Source: Methanomicrobium antiquum
GTDB lineage: Archaea; Halobacteriota; Methanomicrobia; Methanomicrobiales; Methanomicrobiaceae
Length of the DNA: 64,000 nucleotides
Direction: 5' to 3'
Assembly (NCBI RefSeq): GCF_029633915.1
Contig: NZ_CP091092.1
Span: forward strand, 434,001 to 498,000
Shown here: positions 1 through 64,000 of the stretch, piece by piece
Position numbering within the stretch: the stretch's first letter is position 1
How the letters are laid out: every line of letters begins with the position of its first letter
Notes under the pieces: generated by a model
Databases searched by the model: none
The model's input: the letters and a program-made list of their open reading frames with translations, nothing else
What the model was told of the DNA's origin: nothing
Made by a program: the position numbers and the translations under genes

Positions 1-82
1 TTGATTCCTCATTAAATTTTACATGAGCGTTTTTCAGGAATCTGATTTTTGCAGTATCCTGAAATTATGCCATATTTTTGAT

Positions 83-1462
83 TTAGTTTTGTATATATCC
101 CTTATTTACCGGGATTTCGTATTTTTCTGCTATCTCCTGGAAGGCCCGGGTAAGATAATTGATCTTCTCCCAGGACAGTCCGTAGGTGTTTAACTTCCAT
201 GCCCTGGTTGCACCGGCAAATTCGCCTGCAATTCCCCGTTTTGTAAGTTCATCCGAGAGGAAGAAGCCACGGCGTTTGTGCACCTGTGCAACCTTGTCAA
301 AGCTTCCTGTAGTGTCCACTTTAGAGAGAGTATGCTTTCTTGGATACTCTGAGAGCACCTTTGTGCCTTCTATTTCCAAAAGACCCTCAATGAATGCATT
401 CGACTTTTTGACCTCTTCTTCAAAGCGGGCTGTACGTTCACGAACTGCCGGAAAAGATGCCATCATTGCCATCAGAGTGCCGCCCATAAGCGTGCACCCG
501 AGCATTTCAACCTCTTTAATTCCAAACTTACGATTTGTCACATCTCCGGTCATTGCAGTTGTCCGGAATACTTTTCCTGCCCATTCATCAGTTGTTGCAA
601 GAACTCCTGAGGGGGCAGGCGATGCCATACTCTTGTGGCCTGAGCCGACAACAAAGTCTGCTCCAAGTGCCTTTCCATCAACAGGCATTACACCAACTGT
701 GTATGCACCGTTGCAGAGGAAGGGTATATCATACTGGTGTGCTACCTTTGCCAGTCCCTTTATATCATGGATATTTGCAAACTGGTAATCCACATGATCT
801 ATCATCATCAGTGCCGGAGTTTTACCATCACTTTTGATAACTTCCTCTATTTTCTCAGCAGCACTATCAGGTTCCATGAGATTTTTTGGCGAAAGCGGCA
901 CTTCACGAACAATTCCTCCTGCACCTTCAACTGCAAGAAATTCTGTGTAATGAGAAAGAGCCGATACAATTACAGGATCTCCCTTATTCACAAGCGATGA
1001 AGCAACAGCCTGAAATCCACGTCGTGCTCCCGGAACAACACGGGCAACATCCATATTGACAAACTTTGCAAGGTCTTCATGAAATGAGGCTATCGGAGGC
1101 TTTTGAATCTTATCAAGCCTGAATGGTTTTCGGCAGGCATCACAGGTTGAGTAGCCGTCACCATATGCAATGAGAGCTTTTCTGGCCTCAGGAGTAAGTC
1201 TCCCTGCGGCCTGAATCGGCTGGATATTGATATACTCCTCCTCTCTGCTGCGGACATCAAGAATGCCTGCAATTTTTGACTGCTGTGCGTTTCCGGTCCC
1301 TGCCTCAAGATCATCAAGAATTGCACGAACACGTGCAACACCTTCTTTTAATGCTGCCTCTTCGTCAGCATCCGGACCTGTAGGAAGGGCTCCTCTAAGC
1401 ACCTCACGGATATCTTCAAGCGCAAATAGCGCTTCAAATGTTTTACTTATACGTGTATTCAT
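83..1462 (-). CDS. pscS: SepCysE-SepCysS fusion: O-phosphoseryl-tRNA(Cys):Cys-tRNA(Cys) synthase
   Basis: Converts O-phosphoseryl-tRNA(Cys), made by SepRS, to cysteinyl-tRNA(Cys) with a sulfur donor; PLP enzyme of methanogens. At 459 aa it is about 70 residues longer than ordinary SepCysS. The SepCysS core begins near residue 75. It has the CxxC pair C107/C110, a third cysteine C250, and the PLP lysine K277 in the GSGHKSM motif. The N-terminal ~70 residues (rich in Glu and Leu, predicted helical) look like the SepCysE scaffold domain that otherwise exists as a free protein linking SepRS and SepCysS; that part is inference from position and length. It starts 17 nt downstream of a tRNA-Cys on the same strand, so enzyme and substrate tRNA are probably co-transcribed from the promoter with the motif A operator. 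Confidence 0.93.
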   Translation of the reverse strand: MNTRISKTFEALFALEDIREVLRGALPTGPDADEEAALKEGVARVRAILDDLEAGTGNAQQSKIAGILDVRSREEEYINIQPIQAAGRLTPEARKALIAYGDGYSTCDACRKPFRLDKIQKPPIASFHEDLAKFVNMDVARVVPGARRGFQAVASSLVNKGDPVIVSALSHYTEFLAVEGAGGIVREVPLSPKNLMEPDSAAEKIEEVIKSDGKTPALMMIDHVDYQFANIHDIKGLAKVAHQYDIPFLCNGAYTVGVMPVDGKALGADFVVGSGHKSMASPAPSGVLATTDEWAGKVFRTTAMTGDVTNRKFGIKEVEMLGCTLMGGTLMAMMASFPAVRERTARFEEEVKKSNAFIEGLLEIEGTKVLSEYPRKHTLSKVDTTGSFDKVAQVHKRRGFFLSDELTKRGIAGEFAGATRAWKLNTYGLSWEKINYLTRAFQEIAEKYEIPVNKGYIQN

Positions 1463-1478
1463 TATTGCCTCCGGAAAA

Positions 1479-1549
1479 AGCCAGAACCCGGAGTCGAACC
1501 GGGATATATTGATCTGCAGTCAACCGCGTAGCCGTTCCGCCATTCTGGC
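1479..1549 (-). tRNA. tRNA-Cys (GCA), copy 1
   Basis: The reverse strand folds as a tRNA: acceptor stem GCCAGAA/TTCTGGC, anticodon loop CTGCAGA with anticodon GCA, T-arm CCCGG-TTCGACT-CCGGG, and discriminator U73, which is the cysteine identity base. CCA is not encoded. SepCysS follows 17 nt downstream on the same strand. A perfect 14-bp palindrome ends 7 bp before the 5' end, with an A/T-rich TATA-like stretch beyond it. Confidence 0.95.
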
Positions 1550-1556
1550 AAATCTA

Positions 1557-1570
1557 TTCACAATTGTGAA
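1557..1570. promoter_or_regulatory. Motif A operator (TTCACAATTGTGAA) abutting tRNA-Cys 1
   Basis: Perfect 14-bp palindrome 7 bp upstream of the tRNA-Cys/SepCysS unit. It lies between the TATA-like sequence (about 1573-1584) and the tRNA 5' end, a position where a bound protein would block initiation. It is one of about twelve copies of this motif in intergenic regions of the first 36 kb. Confidence 0.75.
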
Positions 1571-1584
1571 CTTGCAATATAGTA

Positions 1585-1598
1585 TTAACAATTGTGAG
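1585..1598. promoter_or_regulatory. Motif A variant (TTAACAATTGTGAG)
   Basis: Second, imperfect copy 14 bp beyond the first, so the tRNA-Cys 1 promoter carries a tandem pair on either side of its TATA-like stretch. Confidence 0.5.
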
Positions 1599-1664
1599 TA
1601 CATAATCTTTTCGCCCCGAAAGTATGGATTACAAGGCTTTAATCATTAATTAAATCGTTAATAT

Positions 1665-1677
1665 GGCAATTTTTGCC
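1665..1677. promoter_or_regulatory. Motif B site (GGCA-N5-TGCC)
   Basis: GGCAATTTTTGCC followed by GC. It lies 116 bp upstream of tRNA-Cys 1 and 296 bp before the cysteine desulfurase. It belongs to a set of nine similar 13-mers in intergenic regions of the first 32 kb. Confidence 0.5.
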
Positions 1678-1760
1678 GCATAATTCTGCATTAGCGCATG
1701 AACCTTTTATTTTCTGTCTTTACGATCTATGTTGGCGAAACTCTGCAAATTTTAAGTGTA

Positions 1761-1774
1761 TTCACAATTGTGAA
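1761..1774. promoter_or_regulatory. Motif A operator before the cysteine desulfurase
   Basis: Perfect TTCACAATTGTGAA, 187 bp upstream of the chosen desulfurase start, with A/T-rich sequence (tattatata) immediately downstream that could be a promoter. Confidence 0.65.
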
Positions 1775-1856
1775 ATATTATATATCATCACGGTTTAAGA
1801 TAGTGATATCGGCACTGCATTATCTGCTTTTATCGCCAGAATGCGATGAATAAAAT

Positions 1857-1898
1857 TTCACATGAAAGTTGCATGAAACATAATTTCATAAACGCTTT
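1857..1898. repeat. Dispersed hairpin repeat, short form
   Basis: CATGAAAGTT, TTGCATGAAA and ATAATTTCATAAACG match both ends of the longer repeat seen at 11217, 19416, 25048 and 35632, but the inner ACTTCGTAACTT hairpin arm is missing. Confidence 0.6.
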
Positions 1899-1960
1899 CT
1901 GTTGAAAATTTATTCATAGTTGGTGTGTCTGATACTTTTTGTAGTAATCAGAGGATCTTT

Positions 1961-3145
1961 ATGAAAATAAAAGACAGCAGAAAAGACTTCCCAATAACCA
2001 GAGAACTAATATATTTAGACAGTGCTGCTACAAGCCTAACGCCTGTACAGGTAGTAAAAGAGATGAATGATTATGACCTTCGTTACCGGGCCAACATTGG
2101 AAGGGGTGTGCACAGGCTGTCAGTTGTGGCAACAGAGCGTTACAAAAACGCTCATGATAAAATTAAAACATTTATAGGAGGCGATGGGGGAAGCCTGGCA
2201 ATTACCAAAAACACAACAGAAGCAATCGGTATGGTAGCCGGCGGAATAAAATGGAAAAGCGGGGACAGAGTTATAGCAACAGTTCTTGACCACCACTCAA
2301 ATTTTCTTCCATGGCTTCGTCTCCGTGAATATGGTGTTAAAATTGATATAGTAAAACCTGATTCTGAAGGTTATCTGAATCCGGACTCTTTTGAAGCTCT
2401 AATTTCTGACAAAACACGACTTGTTGCCGTTACACATGCATCAAATGTCCTTGGAACAATCACTCCGGTTAATGAAATTGCAGAGATATGCAATCAAAGA
2501 GATGCTATGCTTTTGGTTGACGGAGCTCAGTCAGTTCCGCATATCCCTGTTGATGTTTCAGATATCGGCTGTGATTATTTCTGCTTTTCAGGACATAAAA
2601 TGCTTGGGCCGACAGGAACAGGCGGACTGTGGATGCGCCGGCCTGACTTAAAACCGCTTCATATCGGAGGCGGTTCTATTGAATCGGTAACAGCAGAAAA
2701 CTTTACGACTGCTTTTGGAGAGGAGAAATATGAGGCGGGAACACCGCCTGTTGGCGGCACAATTGGGCTTGGCAGAGCTGTTGATTATCTTAATGACATT
2801 GGTATGAACACAATTCGCCGTCACGAAGAGCGCCTGACCGGACGGATTCTGGATGGTCTAAGTAGCATCGACCATGTGAAAATTATCGGCCCTTATTCGG
2901 ATGAGAGGAGAATCGGAGTTGTATCATTTGTTGTGGATGGAATGCACCCACATGAAGTTGCACATATTCTGGATGAGGCTTCAGCAATCATGGTCAGATC
3001 AGGTGAACATTGCTGCATGCCCCTTATGCAGCATCTGGGTCTTGAGTCTGGAACAGTCCGTGTGAGTACATATCTGTATAATAATCCGGAGGAAGTCGAT
3101 ATTCTGATTGCAACAATTGAGGAGATATCAAGGAAGGTGTCGTGA
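1961..3145 (+). CDS. Cysteine desulfurase, SufS/class V aminotransferase type
   Basis: PLP enzyme that takes sulfur from cysteine as a persulfide for sulfur-carrier and Fe-S use in the cytoplasm. It is 394 aa from the ATG at 1961, which has a GAGGATC ribosome site; a GTG at 1925 would add 12 unlikely residues. The PLP lysine is about K213 in SGHKMLGPTG. The catalytic cysteine lies in RSGEHCCMP (about 351/352), and the motif HASNVLGT is present. It overlaps fdhD by a few bases, so the two are translationally coupled; the desulfurase probably feeds FdhD, as IscS does in E. coli. Motif A lies upstream. A preference for sulfide-donor biochemistry in a SepCysS organism cannot be judged from sequence. 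Confidence 0.9.
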   Translation: MKIKDSRKDFPITRELIYLDSAATSLTPVQVVKEMNDYDLRYRANIGRGVHRLSVVATERYKNAHDKIKTFIGGDGGSLAITKNTTEAIGMVAGGIKWKSGDRVIATVLDHHSNFLPWLRLREYGVKIDIVKPDSEGYLNPDSFEALISDKTRLVAVTHASNVLGTITPVNEIAEICNQRDAMLLVDGAQSVPHIPVDVSDIGCDYFCFSGHKMLGPTGTGGLWMRRPDLKPLHIGGGSIESVTAENFTTAFGEEKYEAGTPPVGGTIGLGRAVDYLNDIGMNTIRRHEERLTGRILDGLSSIDHVKIIGPYSDERRIGVVSFVVDGMHPHEVAHILDEASAIMVRSGEHCCMPLMQHLGLESGTVRVSTYLYNNPEEVDILIATIEEISRKVS

Positions 3146-3969
3146 TGTACAAAGATCTGGAAATAATCAGGGTGGAAGATGATTCATTTGCCGCAGGAAA
3201 TCACAGTGTCATTGAAGAGACTCCGCTTTCTGTTATTGTAAACGGAAGACATGCACTAACAGCGATGATAAGTCCGGTGATGATTAAGGAATTTGTTATT
3301 GGTTTTTTATTTACCGAAAAAATTATCAAAGGAACTGATGAGATAGAGTCCATCAGAATTGAGGATAACAGGGCAAGTATCCTCACAAAAAATCCGTTTG
3401 CAATTTTAACGTCACATAAAACCGTCCTCTCCGGTTGCGGCGGAAGTACATCATTTCTTGATGCAGGACATCTCCCAAAAATCGAATCTGATTTAGTTAT
3501 TTCACCTGAGGTTATCAGACATGCAGTAAAAGAGACGCTTGAGTCTGATCTTCATAAGTTAACCGGAGGAATTCACATAATAGGTCTTTTTGATGGAGAA
3601 GGAAAGTCCTTGAAAATATGTGACGATATCGGCAGGCACAACGCACTTGACAAGGTTATCGGTTACGGCCTTTTAAATAATATTGACTTTTCCAAAACCT
3701 TTGTTGTCAGTTCCGGAAGAATCTCTACAGAGATGGTCAGAAAATGTCTGGTTGCAAATATTCCTGTAATTGTCTCACGTGGTGCAACAACGACTGCTGC
3801 CGTTGAGGCTGCAAATATTGCAGGACTTACTATTGTAGGATTTGTAAGAAGCAGGAAGATGAATATTTACTCTGTTTTCAGGCGCATAAAAGGGATATCA
3901 TTAAATGATGAAAATAAAAAAAAAATCAGAAAATCTTTAATTTTAAAATGTGAATGGAATAATTTTTAA
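3142..3969 (+). CDS. fdhD: FdhD: sulfurtransferase for formate dehydrogenase
   Basis: FdhD moves persulfide sulfur from a cysteine desulfurase to the molybdenum/tungsten cofactor of formate dehydrogenase. The 275-aa length and the fold motifs (EFVIGFLFTE near 50, DIGRHNALDK in the middle, SSGRISTEMV) fit the family. The usual CxxC loop is SGCGGST here, so only C99 is present and the second position is Ser102. It overlaps the preceding desulfurase gene (start GTG 3142 or ATG 3145). Formate dehydrogenase genes are not in this window. The lysine-rich C-terminus is not conserved. Confidence 0.9.
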   Translation: MMYKDLEIIRVEDDSFAAGNHSVIEETPLSVIVNGRHALTAMISPVMIKEFVIGFLFTEKIIKGTDEIESIRIEDNRASILTKNPFAILTSHKTVLSGCGGSTSFLDAGHLPKIESDLVISPEVIRHAVKETLESDLHKLTGGIHIIGLFDGEGKSLKICDDIGRHNALDKVIGYGLLNNIDFSKTFVVSSGRISTEMVRKCLVANIPVIVSRGATTTAAVEAANIAGLTIVGFVRSRKMNIYSVFRRIKGISLNDENKKKIRKSLILKCEWNNF

Positions 3970-4152
3970 TTCCGGAAATTGCATTAAGGTCAGAAGTTGC
4001 CATTCATAATGGATTCTGTAAATCAGTTTAATAGTAAATTATGCTGAATTTTTCTCTAATCATAGCAAAAATTATTTTCTCCTGAGAGGAAAAGAATTTT
4101 AGCCCTGCAAATGAAACTGCCGGTATTACTGAAAAACACAGAGGGCCTGTTT

Positions 4153-5007
4153 ATGAAAAGAAAGATAATAAACATTAATGAAGAGAAATGCACAGGTTGC
4201 GGGCTATGCATCCCTGACTGCCCCGAAGGAGCAATCCAGCTGATAGAAGGAAAGGCAAGGCTTGTTAGTGATCTCTTCTGCGACGGACTTGGAGCCTGCA
4301 TCGGCACATGCTCTGAAGGAGCAATTTCAATAATAGAGCGGGAAGCAGAAGCCTACAACGAAAAGACAGTCATGGCAAATATCGTACGGCAGGGAAAAGC
4401 GGTCATAAAAGCTCATCTTGATCACCTCTCCTCCCATGGCGAAAAGGAATACTACAACACTGCAATCGAATATCTTACTGAGAATAAAGTCCCCATTCCG
4501 GAGCATAACAATAGCAAAAATTCAGGCACAAAGATATGTGAAAATCAGATCGGCACATGTCCCGGTTCTGCTACCCGGATTATCAAACGGGATGAAAGTC
4601 CTTACATAAAATCAAAGCCTGCGTATGTTAGAAATCCCTCAGAACTCCGGCAGTGGCCGATTCAGTTAAAACTTTTAAATCCCTCATCATCATTTTTTGA
4701 TGATGCTGATCTACTGGTAGCTGCGGACTGCGTCCCGTTCGCTTACCCAAATTTTCATACCGATTTTTTAACAGGAAGAATTCTGATAATCTTCTGCCCC
4801 AAACTGGATTCTGACATTGAAGGGTATATTTCAAAACTTTCAGAGATCTTCTCAAACCATGAGATAAAATCAATAACAGTTCTCCATATGGAAGTTCCAT
4901 GCTGTGGCGGAGTCAGGGTTGTAATTGAAAGGGCTCTTGAAAAAGCAGGAAAGAAGGTAACGATTACTGACAAAACCATACAAATAGACGGAAGCATAAA
5001 GCAATAA
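4153..5007 (+). CDS. 4Fe-4S dicluster protein with a ferredoxin head and unknown C-terminal domain
   Basis: The 284-aa product starts at the ATG at 4153; an upstream ATG at 4111 is less likely. Residues 1-65 are a bacterial-type ferredoxin domain: CTGCGLCIPDC is a full motif, and the second motif, CDGLGACIGTC, has wider spacing. Similar proteins in anaerobes are described only as 4Fe-4S binding. The C-terminal half has a cysteine pair (EVPCCGG) and a Rossmann-like pattern and may bind a redox partner or metal. It stands alone between fdhD and tRNA-Cys 2. Electron transfer is the only role I can support. Confidence 0.75.
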   Translation: MKRKIININEEKCTGCGLCIPDCPEGAIQLIEGKARLVSDLFCDGLGACIGTCSEGAISIIEREAEAYNEKTVMANIVRQGKAVIKAHLDHLSSHGEKEYYNTAIEYLTENKVPIPEHNNSKNSGTKICENQIGTCPGSATRIIKRDESPYIKSKPAYVRNPSELRQWPIQLKLLNPSSSFFDDADLLVAADCVPFAYPNFHTDFLTGRILIIFCPKLDSDIEGYISKLSEIFSNHEIKSITVLHMEVPCCGGVRVVIERALEKAGKKVTITDKTIQIDGSIKQ

Positions 5008-5042
5008 TCAGAACAATACCAGTTAAATTTTAACCGCCAAAA

Positions 5043-5115
5043 AGCCAAGGCCCGGAATCGAACCGGGATAAAAGTCGCTCTGCAGGCGACCGCGTAGCCT
5101 CTCCGCCACCTTGGC
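5043..5115 (-). tRNA. tRNA-Cys (GCA), copy 2
   Basis: The reverse strand folds with acceptor GCCAAGG/CCTTGGC, anticodon stem GTCGC/GCGAC around loop CTGCAGA (anticodon GCA), T-arm CCCGG-TTCGATT-CCGGG and discriminator U73. It differs from copy 1 in the acceptor, D and anticodon stems, so it is not a recent duplicate. A motif A palindrome sits 8 bp upstream of the 5' end, the same arrangement as copy 1. Confidence 0.95.
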
Positions 5116-5123
5116 CGGCAATC

Positions 5124-5137
5124 TTCACATGTGTGAG
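5124..5137. promoter_or_regulatory. Motif A variant (TTCACATGTGTGAG) abutting tRNA-Cys 2
   Basis: The palindrome has CATGTG instead of CAATTG in the centre, 8 bp upstream of tRNA-Cys 2. A TATA-like AGTATAGTATAG lies just upstream of it on the minus strand. Position and spacing repeat those of tRNA-Cys 1. Confidence 0.65.
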
Positions 5138-5185
5138 AACTCTATACTATACTTAATCTCTTAACAATTTAACAGTTCATTACAG

Positions 5186-5198
5186 GGCAATTTTTGCC
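5186..5198. promoter_or_regulatory. Motif B site upstream of tRNA-Cys 2
   Basis: GGCAATTTTTGCC followed by GCAA, identical over 15 bases to the site upstream of tRNA-Cys 1, and 71 bp upstream of the tRNA 5' end. Confidence 0.5.
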
Positions 5199-5258
5199 GC
5201 AATAATAAAAAAAGGAATCATTTGAAAATTTAACGAAAATAGGCCCCCCTACCGTTAT

Positions 5259-6182
5259 TCATTCATGCTTTAAAAGCCTGCATACCTGGCAGACTTCGCT
5301 GCTTGAGATTTCACCGCAAATTCGGCAGTTATAGAATTTGCCTTTAGGTTTTTCAGAGCAGGATTGCTTTAATGTCTCCTGAAATTTCATAAGATGCCCT
5401 TTTGTGCCGGAATGACGTTGCTCCAGTTCGGCAAGCATAATGCGAACTTCCAATCTCATGGCAGTGCCTGCATACGGGCATTCGGGAAGGTCGCGGTAGA
5501 AGTCCCTGAGAAGAAGATAAGTTATAATCTCTTTTTCAAAAAGAACAGAGAGGGGTTTAATCCTTGGAATGAAGTATCCCGGATATCCTGATGATGTATC
5601 CTGCATCAGTGTGGGTAAATCCCCGCGGAGAAGATTCATGAGAACCGACTGTGCCTCATCATCAAGATTATGACCGGTTGCAATTTTTGTTGCACCAAAT
5701 CGTTTTGCAGCAATAATTAGTGCCCGCCTTCTAAGAACCCCGCAGACACTGCATGCACGAACATCTTTTCCGGCGACAATTTTGTCAAGATTTGTATCAA
5801 AAATTTCATCAAAAGAGATTATGTGATGCTCAATACCAAGCTCTGAGGCAAGGTTCACTGCCGCTTCAACAGTCTCTTCACGGTATCCTGAAATCCCCTC
5901 ATCAACCGTCACTGCAACAAGTTCTGCCTCTTTGAAATCTGAAAGGTAACTATGAAGCATAAGAAGAAGGGCTGTGCTGTCTTTTCCCCCGCTTAAGCCT
6001 ACGAGAATTCTGTCTCCTGGAGAAATCATCTCATTATTTCTTATGTGAGCATATACCCGATTCTCCGCCTCTTCTATAAAGTGCCCGCTGCATAGCCTTA
6101 TTTTGGAATTACTAAGCCGGATTACTGCCGGCTTTCCGCAGAGGCCGCACTTGTTTTCAGAGCCTGTACCTGATGCTGACAA
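5259..6182 (-). CDS. NcsA/TtuA-family tRNA 2-thiouridine synthetase (PP-loop ATPase)
   Basis: Adenylates a tRNA uridine and replaces O2 with sulfur (U34 for NcsA, U54 for TtuA). The 307 aa contain an N-terminal zinc site (C12, C15, C31, H34), PP-loop SGGKDS (64-69), three core cysteines C144, C147 and C235 matching the 4Fe-4S ligands of TtuA/NcsA, and a C-terminal zinc finger C286/C289/C298/C301. A ThiS-like carrier ending in GG is encoded 4 nt upstream, which fits sulfur delivery by a thiocarboxylated protein. Sequence alone does not separate the U34 from the U54 enzyme, so no symbol is given. Confidence 0.88.
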   Translation of the reverse strand: MSASGTGSENKCGLCGKPAVIRLSNSKIRLCSGHFIEEAENRVYAHIRNNEMISPGDRILVGLSGGKDSTALLLMLHSYLSDFKEAELVAVTVDEGISGYREETVEAAVNLASELGIEHHIISFDEIFDTNLDKIVAGKDVRACSVCGVLRRRALIIAAKRFGATKIATGHNLDDEAQSVLMNLLRGDLPTLMQDTSSGYPGYFIPRIKPLSVLFEKEIITYLLLRDFYRDLPECPYAGTAMRLEVRIMLAELEQRHSGTKGHLMKFQETLKQSCSEKPKGKFYNCRICGEISSSEVCQVCRLLKHE

Positions 6183-6186
6183 TCAA

Positions 6187-6378
6187 TCATCCGCCATGTG
6201 AAATTGTAATGAGTTTTATTTCATCATCTTCACCTGCACTTACATCCTCAGGAACAACACTTCCGTTCTTTACAACAATAAAAGAAGCAGGGTTTAAACC
6301 AAGCCCCAGGAGAATCTCTTCTATTGGTGCCGATGAAGAAATATTCTTTATACTTTTATCCGGCAAAATTATCCGCAT
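6187..6378 (-). CDS. ThiS/SAMP2-like sulfur-carrier protein
   Basis: 63-aa beta-grasp protein ending in SHGG. The terminal Gly-Gly is the site of thiocarboxylate formation. It is 4 nt upstream of the tRNA thiolase gene and almost certainly its sulfur donor. It is activated elsewhere; the E1-like enzyme at 14530 is the candidate. It is read divergently from the radical SAM gene, with motif A between them. Confidence 0.85.
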   Translation of the reverse strand: MRIILPDKSIKNISSSAPIEEILLGLGLNPASFIVVKNGSVVPEDVSAGEDDEIKLITISHGG

Positions 6379-6568
6379 AATAATCTCTTATTCCTTTATT
6401 GTGTAACTTCATAAAACCGTTTTTTCCGAATTAAAAAAAATTAGCTTCAGTGAATTAAAATTTCTTATGGTTTTGTAAATAAATTCCGTAAAAAAATCCC
6501 TGATTTTTTAATTTTATGAAACATTGGAAAACAATAAAACCATACGCGAAGACTATTACACACATCAA

Positions 6569-6582
6569 TTCACATATGTGAA
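6569..6582. promoter_or_regulatory. Motif A variant (TTCACATATGTGAA), divergent promoter
   Basis: Perfect palindrome with a CATATG centre, 33 bp before the radical SAM start and in the shared region with the ThiS-like/NcsA operon. Confidence 0.65.
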
Positions 6583-6614
6583 TTTTATTATCTAAACAGG
6601 AGTGTTAAAAAACA

Positions 6615-7610
6615 ATGCGCAACATGACAGCTGAAGATAAAGCATATCTCATCAGCATCGGCTCAGCAGACATAGATTCTGAATTGCTGCTTGAGAATAC
6701 ATTAAAGACAAAGGCTACCGCCGGTCCGGGCGCGGGCGGGGAATCTTTTTTCATCAGATCAGGTGAAAGGAGAGTCCGCCTTTCAATAAATAGCTCATCA
6801 ACACTGAAAGTAATCAAAAGTGGTGATGGAGTAGCTGTAATTGAAGGTGATAAACAGATTGCCGAAGGTATGCTTGAGTTTCCGCTCTGTCACTGCCCCG
6901 GGCAGGCTTACATCACAGTCAGTGAACACTGCATCTATGACTGCAAATTCTGCCCTGTCCCTAAACTTGAAGGCGGCATAAAAAAACCGGAAACAGTTCT
7001 TAAAATGGTTGAAGAAGCCTGTGAAAAAGGAGATATTTCTGCAATTTCTCTTACCGGCGGTGTTTTTGAATCACCAGAGAAAGAAGTGGAGCGTATGGCT
7101 CTGATAGTAAAGATGCTTCGTGAAAAATATGACCTTCCAATAGGTGTTTCAGTATATCCAACTTCAGATTCTGCAAAAATTCTAAAAAATGCCGGTGCAG
7201 ATGAGATAAAATATAATGTTGAAACGATGGACGCTGAAATCTTTGAAAAAGTTTGTCCGGGCCTTTCCCTGGATTTCATCCTTGAAAGCCTCAAAGGAGC
7301 AGTAGATATTTTCGGCAGAAATTCAGTTAGTTCAAACTTTATTATTGGTCTTGGAGAGGATGATGAATGCGTCAAAAACGGTGTTACAAGGCTTTCCGAG
7401 ATGGGCATTATTCCAAATCTTCGACCAATTTCACAATCTCCCTTAAGAATAGGAGAAATTAAAATTGAACGACCTACAGCAGAGCGCCTTATCAGACTTT
7501 CTGCGATGACGCGCGATATATTAAAGAAGAACAACCTTGATGCAGGACTGGCAAAAACAATGTGCCTGCCATGCACAGGATGTGATTTAACGCCATTTAG
7601 AGATATCTGA
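6615..7610 (+). CDS. Radical SAM protein with additional cysteine cluster, function unknown
   Basis: 331 aa. The radical SAM cluster is C106xxxC110xxC113 (CIYDCKFC), followed by the SAM-binding GG-like segment ISLTGGVFES. Two cysteines just before it (C92, C94) and a C-terminal MCLPCTGC group may hold an auxiliary Fe-S cluster. The barrel resembles the BioB/HydE/lipoyl-synthase side of the superfamily. The N-terminal 90 residues are not recognised. Motif A is 33 bp upstream, so it is probably regulated with the sulfur genes; sulfur insertion or cofactor assembly is possible but not shown. Confidence 0.7.
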   Translation: MRNMTAEDKAYLISIGSADIDSELLLENTLKTKATAGPGAGGESFFIRSGERRVRLSINSSSTLKVIKSGDGVAVIEGDKQIAEGMLEFPLCHCPGQAYITVSEHCIYDCKFCPVPKLEGGIKKPETVLKMVEEACEKGDISAISLTGGVFESPEKEVERMALIVKMLREKYDLPIGVSVYPTSDSAKILKNAGADEIKYNVETMDAEIFEKVCPGLSLDFILESLKGAVDIFGRNSVSSNFIIGLGEDDECVKNGVTRLSEMGIIPNLRPISQSPLRIGEIKIERPTAERLIRLSAMTRDILKKNNLDAGLAKTMCLPCTGCDLTPFRDI

Positions 7611-7687
7611 TCTAATAACCGAAAAAGGTTAATTTTTTTTTAATTTCTGTAACTCTGATTTTAATAGTGCAGAAAAATAGTAATTAT

Positions 7688-8044
7688 TCAGATAAAATTG
7701 GTTTCACACTCAATTGTCTCTTCAAAACATTTTAAAACCGAAACTGCACTTTCCTCTCCAATTCTTTCTGAAATAAAATTCATAAAACCTTCCATATATT
7801 CAACAGGAATGCATCCAAGGCTTTCGCTGCCATCATATATTAGTCCGACAAGATAACGGATTTCATGATTATCAAGCATTTCAAGCCTTTTTAAAAAGTC
7901 TTTCAAATCTTTTGAATAATGGTTTGCAAGCGGTGGGAGAATTGAACGGTAAGGACTGCCTGAACCTTTGCAGATTAACCCCTCAGATTCAGGAGCAATT
8001 TTTTTAAGGATTGATATATCTTTTTTAGTAAGAACCCGTGGCAT
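7688..8044 (-). CDS. Unrecognised 118-aa protein
   Basis: Starts at ATG 8044 with a good ribosome site (GGTGAT, 5-nt spacing). Soluble and helical, with three cysteines not in a known motif. It shares a motif A intergenic region with nadA, read divergently. I do not recognise the family. Confidence 0.7.
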   Translation of the reverse strand: MPRVLTKKDISILKKIAPESEGLICKGSGSPYRSILPPLANHYSKDLKDFLKRLEMLDNHEIRYLVGLIYDGSESLGCIPVEYMEGFMNFISERIGEESAVSVLKCFEETIECETNFI

Positions 8045-8090
8045 TAGTTATCACCTTTAACATTGTATTTTATTAATTCATGCCGAAACA

Positions 8091-8104
8091 TTCACAATTG
8101 TGAC
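8091..8104. promoter_or_regulatory. Motif A operator (TTCACAATTGTGAC) between the 118-aa gene and nadA
   Basis: 13 of 14 positions match the palindrome. It lies in the divergent region, about 47 bp from each start. Confidence 0.65.
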
Positions 8105-8150
8105 TGACTAAATAATAACTATTGAATATCTTAAAAAAGGTTGTGATATT

Positions 8151-9080
8151 ATTCAAAAACAAAATAATAAAACAGACACAAAATCCACTTTACAGCAGAT
8201 AACTTCACTGAAAAAAAAAAGAGATGCAACTATTCTTGCACACAATTATCAGCTGCCGGAAGTGCAGGATATAGCTGATATTGTAGGAGATTCGCTCGAA
8301 CTTGCAAGAGCGGCGGCAAATCTTGAATCAGAAGTAATTGTATTCTGCGGTGTTGATTTCATGGCAGAAACCGCAGCAGTGTTATCACCTGAGAAAACAG
8401 TTATTCTGCCTGTAGCAGATGCACAATGCCCGATGGCTGAGATGATAACCGCAGGAGAGGTTAAGGTACTTCGTGAACGCTTCCCTGAAGCCGCTGTTGT
8501 TGCATATGTGAATACATCTGCGGAAGTAAAAGCTGAAAGTGATATCTGCTGCACATCTGCAAATGCGGTCGCTGTAGTTGAGTCCCTTGATGAGCAGGAA
8601 ATAATATTCCTGCCCGATCGAAATCTCGCTGCATATGTGGCACGGTTTACCAAAAAACAGATTTTGCCGTGGGAGGGTTTTTGTTACGTTCATGACAGAA
8701 TAACATCAGATGATTTGAAGACTGCAAGAAGTTTTCATCCGGATGCTGAAGTTCTTGTTCACCCTGAGTGCCGTTCGGAGGTTATTGATCTGGCAGACCA
8801 CGTCTTTTCAACATCAGGAATGGTTCGCCATGCCTGCAAAAGCCGTTCAAAGGAATTTATTATAGGAACTGAAGTCGGACTTTTACACCAGCTTGAAAAG
8901 AAATGCCCCGGCAAAATATTTTATCCGCTCTCAGAGACAGCAGTGTGTATAAATATGAAGAAAACAGAATTGTCTGATGTCTTAGACTCCTTAAAAAGCC
9001 TGAAACCCCGGATTGTAGTTTCAAATGAAGTTGCCATAAAGGCAAAAAAAGCAATTGAGAGGATGCTTGATATAACCTAA
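8151..9080 (+). CDS. nadA: Quinolinate synthase NadA, start codon unusual
   Basis: Condenses iminoaspartate with dihydroxyacetone phosphate to quinolinate for NAD; 4Fe-4S enzyme. The family motif AHNYQLPEVQDIADIVGDS is complete only if translation starts well before the GTG at 8262. The three cluster cysteines are in VFCGVDFMAE, VHPECRSE and KKCPGKIFYP. The frame is open from a TAA at 8109, but there is no ATG, GTG or TTG before 8262. An ATT at 8151, just after AAAGGTTGTGAT, gives 309 aa, the normal length. Either ATT initiates or the upstream sequence carries an error. The boundary is therefore uncertain; the identity is not. Confidence 0.8.
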   Translation: MQKQNNKTDTKSTLQQITSLKKKRDATILAHNYQLPEVQDIADIVGDSLELARAAANLESEVIVFCGVDFMAETAAVLSPEKTVILPVADAQCPMAEMITAGEVKVLRERFPEAAVVAYVNTSAEVKAESDICCTSANAVAVVESLDEQEIIFLPDRNLAAYVARFTKKQILPWEGFCYVHDRITSDDLKTARSFHPDAEVLVHPECRSEVIDLADHVFSTSGMVRHACKSRSKEFIIGTEVGLLHQLEKKCPGKIFYPLSETAVCINMKKTELSDVLDSLKSLKPRIVVSNEVAIKAKKAIERMLDIT

Positions 9081-9137
9081 AATTCTCATGAAAGTATAAG
9101 GAATCATATTTGATTGCTGCAAAAGAGGTTAAGAGAA

Positions 9138-9566
9138 TTATTCAATATTTTTTTTATTTATGTGGGCATCAACCCATTGCTCTTCACCCTTTCGAAATTC
9201 CTTCTTCCACACAGGTGCCCTTCTCTTAATCTCTTCAAGGATGTATTCACATCCAAAAAATGCGTCTTTTCGGTGAGGAGAACCCACAACAATTATCAGG
9301 ATATTGTCGCCGGGTTTTAAGCGTCCGGTTCTGTGAATAATATCAACCGATAAAAGCCCGAATTTTTTAATTGCATCCTCTCTTATTGCCTCGAATTCAT
9401 AGAGCGCACCCTCTTCATATGCGCTTAATTCAATCCACTCAATATCATCATCTCTGACAATCCCGTCAAATACAACAATTGCACCCATTGCACTCGATTT
9501 AGCGCTTTCTACAAGCTTTGCTATATCCGCATCATCATTTGTAACTCTTACAGATATTTCAATCAC
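9138..9566 (-). CDS. moaE: MoaE: large subunit of molybdopterin synthase
   Basis: Inserts two sulfurs from MoaD thiocarboxylate into cyclic pyranopterin phosphate. 142 aa, the normal size. The family segments GxVR near 35, HRTGRLKPGD, VGSPHRKDAFFGCEYILEEIK and the C-terminal active-site lysines in WKKEFRKGEEQW are all present. It overlaps moaD by 4 nt, so the two are coupled. Confidence 0.93.
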   Translation of the reverse strand: MIEISVRVTNDDADIAKLVESAKSSAMGAIVVFDGIVRDDDIEWIELSAYEEGALYEFEAIREDAIKKFGLLSVDIIHRTGRLKPGDNILIIVVGSPHRKDAFFGCEYILEEIKRRAPVWKKEFRKGEEQWVDAHINKKNIE

Positions 9567-9841
9567 CCCCCTGCAACCGGCGGGTAAACTGCAATTTCAT
9601 CACCGGAAACGATTTGGATTGTCTTTACATTATCCTTATCAATTCTGACAAAATTGTGCATAATCAGAACATAATCCTGAAAACTTCCGTCCTGATTGAA
9701 GATACTCTCAGTTCCTTTTGGATATTTTTCACAAAACATCTTTAATGCTTCATATATTGTATTCTCACCGTCATACTCAAAATCAGTCTCTTTTGGAAAA
9801 ATTTCTGCAAATCTGGCAAAAAACTTTATTTTTAGCTTCAT
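9563..9841 (-). CDS. moaD: MoaD-like small subunit/sulfur carrier
   Basis: 92 aa from the ATG at 9841 (MKLKIKFFARF); a longer frame from 9865 adds non-conserved residues. Beta-grasp fold ending in PPVAGG. Directly upstream of and overlapping moaE, so it is most likely the true MoaD. The C-terminal tail PPVxGG is shared with the second MoaD-like protein at 14238. Confidence 0.9.
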   Translation of the reverse strand: MKLKIKFFARFAEIFPKETDFEYDGENTIYEALKMFCEKYPKGTESIFNQDGSFQDYVLIMHNFVRIDKDNVKTIQIVSGDEIAVYPPVAGG

Positions 9842-9966
9842 TTTAAAACTCCATGGCCGTAACATTAATTATTTTTTATATATTCCAAATATCTCCCATA
9901 AATATCAGATCACTAATCAGGAGAGAAGGAAACATAACCGAAATCAATATTTATTTATACATCCAA

Positions 9967-9980
9967 TTCACAATTGTGAA
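9967..9980. promoter_or_regulatory. Motif A operator, divergent moaDE / HTH-larE
   Basis: Perfect TTCACAATTGTGAA in the region shared by moaD-moaE (minus) and the HTH-larE pair (plus); 45 bp before the HTH start. Confidence 0.7.
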
Positions 9981-10025
9981 TTACATAACTGTAATACTTT
10001 TCAAATAAAAAATGTTGTGGTAATT

Positions 10026-10331
10026 ATGGATCTACCCTGTCAGAAAATAGTATGGGATGTCATCCCTGCAATACGCGCCGCTCTTGCAGAAGAGCTTGTC
10101 GGAATGGGTGTTTCAAGTCTTCAGGCATCAAAACTGCTTGGCATAGCACCATCGGCAGTCTCACAGTATCTTTCAAAGAAGAGAGGGTACAGAATTGAAT
10201 TTGAAAGCGAGGTCAGAGAAGAATTAAAACTGCTTGCAGAAGACCTAAAAGATGGAAAAGTGAAAGATCTGACATCAAGAATGTGCGCCATATGTAAGAT
10301 TATCAGAACAGATGACGGATGCGGCGAATGA
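10026..10331 (+). CDS. COG2522-type helix-turn-helix regulator with C-terminal cysteines
   Basis: 101 aa from the ATG at 10026. An XRE-like HTH covers about residues 29-52 (GVSSLQASKLLGIAPSAVSQ). The tail contains MCAICK plus a further cysteine in DDGCGE, able to bind zinc or an Fe-S cluster and so to sense redox or sulfur state. That sensing role is inference. It is 24 nt upstream of larE, and its own promoter carries motif A, which makes it one of three candidates for the motif A regulator. Confidence 0.8.
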   Translation: MDLPCQKIVWDVIPAIRAALAEELVGMGVSSLQASKLLGIAPSAVSQYLSKKRGYRIEFESEVREELKLLAEDLKDGKVKDLTSRMCAICKIIRTDDGCGE

Positions 10332-10355
10332 TAATAACCTAAAATAGTTCCGGAC

Positions 10356-11156
10356 ATGAAGAGCAAAACTGAAACTAAATTCAATAAATTAAAAGAAGAC
10401 CTCAGCTCCGGAAAATCACTTGCAATTGCATATTCAGGAGGGGTTGACAGTTCTCTTCTTTCAGCAGTTGCTGTAGAAATTCTTGGTGACAATGTTCTGG
10501 GAATTTTTTTAAACAGTCCTCTGATACCAAATAGAGAATATAATAACGCAGTGAAAACTGCCGCTGAAATAGGACTCCGGTTAAAAGTTATAGACTTTGA
10601 TCCGTTTCTTGTGGAGGGTCTTTCCTCAAACCCTAAAAACCGGTGCTATATCTGCAAAAGCCACATCGCCGGAAAAATAAAAGAGTTTCTCAAAGACTAT
10701 GATATAACTGCCATAGCTGACGGGCAGAATGTCTCAGACCTTGGTGAGTACAGGCCGGGAATAAAGGCATCAGATGAGGCAGGGATACTGCATCCCTTCA
10801 TTAAAGCCGGCATTAACAAAGATGAAATTCGCGAGATTGCACGCGAACTTGCACTTTCATTTGCAGACAAACCATCTTCAGCCTGCCTTGCCTCAAGGAT
10901 ACCATATGGCGATGAGATAAATCCAAAAAAGCTGGGAATGGTTGAAAGAGCTGAGGACATCCTCTTTTCACTTGGATTTAATAATTTCAGGGTAAGGCTT
11001 CACGGCGATATTGCAAGAATTGAAGTTTTGCCTTCGGATTTTTTGACACTTCTTGAAAATAAGGATTTTATCATAAAGGAATTAAAAAATACCGGATTTA
11101 AGTATATCTGCCTTGATATCGGCGGTTACAGAAGCGGAAGTATGGATGAAGTATAA
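10356..11156 (+). CDS. larE: LarE-type ATP-dependent sacrificial sulfur transferase
   Basis: PP-loop enzyme that in lactobacilli donates its own cysteine sulfur to the nickel-pincer cofactor precursor. 266 aa; PP-loop SGGVDSS (27-33); the cysteine pair RCYICK (C97/C100); and the family signature SACLASRIPYG with C177 in the place of the sacrificial cysteine. LarB and LarC are not in the window, so its acceptor here is unknown; a role in general sulfur transfer is possible. It follows the COG2522-type regulator. Confidence 0.85.
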   Translation: MKSKTETKFNKLKEDLSSGKSLAIAYSGGVDSSLLSAVAVEILGDNVLGIFLNSPLIPNREYNNAVKTAAEIGLRLKVIDFDPFLVEGLSSNPKNRCYICKSHIAGKIKEFLKDYDITAIADGQNVSDLGEYRPGIKASDEAGILHPFIKAGINKDEIREIARELALSFADKPSSACLASRIPYGDEINPKKLGMVERAEDILFSLGFNNFRVRLHGDIARIEVLPSDFLTLLENKDFIIKELKNTGFKYICLDIGGYRSGSMDEV

Positions 11157-11216
11157 TTTGTTTGTCTGTTTATTTTTTTAATATTATTACCTCATTTTAA
11201 TTGAAGCAAGGGTTTT

Positions 11217-11288
11217 ATTTTTACATGAAAGTTACTTCGTAACTTACATGAAACTGTTGCATGAAATGATAATTTCATGAACGTTTTT
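11217..11288. repeat. Dispersed hairpin repeat
   Basis: About 70 bp made of three small hairpins: AGTTAC-TTC-GTAACT, CATGAAAC with TTGCATGA, and ATGAAAT-GATA-ATTTCAT, ending in GAACGTTTTT. It lies between the converging ends of larE and cysE. Close copies lie at 19416, 25048 and (inverted) 35632. Confidence 0.75.
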
Positions 11289-11326
11289 AATCAAAGCGTT
11301 TTTTTTGTTTCTCCATTAAATCATCT

Positions 11327-12313
11327 TCATATCTTCTTTAAATTTCCATCCTGCCTGACAAATCGGTCCCAGTTCCAGGGTTCATCAAGAATATTTACTA
11401 AAACACTGTCTATTCCGCAGATTCCGAGCGCCTTTCTTTCCACCTGTGATTTAAGATAATTGACAAGAGGGCAGGTTTTGCTTGTCAGAATCATATCAAT
11501 TATTGCCTCATTTCCCTGCACGCGGACCTCCTTAACAAGACCGAGATCAACAATATCAATACCCACTTCAGGATCAATGACTTCTTTTAAAGCTTCAAGG
11601 ATCTCGTTTTTACAGACCATTTCAGAACTTATTACCGGACTCCCCCCTGATAAAAATGCCTTTTCCATGCTTAATATTCTGTCTTCAAGCTGACTCTGTC
11701 TGTCTAAAAGCCGGCTTATAACTCTCAACATTGGATCAGGCATACTCTCAGGGCCCCCGTTTCCGGATTCAATGTTCCCTTCCGGTCCGGCAATTCTTCC
11801 GGGAACACCGACAACGGTTGCACCCGCAGGCACTGATCTTACAACAACTGCACCTGCACCGACTTTTGAGCCTTTTCCGAGCGTAATCGGGCCGAGAACT
11901 GATGCACCCGAACCTATCACAACATCGTCCTCCACAGTAGGGTGACGTTTTACATTTAAAAGTGCAGTTCCTCCAAGAACAACACCCATGTATATTAAAA
12001 CATCATTTCCGACTTCGGCGGTTTCGCCGATAACAACTCCCATACCATGATCAATTACTACCCTGCGTCCTATTTTAGCCCCGGGATGTATCTCGATTCC
12101 TGTTAAAAAACGGCTTATATGAGAGAGAAGTCTTGCAAAAAATTTTAGTCCGTGATTCCACAGCCAGTGCGAACGCCTGTGAAACCATAGTGCATGAAGT
12201 CCCGGATAGCAAAACATTACCTCAATTGCAGAGCGGGCTGCAGGGTCTTTTGACTTTATTGCTCTGATATCTTCCTGCAAACGAAATGGCATCTCAATCA
12301 GTCCTTTCTTCAA
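11327..12313 (-). CDS. cysE: Serine O-acetyltransferase (CysE) fused to a SufT/MIP18-like (DUF59) domain
   Basis: Residues 10-175 are CysE of the short EpsC type: left-handed beta-helix hexapeptides and catalytic His89 in [13 protein letters not shown]. It makes O-acetylserine for CysK. After a linker and a short helical stretch (195-222), residues 237-315 form a DUF59 domain, [14 protein letters not shown] with conserved C281 in TSKTCPL, a family linked to Fe-S cluster maturation. It overlaps cysK, and an ATG at 12292 is an alternative start. The fusion suggests that acetylserine supply is tied to cluster or sulfur state; this is inference. Confidence 0.9.
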
Positions 12314-13232
12314 ACAAACCGGAGCTTAAGTATCTCTCACCGGTATCAGGAAGAATAACAACAATAACTTTTCCTGCATATTCCTCTCGTCCGGCAAGGT
12401 TTAATGCACCATAAAGTGCTGCACCGGAGGATATCCCTGAAAGAATTCCTTCATCACGGGCAAGTTTACGTGCGGTTTCAAATGCATCCTCATCCTTTAC
12501 CCGGATAATTTCATCAACAAGACTTACCTTCAGAGTATCAGGAATAAAACCCGCACCAATACCCTGAATTTTGTGAGGACCCGGACTCTCTCCGGAGAGA
12601 ACTGACGATGAATACGGCTCAACAGCAACTGCTTTAAAATCACTTTTTCTGGCTTTTATCACTTCTGCAATTCCGGTGATTGTTCCGCCGGTTCCGACAC
12701 CTGCAACAACAGCATCCACATTGCCGCCGGTATCACGCCAGATCTCTTCTGCAGTGGTCTTCATGTGCTTTAGAGGGTTTGCCGGATTTTTAAACTGCTG
12801 GGGCATGAAGAAGGAGTCGGGGTTTTCTTTTTTTATCTCTTCTGCACGTGCAATTGCCCCTTTCATACCGTCTTTTCCAGGCGTCAGGATAAGATTCGCA
12901 CCAAAGGCCTTAACAAGCATCCGTCTCTCTGCACTCATCGTATCAGGCATGACAATGGTTATTTTGTATCCGCGTGCAGCAGCCGTCATTGCAAGAGCAA
13001 TTCCTGTATTGCCGCTCGTAGGCTCAAGAATTTCTTTATCCTTAGTTAAAATCCCTGCTTCTTCTGCTGCCTCTATCATTGCGATTCCAATCCGGTCCTT
13101 TACACTTCCCATTGGATTGAATGATTCAACCTTTGCAATCACAGTCGCATTTAGACCTTCTGTAATGCTATTAAGGCGTATAAGAGGAGTATTTCCTATT
13201 GTATCGGTGATATTTTCATATATTTTCACCAT
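12294..13232 (-). CDS. cysK: O-acetylserine sulfhydrylase CysK
   Basis: Forms cysteine from O-acetylserine and sulfide. The ATG at 13232 follows GGGATGAT. PLP lysine K45 is in SVKDRIG, with [11 protein letters not shown] and the phosphate loop GTGGTITG; 312 aa is the usual size. Translationally coupled to the cysE fusion downstream. The organism therefore has both the tRNA-dependent and the free-cysteine route. Motif A lies 73 bp upstream. Confidence 0.95.
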
Positions 13233-13304
13233 TTTCAATCATCCCAACAAAACTTTTTTTTAAATTTTTTTTAATTTTTCTTTTTTCCTGTCTGTCAGAA
13301 AAAA

Positions 13305-13318
13305 TTCACAATTGTTAA
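13305..13318. promoter_or_regulatory. Motif A variant (TTCACAATTGTTAA) before cysK-cysE
   Basis: 12 of 14 palindrome positions are kept. It is identical to the sites before both copies of the winged-helix gene. Confidence 0.6.
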
Positions 13319-13440
13319 CTTTTACATATTAGCATCTCTTCCTGATTATAAATAAATTCTGTTATTCAGGATGTTAAAAAAGTATGAAATCAAAAAATTA
13401 GTTATTAAGATAGAATTAGGAATTTTAACCATAAAATGAG

Positions 13441-14097
13441 TTATTTCTCATTTTTATTCAAAACAAATTTTCTAAGCCTTAAAAGTTCATCACAAAATTC
13501 ACCAAGATAGTCATCCATTGAAAGACTACCTTCCTGAAATGTACAGTCCTCCTCTTCAATAATTCTCTGTATCTTTTCGCCTGACGGAAGAAGAAGATCT
13601 ATTGGAACACCGGATTTTTTCGAGCCTCTGATAAGAGATTCTCTAAAGAGGCCAAGGCAATAGCCGACACGGTATTTGTATACATCGCGTGTCTTTTCAA
13701 GGTATGCAGCAACCCTATCGGTCTCGATTCTGAGAAAATCCTCTCTTATCTTCTCATCATTGACCTTTCCAAGCATGTACTTATAATGCGCATACGGGTA
13801 CATCTCTTCAAGTTCTCCCGGAACAATTCCGCAGGTACCAAAAACGACTATATGATAACTCTCAGGAGGAAGAACCTGTGAGATTATCATTCTGATAAGT
13901 TTGTGGCTTGGACTCTGGCTGTATGGCTTTTTTATAGCACACGGCATAAAAATTGCAATATCGCGATATTTAACCTCGTATTCATCTATGATATACCTGT
14001 GTGACTTCTCAAATTCCGGCAGATAAAAGGGAGGACCTGTCAGAATAGGCCTTGAGTCACCATCTTTAATGTTTTCATTGGGATTTGGCGTCTGCAT
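13441..14097 (-). CDS. DUF5591/ArcS-family protein
   Basis: 218 aa. The segments PCAIKKPYSQSPSH (52-65) and GTCGIVPGELE (87-97) are the core of the DUF5591 domain of archaeosine synthase ArcS, which adds lysine to preQ0-tRNA on the way to archaeosine. The tgt-like domains of full ArcS are absent, so this is a stand-alone catalytic domain. Whether it acts in archaeosine synthesis or on another substrate cannot be said. No motif A site is seen upstream. Confidence 0.7.
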   Translation of the reverse strand: MQTPNPNENIKDGDSRPILTGPPFYLPEFEKSHRYIIDEYEVKYRDIAIFMPCAIKKPYSQSPSHKLIRMIISQVLPPESYHIVVFGTCGIVPGELEEMYPYAHYKYMLGKVNDEKIREDFLRIETDRVAAYLEKTRDVYKYRVGYCLGLFRESLIRGSKKSGVPIDLLLPSGEKIQRIIEEEDCTFQEGSLSMDDYLGEFCDELLRLRKFVLNKNEK

Positions 14098-14237
14098 AAT
14101 AATTCTGTATAATTGTAACCGGAAATAAAATAAACCAGTTTATTCCTACATACCCTGCAGATTCAGGGAATTATTAATATTAATATCTGCCATTAAAAGT
14201 GTAATCTCCTAAAACAGATATTTTGAGAAAAATAATT

Positions 14238-14522
14238 TCATCCTCCGGAGACTGGTGGAAAAATCCTTATTTCATCACCATCTTCAACAAAAATTTCATC
14301 TGCATTGTCTGAATAAATCCTCTCACCATTCTTCATAAGAATAACATAATCATAGAAATTGCCTGCATCATCAAAAATAAACGCCTGTCCCTCAGGATTG
14401 TCCTCTGTAACTGATTTTGCAATGTTTTTCAGCGTATCAGATGAATTATTATCTATTTCCTTTATGATTTCACTTCCAAAATACTCCTGGAAACGTGCAT
14501 AAAATTTAATTTTAATTCTCAT
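14238..14522 (-). CDS. Second MoaD-like sulfur carrier
   Basis: 94-aa beta-grasp protein ending in FPPVSGG. It lies 7 nt downstream of an E1-like enzyme on the same strand and has no MoaE next to it, so it may serve another pathway (thiamine, tRNA, SAMP-like modification). Confidence 0.85.
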   Translation of the reverse strand: MRIKIKFYARFQEYFGSEIIKEIDNNSSDTLKNIAKSVTEDNPEGQAFIFDDAGNFYDYVILMKNGERIYSDNADEIFVEDGDEIRIFPPVSGG

Positions 14523-14529
14523 ATCTTCC

Positions 14530-15267
14530 TCACTCCTTATTCATCAGATTTCCACATGACACACATGCGGGATTTTTGGCAAACTGTATCTCCTCTGTTC
14601 GTGCCTGCATCCCATCCCATATAAAGAGCCTGTTTTTCAGGAGTTCTCCTTCACCTGTTATATATTTGATTACCTCTGTTGCCTGAACCATACCGATTAG
14701 CCCGGGAGTTACACCGACAACAGGAAAAACTTCAACAGGCGGTGCTTTTGGAAAAAGACAGCGAAGGCATGCGGTTTTGCCGGGAATTATTGTTGTTGCC
14801 TGACCGTGAAATCCTCTTATTGCACCGTGAAAGAGAGGGATGTTTTTTTCAATGGCAACATCATTGAGGAGGTAGCGGGTTGGAAAATTATCCATTCCGT
14901 CCACAATTCCACTACTATCACCGACCAGTTCTGATACATTTGATTCATCAATTGTGACATCCAAAACTTCTACTCTGATGTCAGGATTTAGTGCATTTAA
15001 TTTTTCTTCTGCTGATTCAGTCTTTTTCTTCCCGATATCCCGATTATAGTGAAGAATCTGACGATTGAGATTTGTTAACTCAACAACATCCTTATCGGCA
15101 ACAACTAATGTCCCGACTCCTGCAACTGCAAGATATATTGATATCGGAGAGCCCAGCCCTCCGGCGCCGGCAACAAATATCTTTGCATCCTTTAATTTTT
15201 TCTGCCCTTCTTCACCAAAAGACAGTATCTGTCTTTTATACCTGTCAAGCTCCTGTTTTGAAAACAC
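14530..15267 (-). CDS. E1-like adenylyltransferase (MoeB/ThiF/UbaA family)
   Basis: Activates the C-terminal Gly-Gly of a carrier as acyl-adenylate. 245 aa; ATP-binding GAGGLGS (34-40), R-rich NRQILH, and zinc ligands C167/C170 and C235/C238. GTG start after AGGTGA. It is the only E1 seen in the window, so it probably serves all three GG-tailed carriers. It has no rhodanese domain. Confidence 0.9.
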   Translation of the reverse strand: MFSKQELDRYKRQILSFGEEGQKKLKDAKIFVAGAGGLGSPISIYLAVAGVGTLVVADKDVVELTNLNRQILHYNRDIGKKKTESAEEKLNALNPDIRVEVLDVTIDESNVSELVGDSSGIVDGMDNFPTRYLLNDVAIEKNIPLFHGAIRGFHGQATTIIPGKTACLRCLFPKAPPVEVFPVVGVTPGLIGMVQATEVIKYITGEGELLKNRLFIWDGMQARTEEIQFAKNPACVSCGNLMNKE

Positions 15268-15447
15268 TTTTTTTCACCTAAATTCATCTATTTTATTCAA
15301 TTTACATTTTTCAAGCCATACTAACACAATTCAGATGCGATTTTGTAATTATCTGCAAACAGTTATTATACCTCTTTAGATAACGGCAAAATTTTCCTCA
15401 TCTTTTAAATTAAAAAAATCAAAACTATAATCCATATTAATTCCTCT

Positions 15448-16422
15448 CTATTTGCTCTCACTTTCATCCTTAAATGAGACGGGGCTGTTGTAATGATGCT
15501 TTTCTTTGTGAATGCTGTCTATTAATGAGGTATCAAAAATTAAATTTTCCGGAACTTTTTCCTTAATATATCCAAGACTATACAAAGTATCTGCAAATTT
15601 CATTGTGGATTTAATGTATTCAGGCGGAAGTGATGCACAATATTTTGGAGATATATTATACGCTTCTTTTACAAAATCCTCATCAAACATACCTGAATTT
15701 TTTGATACCATCTCTGCACATGCAGATGGGTTTTTCCTTATAGCTTCGCATGCTTCTTCGTGTGCGGACAAAAACCTGCGGAGAATTTCCTTCTTTGATG
15801 AGATAATGTCAGTCATTGCAACTATTCCATAACTGGGATTAAAACTCCAGAGAGAATCAGGCGGTACTGCAAGTCTGACATTGCCATATCTTTTTGAACA
15901 AACTACAAGTGCAGGAGTCCCTGCCGCAGCTGAAATCTCCCCACAGTTTATGGCATCTGAAAGAAAGTCAGCCCAGGCGTAATTTTTTACTTCAACATCC
16001 AAAATACCGCAACGGCTAAGTATATGGCACACTATGACATCGTGAATTGATCCTTTAGGAGGAGTTCCAATGGCACTGCCAGAAAACTGCATAAAAAATT
16101 CTTTTATTCCACTGCATTCAGAAAGAATCTTTTTCTTTGGATCTGAGATAATCACCGTCCCTTCTACATGCCCTCCTGCAATACATTTCAAAGAAAGACC
16201 CTGGCTAATGCCGATTATCGCTGGTGGGAGCCCGATATAACATATATCGGCCTCTCCTTTTTTTAGTGCGGATATAATATCAGGTCCGGATGGATAAAGA
16301 GTCCATTTCGCATTAATTTTCCTTTTTTCCAGAAAACCCGGACCCTGCAGAAGAAATGAAGTATGGTATACTGTTGAGAGATATCCAATTTTTAGTGTGT
16401 CATCACATAAATTCTGATAAAT
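15448..16422 (-). CDS. Substrate-binding-like (NMT1/SsuA fold) protein without signal peptide
   Basis: The frame reads KIGYLSTVYHTSFLLQGPGF near its beginning, the first lobe of NitT/TauT/SsuA-type binding proteins, and the second-lobe motifs follow. There is no secretion signal, so the protein is probably cytoplasmic or its start is damaged. No ATG, GTG or TTG lies before the TTG at 16191, which would cut off 77 conserved residues. An ATT at 16422 sits 4 nt after a perfect GGTGAT site, and a nearby ATG is out of frame. It is either an ATT start, a frameshift at the start, or a decaying gene. It is divergent from the ATPase-GTPase-FeS trio. Confidence 0.6.
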   Translation of the reverse strand: MYQNLCDDTLKIGYLSTVYHTSFLLQGPGFLEKRKINAKWTLYPSGPDIISALKKGEADICYIGLPPAIIGISQGLSLKCIAGGHVEGTVIISDPKKKILSECSGIKEFFMQFSGSAIGTPPKGSIHDVIVCHILSRCGILDVEVKNYAWADFLSDAINCGEISAAAGTPALVVCSKRYGNVRLAVPPDSLWSFNPSYGIVAMTDIISSKKEILRRFLSAHEEACEAIRKNPSACAEMVSKNSGMFDEDFVKEAYNISPKYCASLPPEYIKSTMKFADTLYSLGYIKEKVPENLIFDTSLIDSIHKEKHHYNSPVSFKDESESK

Positions 16423-16597
16423 TTACATCACCTTTTCTTTTATGAACATTTTCATTCTATTAAATCCCTGCTTCCAAATTAATATCTCAAATGATTTATT
16501 TGCCAAATAATTAAACATAATTATCCTTTATGATTAAATATTTGTTAAAGTTTACCCCAATAAGGATAAATTTTTGATATAATGGGATAATTAATTA

Positions 16598-17434
16598 ATG
16601 CCTAAAGATCCTATAGTAATCCTGATGTCTTATAATGAAATTTTGGAACTGACAGTCCTTGCCGGAAAGGACCGGCAGGGAAAAGAGGAAAATTTTGACA
16701 GGATTGATATATATCCGGGCGATGTCATCTCAATAGTCGGGCCCACAGGTTCGGGCAAAACAGCTTTTGTAAATGATATTGAAGTTTTTGCCTTAAAGGA
16801 CACTGTTACAGGAAGAACAATACTTGTTAATGGGAAAGAGCCCCCTGAGGATATGGTTTGTGACCCTTCAAAAAAGCCGATAGCTCAGATTACACAGAAT
16901 ACCAGAGTTATTTCTGATTTAAATGTTCTGGATTTTTTAAGGCTTCATATAAGAGCAAGGGAAAATGGTGAAGAAAGACTGATTGAAGACACTATTTGTC
17001 TTGCAAATGAATTTACTGGCGAAAAAATCAGTTATCATATGAGAATGGCAGAACTCTCTGGAGGACAGACCAGATCACTTTTAATCGCAGATGCGATAAT
17101 TATTGATAAAACACCTGTAATTCTTTTGGATGAGGTGGAAAACGCAGGAATTAATAAGGAAAAAGTTGTATCCTGCCTTAGGAAATACAACAAAGCTGTA
17201 ATATTCAGTACACATGATCCCTATCTCGCTCTTATCGCCGACAAGCGCATTGTGATGAGAAACGGGGCAGTAACAGCCGTTATAACTCCAAAAGAGGCAG
17301 AGAAAGAGATTATGGAAAAGGTTTCTGAAATGGACTTATTTCTCCTGGATTTAAGGGAAAAAATTCGATATGGAGAGTCCTTTGAGAAAGAAAAACATGA
17401 GAGAATAAAATCAGGAACGGAGGCATATACATGA
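16598..17434 (+). CDS. ABC-type ATPase without a membrane partner
   Basis: 278 aa. Walker A GPTGSGKT (about 49-56), signature LSGGQT, Walker B VILLDEVE, and H-loop STHD. No permease is adjacent. The gene instead overlaps a HypB-like GTPase by 4 nt and is followed by an Fe-S protein, a set that looks like a metal-insertion or energy-coupled maturation unit more than a transporter. An internal ATG at 16625 is an alternative start. Confidence 0.7.
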   Translation: MPKDPIVILMSYNEILELTVLAGKDRQGKEENFDRIDIYPGDVISIVGPTGSGKTAFVNDIEVFALKDTVTGRTILVNGKEPPEDMVCDPSKKPIAQITQNTRVISDLNVLDFLRLHIRARENGEERLIEDTICLANEFTGEKISYHMRMAELSGGQTRSLLIADAIIIDKTPVILLDEVENAGINKEKVVSCLRKYNKAVIFSTHDPYLALIADKRIVMRNGAVTAVITPKEAEKEIMEKVSEMDLFLLDLREKIRYGESFEKEKHERIKSGTEAYT

Positions 17435-18138
17435 AACTGATAATTGTTGCAGGCCCTCCGAGCTGTGGAAAGACGGCTGTTATCCGCCACCTGATAAAAA
17501 AATACCTTGATACAGAAAAACCCGCTTACTTAAAGATTGATGTTGTAAAGGCAACTGAGGATACTGAACTAAATAAAGAGTTTGGCATACCCACAAGGAA
17601 GGTGTATTCAGGAGATTTGTGCCCGGATCATGCCGGCATTATGGTTTTAAAGGATGCAATCTCATGGGCAGAAGAGCTGAATGCCGGTATGCTAATAGTT
17701 GAGAGTGCAGGACTGTGCCTTCGCTGTACACCATATACCAGCCAGTCATTCGGTATTGCAGTAATATCAGCACTCTCAGGAAGCAGCTCGCCTCTTAAAA
17801 TGGCACCTATTATCGCACATGCGGATACAGTCGTTGTTACAAAGACCGAACTTGTATCTCAGGCAGAAAAAGAAGTGTTTCGGCAGTGTATCAGAAATGT
17901 TGCACCATCGGTTGATATCATTGAAACAAATGCAATTCAGGGCACAGGACTGAGATACCTTATGAGAGCTATTACAGAACATTCAGAAATTGAAGACCTG
18001 CGTGATATCACACTGCGGGGCACCCCCCCTCTTGGAGTCTGTACTATATGCATAGGTAAGAAAGAGATTGGATGGCAGAATCACTTTGGAGTAATCCGTC
18101 CTCTTGATGAGGCAGATAATATTTTCAGAGGTGACTGA
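17431..18138 (+). CDS. HypB/UreG-like G3E GTPase
   Basis: 235 aa. P-loop GPPSCGKT at the N-terminus, Walker B-like IVESAGLC, and guanine motif VTKTEL. Cysteines in ESAGLCLRCTPY and GVCTICIGKK could bind nickel or an Fe-S cluster. The family loads metal (Ni, Co) into enzymes at the cost of GTP. It is coupled to the ABC ATPase upstream and 2 nt from the Fe-S protein gene downstream. The client is unknown. Confidence 0.75.
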   Translation: MKLIIVAGPPSCGKTAVIRHLIKKYLDTEKPAYLKIDVVKATEDTELNKEFGIPTRKVYSGDLCPDHAGIMVLKDAISWAEELNAGMLIVESAGLCLRCTPYTSQSFGIAVISALSGSSSPLKMAPIIAHADTVVVTKTELVSQAEKEVFRQCIRNVAPSVDIIETNAIQGTGLRYLMRAITEHSEIEDLRDITLRGTPPLGVCTICIGKKEIGWQNHFGVIRPLDEADNIFRGD

Positions 18139-18140
18139 AA

Positions 18141-18755
18141 TTGTCATGGAATTCTCCGGGAAAGGACTGCGGGGCCTGTGGTTTTCCCTGCTGTGACGAG
18201 TTTGCAGAGAGTGTGGAAAAAAATATGAAAAGCTATGATGACTGCCCTTATTATTCCAGGAATAATGAAATAAACGTCTCTGATGCTGCATATTGCGGGA
18301 CTGATATTGCTGGTTACAAATATGACTTTGTTCTCCGCCCATTCCCGGATGAACCCTCAGCCAGAAAATATATTGTTCCTTTCAGGGCTGATTTAGTTGA
18401 GAAATGGGATATAAAAAGAGGCGATCTGGTAACCGGACGGCCGGCAGGTCCAGGATGTCCGGTATATCACGCCCTTCGTGTATTAAGTGCCAATACTGTC
18501 ACAGGAGTTTTGGAATGCCATACTGTCGGCCCTCTTGCTGCACGCAAAGAGGATTCGCATGACATTCAGGCGTACCAGGTGCACGCATTCGAAGGAATTG
18601 CAGAGACTCTTATCCATCCTCCAACAATTGGTCTGCGACAGCGTTTTCTGCCAGGATTCTGCATGCTTGACCTCTCCCACACAGCAGTTGTGAATATGGT
18701 GATGAATAAAAAATACGGAATGCACGTTCGTCTTGAAGATATAAGAATTATTTAA
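18141..18755 (+). CDS. 4Fe-4S-domain protein with unknown C-terminal domain
   Basis: TTG start 6 nt after GAGGTGA. The N-terminal CGACGFPCCDEFAESV with a later CPYY matches the four-cysteine 'putative Fe-S cluster' domain found in ACS/CODH corrinoid proteins and RnfB-like proteins. The rest (about 60-204) is an uncharacterised domain. Third member of the ATPase-GTPase-FeS operon. Confidence 0.7.
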   Translation: MSWNSPGKDCGACGFPCCDEFAESVEKNMKSYDDCPYYSRNNEINVSDAAYCGTDIAGYKYDFVLRPFPDEPSARKYIVPFRADLVEKWDIKRGDLVTGRPAGPGCPVYHALRVLSANTVTGVLECHTVGPLAARKEDSHDIQAYQVHAFEGIAETLIHPPTIGLRQRFLPGFCMLDLSHTAVVNMVMNKKYGMHVRLEDIRII

Positions 18756-18926
18756 GCAGGACTTATGAATTAAATCTCAGGAAATATCATAATAATCTAT
18801 TTTTAAAAGGATTAAAACTGAATTTAATTAGAATTAGTATAAAGAATTGAGATAATTTGCTTAAATGAAATGAGTTATGTACAATTGTTCACCGACAAGC
18901 GAACAATTCCTCAATATTTGAGGGCA

Positions 18927-19208
18927 TCATGCAACAATAACCTCTTTCGATAATAAATTCAACCCGTAAAGACTCTGTCTGGCATCAATAAAATAATGCT
19001 TTTCAATCAGGAGATCCTCATCCTTAAGCCTTTTTATGGCATAACGAACAGTTCTTGAGGGAAGTGTCGTCTCAGATATCAGATCTTTCTGGGTCAGATT
19101 TCCGTTCAGTTCAAGTGTCTTGTATACAAGCTTTACAGACGGAGGCAGATGCCCGATATTACGGTTTTTCTCCTCATTCTTTTGTGTTTTTACAACAAAA
19201 ACGATCAC
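18927..19208 (-). CDS. Winged-helix regulator, copy 1
   Basis: 93-aa MarR/HTH-type winged helix: N-terminal basic stretch, then LTQKDLISETTLPSRTVRYAIKRL as the recognition region and a wing near IEKHYFIDARQ. GTG start. It differs from copy 2 at 35754 by one residue (Leu versus Ser near the C-terminus). Motif A 33 bp upstream suggests self-regulation, making this pair the leading candidates for the motif A regulator. Confidence 0.8.
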   Translation of the reverse strand: MIVFVVKTQKNEEKNRNIGHLPPSVKLVYKTLELNGNLTQKDLISETTLPSRTVRYAIKRLKDEDLLIEKHYFIDARQSLYGLNLLSKEVIVA

Positions 19209-19240
19209 TCATAGTCTAATCAACCAATATAATATTGAAG

Positions 19241-19254
19241 TTCACAATTGTTAA
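19241..19254. promoter_or_regulatory. Motif A variant (TTCACAATTGTTAA) before the winged-helix gene, copy 1
   Basis: Same variant as before cysK and before copy 2. A TATA-like aatataatatt stretch separates it from the start. Confidence 0.6.
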
Positions 19255-19415
19255 GTCTTACTACTCATTTTTATTGATACTTTATAATTACCAGTGGTGA
19301 TATTTTGGAGAATATGATGATTTTCAGGGAAAATAATGAATTGTGAACTAATTCATCAGGACTTTGGTTCTCTTTTACCTGTTCCTGAATGATTAAATAA
19401 TATGACTCACGCACA

Positions 19416-19488
19416 TTTTTACATGAATGTTACTTCGTAACTTACATGAAACTGTTGCATGAAATATAATTTCATGAACCGTTTTTAG
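19416..19488. repeat. Dispersed hairpin repeat
   Basis: Same three-hairpin element as at 11217, in the same orientation, with two or three base changes. Confidence 0.75.
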
Positions 19489-19524
19489 AGAAATTTATGT
19501 GACAGATTGGGGAGGAGAGAAATA

Positions 19525-19537
19525 AGCAATAATTGCC
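19525..19537. promoter_or_regulatory. Motif B site before the DUF4445 gene
   Basis: AGCAATAATTGCC followed by GCAA, 49 bp upstream of the start codon. Confidence 0.45.
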
Positions 19538-19585
19538 GCAATTGTCTGAATTATTTTAGCACCCGTCAAATATTATTACAGAATT

Positions 19586-21100
19586 ATGACAGAATATGCA
19601 GCTGCAATTGATATAGGGACAAGCGGGATTCGTGCTGTATTTCTTAATTGTGATGAAAAAAGTGCAATAAGCAAAATACAGACCGCATATCACCCAATCC
19701 CGGGCAGAAACATTCTCGATCAGCTACTTTTTCAGAATCATTCCGGTCTTAGGAATACTCAGAAACTGCTTGTAAATACCATAAATAATCTTATTGACGG
19801 ATTTGATCCGTCAAAAGAAATAATTAAAATTGCAGTCTGTGCAAACCCGGGGCAGATATCACTTCTAAAAGGAACAGAGTCGCGTGATCTCTTTTTAAAT
19901 CCGGAGGTATTGAAGCGTAAAGGCATCAAAGCACCGATAAGAACTTCTGAGGTTATATATTCAGCCGATCTCGGCTTTGATATCTCATGCGATCTCTTAA
20001 TACCGCCATCAATTTCTGCAATGGTAGGAGCTGACGCAGTTGCACTTATCTATAACTCAATAATCCCTGAGAATAAACCGACACTCTCCATCGACTTAGG
20101 AACAAATGCAGAGATGGCGCTAAAGGCAGGGGATAAAATCTATGTGGGTTCAGCAGCAGCAGGACCCGCCATAGAAGGACAGCAGATTCGCCATGGAATG
20201 CCTGCTTCAACCGGAGCTATCGCAGGTCTTGAATATGACTGGGGATGGAAGATTAAAATCCTTGATGAAAATATGAATCTGTCAAACGGAGACACAGTGA
20301 ATCTTCATAAAGCAGCTCCCATCAAAAAAGGTCTGGTAAATGCAAAGGGTATAACTGGAACAGGAGTAATAGCAATTGTTGCGGCAGGACTTTCATCAGG
20401 AATAATACAGCCTCCAAATATTTACACTCCTTCTAAAAAAATTTTCCTGCAGGACCAAATTGATTTTTCAGAAACTGATCTCATAGAGGCCGGAAAAGCA
20501 TTTGGTGCGATAAGAAGCGGCTACCACTCGCTTGCGGAGCATGCTGGAATAAGTGTGGATGATATTGCAACATGCAACATCTCAGGCACTGCCGGCTGTT
20601 TTGCAGACCCTCTGAATGCAAGGGATGTCGGTATAATTCCTCAAAGTGCCGGGACAATTTTCAACCACGGGAATACATCACTTCAGCTTGCATGCAGTCT
20701 TGCCTGCGGTGATACAAATATTTCAGAATTGCAGAATATCGCCGACAGTGCGGAATACGTATCATTTTCTACAAGCAAAGTCTTTCAGCAGTATTTCCTG
20801 GAGGAACTTTCATACTGGTGTGAAGGAAGATACAAAAAGAGTCAAAAAAATTTTCAGATACCAAAAATTGTTCTTCTGCCGGATAAATGGGCAACAGATA
20901 ATATCAAAACAGTAAATCCGGCATTTGGAGTGAAAGCATCCAATAATGATACAGATATAAGTAAATTTAAAGGCTTATGCCCGAATAATGCAATTACCAA
21001 AGAAGACACCTGGTTTGAAATTAACACAGGAAAATGTGCAGGAACAGCCTGTTTAAGATGCGTTGACGAAGGGCTGGATTTGATTCATCCACAGATATAG
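19586..21100 (+). CDS. DUF4445 ASKHA protein, RACo-like corrinoid activator (methanogenesis marker 14 type)
   Basis: 504 aa. An ASKHA ATPase fold opens with AAIDIGTSGIRAVFL and has a second phosphate motif SIDLGTNAEMALK (about residue 170). The C-terminus is ferredoxin-like: LCPNNAI then KCAGTACLRC. Relatives (RACo, RamA partners) reduce inactive Co(II) corrinoid to Co(I) at the cost of ATP. Unlike RACo it has no N-terminal 2Fe-2S domain. It faces the corrinoid protein/methyltransferase operon and shares the motif B type of control with it, so activation of that corrinoid protein is the likely job. Confidence 0.8.
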   Translation: MTEYAAAIDIGTSGIRAVFLNCDEKSAISKIQTAYHPIPGRNILDQLLFQNHSGLRNTQKLLVNTINNLIDGFDPSKEIIKIAVCANPGQISLLKGTESRDLFLNPEVLKRKGIKAPIRTSEVIYSADLGFDISCDLLIPPSISAMVGADAVALIYNSIIPENKPTLSIDLGTNAEMALKAGDKIYVGSAAAGPAIEGQQIRHGMPASTGAIAGLEYDWGWKIKILDENMNLSNGDTVNLHKAAPIKKGLVNAKGITGTGVIAIVAAGLSSGIIQPPNIYTPSKKIFLQDQIDFSETDLIEAGKAFGAIRSGYHSLAEHAGISVDDIATCNISGTAGCFADPLNARDVGIIPQSAGTIFNHGNTSLQLACSLACGDTNISELQNIADSAEYVSFSTSKVFQQYFLEELSYWCEGRYKKSQKNFQIPKIVLLPDKWATDNIKTVNPAFGVKASNNDTDISKFKGLCPNNAITKEDTWFEINTGKCAGTACLRCVDEGLDLIHPQI

Positions 21101-21216
21101 TGGAAATTAATATGGCCAGTTAAAATAAAATTTCTTTTTAAAAACAGATTTTAAAAATAATTGAGGAAAGAGAGAGATTATCTTCTTTACCGGTGAGGCA
21201 GCCGGATAATTCAATA

Positions 21217-22002
21217 TCATATTTCTCTCTTCGTCCGATTAATAGAATCAAGTATTTTTACAAGTTCTGTTGGATTTTTCGCATACCTTAGATTGTTCTT
21301 TTGGGATGCAAACACATCATCACATGCTCCGCCGCCTATTATAAACGGAACTGTAATTGAATTATCTTTAAGAGTATCTGCAGTACTTAGGAAAGCCATC
21401 CTTGTAGAGGTCATTAGAGATGAACCAAGAACTGCAATAGGGCTGTGCTTGCGAATCGCTGCCAGAACCTTATTTGTCTCAACCGAAGTTCCAAGATCAA
21501 TTACCTGATAACCATTTGCCTCAACTATTGCTTTAACAATATTTTTGCCGATATCATGCAGATCCCCTTCTGCTGTATGCAGGAGGACAATACCTTTTTT
21601 GGAGAGCAGATTCTCAGTACATCCTGTCTTATCTATTCCGGCCTGAAGTGCACGTGCTGCAAGAAGCATCTCGGGCACATAGACCTTTTTTTGATTGTAA
21701 AGCTCTGAGACAACGTTCATACCTGCCAAAAGACCTTTCACAGCTATCTCAAGAGGCCCTGCACCATTTTGTACTGCCTTCTCCGTAAGTTTTTCTGCCT
21801 TGGTCTCATCTCCCTCTATAACTGATAGTGCAAGCGAATGGAAAGGTTCAGAGGCAGGAATGCTGCTGTTTGGATTTGAGAGCGGGAAAACTTCTTCTTC
21901 ATCATCCTTCTCAGAAAATGCCTCTGCAAGAAGAGTGAAAAACTCTCCTTTATCTTCCTTTAACTTGAGGCCTGCAATATATCCGACTGTAAACGGTTTC
22001 AT
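21217..22002 (-). CDS. Methyltransferase corrinoid protein (MtaC/MtbC-like)
   Basis: 261 aa. A helical cap domain (about 55-130) is followed by a Rossmann cobalamin-binding domain with the lower-ligand motif D147-L-H149-D-I-G152, then LGSSLMTST and GGGA. It carries a methyl group on cobalt between a substrate methyltransferase and the MtaA-like enzyme. The N-terminal ~45 residues are unusual. Its start overlaps the end of the MtaA-like gene by 4 nt. Confidence 0.9.
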   Translation of the reverse strand: MKPFTVGYIAGLKLKEDKGEFFTLLAEAFSEKDDEEEVFPLSNPNSSIPASEPFHSLALSVIEGDETKAEKLTEKAVQNGAGPLEIAVKGLLAGMNVVSELYNQKKVYVPEMLLAARALQAGIDKTGCTENLLSKKGIVLLHTAEGDLHDIGKNIVKAIVEANGYQVIDLGTSVETNKVLAAIRKHSPIAVLGSSLMTSTRMAFLSTADTLKDNSITVPFIIGGGACDDVFASQKNNLRYAKNPTELVKILDSINRTKREI

Positions 22003-23066
22003 CCTCTAACACCTTCTGATAATCCCCTTAGAAATTCTCTGACAATTGTCTCATCATCTTTTTTAACAGGATACTCCGTCTGCGTCCTCACAAGTGAATG
22101 AATGTTTTCAAGCGGTGTTAAAGGCGACAAAGTACATCCGGATGACAAAACATCAATTCCGTCTGCAATTGCCTGCAATACTTCAACCTTTATCTGTTCA
22201 GGGTTACCCTGAAGCATTGTTCCAACAGGCGATATATTTCCAATAAGAGAAATATCATCACCGAGTATTTTTTTCGCCTCTAAAACATCCACTTTTTCTT
22301 CAAACGAATAAGCATCAAATCCGGAATGCCTGATATAAGGCAGCAACTCCTTTGTATTGCCGCAAATATGAAGAGCAGAAGGTTTTTTAGCCATATTAGC
22401 ATAGGTTTTGTGAAAGGGCAGGACAAATTCCCTGTACTGCTCACCGCTTAAAAGATCTCCTGATGATGTGGGATCGGATATGCTTATGATATCAGCCCCG
22501 TGATCCTCAAATGCACCAATAAGCTCTTTAGTGACACTTCCTGCATAATCCACTGCTTCGAGTGCGTAATCAGGATTTGTCTTAATCCACGGAATGAAAT
22601 TATTCACTCCAAAGATACTGCCAGCAATTGTGAATCCACCTGTAACTTTGGCATTAATTGGAACTTCGTCTCCTATCTTTTCACTTAGGATTTCAAGAGC
22701 TCTTAAAACAACAGGAATTCTTCCCGTCTCAAGTAGATTTTCAGGAACAGCAAACTCATCAGGTGTTTTGAATGCCGGTTTTTTTACTGACGGTGTCCGG
22801 TTTAATGTTCCTTTATCTATCTCACATCCGAGAGCCTCAGCTTCAAGTGAAAGGCAGAACGGGACTGTCACAGCCGGAAGTTCTGCCAGCTGCCACGGCA
22901 TAGCTGCAAGTTTGGCCATAGCCTCAGCTTCAAAATGAGCCTGTGGCCATTCAGTCTTAGACTTTTCCATCATTTCGACAGTTACAGCGACAACAGGCAG
23001 CCATAAAGGTACCCTGTCCGTTCTTCCGCCTAATAATCCCGAGATAATTCGTTTTTTAATATTCAT
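21999..23066 (-). CDS. MtaA/UroD-family methylcobamide:thiol methyltransferase
   Basis: 355-aa uroporphyrinogen-decarboxylase-fold protein. Zinc ligands expected for MtaA/MtbA are present: H233 and C235 in HICGNT and C311 in SSGCTLSP. It should move a methyl group from the corrinoid protein to a thiol, most likely coenzyme M, or the reverse. No MtaB, MtmB or MtsA-type substrate enzyme is next to it, so the methyl source is unknown. Confidence 0.85.
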   Translation of the reverse strand: MNIKKRIISGLLGGRTDRVPLWLPVVAVTVEMMEKSKTEWPQAHFEAEAMAKLAAMPWQLAELPAVTVPFCLSLEAEALGCEIDKGTLNRTPSVKKPAFKTPDEFAVPENLLETGRIPVVLRALEILSEKIGDEVPINAKVTGGFTIAGSIFGVNNFIPWIKTNPDYALEAVDYAGSVTKELIGAFEDHGADIISISDPTSSGDLLSGEQYREFVLPFHKTYANMAKKPSALHICGNTKELLPYIRHSGFDAYSFEEKVDVLEAKKILGDDISLIGNISPVGTMLQGNPEQIKVEVLQAIADGIDVLSSGCTLSPLTPLENIHSLVRTQTEYPVKKDDETIVREFLRGLSEGVRG

Positions 23067-23704
23067 AGTGATAGCAGCCTCTTATAGTAAAAACTTGTTC
23101 CGTGAAGGACGGCATTTGGATTGTGGCATGTAATTCTGTCTTTGGCAACAAGTGTGGTTACAGGTGCTTCTGAGTATTTTGTGAAAAGCGAATCGTGCCC
23201 TACACATAATCCAAGCAGAACATTAAACTCGGTATCTGCCGACGAGAGAATTTTTGCCTGTGCAACAGGATTACATATTGGCTCAAATGTTCCTGGTTTT
23301 GCCTTCTCAGAATCCAGGAGACCAATTTTTTCCTTGCCGATTGCTCCGCATTTACAGCATACAGACACTACATCAAATCCGTGAGCAGTAAGAATTTTCT
23401 GAAGAATCCTGTCTTCTGCCATAAGGCCGATGCATGTTGCAATCCCTATTTTTTTATATCCCATCTCTTTTGCAAAGTCGATTGTATCCTCAACCCTTGT
23501 CCATTTCATATAGCTTCTGCCTTCAGTTTTGGCGGCAGCGACTGCCATTTTTCCGGACTCTGGATCGGTTTGGTAAATCTCATATGCTGAGTTTACCTCT
23601 TCCATTTTTGTCTTTCCCGGACAAAATTTAGGCCCTTCTCCTGGATTTTCACTCCAGCAGGCCTGGTTTGGGCAACTGCTGCAGTCAGCTTTTCTTCTTG
23701 TCAT
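23063..23704 (-). CDS. DUF1847 metal-binding protein
   Basis: 213 aa. N-terminal CSSCPNQACW with a later FCPG, and mid-protein SVCCKCG, suggest bound metal or Fe-S. DUF1847 proteins commonly sit with corrinoid methyltransferase genes in anaerobes, and here the gene overlaps the MtaA-like gene by 4 nt and heads the operon. Function unknown. Confidence 0.75.
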   Translation of the reverse strand: MTRRKADCSSCPNQACWSENPGEGPKFCPGKTKMEEVNSAYEIYQTDPESGKMAVAAAKTEGRSYMKWTRVEDTIDFAKEMGYKKIGIATCIGLMAEDRILQKILTAHGFDVVSVCCKCGAIGKEKIGLLDSEKAKPGTFEPICNPVAQAKILSSADTEFNVLLGLCVGHDSLFTKYSEAPVTTLVAKDRITCHNPNAVLHGTSFYYKRLLSL

Positions 23705-23752
23705 TACTATCAGAAATTATTTCGGCTATAATTGCTAAAAGTGTAATATTAA

Positions 23753-23804
23753 AGCAATATTTGCCAGTTTTAGAAATTTTCAGATGATTGCGGCACTCTT
23801 TGCC
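23753..23804. promoter_or_regulatory. Two motif B sites before the DUF1847-MtaA-corrinoid operon
   Basis: AGCAATATTTGCC at 23753-23765 and GGCACTCTTTGCC at 23792-23804, centred about 39 bp apart, 49 and 88 bp upstream of the start. The second extends to a longer inverted repeat, TTGCGGCA-N5-TGCCGCAA. Confidence 0.55.
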
Positions 23805-23866
23805 GCAAATTATCTAAGAATAAAATTTCCAGGCAGGAAATAATTCAGTAAATTTAAAAAAAAGGA

Positions 23867-24940
23867 TTATTTATCCAGATTATTGAAATCAGCTTTCATG
23901 CTCAGATAATACTCATCATCTGGATATTCTGTCAATATTTCATCCAGTGCCTGCCCATAGAGTGTTACATCAATATGATCATTCATATCAACACCGTTAT
24001 CCTCAATGTATCCAATGGACTTTAACAGTTCATATGTCGTTAAGACTCCCTGCCTGTTAGGGTCAGGTGAGAGATATGAATGTTCATTAGTCATTGCTTC
24101 TTTTAAGATACTCTTATCCACTTTTACATAATTTGAGACATCATCCACAGCTTCATCGGGATTTGTATGGATAAACTTATAAGATCTTATAAGCGATTTT
24201 AACATCTTCACATATGAATCCCGGTCTGTATTTATGTTATCAGTCAGAACCGCAATACGGCAGCACGGATGTTTTGGATAATATTCTTCAGAGTATGCAA
24301 TAACTTTTAATCCCTGACTCTCTGCCATCTCCATATATGGAGTCCAGACAATTCCTGCATCAACTTTGCCCGATTTTACAGCTTCAAGAACTGCAGCAGG
24401 TGATTCAATCTCCTGAATTGTGAGATCCTCTTTTATATCAATCCCGGCATTTGAAAACACACCACGGAAAAATATATCACCTGATGACATACGAACAGTT
24501 GCTATAGTTTTTCCTTTATAGTCCTCAAGACTCTTGTACTTGTCAGCATTTTCTGGTTTAACAATAACACCTGCACCTTCGCCCATCAGACCGCCGACAA
24601 CTGTTACTTCTGCTCCTTTTGAAGCATAAACCAGCGGTGACGGCCCAAATCCGCCAATGTCAATTTTATTGGCAATAATTGCATTAATACCCTCAGCACT
24701 GTTCTGGAATGCAAATAATTCAACATCCAGATTTTCTTCTGCAAAATATCCCTCTTCCTGGGCAACAAAGATTAAAGCATGCCCGTTTGTCGGAAGATAT
24801 CCAATCCGCAGTTTATCTGCAGTTGTCTGATTCTCCTTATCTTTAGTCAGGTCTGAATTAAATCCTGTGACGACAATTACTGCTGCCAGCAAAATTACAA
24901 CAACTGCAACCACAATTACAAATATAAATTCTTTTTTCAT
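23867..24940 (-). CDS. ABC transporter substrate-binding protein, SsuA/TauA/NitT type
   Basis: 357 aa with an N-terminal membrane anchor or uncleaved signal (residues 5-27, Val/Ile-rich). Mature domain: LRIGYLPTNGHALIFVAQEEGYF, then GGFGPSPLVYASKG, the ligand-binding pattern of sulfonate, taurine and nitrate binders. It works outside the membrane with the permease and ATPase encoded from 25769 on the same strand. Context favours an organosulfur ligand such as a sulfonate or coenzyme M; this is inference. Confidence 0.88.
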   Translation of the reverse strand: MKKEFIFVIVVAVVVILLAAVIVVTGFNSDLTKDKENQTTADKLRIGYLPTNGHALIFVAQEEGYFAEENLDVELFAFQNSAEGINAIIANKIDIGGFGPSPLVYASKGAEVTVVGGLMGEGAGVIVKPENADKYKSLEDYKGKTIATVRMSSGDIFFRGVFSNAGIDIKEDLTIQEIESPAAVLEAVKSGKVDAGIVWTPYMEMAESQGLKVIAYSEEYYPKHPCCRIAVLTDNINTDRDSYVKMLKSLIRSYKFIHTNPDEAVDDVSNYVKVDKSILKEAMTNEHSYLSPDPNRQGVLTTYELLKSIGYIEDNGVDMNDHIDVTLYGQALDEILTEYPDDEYYLSMKADFNNLDK

Positions 24941-25047
24941 TTCTTCTCCACATTTGAAAAAGCATTTTTTCGACAGTATTTTAGAGCATATTCATAATAT
25001 CCTGCATTAAGAGCGGGAAATATGGATTTAATTCCGGTTGCATCATA

Positions 25048-25118
25048 AATTTTACATGAAAGTTACTTCGAAACTTTCATGAAACCGTTGCATGAAATAT
25101 AATTTCACGGACGTTTTT
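25048..25118. repeat. Dispersed hairpin repeat
   Basis: Same element as at 11217, but the first loop arm reads CGAAACTTTC, showing a compensated drift of the stem. Confidence 0.7.
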
Positions 25119-25191
25119 GATGCAGAAATCAAATCAACATGAAAATGCTATGTACAAATAGGTAAAAAACAGATAAATAGCATCACAATTC

Positions 25192-25243
25192 GGCAATAAT
25201 GGCCTTTTTTCTAAATTTTTTTATTTTTGCGGCAATATATGCC
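25192..25243. promoter_or_regulatory. Two motif B sites upstream of the binding-protein gene
   Basis: GGCAATAATGGCC (25192-25204, one mismatch in the right half) and GGCAATATATGCC (25231-25243), about 39 bp apart, the same spacing as the pair at 23753. Confidence 0.5.
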
Positions 25244-25254
25244 AGAGGCTGTTA

Positions 25255-25539
25255 CTAAATTATTTCTATCTCAAGCGAACTTTCAAGGCAGATTTGAGAG
25301 AATAATAACAGCTCATTTATGTTTTCTAACATTTCCTGATAGAGCGAGTTCGAGATATAAATTATAATTTTTGGATTTGCAGGTGAGACTTTTACAATTT
25401 CCGGATATATTTCTCTAAACAGTGAGACAAGCGTTCTGAAACTCACACGCTTAAGTATACGAATATGTCCGGTTCCTTTCGGATCGATAAATGTACGGTA
25501 ACTATCTGTTTTGCTGGAAAAAGCGATTTCATCCTTCAT
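25255..25539 (-). CDS. Unrecognised 94-aa protein
   Basis: Small soluble protein with alternating beta and helix pattern, acidic C-terminus and one cysteine. It lies between the binding-protein gene and the permease gene on the same strand and has its own motif A site upstream. I do not recognise the family. Confidence 0.6.
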   Translation of the reverse strand: MKDEIAFSSKTDSYRTFIDPKGTGHIRILKRVSFRTLVSLFREIYPEIVKVSPANPKIIIYISNSLYQEMLENINELLLFSQICLESSLEIEII

Positions 25540-25697
25540 TTATTTATCCTGACATTTTTCTTTAATTTTGATGATTACTGTTCTTCAATAACAGAGGTAT
25601 GTTTATTCGATAATTTTCCCTGTAATTTTTTATCCAAACCTGTGAAAACCGTTGTTTTCATTATCGTTTGCCCTATAAATTTTAGTTTACCTAGTGA

Positions 25698-25711
25698 TTA
25701 ACAATTGTGAA
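25698..25711. promoter_or_regulatory. Motif A variant (TTAACAATTGTGAA) before the 94-aa gene
   Basis: 13 of 14 positions match. It lies 159 bp upstream of the small gene and near the end of the permease gene. Confidence 0.5.
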
Positions 25712-25768
25712 TTTTTTACTAAATAGCTTTGTGCTTTTTTTTATTTTCCTTAGGTAAAAAAATTTGAT

Positions 25769-26695
25769 TTAGATATTCTGCCACCGAAGACAGTATGCCT
25801 GAATCCGATCAAAGAAATATGTAATAACCATTACAACCGCTCCTACAACGATTATTCCGGCAACAACCATATCATAATTGGCAAACTGGTGATTGTAGAT
25901 GATATACCATCCGAGACCGGATGTTGCTGCAATCATCTCTGCCACAGTCAGCGTAATAAATGAGATGATTAGAGCTATCATTGCACCGGAAAATATGGAT
26001 GGCAGTGCTGCCGGAAGAAGAATATCCTTCATCATGACTCTCTCTGAAAGACCAAGTGTTCTTGCAGTATTGATAAGTCTCTTGTCAATCCCAAATACTC
26101 CGAATATTGTTCCAACCAATATCGGCCAGAATGCTCCTATAAATATCAGGAATGTTGATGCTGCTGAAAATGTTGGGAGTAAAACGATGGAATACGGAAG
26201 ATATGCCGTAGGAGGTATCGGAGATATGGCTTTTGAGATAGGATACGCGACATTAAACAGTCTCTTCCTCCATCCAATATAAAGGCCTGCCGGAATTGCA
26301 AGAGCGAGTGCAAGCAGGTACCCCCCCACAAGAAACGTCAGAGAGCTGAACAAACCATTTATTATCAGTTCATAATCGTCCTGAAACACGGCAAATACCC
26401 GTGCAGGGCCTGGGAACAGGAAAGGGTCCAATAAAATCAGTTTTCCGATTAGCACTTCCCATAAAAAGATGACAACTGATAATATTAGAAATATATCCGT
26501 AATCCTCTCTGTCTCTTTGGGTTTTCTGTAGATTTCAATTATAAATGCTGCCAGAATTAGAATTAGCACGGCTAAAAATGCACTGTTGTCATCAACAGAC
26601 TGTGATGGAGCATCAGGAACTGCCACTGTAAGTATAAATACCGCAATCAGGATTACAAATGTCAGAATGCCGGTTTTATTCAGCTTAAACTTCAT
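25769..26695 (-). CDS. ABC transporter permease, SsuC/TauC type
   Basis: 308 aa with about seven hydrophobic segments, the first two (10-28, 40-55) extra to the usual six-helix permease. The cytoplasmic loop SISKAISPIPPTAYLP and the EAA-like stretch RTLGLSERVMMKDILLPAALPSIFSG mark the BPD-transport-2 family. One base separates it from the ATPase gene. Confidence 0.9.
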   Translation of the reverse strand: MKFKLNKTGILTFVILIAVFILTVAVPDAPSQSVDDNSAFLAVLILILAAFIIEIYRKPKETERITDIFLILSVVIFLWEVLIGKLILLDPFLFPGPARVFAVFQDDYELIINGLFSSLTFLVGGYLLALALAIPAGLYIGWRKRLFNVAYPISKAISPIPPTAYLPYSIVLLPTFSAASTFLIFIGAFWPILVGTIFGVFGIDKRLINTARTLGLSERVMMKDILLPAALPSIFSGAMIALIISFITLTVAEMIAATSGLGWYIIYNHQFANYDMVVAGIIVVGAVVMVITYFFDRIQAYCLRWQNI

Positions 26696-27520
26696 TTATA
26701 AGGCCTCCTTTTGCGCCTGCTGACTCTCTATTATCTCCTGCATCTCACAGTACAACACTGAGAATAGATACTGTTTCAGTTTGATGTAATCCTCAGTTCC
26801 ACTAAGACTTTTTCTGCATCTTGGACGTGAGAAGGGAATATCAATTATCTCTTCTATCTTTCCCGGAGTTGATGACATAATCCCGATTCTGTCCGAGAGT
26901 AAAAGCGCCTCATCCACATCGTGTGTTACAAAGAGTACTGTGTTTCTTGATTCTCCTTCTGACCACATATGCAGGAGAAGGTCCTGCATAAAAATCCTGT
27001 TCAGTGAATCCAGAGCTCCAAAGGGTTCATCCATTAAAAACACTTTAGGGTGCATGGCAAACATTCGTGCAATTGAGACACGCTGTTTCATACCTCCGGA
27101 GAGCGTACCGGGATATGCATCCTTAAATTTGCATAGTCCGACAAGATCCAGATAGGTATGTGCTGTTTTCTTCACTTCTTCTTTTGAAAGATTTTTATTT
27201 GCATGTTCAACTGCAAAAAAAATGTTTTCATATGCAGTCATCCATGGAAATAATGAATAATCCTGAAATACTATTCCGCATTCCGGACCTGGTTTTATCA
27301 CTGGTTCATCTCCTATGAATATTCTGCCTTTGGTTGGAACTTTTATCCCGGAAATCAGGTCTATTATTGTACTCTTTCCACAGCCTGAAGGACCTATTAA
27401 TGATATAAATTCACCGTTTTTTATGTCAAGATTAACATTTGAAAGGGCTGTATGACTCTTCCCGTTCACTCCGTAGACCATTGATATATCTTCAAGTTTT
27501 ATTGATGTCGTAAATATCAC
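26696..27520 (-). CDS. ABC transporter ATPase, SsuB/TauB type
   Basis: Walker A GPSGCGKST, signature LSGGMKQR, Walker B VFLMDEPFGALD, and H-loop VTHD. The start is unclear. GTG at 27520 lies inside the ribosome site GAGGTGAT itself. The codon at normal spacing is ACG (27511), which begins the conserved TSIKLEDISMVYG segment. A much earlier GTG-less extension to 27583 looks spurious. Pairs with the permease downstream. Confidence 0.85.
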   Translation of the reverse strand: MIFTTSIKLEDISMVYGVNGKSHTALSNVNLDIKNGEFISLIGPSGCGKSTIIDLISGIKVPTKGRIFIGDEPVIKPGPECGIVFQDYSLFPWMTAYENIFFAVEHANKNLSKEEVKKTAHTYLDLVGLCKFKDAYPGTLSGGMKQRVSIARMFAMHPKVFLMDEPFGALDSLNRIFMQDLLLHMWSEGESRNTVLFVTHDVDEALLLSDRIGIMSSTPGKIEEIIDIPFSRPRCRKSLSGTEDYIKLKQYLFSVLYCEMQEIIESQQAQKEAL

Positions 27521-27742
27521 CTCTCTTTGGTAATTTAAAATTTTAAAATAATTTTTCCTATCTTTTATAATTACTATCGACAATATATCTGCAAAAGTCC
27601 GGTTTTATACAATATTTCTATTGACTTTTGCATATTTTTTTTTAACATGTCAGGACTCATCATCACTTATACGAAAAGTAATGATTTAACTGCTGATTTA
27701 TCAGCAAATTTTGATATAAAATAATTTTTTTTGGAAAAATCC

Positions 27743-27755
27743 GGCAAGTTGTGCC
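27743..27755. promoter_or_regulatory. Motif B site before the transporter ATPase
   Basis: GGCAAGTTGTGCC, about 220 bp upstream of the ATPase start, in an otherwise featureless gap of 284 bp. Confidence 0.4.
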
Positions 27756-27804
27756 TCAAAGCAGTGCCTGCAGTAAATTTTAGAAAAATAATGAAGATAT
27801 AAAA

Positions 27805-28086
27805 TTATATCTTTTTTGACCCTTTTCTAAGTCTTTGTGCCTCTTCCTCACTCTCAACCCTTACAAGAAAAGTACCGTGGCAGGGTTTTGTGAAGGGAAA
27901 TATTACAATATTATCATCCAAAGCGACTGTAACAGGAGGAACACCTATTATATGCACATCGAATATTTTGTATCCCGGCGCTACCGTATAAATCTCATTG
28001 TAATTTTTCTTAAGATAATCCCTGCATTCAGAAAAGCTGGAATGCCTTAGAAGCACCTCATATGGAAGTTTATCTAAGCATCCCAT
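27805..28086 (-). CDS. DUF1894 protein
   Basis: 93 aa, methanogen-specific family, recognised by LPYEVLLRHSSFSECRDYL and PCHGTFLVRV. It overlaps DUF1890 by 13 bp, the usual pairing in methanogens. Function unknown. Confidence 0.8.
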   Translation of the reverse strand: MGCLDKLPYEVLLRHSSFSECRDYLKKNYNEIYTVAPGYKIFDVHIIGVPPVTVALDDNIVIFPFTKPCHGTFLVRVESEEEAQRLRKGSKKI

Positions 28087-28598
28087 TCCATCACTCCGTT
28101 AATGGCGTTAATGAACGGTTTTGGATTATGAGCCGCAACCGCAGTTATCTTCTCACATTCAAATGTAATCTGAGCAGATACATCCTCTGCATTGCTCCCA
28201 AAAATAACAGGATAGATAGCAGATTTCATTATGGAATCCATTGTTGCGGCATATGACACTCCTGCATCATTGTGAATAAAAACAAAACATAATGGATATC
28301 TTTCTCCTTTGTCTACAATTGCTTCTATTGTCAGGTCAAGATCTTTAATTTCATCTATATAGTGACCTTCAAAATCAGCATATTTTATAAGCAGTCTTGC
28401 TGAAGGCGTTCCTGCAATTACAGTATTTATACCGGCCCTTTTAAGTCTTGCCGCGATATAAAGGACCGCTGTTGTCTGTAAAGGAACCTGGGGACAGCCC
28501 ATTACGAGAAGAGCAGATTTAGAGGTGTTATTCTGCTCTTCGGGATCAGTATTAAGATCTAAATTAAAAGAAGCAGAAATTTCTGATTTAATTTCCAC
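28074..28598 (-). CDS. DUF1890 protein
   Basis: 174 aa. The family signature is [20 protein letters not shown] near residue 32, a flavodoxin- or corrinoid-like strand-loop-helix opening. The first ~25 residues overlap the end of pdxS and are poorly conserved. Usually adjacent to DUF1894 in methanogens, as here. Function unknown. Confidence 0.8.
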
Positions 28599-29484
28599 GG
28601 ACAGATAACACCTCGTCTTCCTTTAATGTGTGAACGTCAAGTCCGGGCATTGCATCGCCGAGGTCGCGGCTGGCCTTTGCAATAATAGCAGGGTCGCTAT
28701 AGTTATTGACTGCCTCAACGATTGCGAGAGCCATCTTTTCAGGATTCTGTGACTTGAATATTCCGGAACCTACAAAGACACCGTCACATCCAAGCTGCAT
28801 CATCATTGCCGCATCAGAAGGAGTTGCAATACCACCAGCGGAAAAATTCACAACAGGAAGACGCTTTAATCTGGCACAGTCTTTAATAATATCCAGGGGC
28901 GCCTCTATTTTCCTTGCATATGCAGCGAACTCCTGATAATTCATCCCTTCAAGTGTCCGGATAGCTCCACTTATTGCTCTCATGTGCCTTACGGCTTCAA
29001 CCACGTTTCCCGTTCCGGCCTCTCCTTTTGTACGTATCATCGCAGCGCCTTCATTGATTCGCCTGCAGGCTTCTCCGAGGTTTCTTGCACCACATACGAA
29101 AGGGACTGTAAATTTTATCTTATCTATATGGTATTCCTCATCGGCCGGCGTTAAAACTTCACTCTCGTCGATCATATCAACACCAACAGTCTCTAAAACC
29201 TGTGCCTCAACAAAGTGGCCGATTCTTGCCTTTCCCATAACAGGAATTGAGACCGCATCAATAATCTCTTCAACAATTGAAACGTCAGCCATCCTCGCAA
29301 CTCCGCCGGCCTTTCTGATATCAGCCGGAACCCGCTCAAGAGCCATAACAGCAACTGCACCTGCAGACTCTGCTATTCGTGCCTGCTCTGCATTCACAAC
29401 ATCCATGATTACCCCTCCCTTCTGCATGGATGCAAATCCTCTCTTTATAAGCTCAGTTCCATGCCTGAGTTCCTCAAAATTCAT
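28588..29484 (-). CDS. pdxS: PdxS: pyridoxal 5'-phosphate synthase, synthase subunit
   Basis: Makes PLP from ribose 5-phosphate, glyceraldehyde 3-phosphate and ammonia with the PdxT glutaminase (not in this window). 298 aa, TIM barrel with KGGVIMDV, the lysine-bearing [12 protein letters not shown], and [11 protein letters not shown] phosphate loop. PLP is the cofactor of SepCysS, the desulfurase and CysK, which may explain its place in this region and its motif A site. Confidence 0.95.
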
Positions 29485-29578
29485 ACTCTATTAATTCCGG
29501 CATAAGCTTTAAAAATGTATATTTATCGGCTAAAACTGCCGGATTATATCCTGAGAATATTTATTGCCACCATAGGAC

Positions 29579-29592
29579 TTCACAATTGTGAA
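29579..29592. promoter_or_regulatory. Motif A operator, divergent pdxS / thiN
   Basis: Perfect TTCACAATTGTGAA in the 232-bp divergent region, 95 bp from pdxS and 125 bp from the ThiN gene. Confidence 0.65.
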
Positions 29593-29716
29593 ATACTTAT
29601 AATGCATATTTTTTAACTGACATTATTCTGATTTAAAAAAAGAAGTTTGTGAAAAAAAATTGCAAAATACTGATAAAACAGTTTGTTATGGAGATTAATT
29701 ACAGGAGATATATGAT

Positions 29717-30316
29717 ATGACAGAGAACAATCAGGATGAATTAATAGAGATGTCTGGCCGGATGCACATTGCTCTTGAGATGCTTGAATCATGTAAGAAT
29801 TTTGCTTTTTTAATTCCGGAAGTCAGGTCAAATCTGGTGTATGCAAAAGAAAAGTCAGAGAACCCCCGTGATGTGCTCGCTATTGACGGAAGAATTACTG
29901 TGGTTGACGGGATGCCTAAGGCGGCAGGAAAACCACGGTTTGGTACATCAAGTCATATGGCGCGCCTTATGCTTGAAATAAGAAAGACAAAGCCATCAAT
30001 AAGGGCAGGAATCGACTTTGCCAATGACCCGGACATTGCAAAATGGCTTGAGGGCTACTGCCGGCATAATGGCCTGGTATTCAGCGTCATTGACAGAAGT
30101 CACGAGCCGGACGAGATAAAAGAGGCTGAGGGAGCATCCATGCCATGGAAAGTGGCTGAGGCTGTCCGTGCTGCGGGCGGCAGGGTTCCGGATATATTCT
30201 ATGAAACCGGTGCGGTTGGAAAAGAGCCTGTTACTGTACTTATTGGAGAAGACCCGATTTCTGTTGTCGGGGAGATGCTCTCTATTGCACATTCTTACAG
30301 GAGAGATATAATATGA
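29717..30316 (+). CDS. Stand-alone ThiN-type (thiamine-phosphate synthase) domain protein
   Basis: 199 aa, all ThiN domain: FLIPEVRSNLVYAK, the DGRITVVDGMP strand, FGTSSHMARL and IRAGIDFAND. In archaea ThiN occurs fused to ThiD (enzyme) or to an HTH (regulator ThiR). This one has neither, so it is either a free synthase or a ligand-binding partner. It overlaps the following AIR-synthase-like gene by 4 nt. Confidence 0.8.
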   Translation: MTENNQDELIEMSGRMHIALEMLESCKNFAFLIPEVRSNLVYAKEKSENPRDVLAIDGRITVVDGMPKAAGKPRFGTSSHMARLMLEIRKTKPSIRAGIDFANDPDIAKWLEGYCRHNGLVFSVIDRSHEPDEIKEAEGASMPWKVAEAVRAAGGRVPDIFYETGAVGKEPVTVLIGEDPISVVGEMLSIAHSYRRDII

Positions 30317-31350
30317 AAATAGGAAAAATTAATCCTGAACTTTTTTCATCGGTTCTAAAGAACAAACTTGGAAAATGGAGTGAAAATGTCATAGTCCCTC
30401 CGGCTCCGGGAATAGATGCAGGTGTTATTGACATAGGAGACGGGAAGGTTTTAATTATCGCAGAGGACCCTGTATTTGCAATCCCGGGTCAGCCGCTTGA
30501 GATGTTTGGGTGGTATTCAGTGCACATAGGCGCAAGTGATATTGCTGTAATGGGTGTTGCTCCGCAGTATATGACATATAGTCTTTTAATGCCGCCTGAA
30601 TTCTCAGAAGAGGATTTTAAGACAGTTGTTGATTCCATTCATAATACTGCAGCTGATCTCGGGATTGCAATTGTCGGAGGCCATACTGGACATTATCCGG
30701 GATTTGCAGCCCCTACAATAGGAGGTATTACAGTATTTGCAATAACAACAAAAGACAGTTATATAACACCTGCAGGTGCAAAGCCGGGAGATGCTGTAAT
30801 CCTCACAAAAGGGCCGGCTGTTGAAACCACAGGAATTCTTTCTGTCCTTCGGGAAAAAGACCTCCTTAAAAGACATCCACTCTCTCTGATAAAAAAAGCA
30901 CAGGAGATGGTTAAAGAGATGTCCGTTGTTCGTGATGCACAAATAGCAATGGCAGCAGGAGGTATCACCGCAATGCATGATGCTACAGAAGGAGGTGTTA
31001 TTGGAGGTCTTTTTGAGATTGCACAGGCAAGTGGTGTCGGCATGGAGATAGACGAGTCATTATTCATTTATCCGGATGAGATAAGGATGGTATGTGAATT
31101 TTTTAACTTAGACCCGGTTGCAGCAATTGCTGAAGGATCACTTCTGATTACAGTGAAAGAAAAACACGCAGATGGATTAATTGAAAAACTTAAAGAAAAT
31201 AACATTCCTGCATCAGTAATTGGAATTTTAACTGAGGATATGACTAAAAAAACAATCAAAAGAAGAGACGGAAGAACAGAGCCTCTTTTAATGCCGGAGC
31301 AGGACCCATTCTGGCCGGTTTTCTTTGAAAGTGTCAAAAATCAGGATTAA
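30313..31350 (+). CDS. AIR synthase-related protein (HypE/methanogenesis marker 2 type)
   Basis: 345 aa with the PurM/HypE/SelD two-domain pattern: ASDIAVMGVAPQYM, IVGGHTGHYPG, LTKGPAVETTGIL and MHDATEGGVIGGLFE. The family binds ATP and activates a carboxyl, carbamoyl or selenide substrate. The methanogen-only branch (marker 2) has no assigned reaction. Coupled to the ThiN gene. Confidence 0.8.
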   Translation: MKIGKINPELFSSVLKNKLGKWSENVIVPPAPGIDAGVIDIGDGKVLIIAEDPVFAIPGQPLEMFGWYSVHIGASDIAVMGVAPQYMTYSLLMPPEFSEEDFKTVVDSIHNTAADLGIAIVGGHTGHYPGFAAPTIGGITVFAITTKDSYITPAGAKPGDAVILTKGPAVETTGILSVLREKDLLKRHPLSLIKKAQEMVKEMSVVRDAQIAMAAGGITAMHDATEGGVIGGLFEIAQASGVGMEIDESLFIYPDEIRMVCEFFNLDPVAAIAEGSLLITVKEKHADGLIEKLKENNIPASVIGILTEDMTKKTIKRRDGRTEPLLMPEQDPFWPVFFESVKNQD

Positions 31351-31397
31351 CCCATTTTCTTTAACATTACCAAAGCTTCAGGTTGTTTTCTCCTTGT

Positions 31398-31410
31398 GGT
31401 ATTTATTGCC
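31398..31410. promoter_or_regulatory. Motif B site before the nitrogenase-like operon
   Basis: GGTATTTATTGCC followed by GCAA, 99 bp upstream of the NifH-like start, in the only gap before that operon. Confidence 0.5.
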
Positions 31411-31508
31411 GCAAAAACCCTTTTTTTTACAGATTCGTGACACTTTTAGCCTTTAAACCCGTCATTATATTGTTTTAGACTAACCTTGTATTCACAAAAG
31501 GAGGTTAC

Positions 31509-32396
31509 ATGACACAAGCACGAAATATTGCCATATACGGTAAAGGAGGCATTGGAAAATCAACAACAACCTCAAACATAAGTGCTGCACTTGCCGATAT
31601 GGGAAAACGCGTCATCCAGATTGGATGTGATCCAAAAAGCGATTCAACCAACAATCTTCGTAGAGGACGCTCAATCCCAACTGTTCTTGACGCTATCAGG
31701 AGCGGCAAGAAAATAGAGACTGAAGATATTGTCCATGAAGGATTTGGAGGTGTTTTATGTATTGAAGCCGGAGGGCCCGAACCCGGTGTCGGCTGTGCAG
31801 GCCGTGGAATTATTGCCGCCATTGAACTTTTAAAGCAGAAAAAAATCTTTGAGGAGTTCAATCCTGATGTGGTTTTATATGACGTTTTAGGAGATGTTGT
31901 CTGTGGAGGATTTTCTGTTCCTATTCGTGAAGGTGTAGCCGAGCAGGTATATACAGTAACATCTGCTGATTTTATGGCAGTTTACGCTGCAAACAACCTG
32001 TTTAAAGGAATTAAAAAATATGCAAACAATGGTGGGGCACTCTTCTCCGGAATCATTGCAAACTCAGTGATACTTCCGGTTCACAGAGAGATAATAGATG
32101 ATTTCGCGGACAAAACCGGCGCAACAATTGCAGAGTACGTTCCGCGTTCGGAAACAATTACAAGGAGTGAACTAAGAGGACAGACAGCTGTTGAGTATGA
32201 TCCTGATTCTGAACAGGCAGAAGTTTACAGAAACCTGGCAAGAGCAATACTTAAAAATCAGGAGAAATACGTCCCGGCACCTCTTGAAGCAGAGGAATTA
32301 AAAGGATGGGCTGAGTCCTGGTCCGACAGACTTCTTATAAAAAAAGAGGAAGAGACAGGAGTTAAAACCCCATCAGATGCTCTTACTGCAACATAG
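31509..32396 (+). CDS. NifH-like reductase component of a nitrogenase-like system
   Basis: 295 aa. P-loop GKGGIGKST (11-19), switch regions, and the two cysteines that would bridge the 4Fe-4S cluster between subunits, C96 in GVGCAGRG and C132 in DVVCGGF. It should transfer electrons with ATP hydrolysis to the D-K proteins encoded next. Strong ribosome site AGGAGGTT. The closest functional idea is a MarH-type reductase (methylthio-alkane reduction for sulfur) or another group IV enzyme. It is not in the usual cfb arrangement. Confidence 0.9.
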   Translation: MTQARNIAIYGKGGIGKSTTTSNISAALADMGKRVIQIGCDPKSDSTNNLRRGRSIPTVLDAIRSGKKIETEDIVHEGFGGVLCIEAGGPEPGVGCAGRGIIAAIELLKQKKIFEEFNPDVVLYDVLGDVVCGGFSVPIREGVAEQVYTVTSADFMAVYAANNLFKGIKKYANNGGALFSGIIANSVILPVHREIIDDFADKTGATIAEYVPRSETITRSELRGQTAVEYDPDSEQAEVYRNLARAILKNQEKYVPAPLEAEELKGWAESWSDRLLIKKEEETGVKTPSDALTAT

Positions 32397-32413
32397 AATA
32401 AAAGAGGCCAGAC

Positions 32414-33967
32414 ATGACATTTAACACACAGGAAGAAGCAGATAAAGCTCTTTATGAAAAAAAAATTGATCTCTTTCAAAAAACATGTCCAAACCGTGAA
32501 CAGCGTGCAAACGGGATTAATATTTTTTATGGAAAAGCAAGTGAACTGGTTGATAAAGCAAAGGCTGGTTGTCTTAAAAATCACGAACGTGGATTTGCAC
32601 AGTCGTCCGGCTGTACACTAAATTTTTATCTGTCTGTTCGTGTAGGCACAATCAGGGATGCTGTAACTATCTTTCACGCACCGGTCGGATGTTCATCATC
32701 TGCCCTTGGATATCGGGAATTATTCCGTCACGTACCTGTTGAATTAGGACGTCCGGCAGAGTTTGATCTCCACTGGATGACTACAAACCTGCGTGAGAAA
32801 GATGTTGTATACGGAGCAGGCGATAAACTTAAAAAAGCAATATATGAAGCACAAAAAAGGTATGATCCAAAAGCCATCTTTATCCTGACTTCCTGTACAA
32901 CAGGAATCATCGGAGAGGATATAGAAGGTGCAGTGTCTGATGTTCAGCCAAATATAAAGGCTAAAATTGTTCCGATCCACTGTGAAGGAGTTCGCTCAAG
33001 ACTTGTCCAGACAGGATATGATGCCTTCTGGCATGCCATAATGAAATACCTTGTGAAAAAGCCGGAACAAAAGCAAAAAGACCTTGTGAATGTTGCAAGC
33101 ATGCTCTCATATACCTGGCAGGATCGTCTTGAAATACAGCGCCTGCTCGGCAAAATTGGGCTTCGTGCAAATTTAATACCGGAGTTTGCATCTGTTGAAC
33201 AGTTTGAGCAGTTATCAGAAGCTGCGGTGACTGCACCTCTATGTGCGACATATACAGATTATCTTTCACGCGGGCTTGAACAGGAATATGGAGTTCCGTA
33301 CTTTATGTATCCTTCACCGATGGGAATTAGCAATACCGATGAATGGCTGAGGCAAATAGGAAAATACACAGATAAGGCTGCCGAGGTTGAGGAACTTATA
33401 AAAGAAGAGCACAAGGTATGGAAACCAAAACTTAAGGTAATAAGAGGAGAATTTGACAGGATTGCCAAAGAAAAAGGAAGTAAAGTCAGTGTCCTTGGCT
33501 CTCTGGGTCAGGGACGTCTTCTTGCACAGATGCCATTCTTTGATGAACTGGGGCTGTCTGCTCCTGCTGCCATGTCGCAGGATTATGACAATTTAATACT
33601 TGAAGACCTTGAAGCTGTAATTTCCCGGGTAGGAGATTTTGATCTTTTAGTCAATACATTCCAGGCTGCAGAACAATCACATATAACAAACAAGCTTGAT
33701 CCTGATCTGACGCTTACCTGTCCGTTTCAGGGAGGGGCATACAAAAGGAATAAAGGCTCTACCCGAATCCATGCTCTTCGCGGAGATGCGCATCCATGGA
33801 GTACACAGACCGGATATTCAGGATCTGTTGCTTATGGCAATTTCCTGCTCCAGGCACTCAAAAGTGAATCATTTCAGAAAACACTTAAAGAAAAAACCAA
33901 AGACAGCTACCGTGACTGGTGGTTTAAACAGGCAAATCCACTCTATTACATGAAACAGGAGCTATAA
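32414..33967 (+). CDS. NifD-like catalytic subunit of a nitrogenase-like system
   Basis: 517 aa. Cysteines C67, C93 and C161 (SSGCTLN, PVGCSSS, LTSCTTG) sit where NifD binds the P-cluster. The motif TSCTTGIIGEDIEG is typical of the family. Cofactor ligands equivalent to Cys275/His442 cannot be assigned by eye. It is larger than the single-subunit CfbD of F430 synthesis and is paired with a separate K gene, which fits MarD/NifD-type architecture rather than CfbD. Confidence 0.85.
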   Translation: MTFNTQEEADKALYEKKIDLFQKTCPNREQRANGINIFYGKASELVDKAKAGCLKNHERGFAQSSGCTLNFYLSVRVGTIRDAVTIFHAPVGCSSSALGYRELFRHVPVELGRPAEFDLHWMTTNLREKDVVYGAGDKLKKAIYEAQKRYDPKAIFILTSCTTGIIGEDIEGAVSDVQPNIKAKIVPIHCEGVRSRLVQTGYDAFWHAIMKYLVKKPEQKQKDLVNVASMLSYTWQDRLEIQRLLGKIGLRANLIPEFASVEQFEQLSEAAVTAPLCATYTDYLSRGLEQEYGVPYFMYPSPMGISNTDEWLRQIGKYTDKAAEVEELIKEEHKVWKPKLKVIRGEFDRIAKEKGSKVSVLGSLGQGRLLAQMPFFDELGLSAPAAMSQDYDNLILEDLEAVISRVGDFDLLVNTFQAAEQSHITNKLDPDLTLTCPFQGGAYKRNKGSTRIHALRGDAHPWSTQTGYSGSVAYGNFLLQALKSESFQKTLKEKTKDSYRDWWFKQANPLYYMKQEL

Positions 33968-33968
33968 A

Positions 33969-35324
33969 ATGACTGATGCAAAAGCAAAAACATTCCAGGA
34001 ACCAGAAGAGCTATTCGAGCATTCAGCAATTGAAGCTCCACGTTTTTCCTGTGCACTGGGAGGTGCCCTTGGGACAGCATTAGGAATTTATGGAGTTGTT
34101 CCAATCCTCCACTCAGGTGCAGGTTGTGGTATCGGCCAGCTGTTCGGGCAGTTGTATGCCGGCGGCCAGAATGCCGGCGGCCCTCAGGGAGGAACAAGCA
34201 CTCCCTGTTCCTCTCTTGTTGAACATCATGTAGTATTTGGCGGAGAAGAGAAATTAAGGAATCTTATCAGTGCAAGCACTGAGCTTATGGAAGGAGACAT
34301 CTATGCTGTCATCAATGGTTGTGTTCCATCACTTATAGGTGATGATGTAAATGCTGTTGTCAAAGAGTTTAGGGGAAATAATGACATATTTTTCGTAAAA
34401 TCATCAGGGTTTACCGGGAATTCTTATGAAGGATATGAACTCTTCTTTGAAGGGCTGATAAATGATCTCTTAAAGCCTGCAGATAAAATTGAAGAAAAAA
34501 CAGTTAATATATTTGGAATCGTTCCCTATCAACATATCTTCTGGAAAGGTGATGCAAGAACAATCAAGAACCTTCTTGAAGAGATTGGCATAAAGGCTAA
34601 CGTATTTCTGGCAGAATTTGACGGACCAGAGCAGCTTAAAAATATTCCTTTGGCAGAGTACAATATTGTTCTTTCAACGTGGAATGGTCACAGGGTTGCC
34701 AGACTTCTGGAAGATAAATTTAAAACACCCTATATCACCTTCCCATCAGTGCCTGTGGGACCAAAACAGACCTCAAATTTTCTGCGTAAAGTCGCAGGAT
34801 TATTTAATATCTCAGAAGAACTTGTTGAAGAGGTTATCAGAAAAGAGGAACAAAGAATTTACAGATTCATAGAATACGGCGGGGATGCACATATGATGGT
34901 CAGACCACATCCGTTCTTTGCAGTGGTAGCAGATTCAGGAACAGCAATTGGAATTTCAGGATTTCTAATAAATGAGCTGGGTTATCTGCCGGATATTGTT
35001 CAGATAACCGATGATCCGCCAGAAGAGATAAGAGAGGAAATTGTTAGAAATCTGACAGAAGGACTACAAACTCCTCTCACACCAGAAGTTATCTTTGAGA
35101 CAGACTCACACATAATCAGGCAGAATCTAAAAGACAGACCATTTATGTTTCTGTTTGGAAGTTCCCTTGAGGCTCCCACTGCTCTTGCAAATTATGGAGC
35201 AATTCCCATAACAGTGGCATTTCCCGCTTTGAACAGACTCGTATTAAACCGGACATATTCGGGCTATGAAGGGGCACTGACACTTTTTGAAGAGGTGATA
35301 AGCTCATTTGTAGGACCGCTCTGA
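33969..35324 (+). CDS. NifK-like beta subunit of a nitrogenase-like system
   Basis: 451 aa. Putative P-cluster cysteines C28, C53 and C118 (RFSCALG, GAGCGIG, INGCVPS). One base separates it from the D gene. Downstream, no cofactor assembly gene (nifB, nifE, nifN) or nifI is present, so the cofactor must be built elsewhere. Confidence 0.85.
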   Translation: MTDAKAKTFQEPEELFEHSAIEAPRFSCALGGALGTALGIYGVVPILHSGAGCGIGQLFGQLYAGGQNAGGPQGGTSTPCSSLVEHHVVFGGEEKLRNLISASTELMEGDIYAVINGCVPSLIGDDVNAVVKEFRGNNDIFFVKSSGFTGNSYEGYELFFEGLINDLLKPADKIEEKTVNIFGIVPYQHIFWKGDARTIKNLLEEIGIKANVFLAEFDGPEQLKNIPLAEYNIVLSTWNGHRVARLLEDKFKTPYITFPSVPVGPKQTSNFLRKVAGLFNISEELVEEVIRKEEQRIYRFIEYGGDAHMMVRPHPFFAVVADSGTAIGISGFLINELGYLPDIVQITDDPPEEIREEIVRNLTEGLQTPLTPEVIFETDSHIIRQNLKDRPFMFLFGSSLEAPTALANYGAIPITVAFPALNRLVLNRTYSGYEGALTLFEEVISSFVGPL

Positions 35325-35753
35325 GATTAATACAGATCTAAAGAAATCTGCACTAACAAGAATATCAACCTCAATTTTCTTTTGAATCTGTTTTTTTACA
35401 TATCAGATGAATTTATGCTAAATCCAAAATGATCCGTCCTCTATTTTTTTAAAGAGGTAGTATTAAAAAAAGTAATAAAAAGTGTTCGGAACTGCATCCC
35501 GAGACACTGAACATTTAGCTGCTTTAAAGGCCATTATTGAACTTAATTTCACCTCAATCAGCTATAGTATCATAGCATGTAATCCTGATTTTTAAAAAAA
35601 AGTCTGACTGAAAACTTAAATAAATTTGATGAAAAGCGTTCATGAAATTATCATTTCATGCACGGTTTCATGTAAGTTACGAAGTAACTTTCATAGCAAA
35701 TTGAATATAAATCTATATTCAACAACAAATAAACAAAATAATTTCTTTATGCA
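35325..35753. other. Intergenic region after the nitrogenase-like operon
   Basis: 429 bp with no gene. It contains an inverted copy of the dispersed hairpin repeat at 35632-35696. Nothing else recognisable. Confidence 0.6.
35632..35696. repeat. Dispersed hairpin repeat, inverted copy
   Basis: Reverse complement of the element at 11217 (GCGTTCATGAAAT... to GTAACTTTCAT), with both hairpins kept. Confidence 0.75.
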
Positions 35754-36035
35754 TCATGCAACAATAACCTCTTTTGACGATAAATTCAACCCGTAAAGAC
35801 TCTGTCTGGCATCAATAAAATAATGCTTTTCAATCAGGAGATCCTCATCCTTAAGCCTTTTTATGGCATAACGAACAGTTCTTGAGGGAAGTGTCGTCTC
35901 AGAAATCAGATCTTTCTGGGTAAGATTTCCATTCAGTTCAAGTGTCTTGTATACAAGCTTTACAGACGGAGGGAGATGACCGATATTGCGGTTTTTCTCC
36001 TCATTCTTTTGGGTTTTTACTACAAAAACGATCAC
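35754..36035 (-). CDS. Winged-helix regulator, copy 2
   Basis: 93 aa, one residue different from copy 1 at 18927. Third-position changes exist between the copies, so the protein is under selection or the duplication is recent. Same motif A variant 33 bp upstream. Confidence 0.8.
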   Translation of the reverse strand: MIVFVVKTQKNEEKNRNIGHLPPSVKLVYKTLELNGNLTQKDLISETTLPSRTVRYAIKRLKDEDLLIEKHYFIDARQSLYGLNLSSKEVIVA

Positions 36036-36067
36036 TCATAGTCTAATCAACCAATATAATATTAAAA

Positions 36068-36081
36068 TTCACAATTGTTAA
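36068..36081. promoter_or_regulatory. Motif A variant before the winged-helix gene, copy 2
   Basis: TTCACAATTGTTAA, identical to the copy 1 and cysK sites. It is the last motif A site in the window. Confidence 0.6.
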
Positions 36082-36102
36082 GTCTTACTACTCATTTTTA
36101 TT

Positions 36103-36763
36103 TACATAAAATTTAATGCAGGGAGTGATTATTTGAAAAATATGCTAAATTTTGACTTTGTAGAAAACCAGATTCACATTTTTTAAGCAACATATTCTGA
36201 AGAATTATCCCATTTTTTTATTTCCTTAAGCTGATTATAATATCTCCTTGAACGCTGAGTATCTCCATATTTCCTTTAATCATTTAAAAAGCGCATTCTA
36301 AGAGATTTCTTTGTCCGTATTTTTATAGATCAGGATTGTCAAACATCTCAAATGGATATTTTCCGGATTGGCTGATGAATCAGATATTGTTCCCGGAATA
36401 AAAAAAAATTCAGGTTATTTATACATATTTGTGCCCCTCACCTGAATTCTCACATACCTGATTAAAAAAAACCGATAATGAAAAACTCTTACGCCTGACC
36501 TGAGAACTTTCGCAGTGATTCGGGCTGAACCTGAAATTCAGGGAATTACCGCTGCACTCATCAGAGGATCAGGAATTGTGATAGTCATGGGAAAATATGG
36601 TTGTGGTTTTTTGGTTTTAGGAAGGAGGCGTGAGGGGGTGAAAGTTGAGATTTTCCCAGGTTCTTTTGCAAAGAATAGAAAAGCACAAAAATTCTTCTGG
36701 TTCCTGAGGAATTTTTATGTTATAGTGAGATATATTATTACAAAATACGGGAGAGATAAAATT
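36103..36763. other. Intergenic region leading into the accessory segment
   Basis: About 660 bp, A/T-rich, with no convincing gene until the HicB-like start. It holds repeat unit 1 of a ~180-bp direct repeat (36477-36655). A longer frame reading through from 36515 runs across this repeat and is not supported. Confidence 0.55.
36477..36655. repeat. ~180-bp direct repeat, unit 1
   Basis: Aligns with 37677-37860. Shared stretches include CCTGAGAACTTT, GGGATTACCGCTGCACTCA and GTGATAGTCATGGGAAAATA. It may be the remnant of a gene or of a mobile unit. The two copies flank the HicBA genes. Confidence 0.65.
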
Positions 36764-36976
36764 ATGCAAAAACAGCTGACAGCCATTATTGAAAAGGAGG
36801 GCGATGGCTATGTCTCATTCTGCCCGGAATACGACATTGCAAGCCAGGGCGGGACAGTAGAAGAAGCCCGAAATAACCTTCATGAGGCCTTGGAGCTCTT
36901 TTTTGAAACCGCATTTCGGCAGGAGATACAGTCACGGTTCCACGGGGAAATTTACATCACACGGATGGATGTTTAA
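36764..36976 (+). CDS. HicB-like orphan antitoxin domain
   Basis: 70 aa from the ATG at 36764 with GGGAGAGAT upstream. The pattern AIIEKEGDGYVSFCPEYDIASQGGTVEEA is the degenerate RNase H fold of HicB. No HicA follows on the same strand. It converges with the complete hicBA pair. Confidence 0.75.
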   Translation: MQKQLTAIIEKEGDGYVSFCPEYDIASQGGTVEEARNNLHEALELFFETAFRQEIQSRFHGEIYITRMDV

Positions 36977-37019
36977 TCTGGCTAAACTTTATCAGCATTT
37001 TTATTTCAGGTTTTTAAAA

Positions 37020-37244
37020 CTATAATAAATTTAAAAATTCGTCTCTTGTAAGTCCTGCCTGCCTGATGATGCTGTTTATTGTTCCTTTTGAAATTTCTTT
37101 GTGGTTTGGAATAGTAAGCCTTCGATAGGGTTCTTTATCCTGCCTCAGGATAATATGACTCCCGGTCTGATGGTCGATATTATAACCTGTTTTATTAAGT
37201 GCCTTTATTACTTCAAGGTAAGATAATACAGGTAATTTTGGCAT
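37020..37244 (-). CDS. hicA: HicA mRNA interferase toxin
   Basis: 74 aa with a dsRBD-like fold. Active-site histidine in QTGSHIILRQ and the segment LTIPNHKEISKGTINSIIRQAGL. It is 3 nt downstream of hicB, in the hicB-hicA order. Confidence 0.88.
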   Translation of the reverse strand: MPKLPVLSYLEVIKALNKTGYNIDHQTGSHIILRQDKEPYRRLTIPNHKEISKGTINSIIRQAGLTRDEFLNLL

Positions 37245-37247
37245 ATA

Positions 37248-37460
37248 TCAGGCAGTTATCTCTACAGTTTCTTCATATATTGACGGAGGGATTGGTTCAT
37301 TATGCTTCTTTAAGCTTTCAAGGTACCCTTTTGCAGCGTCTTTTATATTTTCAAGTGCTTCGGTTCTGGTTTTTCCCTGAGATATGCAGCCCGGAAGGGA
37401 CGGGCATTCGGCGACAAAGATTCCATCTTCGTCCATTTCTATGATAACTCTGAATTTCAT
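37248..37460 (-). CDS. hicB: HicB antitoxin
   Basis: 70 aa. The pattern EMDEDGIFVAECPSLPGCISQGKTRTEALENI is the standard HicB core. There is no C-terminal DNA-binding domain, so it neutralises HicA but may not repress by itself. Confidence 0.85.
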   Translation of the reverse strand: MKFRVIIEMDEDGIFVAECPSLPGCISQGKTRTEALENIKDAAKGYLESLKKHNEPIPPSIYEETVEITA

Positions 37461-37928
37461 ATGTTCTTATCTCACCTGTTTTGAGTTTTCAACTTAATAT
37501 GTGTTTAAGCTTTTTCCGGTAAGGTATTATTACGATTTCTGAAATAAAAAATATGTTATGCGGGCATTAAGGGTCTGTGTTATACATCTGACTGTTCTCA
37601 TTATTTCATTCAGTTAGGAGCTGAAGGTGGAGAGGAATAAATTCTCTTTTTTTTAACGGCCGTTTTTCGGCGTATAAAACCCCGGCATGAAAAACCTGCA
37701 CGACGGACCTGAGAACTTTTTGCAGCTACAAGGGCTGCACCTGCGATTCCGGGGATTACCGCTGCACTCAGTTATTGGATCGGGAAGTGTGATAGTCATG
37801 GGAAAATATGGTTGGGGTTTTTTGGTTTTTAGGAGGGAGGCGTGAGGTATGAAAGTAGGACAATAGTAAATGAGGAGGACTATTTTTTATAAATTCAATA
37901 CTATTAGTTTTATGAGGGCCTGCTTCTG
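37461..37928. other. Intergenic region with direct-repeat unit 2
   Basis: 468 bp without a gene. The first 215 bp show nothing; 37677-37860 is the second copy of the ~180-bp repeat. Confidence 0.55.
37677..37860. repeat. ~180-bp direct repeat, unit 2
   Basis: Same orientation as unit 1, about 1.2 kb away. The units end in closely similar GGAGGCGTGAGG tracts. Confidence 0.65.
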
Positions 37929-40202
37929 ATGAAAGGAGATAAAATAAACGATAAATATGCTGTGACCGGTAGTGAAGGAAAACTATCTGTCTTTTACATA
38001 GATGACGATCCTTTATTTCTAAAAACAGGGAAAACATTTCTTGAACATAGCGGGGATTTCGCGGTTACAATCTGTGGAAATGCAGCGGATGCGGCAGAAT
38101 TAATGTCAACAAAATCTTTTGACGCAATCATATCAGATTTCCGGTTAAAAGAATGTGATTGTCTACACTTACTCCGCAATTTCCGTGAAAAAGGGGACAA
38201 TACACCATTTATCATCTTCACAGGAAAAGGTCACGAGGACGCCGTCATTGAGGCACTCAACAGTGGTGCTGATTTTTATCTTCAGAAGAAGGGCGATCCG
38301 AAAGCAGAGTTTGCTGAACTCTCCGGCAGAATAAAATTCGTGGTTTCAAAAAGCAGGAGTGAAACTTTGATCAAGTCCTTTTTTTATTCGCATTCTGATC
38401 TGATGTTTGTCAAGGATGAGAAACTGAGATATATTATCACAAATGATGCAGTCCAGAATTTTTTCGGGCGTTCTAAAAAGGAGATGCTCTATAAGACAGA
38501 TTCTGACCTGATGAATCCGGATTCTGCCAGGAAATGCCTTGAATCGGATGAAAAAACCCTTCAAACAGGAAAAAAGGTAATATCTGAAGAGATTGTCGGC
38601 GACCGGATTTTTGAAACAATAAAATTTCCTCTTGAAATTGCCGATAAAAAAACAGGAGTGGGGGGAGTTATCAGGGATATTACTGACCGGATAAGGGCCG
38701 GAGAGAGTCTTAAAAAGATAGAGGATTTAAACCGTCATATTATCGACGCCATCCCGGACATTCTAATCCGCTGCAAAAGGGATGGAACAATAACTGATAT
38801 CAGGGCACCGGATGAGAGGCTTCTGCTTGCGCCCAAATCAGAGAGCCTTGGCAGGGTTTTAACTGAGGTAATTCCGGGAGAACTCGGAGTCTTTTTGATG
38901 AAAAAAACACGGTCCGCACTGGATACAAAAGAAATGGAGAGGGTTGAATATGCCCTTACTCTTCCCAAAGGGCTCTCATATTATGAAGCATGCATAATAC
39001 CGTACCTTGAGGATGAGGTAATAGCACTTATCCGGGACATAACTGATCGCAGAAAAGCCGAGGAAGAACTCAAAAGAAAGAATGAAGAGCTTGCAGCCGC
39101 AGAAGAGGAGCTCAGACAGCAGCTTGATGAAATCGTGCAAGGTCAGGAGATGCTTAAGGAAAATGAGGCTTATATCAGGACTGTGCTTGACAATATACCC
39201 GTTGGAATTGCTGTTAACTCAGTAAAACCGGAAGTGAACTTTGAATATTTCAACCAGAATTTTCTGAATTATTACCATATAACAGCAGAAGAGCTTGAGA
39301 AACCTGATTCATTCTGGGATATTGTCTATAAGGACCCGATTTTCAGGGAAGAGATCAAAAAAAGGGTTTTAAAAGACTGTGAAAGCGGAGATCCTGAAAA
39401 GATGCACTGGGAGGAGATTCCAATAACCCGTGCAGGAGAAGAGACCACTTTTATCAATGCGAGAAATATACCGCTCCCCAAAAAAGGCATGGTGATCTCA
39501 ATGGTCTGGGATGTGACGGATCAGAAAAATACGCAGGATGAAATTAAACGTGAAAAGGAACTTTTCCTGCGGACATTTGAGTCAATTCAGGATGCTGCTT
39601 TCGTCGTTGATGGCTACCCCGGCTCTATTCAGGCAGTAAATGAGGCAGCCATATCATTATTCGGCTACAGCCGAAAGGAGATGACAGGACAGACGACAGA
39701 TTTCCTGCATGTTGATAATGCGTCACTTAAGAGTTTTCACAGTCATGTCTCCCCTTATCTAAAAAAGCATGAGCCGGTCCCCCGGTTTGAATTTCTGATG
39801 AAGCGAAAAGACGGCACCATATTTCCAACCGAACATTCAGTAACTCCTTTATATGATTCGGCAGGAAATCTTACAGGACGGGTTTCAATAATACGTGACA
39901 TAACTGAGAGAGTAGAGGCGGAGAATCGTGAAAAAGCAGCTTTGACTCAGATAGAGGAGAATTTAGAGCAGCTTGCAACCTTAAATGATCAGATCAGAAA
40001 CCCGCTTGCTGTTATTGCCGGAATTGTGGATCTTAAATGCCCTGAATCATCTGAAAAAATATTTGAGCAGGTCAGAATAATTAATGATATAATCTCGATG
40101 CTTGATGCCGGATGGGTTCGGTCAAAAAAGGTCTGGGATTTTTTAAAGGGTAATTATGGGATTGGTATAGAGGATACAGAGAACAAAATGGAGGAGAGAT
40201 AA
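37929..40202 (+). CDS. Receiver-PAS multi-sensor protein without a kinase catalytic domain
   Basis: 757 aa, soluble. The receiver domain (20-140) has DDD near 25-27 and a phospho-acceptor Asp in AIISDFRL, followed by four PAS domains (about 145-255, 270-375, 410-530, 545-665) and coiled-coil segments between. The C-terminal 90 residues begin like a dimerisation helix (LNDQIRNPLAVI), but the phospho-histidine is replaced and no HATPase domain follows. It probably passes the signal by contact with the response regulator encoded 2 nt downstream or with a separate kinase. Confidence 0.82.
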   Translation: MKGDKINDKYAVTGSEGKLSVFYIDDDPLFLKTGKTFLEHSGDFAVTICGNAADAAELMSTKSFDAIISDFRLKECDCLHLLRNFREKGDNTPFIIFTGKGHEDAVIEALNSGADFYLQKKGDPKAEFAELSGRIKFVVSKSRSETLIKSFFYSHSDLMFVKDEKLRYIITNDAVQNFFGRSKKEMLYKTDSDLMNPDSARKCLESDEKTLQTGKKVISEEIVGDRIFETIKFPLEIADKKTGVGGVIRDITDRIRAGESLKKIEDLNRHIIDAIPDILIRCKRDGTITDIRAPDERLLLAPKSESLGRVLTEVIPGELGVFLMKKTRSALDTKEMERVEYALTLPKGLSYYEACIIPYLEDEVIALIRDITDRRKAEEELKRKNEELAAAEEELRQQLDEIVQGQEMLKENEAYIRTVLDNIPVGIAVNSVKPEVNFEYFNQNFLNYYHITAEELEKPDSFWDIVYKDPIFREEIKKRVLKDCESGDPEKMHWEEIPITRAGEETTFINARNIPLPKKGMVISMVWDVTDQKNTQDEIKREKELFLRTFESIQDAAFVVDGYPGSIQAVNEAAISLFGYSRKEMTGQTTDFLHVDNASLKSFHSHVSPYLKKHEPVPRFEFLMKRKDGTIFPTEHSVTPLYDSAGNLTGRVSIIRDITERVEAENREKAALTQIEENLEQLATLNDQIRNPLAVIAGIVDLKCPESSEKIFEQVRIINDIISMLDAGWVRSKKVWDFLKGNYGIGIEDTENKMEER

Positions 40203-40204
40203 AA

Positions 40205-40807
40205 ATGAAAGATATTCTGCTGGTAGATGACACTGCCGATATCCTCTGTCTTTATAGGGAATTGTTAGAGAATAGGGGTTTTTCTGTAAGGCTGGCGGAT
40301 AATGGTAGTGATGCCTTAAAAGTCCTTGCAGAGAAGACACCGGATCTTGTAATTCTTGATATAATGATGGAGCCAATGAGCGGATGGGAGGTCCTTAGTC
40401 TGATACGGAATAATATCCACACCAAAAATGTTCCTGTCATTGTCCTCACCGGAAAGATTCCTCTTCCACAGGAGATTATTGGTTATGAGGGGCTTTTGAA
40501 CGGATTTGCTATGAAGCCTCTCCGTATGAAAGAATTTGAGGGACTTATCAGCGGATTTTTTGCTGAAGAGAATGATATTGCGAAAAAGTGTGAAAATGCC
40601 CGAAAGTCCGGTGCAGATGAGGCAGTTGTGAGTGAATATGCCCGGCTTTGTAATAATGTCCGGGTACTTCGTAAGATGCTTGACTGTCTTTACAAGGTGA
40701 TGAAGACGGATTCATCGATAGAGGATAAAGGGGAACTCTCCGAAATAGTCAGGCTTTTGGATGCGAAAAGAGCACGTCTCTCTGAGCTTGAGATAATTCT
40801 AAACTGA
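40205..40807 (+). CDS. Response regulator with C-terminal helical extension
   Basis: 200 aa. Receiver domain in the first 120 residues: acidic DD near 7-8, phospho-acceptor in DLVILDIMMEPMSG, and a lysine at KPLRM. The rest is helical with no DNA-binding motif, so the output is by protein contact. Forms an operon with the sensor. Confidence 0.82.
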   Translation: MKDILLVDDTADILCLYRELLENRGFSVRLADNGSDALKVLAEKTPDLVILDIMMEPMSGWEVLSLIRNNIHTKNVPVIVLTGKIPLPQEIIGYEGLLNGFAMKPLRMKEFEGLISGFFAEENDIAKKCENARKSGADEAVVSEYARLCNNVRVLRKMLDCLYKVMKTDSSIEDKGELSEIVRLLDAKRARLSELEIILN

Positions 40808-41411
40808 ATTTTTTTTATTCTGTAAAATAAGATAATCTGTACATTTAATGGAAAATAGGATTTTTTAGTTAATTGTTTTATTTAAATGTCTTTACAAAGC
40901 TAAAATTGTAATTCGCTGACAAATCAAAATCAAAACGTTTATTTGCTCCCTAACCTACCTCTGATTAGTCAGTTTCGCCTTATCACCCCCCCCAAATATG
41001 ATAAGGACGGAGTGGCTATCTTATTTCCCCCCATTTTATTTAAAGAAAATTGTTATACTTGTTCAATATACTAAATCTGAAAGTAAGATAGGATACTTTC
41101 TAATAATTTTCAGGCATTATGTAAAAAAGAAACCGGTTTTTATTGTTTACTGATTTTTTAAAATAGATAAAAAACCGAACTTTTGTGAATTCAATAATAA
41201 TATGCAATTATTATCTTCTGATCTCACCTCCAGACTCCCCCCCTAAACTTTAAATCCTCCAACAAAGACAGAATAATTGTGCGTTGGGAAATGCCGGGAA
41301 AAGTGACGACCGGGATTTTAAAATTCTTTTAGTGATGACCAGATCCCCGCGGATTTTCTAAACGACACACAAACGAACAGCTGGAAAAAATCATCAGAAT
41401 TAGGTGAGACC
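40808..41411. other. Gene-free region at the left edge of the integrated element
   Basis: About 600 bp, A/T-rich with C-runs. It holds an 8-bp inverted repeat CCTTATCA/TGATAAGG around a C-rich loop (40978-41006) and a wider pair CTATCTTA/TAAGATAG about 60 bp apart. It could be a control or origin region of the element. No gene is seen. Confidence 0.5.
40978..41006. repeat. Inverted repeat with C-rich loop
   Basis: CCTTATCA and TGATAAGG pair perfectly around CCCCCCCCAAATA. No T-run follows, so it is not a clear terminator. Confidence 0.5.
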
Positions 41412-41669
41412 ATGCAGAAAAAACCGAGAAAAGTAACAAAGGAAGACATCGAAGCCTTTGAAAAGCAGTATCCCGCTTATGGAAAAATAGGCAAAGTAAT
41501 GCTTGAAGCTGGCATCTGGTGTCTTGTAGAATCGAGAGAGGAAAAGACAGACGAAAAAGGCGGCAGCCAGACCCGAAATAATTATCACAGCACCCCAGGC
41601 CCGACCGCCAAAATAAATCTGTCTGTAAAAAAGATAAATCATCCCATCCCTGCCGGGGTGAAGAACTAA
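41412..41669 (+). CDS. Small element protein, unrecognised
   Basis: 85 aa, basic at the start and polar at the end. GGTGAGACC before the ATG is a good ribosome site. First gene of a four-gene run (0-17 nt overlaps) ending in the primase-helicase. No known domain. Confidence 0.65.
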   Translation: MQKKPRKVTKEDIEAFEKQYPAYGKIGKVMLEAGIWCLVESREEKTDEKGGSQTRNNYHSTPGPTAKINLSVKKINHPIPAGVKN

Positions 41670-41948
41670 ATGGCAGCCGGAAAAGATTCTGCACAGGCTG
41701 ACGGGGCGACTGTCAAAACTGCCGCTGCAACAACAGAGAAAAGCTCCAGAGTTTACCCGCTTTATCTGATACCTCAGGCTCTATCTGAAGAGATTCACCA
41801 GAAAGGCGACAGTATTGAAACAATCTCTGTTAAACGAACGGCCGGACACTCATACAAAATTGAGACCGAATTCAGGGTGAAAACAGAAGTCAAAAGCACA
41901 GAACCCGCTGCCGGAGAAACTGCCGGAGGAGATGGCGGCGATGAATGA
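41670..41948 (+). CDS. Small element protein, unrecognised
   Basis: 92 aa, directly after the previous stop codon. Low-complexity Ala/Thr/Glu ends surround a short middle segment (VYPLYLIPQALSEEIH). No known domain. Confidence 0.6.
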   Translation: MAAGKDSAQADGATVKTAAATTEKSSRVYPLYLIPQALSEEIHQKGDSIETISVKRTAGHSYKIETEFRVKTEVKSTEPAAGETAGGDGGDE

Positions 41949-42300
41949 ACTCTCCTGCGGAACAATCCGCACCGGAATTAAGGGAAGGCTTGATATTTTT
42001 ATCGAAGATGAACAGTTCTACGTTACATCCGAAGATGTTAAAAGCCTCATCTTCTACGGAAGATCAGCCCCGGTTCTAAAAACCTGCACTGAAAAGAAGG
42101 ACGAATGGGCAGAGATATTCGCAACCGGAATCAAAGGCCACGTCACTCTTAACATGGCCGGAAGGGCGGTCCACTTTGTGACAACAAAGGGCACATACAT
42201 AATTCCGCTCTTCTCACTCCAGAAGGTTGCAAGGGGAGAGGCGGTATCCGCACCGCTCTTTCAGATAATGCCGGATATCAGGGGAGGTGTGTTCCTTTGA
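41932..42300 (+). CDS. Element protein, unrecognised, beta-rich
   Basis: 122 aa, mostly beta pattern, overlapping the previous gene by 17 nt and the primase gene by 4 nt. An ATG at 41941 is an equally good start. No known domain. Confidence 0.6.
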   Translation: MAAMNELSCGTIRTGIKGRLDIFIEDEQFYVTSEDVKSLIFYGRSAPVLKTCTEKKDEWAEIFATGIKGHVTLNMAGRAVHFVTTKGTYIIPLFSLQKVARGEAVSAPLFQIMPDIRGGVFL

Positions 42301-45300
42301 ACGAAAATTCCCCCGACTCCGGTAACGGCAATCATAATCCGGAGAAGAAAGGAGCAGCGGTGATAGAGAAGACACTTTCAGTTCTTTTTGAGCCTGAAAG
42401 TGTAATTGAAGTCCGGGCAATAGGTGATTTTGCAGCCCACAGCGGATACTTCGACGACCACAGCCTTCTCGCAGCCAAAGCGTGGATGGTGGGAAGACTC
42501 AGCGATGTCTCCGGCGTATATGTCACACTAAACGAGATAAACCCGGACCTTCTTTCACGGCGTGCTAACAGAATCAGAATGAAACTCTCAAAGAAAGATG
42601 CGACAACGGCCGACTCCGATATAATCAGAAGAAGATGGCTGCCGGTTGATCTTGACCCGGTAAGGCCGAGCGGAGTTTCATCATCTGATGCCGAACATAA
42701 ACTTGCACTGGAAAAGGCTGCTTCTATCAGGGAATGGCTCTCCGAAGAGGGATTTTCCGAGCCGGTCTTAGCCGATTCCGGAAACGGAGCACACCTTCTT
42801 TACAGAATCGACCTTGAAAACAATCAGGAATCAGCGGAGCTTGTAAAGCGGTGTCTTGAGATGCTTGATACATTCTTTTCAGACACTTCTGTCTGTGTCG
42901 ATACCGCCAACTTCAACGCTGCCAGAATCTGGAAGCTCTACGGAACAAAATCAAAGAAAGGCGATGACACAAAAAAACGCCCGCACAGAACTTCAAAGAT
43001 AGTGTCGGCGCCGGATATTCCGGAGATAGTTCCGGCCGAAACCCTGAAGAGACTTGCAGCACTTTTGCCTGAAGAGCCTGCTGAAGCCCGGATAAAACCA
43101 TCCGGGAAAAGCCGGAATGATAACGGATTTGGAAACAATGCCGGAAAAGGTATTGTTCTTGGCGAATGGCTCCGGGACAACGGTATCGAAATAAAGACTG
43201 TCAAACCCTGGAATGGCGGGACCATGTACACTCTCTATGAATGCCCTTTCTCAGACGAACACAAAGACGGTGCGTTTGCAATCCAGTTTGAGTCCGGCGC
43301 AATCTTTGCCGGATGCCATCACAACTCATGCGGGAGCGGAGTGCAGCGGTGGCCGGAACTCCGGGCAATGTATGAGGGAGAAAAAAGGAGAGGATCTTTT
43401 CCCGGGAAGAAGTCCGCTGCTCACGAAGGCAGAAGAGAGAAGACAATAAACTCTCTTAAAAAGTCCAGCAGCGGAGGCGGTCTGAAATCAGGTTTTTCCG
43501 ATGAAATAAGAGAGAAGGCAGCCGAAGTTCTCAGGACCGGAGATCCCCTTTCATACATGCTTGACGTTTTTGAAAAGTTCCATGTCGGTGACAGGATTGT
43601 GGCAGAATGCCTGATAATGTCGGTTGCGTCGCAGTCGGTAGAGAACACAAAAGGCCTGCATGTATCTGTATCCGGAAATTCCGGCAAGGGAAAGTCGCAC
43701 GCCTGCAACTCAATGCTGAAATTAATTCCGGAGGATTACCATCTTTCTGGAACGGTGAGTGATAAGGCACTGTACTATAACCCCGACCTTCGGCCCGGAA
43801 CTGTCTTTTTATTCGATGATGTCAGTCTTTCAGAGGATCTTCAGGAGGTCCTCAAGTCTGCGACTGCAAACTTCTGCGACAGAATCGAGCACCAGACGCT
43901 GACGACCGACAGGCAGCTTAAGATATGCAGCATCCCGGAGAGGTGTGTCTGGTGGCTTGCGAAGGTTGAGACGGTCGGCGATGATCAGGTGATGAACAGA
44001 ATGCTGACGACATGGATTGATGATTCCGCTGAGCAGGACGAGAGAGTCCTTCTGCACATAAGAAAGACCGAAGCCTCGGAGAACATCACAGTCACTGAAC
44101 CGGAGGAGGCTGAGGTCTGCCGCTGTATGTGGTCGATGTTAAAGGAGGAGAATGTCTATGTCTCAATTCCATATGCCGAGAAAGTGCAGTTTTCAAGCTC
44201 GGCAAACAGGCGTAATCCGGCGATTCTATTCGACCTGATTAAGTGCCATGCCCTTTTATTCAGAATGCAGCGAGAGAGTTTCGGCGATAGTGACGGGCAG
44301 GATTCCGGTTCCGGCTCTGAAAACCTGCCTGCAATCCGGGCAGACCTCGATGATTTCCGGGAAGCTGCAAGAATTTATGCACAGATTAACGGCGTAAGCG
44401 GCGGACAGGAGACGAAGCTCTCAAGGAATGAGGCCGCTGCCTTAAACACCATCTGCAAAATGGGCTGGGATGTTCTCACCATAAGGATGCTCCAGGACGC
44501 GATGGGGCTTTCATACCATCAGGCGAGAAGAATTTTCCAGGGCTACACCAACGGAGGAAGCTCATATTCCGGCCTTTTGGAGAAGTGTCCGGCGATAAGC
44601 TATATTGATGCGACAGTCTCCCAGGAGATGGACGGCTGCATGGTCCGGAGACGTGAGAGCCGGTTTTCATTCAGCCATGAGATTTATCACAAGTGGAATT
44701 CGGGAAGTCTTGTCTGGATTGATGATGACGCCGTCTCCGGCGATGATGGCGATGATGAGTCCGGCGGTGAATGCGGGCCTGATGATAAAAAAGAGCCGGG
44801 GGGTGATACCTCCCCGGACAAAACTTCGGATGTTTGCACAGTTGCACCTTCTTTGCAGCGTGTTTGCACCGGTTTAGTGCAAACCAAAAGCCCGCCGTTC
44901 TGCGAGGCATCTTCTATTCCTAGTACAGATGATGAAATGCTTCTCTCTAATAATAGTAGTTTGCACCAAAATTCCGGAGCGGAGAAGACATACGCTGCAC
45001 TGTCTTCGCCGTCTTCTTCTGTTCGTGTTTTTCCTGCAAGTGCAATCAAGAATGAAAAAGGACATTTTAGTCTGGCAAATTCCAAAAGGGCTGAGGATAT
45101 CTCTCTTTACGGATGCACATCCAAAGTGCATGATGGTGCAAACCAGTGTAAAAGTGCATATCTGCCAGGTGTCTCATCCGGTGCCGGTAAGGGTTTCACG
45201 CTGCCGCTGCCGGGCGTTATGTGTGCAGCGGATTTTGAGAGGGTTTCGGTTGATCTCGGCCGGTGCGGTCTTTGTGATGAGGGAAAAGCTTTGTTTAGGT

Positions 45301-45383
45301 CTGGTGATCTGAAGCTTTCGATCTGTGAGAAGTGTTATGGGAGGCTTCTCCGGGAGGAGAATGGGGGGAAGGGAGTTGTTTAG
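42297..45383 (+). CDS. Plasmid-type primase-helicase replication protein
   Basis: 1028 aa. N-terminal half: RepB/AEP-like primase features, acidic PVDLDPVRPSG near residue 115 and DSGNGAHLLYRI. A zinc-ribbon-like segment CPFSDEHKDG...CHHNSCG follows near 315-345. An ATPase domain has Walker A SGNSGKGKSH near 460 and Walker B FLFDDVSL near 505. Then come a winged-helix-like region, a Ser/Asp-rich linker and a C-terminal zinc site CGLCDEG...CEKCYGRLL. It is a replication protein of an integrated plasmid or virus. Its last 58 codons recur as a fragment at 47189. Confidence 0.8.
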   Translation: MNENSPDSGNGNHNPEKKGAAVIEKTLSVLFEPESVIEVRAIGDFAAHSGYFDDHSLLAAKAWMVGRLSDVSGVYVTLNEINPDLLSRRANRIRMKLSKKDATTADSDIIRRRWLPVDLDPVRPSGVSSSDAEHKLALEKAASIREWLSEEGFSEPVLADSGNGAHLLYRIDLENNQESAELVKRCLEMLDTFFSDTSVCVDTANFNAARIWKLYGTKSKKGDDTKKRPHRTSKIVSAPDIPEIVPAETLKRLAALLPEEPAEARIKPSGKSRNDNGFGNNAGKGIVLGEWLRDNGIEIKTVKPWNGGTMYTLYECPFSDEHKDGAFAIQFESGAIFAGCHHNSCGSGVQRWPELRAMYEGEKRRGSFPGKKSAAHEGRREKTINSLKKSSSGGGLKSGFSDEIREKAAEVLRTGDPLSYMLDVFEKFHVGDRIVAECLIMSVASQSVENTKGLHVSVSGNSGKGKSHACNSMLKLIPEDYHLSGTVSDKALYYNPDLRPGTVFLFDDVSLSEDLQEVLKSATANFCDRIEHQTLTTDRQLKICSIPERCVWWLAKVETVGDDQVMNRMLTTWIDDSAEQDERVLLHIRKTEASENITVTEPEEAEVCRCMWSMLKEENVYVSIPYAEKVQFSSSANRRNPAILFDLIKCHALLFRMQRESFGDSDGQDSGSGSENLPAIRADLDDFREAARIYAQINGVSGGQETKLSRNEAAALNTICKMGWDVLTIRMLQDAMGLSYHQARRIFQGYTNGGSSYSGLLEKCPAISYIDATVSQEMDGCMVRRRESRFSFSHEIYHKWNSGSLVWIDDDAVSGDDGDDESGGECGPDDKKEPGGDTSPDKTSDVCTVAPSLQRVCTGLVQTKSPPFCEASSIPSTDDEMLLSNNSSLHQNSGAEKTYAALSSPSSSVRVFPASAIKNEKGHFSLANSKRAEDISLYGCTSKVHDGANQCKSAYLPGVSSGAGKGFTLPLPGVMCAADFERVSVDLGRCGLCDEGKALFRSGDLKLSICEKCYGRLLREENGGKGVV

Positions 45384-45401
45384 AAAAAAAAGAATAAATT
45401 T

Positions 45402-45785
45402 TTAAAGTTTATTTCTGGTAGTTGCCTGCTGCACTTTTGTTGATATCTTAGGTTCCGTTTTATCCTCAGGCGTATAAAATTCCATTCCACCATCTGAATG
45501 GACCGTCTTTAATATTCCGTCAAGGGCTTTAGAGAGTTTTTGGGCCGCCGAGTGAGACATATAAATTCTTGTGCCTTTTATGTGCATCTTTCCATCCTCT
45601 CTTTTTATTCCAGGCATCTCAAGAAAATCAATATACAGATCCCTGTGGGTTGCCTGTACATATGCAAGATTAGAATAAGCACTGGAAGAAATATCGGTCA
45701 TTAGATCTTCTTTTTTGTACTTGTACATTTCACCGACATCTATTGTCATTGATTCGGTATCTGCGGTTTTAGTATTCTTTGTCAT
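45402..45785 (-). CDS. DUF3467 protein
   Basis: 127 aa. Core pattern NLAYVQATHRDLYIDFLEMPG followed by RIYMSHSAAQKLSKALDGIL matches DUF3467, small proteins of unknown role common in mobile elements and archaea. It is 2 nt downstream of a winged-helix regulator gene. Confidence 0.7.
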   Translation of the reverse strand: MTKNTKTADTESMTIDVGEMYKYKKEDLMTDISSSAYSNLAYVQATHRDLYIDFLEMPGIKREDGKMHIKGTRIYMSHSAAQKLSKALDGILKTVHSDGGMEFYTPEDKTEPKISTKVQQATTRNKL

Positions 45786-45787
45786 AT

Positions 45788-46276
45788 TTATGCAACCCCT
45801 GCAAATTTCTTGAAATTATTGTTATCGACACTCACAATTCCCGGAATTGATTCCCAGTTCTCAACATTTGCGATTGCCTTTGGTTCATATTTTTCTCTGA
45901 GCACTGAATTGTAATAACCGTTGACTGCCATATTCATGCATTGTGTTCCGTCACGATCATCCAGCATTGCATATGCCAGAAATGAAAGCGCTGCAAATTT
46001 TTTGGACTCGACTCTGACTCTGTACACCGGGTGTTTTTCATCACCTTTTTTCTCTATAAGGCCAAGGAGTAATAATTTTTTAAGAGCATTATAGATAGAT
46101 CTTTCAGATTTTCCAGTAATGTCCTCCAGATATTTTGGGCGATAATCCATCGTAGGGTCTGCAACAAGTTCTTCAACAACTTTTGCAATGACTGTATCGC
46201 CAAACAAACCGCCGTATGGCTCATCAAGGTACATCTCTTCTTCTGAAGATATTATTGGCAAGTCCTCTTTTGTCAT
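45788..46276 (-). CDS. Winged-helix transcriptional regulator
   Basis: 162 aa. A winged helix lies at about 30-95 (DITGKSERSIYNALKKLLLLGLIEKKGDEKHPVYRV), with a helical C-terminal part. It forms a two-gene unit with the DUF3467 gene and probably controls element genes. Confidence 0.75.
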   Translation of the reverse strand: MTKEDLPIISSEEEMYLDEPYGGLFGDTVIAKVVEELVADPTMDYRPKYLEDITGKSERSIYNALKKLLLLGLIEKKGDEKHPVYRVRVESKKFAALSFLAYAMLDDRDGTQCMNMAVNGYYNSVLREKYEPKAIANVENWESIPGIVSVDNNNFKKFAGVA

Positions 46277-46344
46277 CTTCCATCTCCTGCACTTATTGTA
46301 TATGGTAGAGATATATTAAATAATTGCTGATATCCCTTAATTTT

Positions 46345-46647
46345 TTACAGTGGTTTCCAATGCCTGTGGTGAGGAACTTCAAGATCATAATATGTCATCC
46401 ATTGATCAGCCCATACTGTATCAACAAGTTTTATTACCTTATTTCCATTCCCTGTTAGCCCAATTAGAACTTTTTCCTCACCAACCTGCTTTATGAAATC
46501 TTTTGCAGTGAACCCGTTTTCCTGACATTTTCGTTCACAGTCTTTTGCCCTTACCATCGCCCCTCTTTTTTTCAACCATCCGAGAAAAACGGCCCCTTCA
46601 AAAGAGGGATCAGGTCCTTTTGGATAGCCATCATATTGATCTAACAT
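46345..46647 (-). CDS. Unrecognised 100-aa protein
   Basis: Two cysteines (KDCERKCQENG) and a histidine-rich end (PHHRHW). No family recognised. Isolated from its neighbours by about 70 bp on each side. Confidence 0.55.
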   Translation of the reverse strand: MLDQYDGYPKGPDPSFEGAVFLGWLKKRGAMVRAKDCERKCQENGFTAKDFIKQVGEEKVLIGLTGNGNKVIKLVDTVWADQWMTYYDLEVPHHRHWKPL

Positions 46648-46712
46648 ATATTCCGTTAATTTTAATCTTTTTTAGCTGATGATTAAATTTTCTCAGGAAA
46701 TTGTACGATTGA

Positions 46713-46880
46713 AAAATAGCTGCTGAATACGTTATTGAAAAAGGTGAAATTTCAAATAAAGTCTACCAGGAATTGAATTCTGTTTCAAAGACTACAGCAA
46801 TTAGAGATCTAAATGAGCTTGTATCATCAGGAGTTCTCAAACGGACTGATGTAGGTAAATCGATCATTTATAAGCAATAA
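46713..46880 (+). pseudogene. C-terminal winged-helix remnant
   Basis: The open frame from 46713 encodes AAEYVIEKGEISNKVYQEL, then SKTTAIRDLNELVSSGVLKR and a stop. It matches the C-terminal winged helix of Fic or Schlafen/AlbA_2 regulators, but all upstream domains are missing (stop at 46710). Confidence 0.65.
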
Positions 46881-46887
46881 CCATGAT

Positions 46888-47026
46888 CGGTTTGCGAACC
46901 ATTTGCGATTCATTTACATCTCATACACACATCAAAGAAACTTCATAAAATCAGATTAAACCATTTTTACGCCTTTTTTACGAAACATTTACGAAACATT
47001 TACGATCCATTTGCGAACCATTAGCA
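46888..47026. repeat. Two clusters of 11-bp iteron-like repeats
   Basis: Cluster 1 (46888-46931): four units such as AACCATTTGCG and ATTCATTTACA. Cluster 2 (46961-47026): six units including two exact AAACATTTACG, then ATCCATTTGCG. Consensus NNCATTTRCG with an 11-bp period, one helical turn. They lie between the winged-helix and cdc6 remnants, which fits an old replication origin or a control region. Confidence 0.7.
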
Positions 47027-47059
47027 AGAGATGTCACGAAAGGAACTCATAATAATATT

Positions 47060-47188
47060 TCACAAACACCCCCTCATCTCCACATAACTCATCCTCCCAT
47101 GAACACCATCCTTCTTCACAAGATCCACAAGCCTAAGCTCCTCTGATTTTTTGATATACTCAAAAAAGCAGGTATAACTGATGTTATA
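47060..47188 (-). pseudogene. cdc6/orc1 3' fragment
   Basis: Encodes about the last 42 residues of the Cdc6 C-terminal winged helix (FFEYIKKSEELRLVDLVKKD...), about 85% identical in bases to 63181-63305. It stops abruptly at the junction with the primase fragment. Confidence 0.85.
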
Positions 47189-47362
47189 CCGGGCGTTATG
47201 TGTGCAGCGGATTTTGAGAGGGTGAGTGTTGATCTCGGCCGGTGCGGTCTTTGTGATGAGGGGAAGGCTTTGTTTAGGTCGGACGGGCTTAAGATTGCGA
47301 TTTGCGAGAAGTGTTACGGGAGGCTTCTCCGGGAGGAGAATGGGAGGGGTGGGGTGTCATGA
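47189..47362 (+). pseudogene. Primase-helicase 3' fragment
   Basis: Matches 45208-45383, the last 58 codons of the primase-helicase, in the same strand and frame (CGLCDEG, ICEKCYGRLLREENG), with substitutions throughout. It is therefore a diverged relative and not a fresh duplication. Fused to the cdc6 fragment with no intervening base of its own. Confidence 0.85.
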
Positions 47363-47697
47363 ACAGTTTTTAATAATTTTTACAAGTTTATCCTCTACTT
47401 CATTTATCTTTTCAGCCTTCAGTCTGCCCGCTTTGTATAATATAAGTGATTTATCAGCTGTAAATATTCTTTGAGGCCTGATGAAACTTTGTAATCTTCA
47501 GACCTCCTGATTCAAAATCGCTGTCTGCAATTTTTACAGAATAACTGTCAGTTCTGTTTTTGCTTGTTATCTGGCACAGGATGATGTCTTCTCCTTTTCA
47601 AAACTGCAATTAATAGAACAGGTCTTTTCTTTGCATCGGAGAGGTCTGAAAAAGGGAAAGGGAAGACTAAGACGTCACCTTTTACAAATTCTTCCAT
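47357..47697 (-). pseudogene. MazF/PemK-type toxin, frameshifted
   Basis: Begins MEEFVKGDVLVFPFPFSDLS, then KKRPVLLIAV, the MazF opening. The frame breaks after about 40 codons and the rest (ITSKNRTDSYSVKI, then GRLKAEKINEVEDKLVKII) lies in two other frames. Partner of the AbrB gene it overlaps. Confidence 0.8.
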
Positions 47698-47924
47698 GCC
47701 TCATCTTCTTCTTTTAAGTCCCAGTCTTTTTTAAGAGTCTTCTCCGCTGCATATGCGCATGAAAGCGCTTCGTTTACAGAATCGATTGGCCTTAATTCAA
47801 TTCTGTCCTCATAAGAAATTATTGCAACTTTATCTCCCGGACTAAATCTCTCTCTTAATGATTTTGGAATGACAATCTGACCTTTTTCTGTAATGGTTCC
47901 GGTTTTTATTTCTATTAATGGCAT
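47682..47924 (-). CDS. AbrB-type antitoxin
   Basis: 80 aa from the ATG at 47924 (MPLIEIKTGTITEKGQIVIPKSLRERF), a SpoVT/AbrB swapped-hairpin domain with a C-terminal tail that would bind toxin. The toxin gene beside it is broken, so it is now an orphan repressor or antitoxin. Confidence 0.8.
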   Translation of the reverse strand: MPLIEIKTGTITEKGQIVIPKSLRERFSPGDKVAIISYEDRIELRPIDSVNEALSCAYAAEKTLKKDWDLKEEDEAWKNL

Positions 47925-48097
47925 GCTGTATCTTACAAATCTTATTAGTAAGATAAACAATTTGAATGTTTTCAAAGAGGCATTTAAATTGTTATAAAAA
48001 CGCCGGGGATTTTAAATTATATACTTTTGAACTATCCGGAAATTCCGGATAGCTCGTTTTTTTGGATTTTTTTGATTTTCGAATGTCTCCCATAAAA

Positions 48098-48553
48098 TCA
48101 CCCTCTCGGAGTCTCGGCAGCCTTTATTATATATTCATAATCATCTTCAGGGATTGTTCTCATTGCCGTTCTTAAGTGCCCGGTCCACTGTTTTTTGTTT
48201 GTGATGAATTCAAGATTTGGAATCAACGATTTAAAGTCGAGCTCCTCTTTGAATATTTTAACAGGCTTTAATTTGACACGGAATGGAAATACTTCTTCGC
48301 CGCTCATTGTCGGAGGCTTTTTGAAAATTTCTGTTTTTTCTTCAAAAGGCTTTGATGCTATATCAAACGCTGCCGTTATTGCGGATGGAAGAATAGTGTC
48401 TCCTGCATTTTCCTGGCGGACGAATATGAGAATTTTATCTTTGGGCTCTGATCTTTCTATGCTGTTTTTGTTTCGCTTTGGAACGCCCCAGATGTTGTTT
48501 TTCTTAATTACTTCCCAGTTGTCGCGGTTGGTTGACGCAATCCAGATTGTCAT
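48098..48553 (-). CDS. EVE-domain protein
   Basis: 151 aa. Opening MTIWIASTNRDNWEVIKKNNIWGVPKRN with PKDKILIFVRQE is the EVE fold, a PUA-like reader of modified bases (for example 5-methylcytosine). EVE domains are often attached to modification-dependent restriction. Divergent from and 135 bp away from the BREX operon, so it may add defence against modified phage DNA. Confidence 0.8.
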   Translation of the reverse strand: MTIWIASTNRDNWEVIKKNNIWGVPKRNKNSIERSEPKDKILIFVRQENAGDTILPSAITAAFDIASKPFEEKTEIFKKPPTMSGEEVFPFRVKLKPVKIFKEELDFKSLIPNLEFITNKKQWTGHLRTAMRTIPEDDYEYIIKAAETPRG

Positions 48554-48688
48554 TTGAATGTGTTTTGGATTTGAAGGCGTTTAAAATTTTCATTGGAATT
48601 TTTTACTGGTATTCTGAAATGTTAATGAAAAGATGAAAAATCCAATCTATAAAACTATTATACATTCTCTACAATAAGAGATATAAGA

Positions 48689-49258
48689 ATGAACACCAAG
48701 GCACGGATAGAACTTCTCAAAGACAAAATTATTAGTGATGATTTTTTAAAGGGAAGGGGGTTGGGAAATGAAATCCCCTTCTGGATTTTTGATTATCCTC
48801 CTGAAGATGAACACCTGATAAGAGACTCGATACGAAGAATAGAAGAGATTATGAAATCTCATTCAATCATTTTTATTGAGATCGACCTTTATGAGTTGTG
48901 CCTTGAGATTATTGAAAGTAAAATTAAACCAGAAAAGATTATTGAATTTGAGAAAAATAAGGGTTCGGACGAGTTACTGAATAAATTAAGGATTATTCTG
49001 AAGCCGGAAACAGTGAAAAATGCTATAGGTAAAAGGATTAAAGACTCCGGTAATATTGAAGTAGTATTTCTTACAGGAATTGGAAAAGCCTGGCCTATGA
49101 TTAGATCACATTCGATCTTAAACAACCTGCAGACTCTTTTAGGAAATACTCCATTGCTGGCATTTTATCCGGGTGTTTATAGTAACACTGAACTAAGTCT
49201 CTTTGGTAAGTTTAAAGATGCCAATTATTACCGTGCATTTAGGATTGTAAATGAATAA
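48689..49258 (+). CDS. brxB: BrxB (DUF1788), BREX system protein
   Basis: 189 aa, recognised by position before brxC and by the segments FLTGIGKAWPMIRSHSILNNLQ and TPLLAFYPGVYSNTELSLFGKF. Essential in model BREX systems, function unknown. First gene of the operon; brxA, its usual upstream partner, is not found here. Confidence 0.88.
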   Translation: MNTKARIELLKDKIISDDFLKGRGLGNEIPFWIFDYPPEDEHLIRDSIRRIEEIMKSHSIIFIEIDLYELCLEIIESKIKPEKIIEFEKNKGSDELLNKLRIILKPETVKNAIGKRIKDSGNIEVVFLTGIGKAWPMIRSHSILNNLQTLLGNTPLLAFYPGVYSNTELSLFGKFKDANYYRAFRIVNE

Positions 49259-49281
49259 AATAGTTAATCCGGGGGTGGATA

Positions 49282-52200
49282 ATGGAAACTAAAATCAGCG
49301 ATTTGTTTTATAATGACATAAAAAGAGAGATCAACGGGGTAATCAAGGTTGATCAGTATGATGAACACAATGTCTTTACTGAACTTGATGAATATGTTGT
49401 AACCAGGGAATCTTTGAAATACCTGGATCAGTTTTTCGAGAATTATTTGAAATCAATAAATTCTCCAACTGATAAAACAGGTGTATGGATTTCCGGAGAT
49501 TTTGGATCAGGTAAATCGCATTTTCTTAAAACACTTGCATATCTTCTTGAAAATAAGGAAGTTTTTGGTAAAACCGCACTCGGGTTTTTTGAGCAGAAGA
49601 TTCAGGATCCCGGTGTTCTAAGTACAATCGACAAATCTGTGAAGACAGGTACTAAAGATGTAATACTATTCAATATTGATTCCAAATCCGGAGAGACATC
49701 AGAGAGAATTGTCGATATACTGATGAGGGTATTTAATGAAAAGAGAGGATATTTCGGGGACGTTTTCTGGATAGCAGAACTTGAAGAAAATCTTGATGAT
49801 AAGGGACTTTTTGATTCATTTAAAGAAGAATTTCTAAAGATAAACGGTGGCAATTGGGAAGATATCCGCGATCAGTATTCATTTGAGCAGGATGATATTG
49901 TTCAGGCTCTGGAAAGATGCGGTTTTCAGAGTAAGGAAGCATCTGCAAGGATGTTTGAATCAGATGGCCAGAACTATATTTTAACTCCGGAAAAATTTGC
50001 AAAGGCTGTTAAAAAATACTGCGATTCAAAAGATAAGGATCATCAGGTGATATTCCTTATTGATGAAATAGGGCAATATATCGGAGATAACAGCCACCTG
50101 ATGCTTAATCTTCAGACAGTGGCAGAAGAACTCGGGACTATTCTTAAAGGAAAGGCCTGGATAATCGTTACTTCACAGGCTGATATTGAGACAGCGGTTA
50201 AAGGTATTAAGGAGAAAGAGACAAAACAGGATTTCTCTAAAATTCAGGCTCGTTTTGATACAAGAGTTAGTTTATCCAGTGCGAATGTCGATGAGGTAAT
50301 CAAGAAGAGGATCCTTAAGAAGAAGGATGAATATAATGAAACTCTTTCTCTTTATTTCGATGAGAAGAAGATTATTCTTAAGAATCTGATATCTTTTTCA
50401 CAGGGCAGCGCCGAGATGAAGAATTTCCGGGATTCTGAAGATTTTACATCGGTTTATCCATTTGTGCCATATCAGTTTAATGTGTTGCAGAGGGTTTTTG
50501 AAAAGATTCGATCGACAGGTTTTGCAGGGAAACATCTTGCAAAAGGCGAACGCTCGATGCTAAATGCATATAAGGAAGCAGCAGAAAAATATGGGGATTC
50601 TTCTCTGGGTGCTCTCGTTCCGTTTTATTCGTTTTATGATACTGTTGTTACGTTTCTCGACCCGGTGATTGCAAGAACGATAGCCCAGGCTGAGGATAAT
50701 GATAATCTTGAAGAATTTGACTGTCTCATACTGAAGACTTTGTTTTTAATCAGGCATGTAAAGGAGCTTCAGCCAACCCTTGACAATATTGTTGTTTTAT
50801 CGCTTACAAGCGTGGATGAGGACAAACTTGCACTAAAAGACACTGTAATCTCATCATTAAACCGGCTTGAAAAGGAGACTTTGATTAGTAAATCCGGGGA
50901 TACTTTCCATTTTCTCACAAATGAGGAGCAGGAAATAAACAGGGAGATAAAAAATATCGATGTTGACAGGCACAAAATTGTCGATGAGGTATATGATGAA
51001 GTATTCAATTCAAATGAAGTTTGCCAGAAGTCTTACGGAGAGTATAAGTTCAATAAATCGGTTGATGATAAGATTACGAATTCCACTGATGCTGATTTGA
51101 CAATCAGGTTTTTGACACCTTTGTCTGATGAATATCCTGGAAGCAGCGACCAGAGCAATTTTGCCGGGGAGGTTTTAAGCAATGTTGATTCAGATGGGAC
51201 TCTTCTTTTTATATTCCCAAAGGATAGTGGATTTATTTCCCAGATTGAAGAGTATCTACAGATTGAAAAATATCTTAAACAGAACGGTTCTACCCGCAGT
51301 GATGATTTTATAAAGAAAATTATTGTTGAAAAAAATCAGGAAGCAGCGAGACTTAAAGACTCTTCAAAGATGGCAATCTGTGAGGGAGTTAAGAATGCAA
51401 GGGTCTTTATCGACGGCAAAGAGGTTCGCATCGATTCGGGAGGGCCGAGAGACAGGGTAAAGGAGGGTTATGAAAAACTCATTGATAATGTCTATAGCAA
51501 ATCGGATTATGTAAAGAAAGAGTTTGAATCCGAGTATGATATCATCAGGCTGTTAAAAGAAGATGACCTTGAGAGATTTGGAGTGGGAAGTCAGGGGGCA
51601 AATGAACTTGCACTTGATGAGATGCTCAATTACATCAGTGTCAAAGAAGAGAAAAAAATCCAGGTTTTGTTAAGCGAAATAAGAAGCCATTTTATGAAGA
51701 AACCTTATGGATGGAAGAATTTTACAGTTTCCGGCCTGGTTGCAACTCTTTTCAGAAATGAAGATATTAAACTCAGGTACCAGAGAACTTACCTTTCCTT
51801 AGAACCTGAAGAGATTACCAGGTATCTGACAAAGAAGGAACATTTTGACAGAGTTATCATTGAGATCAGGAAGAAGACAGGCATTGAGATTTTAAATAAT
51901 GTTAAGTCTGTACTTAGAGATGTATTTGAAAAAACCGATCTGCCGGATAAAGAGAGTGATCTCTATAATCGGGCAAAAACTCTCTTTGATGATAAGAAGC
52001 AGGAGCTTTCTGAGGATCTTGTCAAATATTCAGAGGAGAGCAGGTATCCGGGAAAACAGCCTATTGAAAATTATCTGAGATTTATTAAGGATCTTTTGGG
52101 AGTATCTGATCCGTCGGCATTTCTGGCTAAGATCTCTGATGAGACGGATGAAATATTCAGGCTTAACAAAGAGGCTGAACTGCCTGTAAAATTCTTCGAA

Positions 52201-52827
52201 GGGAGCCAGAAGGATATATTTAAAAGAATTCTGGATAAGATCGAGGGATACAGGAGAAACGCCCAGTTTCTAAACGAGGAGGCAAAGAAAAGTCTTTCCA
52301 AGATTGAAGGGATTCTTGGTTCTGATGAACCTTATCCAGAGATTCGGATGCTTCCACAGCTTGAGGCATCTATTGAAAATTCTTTGGCAGAGTCTCTTGC
52401 AGAATTAAAGGATGAATTTAAAAACGAGACTGAGGGATATAAATCCCGGCTGAATAAAGAATTTTCATATTCTATGTCAGATTATTCGGCTGAAATAGGA
52501 TCTGTTGGTGAATCATTTGATTATTCTGCAGGACAGGTTGAGAGATCAAATGACTGTTCATTCATTAAACTGCAGATTGGAAGTCTTCCTGAAAAATATA
52601 AATATTCATACCAGGAGATTGAAAGTAAGATTAAGGCAGAAAAGCCGGATTTAAAAGATGGAGACGAGGTAGTTTCTGAAGTCCCTCTTGAGATAATCGA
52701 TAATAAATCGATATTTAAAACAAAGAAGAACATTGAGAATGAGGAAGACCTCGAGCAATATATCATTGAATTGAAAGCCAAATTAAAGAAAATTCTGGAT
52801 GAGAAGAAGAAGATACAGGTGATCTGA
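49282..52827 (+). CDS. brxC: BrxC, large P-loop protein of BREX
   Basis: 1181 aa, the normal size. N-terminal DLFYNDIKREINGVIKVDQ is characteristic. Walker A GDFGSGKSH (72-80), Walker B VIFLIDEIGQYIGD near 252-265, and long coiled-coil stretches in the C-terminal half (about 1000-1180). An ATPase thought to act with the methyltransferase and phosphatase of the system. Only 2 nt separate it from pglX. Confidence 0.92.
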   Translation: METKISDLFYNDIKREINGVIKVDQYDEHNVFTELDEYVVTRESLKYLDQFFENYLKSINSPTDKTGVWISGDFGSGKSHFLKTLAYLLENKEVFGKTALGFFEQKIQDPGVLSTIDKSVKTGTKDVILFNIDSKSGETSERIVDILMRVFNEKRGYFGDVFWIAELEENLDDKGLFDSFKEEFLKINGGNWEDIRDQYSFEQDDIVQALERCGFQSKEASARMFESDGQNYILTPEKFAKAVKKYCDSKDKDHQVIFLIDEIGQYIGDNSHLMLNLQTVAEELGTILKGKAWIIVTSQADIETAVKGIKEKETKQDFSKIQARFDTRVSLSSANVDEVIKKRILKKKDEYNETLSLYFDEKKIILKNLISFSQGSAEMKNFRDSEDFTSVYPFVPYQFNVLQRVFEKIRSTGFAGKHLAKGERSMLNAYKEAAEKYGDSSLGALVPFYSFYDTVVTFLDPVIARTIAQAEDNDNLEEFDCLILKTLFLIRHVKELQPTLDNIVVLSLTSVDEDKLALKDTVISSLNRLEKETLISKSGDTFHFLTNEEQEINREIKNIDVDRHKIVDEVYDEVFNSNEVCQKSYGEYKFNKSVDDKITNSTDADLTIRFLTPLSDEYPGSSDQSNFAGEVLSNVDSDGTLLFIFPKDSGFISQIEEYLQIEKYLKQNGSTRSDDFIKKIIVEKNQEAARLKDSSKMAICEGVKNARVFIDGKEVRIDSGGPRDRVKEGYEKLIDNVYSKSDYVKKEFESEYDIIRLLKEDDLERFGVGSQGANELALDEMLNYISVKEEKKIQVLLSEIRSHFMKKPYGWKNFTVSGLVATLFRNEDIKLRYQRTYLSLEPEEITRYLTKKEHFDRVIIEIRKKTGIEILNNVKSVLRDVFEKTDLPDKESDLYNRAKTLFDDKKQELSEDLVKYSEESRYPGKQPIENYLRFIKDLLGVSDPSAFLAKISDETDEIFRLNKEAELPVKFFEGSQKDIFKRILDKIEGYRRNAQFLNEEAKKSLSKIEGILGSDEPYPEIRMLPQLEASIENSLAESLAELKDEFKNETEGYKSRLNKEFSYSMSDYSAEIGSVGESFDYSAGQVERSNDCSFIKLQIGSLPEKYKYSYQEIESKIKAEKPDLKDGDEVVSEVPLEIIDNKSIFKTKKNIENEEDLEQYIIELKAKLKKILDEKKKIQVI

Positions 52828-52829
52828 TT

Positions 52830-54677
52830 ATGGATAAGGCAAGGGTGCTGCAATTTTCAGATTCGCTTAGAGAGAGGCTTTCTGAAGAGACGAAGAAGCG
52901 GGCGGCTTTTTACAAGATTTTTCCAAAAGAGATCTACGAGGTTGAGAGCGAATTTGAAGATTCGGTTATTATCGGCGGAAAACCTTACAAAAAGGATATT
53001 GCAGACCAGAGAAAGGTTCTGGTTGGTGAGATAAAGAAAAAGGGTTACGAACGGGTTGTTGAGGAGATTACCTATACATGGTTTAACAGGTTTGTTGCTA
53101 TCCGTTTTATGGAGGCGAACGGGTATATGCCGGTCAGGGTTTTTTCATCCGGGACCGAAGGAAAAAAAGAGCCTGATATCCTGACAAGGGCCCTGGATCT
53201 TTCTTTCCTGAATGTTGATCGCGGCCATATTCTTGATCTTAAGTCTGAGGGAAAGGAGGAGGAGCTGTACCGCTATCTGTTTTTCAGGCTTTGTAATTTC
53301 CTTCATGAGACAATGCCGTTTATGTTTGAGGAGATCTCGGATTATACCGAACTTTTATTCCCTGAACGTCTTTTGCATACCGATTCTCTTCTTGAAGATC
53401 TCAATGATATTATCAGCGAGGAAGACTGGAGAGAGACTGAGATCATCGGATGGATCTACCAGGATTATATTGCGAAGAAGAAGGATCGCCTGATGGCGGC
53501 TAAAAAGGCGTATACACCTGACCAGATTCCGGCTGTAACCCAGCTTTTTACTCCGAAGTGGATTGTTCAGTATCTGGTTGAGAATTCTCTTGGGCGGCTG
53601 TGGATGTTAAACCGGCCAAACTCCCGGCTTTTTGAGATGATGGATTACTATATCATGCCTGAGGAGAAGGAGTCAGACTTTCTGAGGATTTCTTCACCGG
53701 AGGAAATACGGGTGTGTGATCCTGCCTGCGGTTCGGGGCACATATTGGTTTATGCATTCGACCTTTTGTATGAGATGTACAAAGAGGAAGGCTATATCGA
53801 ATCCGAAATCCCGCAGACAATTTTACGAAACAATCTCTATGGTATTGAAATTGATAAGCGTGCGGGATCGCTTGCGGCTTTTGCTCTTGTTATGAAGGCG
53901 AAGAGGAAGAACAGGAAGTTCTTTGAGAGTCCTGTTCAGCCGAATATCTGTGTTCTTGAGAATATCTCATTTGATGAGGGTGAGTTTGAGGATTATATGT
54001 CAGCGGTTGGAAGCAATCTTTTTTCTTCCGGGCTAAAAGAGACGATTCTTGGATTCACTGAGGCTGATAATTTCGGATCGCTTATCCGTCCTTCTTCAAC
54101 TTCTCTCTCTGACATCCGCCGGATGTTAAATGAGAAGAATCTCTCATCCAGTCTTATTCTCTATGAGACTCACAAGAAGGTTCTGTCCGCTTTAAAACAG
54201 GCAGAATATCTTGAGCCGCGTTACCATGTTGTCGTTGCAAATCCCCCATATATGGGGAATAAGGGGCTGAATGAAGATCTTAAAAAGTTTGCAAAGGACT
54301 ATTATCCGGACAGCAAATCCGATCTCTTTGCTATGTTTATTGAGCGCAATCTGGATCTTTCAATGAAGAAGGGTTTGGTTGCGATGATTACGATGCAAAG
54401 CTGGATGTTCTTATCCTCTTTTGAAAAACTTCGTGCGAATATACTGGATAATGAAACCATAATTACAATGGCACATATGGGCCCAAGGGCATTTGACAGC
54501 ATAGGCGGCGAAGTTGTATCAACTACTGCTTTTGTTATAGAGAATGCCCAACATCCTAATTATAGAGGTGCATATATCCGCCTCGTTGACGGCCGCAACG
54601 AATCGGAGAAGATGGAGGCACTTCATGAGGCAGTTGTTCAGTCAGCCGGTCTTTTGGGTCTGCAGAAGGAGGCGTAA
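52830..54677 (+). CDS. pglX: PglX N-terminal half: BREX adenine methyltransferase domain
   Basis: 615 aa, about half of a usual ~1200-aa PglX. A helical N-domain is followed by SAM motif I DPACGSGH (297-304) and the catalytic NPPY (471-474). It ends after the methyltransferase domain (YIRLVDGRNESEKM...), where the target-recognition half would begin. Its stop codon overlaps the start of the next gene (TAATG). The missing half is encoded at 56140, so activity probably needs both chains. Confidence 0.9.
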   Translation: MDKARVLQFSDSLRERLSEETKKRAAFYKIFPKEIYEVESEFEDSVIIGGKPYKKDIADQRKVLVGEIKKKGYERVVEEITYTWFNRFVAIRFMEANGYMPVRVFSSGTEGKKEPDILTRALDLSFLNVDRGHILDLKSEGKEEELYRYLFFRLCNFLHETMPFMFEEISDYTELLFPERLLHTDSLLEDLNDIISEEDWRETEIIGWIYQDYIAKKKDRLMAAKKAYTPDQIPAVTQLFTPKWIVQYLVENSLGRLWMLNRPNSRLFEMMDYYIMPEEKESDFLRISSPEEIRVCDPACGSGHILVYAFDLLYEMYKEEGYIESEIPQTILRNNLYGIEIDKRAGSLAAFALVMKAKRKNRKFFESPVQPNICVLENISFDEGEFEDYMSAVGSNLFSSGLKETILGFTEADNFGSLIRPSSTSLSDIRRMLNEKNLSSSLILYETHKKVLSALKQAEYLEPRYHVVVANPPYMGNKGLNEDLKKFAKDYYPDSKSDLFAMFIERNLDLSMKKGLVAMITMQSWMFLSSFEKLRANILDNETIITMAHMGPRAFDSIGGEVVSTTAFVIENAQHPNYRGAYIRLVDGRNESEKMEALHEAVVQSAGLLGLQKEA

Positions 54678-56143
54678 TGGCTATCCCACTCTCCTCTATG
54701 ATAAAAATGCCGGAAGGTAAAACGCTTGAATTCAAACGTGACCTTTCCTCACCAAAAAATGTCTTAAAGACAATAATAGCGTTTGCAAACACTGCCGGAG
54801 GAAGGATTTTCATCGGTGTTGAGGATGAAACGCGTAACATTTTGGGAATCACAAATCCGTTTGATGAGGAGGAGAGGCTTTGCAGTCTCATTGCTGATAA
54901 TATTGCACCAAAACTTATCCCTAATGTTGAACTGGCGTCTTTTGGTGATAAAACGCTTCTTGCAGTTGAAGTGTATCCAAGTGGAAGGCGACCTCACTTT
55001 ATGAAGAATGAAGGTCCTGATGACGGGGTATATGTCAGGCTCGGGTCAACCAACCGCAAGGCAGATAATGAGCTTATCGAAGAGTTACAGCGGAGTGCTT
55101 TTGGTGTTTCATTCGATGAGATGCCGATGCCTGATCTCTCTTTGGATAATCTTGATATCGGGTTTGCAAAGAAGGACTTTGAGGGAGTCAGAAAATTAAA
55201 TGAAGAAGAGCTTCTGACTCTTAAATTTCTGGTTCCTGTCCAGGGAAAACTGGTCCCGACTACTGGTGCCATGCTTCTTTATGGAAAAAACAGGAATTTC
55301 TATTTTCCGGATGCCTGGGTCCAGTGCGGACGGTTTATAGGAAAGGATAAGGCGGACATCTTTGATCATACGGATATTCATGAACCTCTTTCTAAATCAG
55401 TTGAGGATGTTATGCTCTTTTTGAAGAAACATGCATTTAAGGGAGCTGATTTTTCTAATGTTAAACGTAAGGATGTCTGGAGTATTCCCTTAACAATTCT
55501 TCGTGAAGCTGTGATTAACGCTATAGTTCATGCAGATTATTCACAGAAAGGGGCACCAATAAGGGTTTCTTTTTTTGATGACAGAATTGAGATTGAAAAC
55601 CCCGGAATTCTTCTCCCCGGAATGACAGTTGAGGATGTTAAGCAGGGTGTATCAAGGATAAGAAACCGTGTGATTGCCAGGGTTTTTAGTGAACTTGATT
55701 TAATTGAGCAGTGGGGCAGCGGATTTCGCAGGATATTAAAGGAGGCTGACAAACTGGGGCTTCCTGAGCCTGAGATTATAGAGATAGGAATGCGGATTCG
55801 TGTGACTGTTTATCTTGCTGAAAATATAGAAGTAAAGTCCTCCGGCAAAGTAACCGAGCAAGTAACCGAGCAAGTAACCGAACAAGTAACCGAACAAGTA
55901 ACTCCGCAGGTAAAACGCCTTATCTTATGTCTAAAGAAAAAACCACTCAGTGTTAAGGGTGCAATGGAAGTTCTCGGGCTTAATCACCGGCCTACTTTTA
56001 TATATGACTACTTAAAACCTGCAACCGATGACGGATTTGTTGAGATGACACAGCCTGATTCACCAAAAAGCCCAACACAGAAATACAGACTGACAAAAAA
56101 AGGAAAGGCACTTCTTTTGAAAACAGATGGAGATGAGCAATGA
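54677..56143 (+). CDS. Schlafen/AlbA_2 ATP-binding regulator inserted within pglX
   Basis: 488 aa. AlbA_2 domain with EFKRD (18-22) and IIAFANTAGGRIFIGVED (33-50), HATPase-type C-domain with REAVINAIVHADYS (276-289), a Val-Thr-Glu-Gln tandem repeat (392-407) and a C-terminal winged helix. It overlaps both PglX halves by 1 and 4 nt. Similar 'RloA/AAA_4' genes lie between hsdM and hsdS in type I restriction loci, so this is the BREX counterpart of that layout. Role (regulator or effector) unknown. Confidence 0.85.
   Translation: MAIPLSSMIKMPEGKTLEFKRDLSSPKNVLKTIIAFANTAGGRIFIGVEDETRNILGITNPFDEEERLCSLIADNIAPKLIPNVELASFGDKTLLAVEVYPSGRRPHFMKNEGPDDGVYVRLGSTNRKADNELIEELQRSAFGVSFDEMPMPDLSLDNLDIGFAKKDFEGVRKLNEEELLTLKFLVPVQGKLVPTTGAMLLYGKNRNFYFPDAWVQCGRFIGKDKADIFDHTDIHEPLSKSVEDVMLFLKKHAFKGADFSNVKRKDVWSIPLTILREAVINAIVHADYSQKGAPIRVSFFDDRIEIENPGILLPGMTVEDVKQGVSRIRNRVIARVFSELDLIEQWGSGFRRILKEADKLGLPEPEIIEIGMRIRVTVYLAENIEVKSSGKVTEQVTEQVTEQVTEQVTPQVKRLILCLKKKPLSVKGAMEVLGLNHRPTFIYDYLKPATDDGFVEMTQPDSPKSPTQKYRLTKKGKALLLKTDGDEQ
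55850..55909. repeat. 12-bp tandem repeat within the Schlafen-type gene
   Basis: Four copies of GTAACCGAGCAA (the last two with GAACAA), plus a degenerate fifth, encode Val-Thr-Glu-Gln units. Copy-number change would alter linker length without a frameshift. Confidence 0.85.
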
Positions 56144-57870
56144 TGACCACAAAATCAAAATCAACATCAAACAACCCTGTCCCGAACTTCTACCGGGCCT
56201 CCGCCGAGGACTTTAAGAAGATACCGGGGAGTCCTATTGCGTATTGGGTTAGTGTAAAAAATCGTAATATTTTTGACAAACTACCCTCTATTGAAAAAAA
56301 TGTCGTTGCAAGACAGGGATTGGCAACTGGTGATAATAATCGTTTCTTAAGATTATGGTGGGAAGCCAATTATAAAAATATATATTTCCATGCTGAAAGC
56401 AGAATCCAGGCGAAAGAATCTGGATGTTGTTGGTTTCCCTGTAATAAAGGAGGAGAGTTTCGTAAATGGTATGGAAATAACGAATATATTGTAAATTGGG
56501 AAAATGACGGTTTAGAAATAAGAAACTTTAGAGATAAAAACGGCAAATTGAGATCACGTCCTCAAAATATGGATTATTATTTTTTAGAATCTGTTTCGTG
56601 GTCAGATGTAACGAGTGGCTCAAATTCGTTCAGAATCTATCCTAATGGGTTTATTTTTGATGCTACTGGCCATTCGGCCTTTATTTCCAACCGCTGTACA
56701 AAAGAGCAGTTACTTTCTTTTTGTAATAACAAATTCACTAATAAAATTGTTAAAATTCTCAATCCAACGATGCATTTTCACATAGGCTATTTCAATGTTT
56801 TACCTGCTGCCTTCATCGATGAAAAATCCGCTCAGATAATAGTTAATAGGACTATTCAACATGCAAAAACCGACTGGAACTCCTATGAAACCTCATGGGA
56901 CTTCGAGACACTGCCCATCCTCTCCCCTGAATACAAATCACCGACAATAAAAGAATCATACACAAAACTCCGCTCTTACTGGCAGGAGATGACCGATGAG
57001 ATGCAGCGTCTCGAAGAGGAGAATAACCACATTTTTATTGAGGCATACGGACTTCAGGACGAGCTGACGCCAGATGTTCCGCTATCTGAGATTACGCTTA
57101 CATGCAATCCACATTACAGGTATAACGGGAATAAAACTGAAGAGGAACTTGAAGCACTGCTTCTCAAAGACACAATGAAAGAACTCATCTCCTACGCAGT
57201 CGGGTGCATGTTTGGAAGATACTCGCTTGACAAACCCGGACTTGTTCTCGCAAACCAGGGAGAGACCATCGATGATTATCTTGAGCAGGTACAAAAGACA
57301 GCTTTTCTGCCGGACGATGACAACATCATCCCTGTCCTTGATGACGAGTACTTCAAAGACGACATCGTATCGAGGTTTAAGGACTTTTTGAAGGTCACGT
57401 TCGGAAGAGAAAACCTCTCAGCAAATCTTGATTTTATTGCAAAGGCGTTATCCGACAGGAGCACAATATCGCCTGAAGCAGTCATCCGCGACTACTTCAT
57501 AAAACAGTTCTACAAAGACCACGTCCAGACATACAAGAAAAGACCTATCTACTGGATGTTTTCATCCGGAAAAAATCAGGGATTCAATGCACTCATCTAC
57601 ATGCACAGGTATGACAAGTCAACCCTTGCGAAGATGAGAACCGATTATCTCCTCGAACTCGAATCAAAACTCATCGCAGAAGTGGAGATGCTCTCCGGAG
57701 ATCAAACGAAGAACAAGGCCAGGCTCACGAAGATCAAAAACCAGGTCGAAGAGATGCAGAAGTACGACGAACTCCTAAACAACAAATCATTACAGCAGAT
57801 AGAAATAGACCTCGACGATGGAGTAAAGGTCAACTATGAAAAGTTTGAGGGACTGGTGAGAGGAGTATGA
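56140..57870 (+). CDS. PglX C-terminal half: target-recognition part of the BREX methyltransferase
   Basis: 576 aa, colinear with the second half of PglX: starts with the conserved FKKIPGSPIAYWVS, has a target-recognition region of about 30-245 and ends with the family tail IEIDLDDGVKVNYEKF. No SAM-binding motif. The recognition region (about 56245-56865) is clearly more A/T-rich and uses different codons from the part after it, which suggests exchange of the specificity segment. ATG overlaps the preceding stop (ATGATG). Confidence 0.88.
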   Translation: MMTTKSKSTSNNPVPNFYRASAEDFKKIPGSPIAYWVSVKNRNIFDKLPSIEKNVVARQGLATGDNNRFLRLWWEANYKNIYFHAESRIQAKESGCCWFPCNKGGEFRKWYGNNEYIVNWENDGLEIRNFRDKNGKLRSRPQNMDYYFLESVSWSDVTSGSNSFRIYPNGFIFDATGHSAFISNRCTKEQLLSFCNNKFTNKIVKILNPTMHFHIGYFNVLPAAFIDEKSAQIIVNRTIQHAKTDWNSYETSWDFETLPILSPEYKSPTIKESYTKLRSYWQEMTDEMQRLEEENNHIFIEAYGLQDELTPDVPLSEITLTCNPHYRYNGNKTEEELEALLLKDTMKELISYAVGCMFGRYSLDKPGLVLANQGETIDDYLEQVQKTAFLPDDDNIIPVLDDEYFKDDIVSRFKDFLKVTFGRENLSANLDFIAKALSDRSTISPEAVIRDYFIKQFYKDHVQTYKKRPIYWMFSSGKNQGFNALIYMHRYDKSTLAKMRTDYLLELESKLIAEVEMLSGDQTKNKARLTKIKNQVEEMQKYDELLNNKSLQQIEIDLDDGVKVNYEKFEGLVRGV

Positions 57871-57925
57871 AACTTTTGTATTTATATGAACACAGATCAA
57901 AATTTCCAGTAATAGGGGAAAAGAG

Positions 57926-60547
57926 ATGCCGATACTAAGCCTTGAGAAGACAACCGCCGCAATACTTCATAAATTCAAAAACTTATCAGAATTTGAAAAA
58001 AGAAAGATAGTCTTCTGGTATGACAATGAAAAAACAGCCGAAGACGAAGACTTGGAATCAATCTCAAAAACACTCAGTCAAAACGGCATAAAAACTCTCA
58101 TCCTCGATAACAACTTCTATGAAATAAAAAAAATAATCGAACATACAGACACCGAATCTGACTATCTCATCTACTCCCACGAAGCTGAAAGACCATATAA
58201 GGAAAACTGGCTCTTAGACATCCAGTTATACTCCGAACGGTTTGAAAACAGCAGAATATCCGATATAAAATCTGAGATAGGAATAGAAGGCTATGAATAT
58301 GACAAATTCCTTGAAAAGCACCAGAAATTCTTCGCAAGCAAGAAAAGAGTTGCAGCCTTAAAAAAATACTATGATAATACATGGAAAGAAAAAGATCTCT
58401 TAAAAGGTATCTTTACAGTAATCACAGGATCGACAGCCCCGGACGACAGGGAGATTGTCAAAAACGTCCTGATGAACTCACTCTCTGAAGAAGAGAACAC
58501 AATCTGGGAAGACATCGTCCGATACAGCCTTGAAGAAAAATTCTGGGACATTGCAGGAAGAAACTTTGGCTTTTATAAAGAGCACCCCACGCTCGAAAAA
58601 TTCTTCTTAAGCTTTCTTATAACCCATATCGACAGAAATGCACAAATCCCCCCCGGAGCACTTGAGAGTTATATTAACCATCCAAAGCAGAGCAACGAAT
58701 GTGAAATATTCATCTCCGGCTGGATGGAAAATTCAAAAGACTACTCACGATTTGACGAATACTGCCGGAAACTTCTCCTCGAAGAAGATAAAAAGCTGGA
58801 AAAAGATCTAACCTCCATCCTCAACAAACAAAAAGTTGAAAGCTACCTGGAAGTCAATGCACCCGATATTTTTGATAAAAGCATAATCCGGCAGATAGTA
58901 AAAACAATCGAAAACGGCGGCAGGGACTATGAAAAATACCTCGAATGGATAGAAGCACGAAAGACCAGACATTACTATCCCGAATTTAAGCACATCTATT
59001 CAGCACTTAAATATGGCATAATGTTAATCCGTTTATCAGAAGAGATAGAAGAAAAAGAAACCCCTGCAAACACTCCAAATGAACTCTTCAGAAGATATGC
59101 TGAAAAATATTATCTCCACGACTACTACTATCGAAAGTTCTACCGCCACTATGACAAAAACAGTGATAAAGACATCCTGAAAAACAGCATCAGGGAGATA
59201 GTCGAGAGGGAATACAGGAACACCAACGAAAAAATCCTGACGAAATGGAGCGACCTCCTCGAAAAAAATTCAAACGGAAAATGGGAGATAGAACTAATCG
59301 ACAAACAGAAAGATTTCTTCGACAACCATGTTTCAAAGATAATCAAAAGAAACGACAGAGACAAAGTCGCAGTCATAATCTCAGATGCTCTCAGATATGA
59401 GGTCGCCGCCGAACTCATGGATGTCCTCAACAAAAGTACAAACGGAACAGTTGAGATGAAGACAATGGCCTCCTCTCTTCCGTCCTACACGCGGCTCGCA
59501 ATGGCCTCACTTCTTCCCCACAAACAGCTTGAATACAAAAAAGATCATGTCTTTGTTGACGGGATGGACTCTGACGGTCTTGCAAACCGTGATAAAATAC
59601 TCGCCGCCTACGGCAAGGAATCCATAGCTTTAAACTTCAAAGAGTTCAGTAAACTGAAATCAGATGAACAAAGAGAGCTAATCAAAGGAAAGAGAATAGT
59701 ATATATCTATCACAACAGAATCGATGATACCGGAGACAGCAAATCCTCAGAAGACGAAGTCTTTGAGGCCGCAGAACTTGCCATTGACGATATTAACACT
59801 ATGATAAACCGTCTTGGAAGAAGTCTGAATGTAAACAATATAATAATCACTGCAGATCACGGATTCATCTACAACCGCGACGCTCTCGAAAATGTCGACA
59901 TCGTTGATACAGCAGGGTTTGAAAAGGACAATTTCCTTATTGCAAATAAAAGATTTATTATCAGCAGTGAAAAGACAGAACTTCCAAATACACACAGATT
60001 TGAATTAAATATCCCTTCAGATTCAGGAGAACATTACTATATATACACACCCTTCGCCGATCTCCGTTTCAGGCACCAGGGAGGCGGAAGGAACTTTGTT
60101 CATGGTGGATCATCTCTCCAGGAGATAGTCATACCAGTGCTTCACTACAACCACATTAAATCAGAATCCGATCTTGACAGAAAAGGAATAGGATATGGTA
60201 AAGTAGGAATAACACTGCTTGGAAACATCAGAAAAATCACCAGTAATCCGTTTAGGATCAGTCTTTTACAGACTGAAAGTGTAACAGATAAACGTGAACC
60301 CCTCCGGTGCAGAATCGCACTTTATGACAATAAAGGGGAAAGATTAAGCGACGAAAAGGTTATCATTGCAGACAGAACCTCTGACGAACCGGACAAAAGA
60401 ATTATTGATGTAACACTTACATTGGGTAGAAATGTTAAAAACGGCATCTATCTCTTAAAAGCTGTCGATGAGGACACAAAGGCAAAATACACTGATGTTT
60501 TAGAGACCACCCTTGAAGTAGATATTCTGATAACTGATGATTTTTAA
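57926..60547 (+). CDS. pglZ: PglZ, alkaline-phosphatase-fold protein of BREX
   Basis: 873 aa. Metal-site segments of the PglZ fold: VIISDALRYEVAAEL near 480 and ITADHGFIYNRD near 640; helical N-terminal half. Needed for BREX defence and modification in model systems. The N-terminal MPILSLEKTTAAILHKF fits BREX type 1. 55 nt after pglX-C. Confidence 0.92.
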   Translation: MPILSLEKTTAAILHKFKNLSEFEKRKIVFWYDNEKTAEDEDLESISKTLSQNGIKTLILDNNFYEIKKIIEHTDTESDYLIYSHEAERPYKENWLLDIQLYSERFENSRISDIKSEIGIEGYEYDKFLEKHQKFFASKKRVAALKKYYDNTWKEKDLLKGIFTVITGSTAPDDREIVKNVLMNSLSEEENTIWEDIVRYSLEEKFWDIAGRNFGFYKEHPTLEKFFLSFLITHIDRNAQIPPGALESYINHPKQSNECEIFISGWMENSKDYSRFDEYCRKLLLEEDKKLEKDLTSILNKQKVESYLEVNAPDIFDKSIIRQIVKTIENGGRDYEKYLEWIEARKTRHYYPEFKHIYSALKYGIMLIRLSEEIEEKETPANTPNELFRRYAEKYYLHDYYYRKFYRHYDKNSDKDILKNSIREIVEREYRNTNEKILTKWSDLLEKNSNGKWEIELIDKQKDFFDNHVSKIIKRNDRDKVAVIISDALRYEVAAELMDVLNKSTNGTVEMKTMASSLPSYTRLAMASLLPHKQLEYKKDHVFVDGMDSDGLANRDKILAAYGKESIALNFKEFSKLKSDEQRELIKGKRIVYIYHNRIDDTGDSKSSEDEVFEAAELAIDDINTMINRLGRSLNVNNIIITADHGFIYNRDALENVDIVDTAGFEKDNFLIANKRFIISSEKTELPNTHRFELNIPSDSGEHYYIYTPFADLRFRHQGGGRNFVHGGSSLQEIVIPVLHYNHIKSESDLDRKGIGYGKVGITLLGNIRKITSNPFRISLLQTESVTDKREPLRCRIALYDNKGERLSDEKVIIADRTSDEPDKRIIDVTLTLGRNVKNGIYLLKAVDEDTKAKYTDVLETTLEVDILITDDF

Positions 60548-60562
60548 CCGGAGGCTTAAAAG

Positions 60563-62602
60563 ATGACAGAACATATACCAGCAATTGAAACGGATAAAAA
60601 ACTAAACCAGTGTTTCCCTGGCAGAGTAGTCAGAAAAGACCTGACAAAAAAGCTTAAAGGAAGCAATAATGTTCCGGTCTATGTCCTCGAATATCTGCTT
60701 GGCTCAAACTGTGCAACAGAAGATGAAGAGTTAATCGAAGAAGGGGTAAAAAAAGTAAAACGTATCTTATCAGACAACTACGTCCGCCCTGACGAAGCAG
60801 AGCTTATTAAATCAAGAATCCGTGAGACCGGATATTACACTGTCATTGACAAGATAACTGTTCATCTCAATGAGAGGCGGGATGTTTATGAAGCCGAATT
60901 CTCATCGCTTGGAATCAAAGAGATTGAGATCGATCCCGAAACGGTAAAGAAGTATGAAAAACTCCTAGGTGGCGGAATCTGGTGCATAGTAAAGATGGAA
61001 TATTCTGTCGAATCATCCCGTTCCCCATTTATGATATCCAGCCTGAAACCTATCCAGATTCCCAATATGGATATCAATGAACTAATCGACAGGAGGAAGA
61101 AATTCACAAAAGATGAGTGGATCGACATCCTGTTGAGAACCATAGGAATGGAGCCTGACAGACTGGAGTATCCTGTCAAATGGCATCTCCTTGAACGACT
61201 TGTTCCTCTTGTTGAAAATAATTATAATCTGTGCGAACTTGGACCAAGAAGTACAGGGAAATCCCATGTTTACAAGGAGATCTCTCCAAATTCAATATTA
61301 ATATCCGGTGGACAGACAACAGTTGCAAATCTCTTCTACAACCTGAGTTCAAGACAGGTAGGACTCGTCGGTTTATGGGATGTTGTAGCGTTTGATGAAG
61401 TCGCCGGCATAAGGTTCAAAGACAAGGACGGAATCCAAATCCTCAAAGACTACATGGCATCAGGTTCATTTGCAAGAGGCAAAGACCAGATAAACGCAAA
61501 CGCCTCAATTGTTTTTGTCGGAAACGTAAACCAGAGCATATCATCTCTAATGAAAACAGCACATCTCTTTGCACCGTTTCCGGATGTCATGAACAATGAC
61601 AGTGCATTTTTCGACAGGATTCATTATTATCTTCCCGGCTGGGAGGTCCCAAAATTCAGGCCTGAACATTTCACTGAAGGGTACGGATTCATTGTTGACT
61701 ACCTTGCGGAATTCCTCCGCGAGATGAGAAAGAGATCCTTTGGAGATCATATCTTCAAATACTTCAGGTTTGGAAACAACCTCAACCAGAGAGATGTAAT
61801 TGCAGTAAAAAAGACATTTTCCGGTCTGATGAAACTATTATATCCTGATGACAGTGCAACAAAGGAAGACGCACGTGAAATCCTAGAATATGCCCTCACC
61901 GGAAGACGAAGAGTAAAAGAACAATTAAAAAAGATTGGCGGAATTGAATTCTACGATGTCAACTTTTCATACATTGATGTTGAGGAGCATTCAGAGCATT
62001 TTGTTACAGTTCCTGAAAGCGGCGGCAGCAGGCTGATTCCTGAAGGCATGGGAAAACCCGGCCAGGTATTTTCTGTTAACAGAAACGAAGATGGAAAGAT
62101 TGGGGTATATAAATTTGAACTGCAGGTAGTAGCCGGTTCGGGGAAATATGAAAAATCCGGTCTTGGCTCAAATTCGAAAGCAAAAGAGGCTGTTCAGACC
62201 GCTTTTAATTACTTCAAGGCAAATGCCAAATCCGTCAGCCAGAGTATCTCCACAAAAGAGAAAGATTACCAGCTTCATGTACAGGACCTGACAGGTGTCG
62301 GAATAGCAGACGGCCTTGCACTTCCTGCATTTATCAGTCTCTGTTCAGGCGCCCTTGAAAAACCCGTACATGAACAGATTGTTATTCTTGGAACCTTCAC
62401 TATCGGCGGTTCGATTAGTGTTATTGACAATCTTTCTGACCTTCTTCAGGTCTGCTTAGATGCCGGTGCAAAGAAAGTTTTAATCCCGATATCTTCTGCA
62501 GGAAAGATCTCAATGGTCCCTCCGGATCTTTTCAGCAAATTCCAGATATCCTTTTATGAAGACCCTGTCGATGCTGTCTATAAATCACTCGCTTTGTCCT
62601 GA
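60563..62602 (+). CDS. brxL: BrxL, AAA+/Lon-like protein of BREX type 1
   Basis: 679 aa. AAA+ domain with Walker A GPRSTGKSH (about 227-235), WDVVAFDEVAG as Walker B, and a C-terminal Lon-protease-like domain (about 560-675). In that domain the residues aligned with the Lon serine and lysine appear to be Ala (GIADG) and Ser (NLSDLL), so proteolysis is doubtful. The presence of brxL in place of pglW or a helicase assigns the locus to type 1. Confidence 0.9.
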   Translation: MTEHIPAIETDKKLNQCFPGRVVRKDLTKKLKGSNNVPVYVLEYLLGSNCATEDEELIEEGVKKVKRILSDNYVRPDEAELIKSRIRETGYYTVIDKITVHLNERRDVYEAEFSSLGIKEIEIDPETVKKYEKLLGGGIWCIVKMEYSVESSRSPFMISSLKPIQIPNMDINELIDRRKKFTKDEWIDILLRTIGMEPDRLEYPVKWHLLERLVPLVENNYNLCELGPRSTGKSHVYKEISPNSILISGGQTTVANLFYNLSSRQVGLVGLWDVVAFDEVAGIRFKDKDGIQILKDYMASGSFARGKDQINANASIVFVGNVNQSISSLMKTAHLFAPFPDVMNNDSAFFDRIHYYLPGWEVPKFRPEHFTEGYGFIVDYLAEFLREMRKRSFGDHIFKYFRFGNNLNQRDVIAVKKTFSGLMKLLYPDDSATKEDAREILEYALTGRRRVKEQLKKIGGIEFYDVNFSYIDVEEHSEHFVTVPESGGSRLIPEGMGKPGQVFSVNRNEDGKIGVYKFELQVVAGSGKYEKSGLGSNSKAKEAVQTAFNYFKANAKSVSQSISTKEKDYQLHVQDLTGVGIADGLALPAFISLCSGALEKPVHEQIVILGTFTIGGSISVIDNLSDLLQVCLDAGAKKVLIPISSAGKISMVPPDLFSKFQISFYEDPVDAVYKSLALS

Positions 62603-62635
62603 ACAGATTGTTTATAATTAATATACGGGAGAAAA

Positions 62636-63157
62636 ATGAAGATAACCAATGTTGTAGCCACCATTTCACTAAAAGGGCCTCTGGACCTGGAAAAACTGCA
62701 AACAGGACTTCCAGGATCGGAAAAAGGCAAATCACACTGGCTCAAATACCGCCTTCAGCCTGAAAACAAGTATGTGGCATTCTATAAATCCGGAAAATTC
62801 CTGCTTACAGGAGCGGATATTATTGAAAATTCAGACTCCCTGATTGAAAGAATCATTGAAAAAATACACGAAGCAGGACTCCCAGCCGAATTAAAAAAAT
62901 TCGATATATGCAACATCGTTTGTCACGATAAAATACAAATTAATTCCAGTCTGGAAGCCATTTACGAGCAATTCAGGTCCGGAGAAGAGGTTGATTGTGA
63001 ATATGAACCTGAACAATTCCCAGGGATGGTATGCAAAACCAGGGGAGTTACAATACTCCTGTTTTCTACCGGAAGCCTGGTTTGCACAGGTGCAAAAACT
63101 GTATCTGAAGCTGAAGAAGCGATTTACAACTTCTCTAATTTGCTCTCATCGCTTTAA
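62636..63157 (+). CDS. Divergent TATA-binding protein paralogue
   Basis: 173 aa, the length of archaeal TBP, with two repeats. Repeat 2 is classical: EYEPEQFPGMV and LLFSTGSLVCTGAK. Repeat 1 keeps KITNVVATISL and AFYKSGKFLLTGA but has lost the EPEQFPG loop, so only three of the four DNA-kinking phenylalanines remain. It is 33 bp after brxL on the same strand and so probably part of the BREX operon. It may direct transcription of the island or be a decoy for phage; both are inference. Confidence 0.85.
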   Translation: MKITNVVATISLKGPLDLEKLQTGLPGSEKGKSHWLKYRLQPENKYVAFYKSGKFLLTGADIIENSDSLIERIIEKIHEAGLPAELKKFDICNIVCHDKIQINSSLEAIYEQFRSGEEVDCEYEPEQFPGMVCKTRGVTILLFSTGSLVCTGAKTVSEAEEAIYNFSNLLSSL

Positions 63158-63180
63158 AAGGATTTTAACATAAAAACCCA

Positions 63181-64000
63181 TTATAAAAACCCCCTAACCT
63201 CCACATAACTCATCCTACCATGAACCCCGTCCTTCTTCACAAGATCAACAAGCCTAAGCTCCTCTAATTTTTTGATATACTCAAAAAAGTAGGTATAACC
63301 GATATTCAGCTCATCCTTCGCACGCCGCTGCACCTGTCCTGATGTGACGCCGGCAGCGTCTCCCCTCTCTTTAGACTCCCGTGTCATCTCACCGATAAGC
63401 TCAAAGAGCTGCCTCTCACCGTTCTTCAGAGTCTTAAGGGTCTCATTAACATGCACATCCTTTGAAACCGAAAAGGCCCGGCTCACATCCTCCTCAGTAA
63501 CAGATGTCCTGGCATCGTTCTCCGCATTCATCACAGACCGCTTAATCAGATCAAGGCCGACACGGAGATCCCCAATCTTCATTGAATAGTCAACAATCAG
63601 ATCAAGAATATCCCCTGAGATAACATTCGGATAAACACCCTGGAGGATTCTGGCCTGATAAATATCGTGCATCTCTGCAGCGGAATAAGGCGGGAAATAT
63701 ACCTCAGCCGGCCTGAATGATGACACAACCCCGGCATTAAGGCCATCTAAAATATTCTTATGAACATCTGAGAGAACTGCAAAAACTCCTATTCTGACTC
63801 CCTCAAATTCCTGGTGAAGTCTTAAAGCAGTAAAAAGTGTAGTGTTCATCGCACTCTTACTGCCCATATAATTAACGTCATCAAGGCAGAGAAGAACGAC
63901 TTTATTCTCTTCTGCAATCTTTTTTGCAACCGCTGCAACGAGGTTCTCAAAAGACAAACCTGCGGGCGAAATTTTAGTGTCGGTAACCTTTCGATAAACC
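63181..64000 (-). CDS. Cdc6/Orc1 replication initiator, partial
   Basis: C-terminal part only; the 5' end lies beyond the window and the frame is open to 64000. AAA+ Walker B-like VVLLCLDDVNYM, sensor-1 GVFAVLSDVHKNI, and a C-terminal winged helix ending in DGVHGRMSYVEVRGFL. Convergent with the TBP gene. Its 3' end matches the fragment at 47060, linking it to the integrated element rather than to the main chromosomal origin. Confidence 0.9.
   Translation of the reverse strand, partial: VYRKVTDTKISPAGLSFENLVAAVAKKIAEENKVVLLCLDDVNYMGSKSAMNTTLFTALRLHQEFEGVRIGVFAVLSDVHKNILDGLNAGVVSSFRPAEVYFPPYSAAEMHDIYQARILQGVYPNVISGDILDLIVDYSMKIGDLRVGLDLIKRSVMNAENDARTSVTEEDVSRAFSVSKDVHVNETLKTLKNGERQLFELIGEMTRESKERGDAAGVTSGQVQRRAKDELNIGYTYFFEYIKKLEELRLVDLVKKDGVHGRMSYVEVRGFL

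Follow-up and report, generated by a model that had tools for sequence, protein, structure and literature searches.

A possible sulfur-acquisition island in Methanomicrobium antiquum with an SsuA/TauA-type importer, a MarHDK-like reductase and an MtaA/CmuA-family methyltransferase

The window analysed here, a stretch of 64,000 nucleotides of the Methanomicrobium antiquum genome, contains a run of minus-strand genes for an ABC importer, a DUF1847 protein, a zinc methyltransferase and a corrinoid protein (Table 1). A sequence-only reading had grouped these genes into one module together with an ASKHA activator. For the substrate-binding protein (SBP), permease, ATPase, DUF1847, MtaA-like and corrinoid genes this was confirmed, while the gene of the RamA-like activase lies outside the segment 21217-27520 and, being convergent with the operon, is no member of it. 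The DUF1847, MtaA-like and corrinoid genes, which close the operon, are linked by overlaps of 4 bp each, making their co-transcription very likely; 162 bp separate the SBP gene from the DUF1847 gene. Between permease and SBP lies u94, an ORF omitted from the earlier description, which has no match in Pfam or NCBIfam and whose homologs stand beside Mar-like genes in five other loci (L241, L248, L250, L251 and L254).

Table 1. Features of the locus, in positions of the window.
Feature	Position	Strand	Basis or remark
Motif A site (exact)	1557..1570		immediately upstream of tRNA-Cys and SepCysS
HTH1, 93-aa winged-helix protein, candidate motif A regulator	18927..19208	-	PF13412; its motif A site, at 19241, lies 33 bp upstream
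RamA-like ASKHA corrinoid-protein reductive activase, 504 aa	19586..21100	+	RACo_C_ter 1.9e-54, Raco_middle
Methyltransferase corrinoid protein (MtaC/MtsB-like), 261 aa, DLHDIGKN motif	21217..22002	-	profile matches, genome domain search, corrinoid tree
MtaA/CmuA-family zinc methyltransferase (soluble CoM methyltransferase type), 355 aa, His-Cys-Cys site	21999..23066	-	TIGR01463, NF040654, PDB, trees
DUF1847 protein, 213 aa	23063..23704	-	PF08901 2.8e-64
SBP, NitT/TauT (SsuA/TauA) type, HPCC motif	23867..24940	-	TIGR01728, model, fold matches
u94, small conserved protein, 94 aa	25255..25539	-	homologs beside MarHDK-like genes
Motif A site TTAACAATTGTGAA, 1 mismatch	25698..25711		159 bp upstream of u94
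ABC permease	25769..26695	-	PF00528 4.3e-19
ABC ATPase	26696..27487, or TTG start at 27583	-	PF00005 1.2e-32; TIGR01184 262 bits
Motif A site (exact)	29579..29592		between pdxS and ThiN/AIR-synthase genes preceding MarHDK-like
MarH-like (NifH family) reductase	31509..32396	+	profile match; orthologs in Mar-like loci
MarD-like	32414..33967	+	PDB match, alignment
MarK-like	33969..35324	+	PDB match
HTH2, near-identical HTH1 copy (300-nt repeat, 96%)	35754..36035	-	its motif A site, at 36068, lies 33 bp upstream
Motif B copies, 73 nt	11217-11289; 19415-19487; 25048-25121; 35629-35702		dispersed hairpin-forming repeat

The same reading had placed these genes under a common motif B. This element turned out to define no regulon: the genome holds at least 43 matches to it, of which at least 40 cover nearly the whole element at ≥88% identity (40 of 208 candidates were scored), which rules out an operon-specific operator. 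Its hairpins fold better than shuffled sequences (z -3.2 to -5.7), and one copy in the window sits between two convergent genes. A better operator candidate is motif A, the palindrome TTCACAATTGTGAA. All nine sites with up to one mismatch in the 2.44-Mb genome fall between 1557 and 36081 of the window, where they flank tRNA-Cys/SepCysS, SufS, LarE, CysK, HTH1, HTH2, u94-SBP, pdxS/ThiN and NadA. The gap before the ATPase-permease pair contains none, the nearest site being the one at 25698, upstream of u94-SBP. In other methanogens, motif A (up to one mismatch) was present in 10 of 15 Mar/SBP loci and 8 of 10 genomes, including, outside the host's order, a genus of family f8 that we take to be Methanosarcina; none of 14 control loci contained it at up to two mismatches. 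A literature search with the exact motif string found no paper. HTH1/HTH2 and motif A are a concrete candidate regulator and operator of methanogen sulfur assimilation, conserved beyond the host's order, and tRNA-Cys genes would be attached to this control.

The MtaA-like enzyme scored 332.9 bits with TIGR01463, above the cut-off of 235.4, which places it in the MtaA/CmuA family, and 334.9 bits with NF040654, the NCBIfam MtaA profile, below the cut-off of 400; its best PDB match is 4ay7. Its gene is the only one of the SCMT family in the genome (TIGR01463 search, E ≤ 0.001). The zinc ligands H233, C235 and C311 form a His-Cys-Cys site, the signature of S/Se-methyltransferases according to PMC10418091. 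The closest relative, with 48-49% identity, is encoded at locus L161 beside an MtmB gene. In an 85-row tree, a starred clade of 14 rows comprises the window enzyme, L161 and an MtsA-like group; in a 38-row tree, only the grouping of the window enzyme with L161 is starred. AU tests rejected a grouping with classical MtaA (p 5e-5) and did not reject one with the MtsA-like group (p 0.105), a putative label that L163 and L164 carry by subunit size, MtaB absence and context. The window enzyme thus differs from classical MtaA, the methanol SCMT, in profile score, in the rejected grouping and in having no MtaB partner in the genome.

That the module contains no substrate:corrinoid methyltransferase, as stated earlier, held true, and MtaB (PF12176), MttB and MtmB had no match anywhere in the genome in searches that each included Methanosarcina acetivorans as positive control; the absence of a separate substrate methyltransferase (MT1) refers to these three. 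Apart from the corrinoid protein of the window, no B12-binding_2 protein was found in the genome, and within the same scope no classical methanol or methylamine system using this corrinoid protein was found, in line with the sequence-only reading. In the corrinoid tree this protein falls with MtaC and MtsB-like proteins, on a long branch and without a resolved position among them. The RamA-like activase, at 434.5 bits, stays below the TIGR04270 cut-off of 500; it retains the ASKHA domain and, compared with L163-L165, has lost most of the C-terminal Fe-S cysteines, thereby differing from RamA, whose two C-terminal [4Fe-4S] motifs it does not match.

The system resembles MtsA/MtsB in pairing a single MtaA-family zinc enzyme with a single corrinoid protein and in lacking a separate MT1 of the families searched; as in that system, a thioether or thiol is proposed to donate the methyl group and CoM to accept it. 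Going by the title of a paper on it, M. barkeri MtsA reportedly catalyses both half-reactions. The window proteins form, however, a separate lineage, the enzyme being ~39% and the corrinoid protein ~36% identical to the putative MtsAB-like group of L163/L164; an ABC importer, DUF1847 and a MarHDK-like cluster accompany their genes, in a genome where no other methylotrophic system was found. A corrinoid protein, an MtaA-family enzyme and a transporter also share one operon in MtpCAP, the methylmercaptopropionate system of Methanosarcina, whose gene order recurs at L062, but the transporter there is MFS-like; with MtpA-like proteins 28-29% identical and an AU p of 0.013 for the grouping, an MtpCAP-type system is disfavoured. 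The combination of SCMT homolog, corrinoid protein and Ram/RACE activase, with MarHDK-like genes nearby and sulfur genes around, further recalls the type 1 mlp clusters that PMC10418091 describes for methyl-sulfur or methyl-selenium compounds, also in Methanococcus. These are described there as containing at least Mlp2 and Mlp3 and have two or three SCMT genes (PMC10418091, Kountz and Balskus), and an identity with them fails on the single SCMT-family protein of this genome.

Of the neighbouring reductase, the MarD-like protein scored 240 bits against 9fmg, compared to 114 for the best entry besides 9fmg and 9d9u, and the MarK-like protein 295.6 bits against 9d9u_C, compared to 67.5 for the next, so that methylthio-alkane reductase MarHDK of Rhodospirillum rubrum (PDB 9FMG) is by far the closest PDB relative of both. 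P-cluster cysteines and C270 are conserved in the window MarD. His429, an [Fe8S9C] cluster ligand in R. rubrum, has N at its aligned column in the window protein, and this column is not H in any of nine close relatives, the alignment being gappy there; the archaeal group instead has an insertion with a conserved TCPFQG...HA. As this ligand is missing, Mar activity of the window enzyme is not assured. If the cluster ligand indeed differs in the archaeal MarD-like proteins, they would extend the nitrogenase-like family, which could be checked by structure. The MtaA-like, corrinoid and RamA genes are absent from the other Mar loci fetched, indicating that Mar needs none of them. Methyl-sulfide made by MarHDK has been proposed as methyl donor to SCMT-type clusters (PMC10418091).

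The SBP scored 131.4 bits with TIGR01728, below the cut-off of 163.5, and reached no curated substrate cut-off. Nearest to its model (pLDDT 91.6) are the structures 3un6, SsuA (2x26) and TauA (6ssy), but Thi5, bicarbonate and nitrate binders match as well, so that the fold does not fix the ligand. While SBP fold and the permease and ATPase families agree with the SsuABC/TauABC sulfonate importers, the SBP stays below the family cut-off and carries the HPCC motif. In an alignment of archaeal homologs, nearly every one of the 24 sequences has this motif as HPCC or HACC. Among 391 other genomes, four have an ortholog of the SBP (45-50%). All four carry MarK orthologs and belong to the ten genomes with strong MarK relatives, and all their fetched loci are devoid of MtaA-like, corrinoid, RamA and DUF1847 genes. 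This distribution suggests that the importer more probably works with the MarHDK-like enzyme and that the methyltransferase is a local addition. The original proposal, demethylation of an imported thioether or sulfonate or direct use of the substrate by the MtaA-like enzyme, survives in part: there is support, including the His-Cys-Cys site, for a corrinoid system that has no recognised separate methyltransferase and probably acts on a thioether or thiol, with the MtaA-like enzyme perhaps taking the substrate itself, whereas it is doubtful that the importer brings in the substrate of this enzyme.

The importer, u94 and the methyl-transfer genes sit among cysteine and sulfur-transfer genes carrying motif A and adjoin the MarHDK-like reductase. 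We see an even chance that the module is part of a ~36-kb sulfur-acquisition island for organosulfur import, C-S cleavage and S-demethylation to methyl-CoM, in which, as the best reading, import and C-S cleavage are conserved partners to which an MtsA-type methyltransferase was added. Upon sulfide shortage, the SsuA-type importer would take up an organosulfur compound, from which the MarHDK-like enzyme would release methanethiol or a smaller thioether by cutting a C-S bond. The sulfur of this product would bind at the zinc site of the single MtaA/MtsA-type enzyme, and its methyl group would pass by way of the corrinoid protein, whose Co(I) state the RamA-like activase would maintain, to coenzyme M, as in MtsA; the sulfide would be used by CysK or SepCysS and the methyl group would leave as methyl-CoM and methane. 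Here we infer both the substrate, a thioether or methanethiol, and the direction of methyl transfer. The orphan operon thereby yields a testable hypothesis, namely that a methanogen in which no classical methylotrophic system was found couples methane formation to the scavenging of sulfur.

More tentatively, we propose a joint reading in which a changed-ligand archaeal nitrogenase-like enzyme cleaves imported organosulfur, the MtsA-type enzyme sends the S-methyl group to methane, and a winged-helix/motif A switch covers the whole, with an operator exactly 7 nt before tRNA-Cys genes through which, in several methanogen families, tRNA-dependent cysteine synthesis may be coupled to the supply of sulfur. 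In the literature searched, nitrogenase-like cleavage and MtsA-type transfer were not found described together for archaea. Counting against the island are the L161 relative beside MtmB, a position that fits a plain corrinoid:CoM enzyme, the other Mar loci fetched, which do without the methyl-transfer genes, the His429 column of MarD, the few C-terminal Fe-S cysteines of the activase, the mismatch and distance of the motif A site of u94, and DUF1847, which has no place in the mechanism.

It is also conceivable, if rather unlikely, that two separate functions are neighbours here, with the importer and u94 serving the MarHDK-like enzyme, and the MtaA-like, corrinoid and RamA proteins demethylating methanethiol or dimethylsulfide that diffuses in, as an MtsAB-like system in no need of an importer. 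The SBP distribution and the two half-reactions ascribed to M. barkeri MtsA in that title would fit this, but u94, SBP, DUF1847, MtaA-like and corrinoid genes share one strand, with the 162-bp gap after the SBP gene, which suggests co-expression.

A further, unlikely alternative confines the MtaA-like enzyme to the corrinoid:CoM step and assigns substrate:corrinoid transfer to an unrecognised protein, such as DUF1847, an MtrH paralog or another one. It accords with the MtmB gene next to L161 and with the overlap of the MtaA-like gene by that of DUF1847, a protein of unassigned function with conserved C91, C117, C144 and C167-V-G-H-D (alignment of six). It is at odds with the lack of MtaB, MttB and MtmB in the genome, and the AlphaFold model of DUF1847 (mean pLDDT 70, moderate confidence) predicts a small alpha/beta protein rather than a TIM barrel. 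Fold comparison gave no clear match to this model, the best being an aspartate racemase domain with a TM-score of 0.35 over the model; at this score and model confidence, we draw no function from it. Nothing among PDB sequences was better than E 0.36, and the term DUF1847 was not found in the literature search. DUF1847 homologs occur in 5 of 59 relatives, in the fetched loci never beside corrinoid proteins, which again argues against a role as methyltransferase.

Salvage of methyl-selenium rather than methyl-sulfur, as described in Methanococcus voltae with dimethylselenide, appears improbable: the His-Cys-Cys site fits Se as well as S, and related SCMT clusters are linked to methylselenide in PMC10418091, but the island carries cysteine and sulfur-transfer genes, the AIR-synthase-like gene at 30313-31350 scores 93.9 for SelD, below the cut-off of 125, and one SCMT-family gene stands here against two or three in type 1 clusters. 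It is very improbable that the module takes up and salvages coenzyme M or methyl-CoM, itself a sulfonate, with methyl-CoM as the compound on which the MtaA-like enzyme acts: the SsuA/TauA type of the SBP and the action of SCMTs on CoM would fit, but we saw no CoM-specific signs, and the C-S cleaving enzyme nearby suggests degradation rather than salvage. Literature searches for SaoX or SaoA returned unrelated papers only; the NCBIfam profile search had also given matches to SaoX, SaoP and SaoA.

All genes that the sequence-only reading had named for the module were found in the window. Those on the minus strand are transcribed in the order ABC importer ATPase, permease, u94 (a small 94-aa protein), SsuA/TauA-type substrate-binding protein (SBP), DUF1847 protein, MtaA-like zinc methyltransferase and corrinoid protein, with 4-bp overlaps among the last three. 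The RamA-like activase, previously placed with them, is present, but is convergent with the minus-strand genes and lies outside the interval first assigned to the module. In the single-contig genome of 2,438,126 bp, whose bases 434001-498000 form the window, PF02607 matched only the module's corrinoid protein, and PF12176, PF06253 and PF05369 had no match, with Methanosarcina acetivorans as a positive control in each case. A classical methanol or methylamine system using this corrinoid protein, which the earlier reading had regarded as contradicting its proposal, was not found in this search of the latter three families.

Coordinates of features in the window
Feature	Position	Strand
tRNA-Cys genes	1479-1549; 5042-5116	
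Motif A sites (≤1 mismatch)	1557; 1761; 8091; 9967; 13305; 19241; 25698; 29579; 36068	
Predicted ORF containing motif A site 9967	9696-10331	
Motif B copies (73 nt)	11217-11289; 19415-19487; 25048-25121; 35629-35702	
CysE/SufT-like fusion	11327-12313	
Second SsuA-like gene	15448-16191	
ATPase/GTPase/Fe-S trio	16598-18755	
Duplicated HTH1/HTH2 blocks	18924-19223; 35751-36050	
RamA-like activase	19586-21100	+
SBP	23867-24940	−
u94	25255-25539	−
Mar-like genes	31509-35324	+
MarD-like gene	32414-33967	+

Motif B, a 73-nt element that folds into two hairpins, had been proposed as the control site of the module. An 82-base query gave at least 43 matches in the genome, at least 40 of them near full length with ≥88% identity, a lower bound as 40 of 208 candidates were scored; four copies lie in the window, and the first sits between two convergent genes, at their 3' ends. 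Motif B is a dispersed repeat rather than an operator, and its proposed role in control has to be abandoned.

The palindromic candidate operator motif A (TTCACAATTGTGAA) is distributed differently: the whole genome contains four exact and five one-mismatch sites, and all nine fall in the window. With up to two mismatches, the genome has 25 sites, compared to 8 for a reversed control. The adjoining genes are tRNA-Cys/SepCysS, SufS, NadA, LarE, CysK, HTH1, u94, pdxS/ThiN and HTH2, most of them identified by search and pdxS by eye; the site at 9967 lies within a predicted ORF with an uncertain start. A 300-nt block duplicated at 96% identity encodes HTH1 and HTH2, winged-helix proteins of 93 aa, and since each gene has a motif A site 33 bp upstream, they are candidate regulators acting at this motif.

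Fifteen stretches surrounding relatives of MarK or SBP were taken from 10 genomes, and motif A (≤1 mismatch) occurred in 10 of these stretches, with 25 sites altogether in eight genomes; the remaining five stretches (three from G041, one each from G256 and G387) had none even at ≤2 mismatches. At that threshold it was also absent from 14 control stretches (L165-L178), whose gene content is not matched to the Mar/SBP set, and Markov-shuffled versions of the 15 stretches gave 0.05 to 0.5 sites per stretch. Motif A lies directly upstream of u94 homologs in L241, L248 and L254, and of an HTH homolog in L250 and L251. All 14 tRNAs in the window and the 15 stretches are tRNA-Cys, one of the two in the window (5042-5116) being missed by Rfam at gathering score. 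Seven of them are preceded by motif A (≤3 mismatches) at precisely 7 nt (five exact, one with one mismatch, one with three) and an eighth, in L252, by an exact copy at 10 nt; the other six have no close match. Other fetched stretches (L161-L179) contained four tRNAs, none of them tRNA-Cys and none with motif A. tRNA-Cys genes are carried by the methanogen Mar-like/sulfur islands of the window, L243, L250, L252 and L253.

In a search of 392 genomes of the phylum, including its own, SBP relatives at E≤1e-15 were common (195 genomes, again including its own), and orthologs (45-50%) were limited, among the other genomes, to G041, G256, G402 and G275. MarK relatives at E≤1e-90 occurred in ten other genomes, G045 (82%), G228, G041, G402, G256, G275, G363, G333, G316 and G387 (40%), and thus in all four with an SBP ortholog, three of which belong to one family and are hence not independent. 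The importer and the Mar-like genes therefore appear to form a conserved pair. The MtaA-like, corrinoid, RamA and DUF1847 proteins had no match at E≤1e-5 in the 15 Mar/SBP stretches, and their genes are probably a local addition. In SBP and 23 archaeal homologs, H224 and C226 of an HPCC/HACC motif are invariant and C227 nearly so; to our knowledge, this motif is unusual among sulfonate binders. Beside or near SBP, L241 and L242/L243 also keep a trio (55-73% identity) that consists of an ABC ATPase, a HypB/CobW-like GTPase and a small Fe-S protein. The second SsuA-like gene seems truncated, with a Nitrospirae homolog in L092 (301-aa ORF, 42% identical), and next to CysK, serine acetyltransferase (CysE) forms a fusion with a SufT-like domain, matched by a 61% identical 314-aa protein in L247.

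Against the PDB, the D-like protein of the Mar-like cluster scored 240 bits to 9FMG and 9D9U (next entry 114), and the K-like protein 295.6 bits to its best match (next 67.5). In 9FMG, the methylthio-alkane reductase complex MarDK2H2, Cys270 and His429 are described as ligands of the active-site cluster (PMC12552129). Aligning the window protein to the PDB segment and to 12 archaeal relatives showed C66, C91, C158 and C270 in every row, whereas His429 of Rhodospirillum rubrum MarD was not conserved in the window protein or its nine close relatives (L241, L243, L245, L246, L248, L250, L251, L253 and L254), all of which share a TCPFQG...HA insertion; of three distant archaeal rows, only L249 has histidine in that column. 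This suggests a different cluster ligand in these proteins. We regard the cluster as Mar-like, with putative Mar activity.

The MtaA-like methyltransferase (METHYLTRANSFERASE) passed the TIGR01463 subfamily cut-off (332.9 vs 235.4) and stayed below the MtaA and MtbA equivalog cut-offs. It is the sole TIGR01463 match in its genome at E≤0.001, and among 60 genomes searched only its own exceeded the cut-off. The closest relative in 391 other genomes is 49% identical (G239, L132/L161), followed by 42% and below; a contig scan gave 73 loci at ≤41% identity over the best segment. The neighbours of the L161 relative encode an HTH protein, a corrinoid protein and MtmB, and this context favours a role as a plain CoM methyltransferase. 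One tree had 85 rows picked from loci, with only seven of the Nitrospirae-type loci L091-L128 retained; in it, a starred 14-row clade (99/92, bootstrap not settled) united the window protein with L161 and with the Methanosarcina-type group L138-L164. A tree of 38 rows starred only the grouping of window and L161. There, grouping with classical MtaA was rejected (p 5.1e-5) and with MtpA-like proteins disfavoured (p 0.013), while grouping with L138-L164 was not rejected (p 0.105). Judged by gene sizes and matches to window proteins, rather than a family search of each ORF, these loci encode RamA, a soluble CoM methyltransferase (SCMT, 40-41 kDa) and a corrinoid protein (~29.5 kDa), with no adjoining MtaB-like gene. 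The subunit sizes agree with those of MtsA and MtsB, so that by size and context the group is putatively MtsA/MtsB-like.

A type 1 mlp cluster is described as combining a corrinoid protein and an activase with two or three SCMT homologs; MarHDK-like genes are often close by, and Mar-made methyl-sulfide has been proposed as a possible methyl donor, with selenium cases also reported (PMC10418091). With its single SCMT, the window is an archaeal relative of this proposed arrangement; which substrate is used, in what order the steps run and which way the methyl group moves are all inferred. In a same-genus genome (L175), five corrinoid proteins are arrayed among 399-427-aa proteins, some weakly UroD-like, and an activase-like gene, a putative methyltransferase system. 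A similar combination occurs in bacteria: L091 (Nitrospirae) encodes, at ~8-15 kb, an MtaA-like protein, a corrinoid protein, an Fe-S protein and a RACo-like activase, and relatives of SBP, the permease and the ATPase come next.
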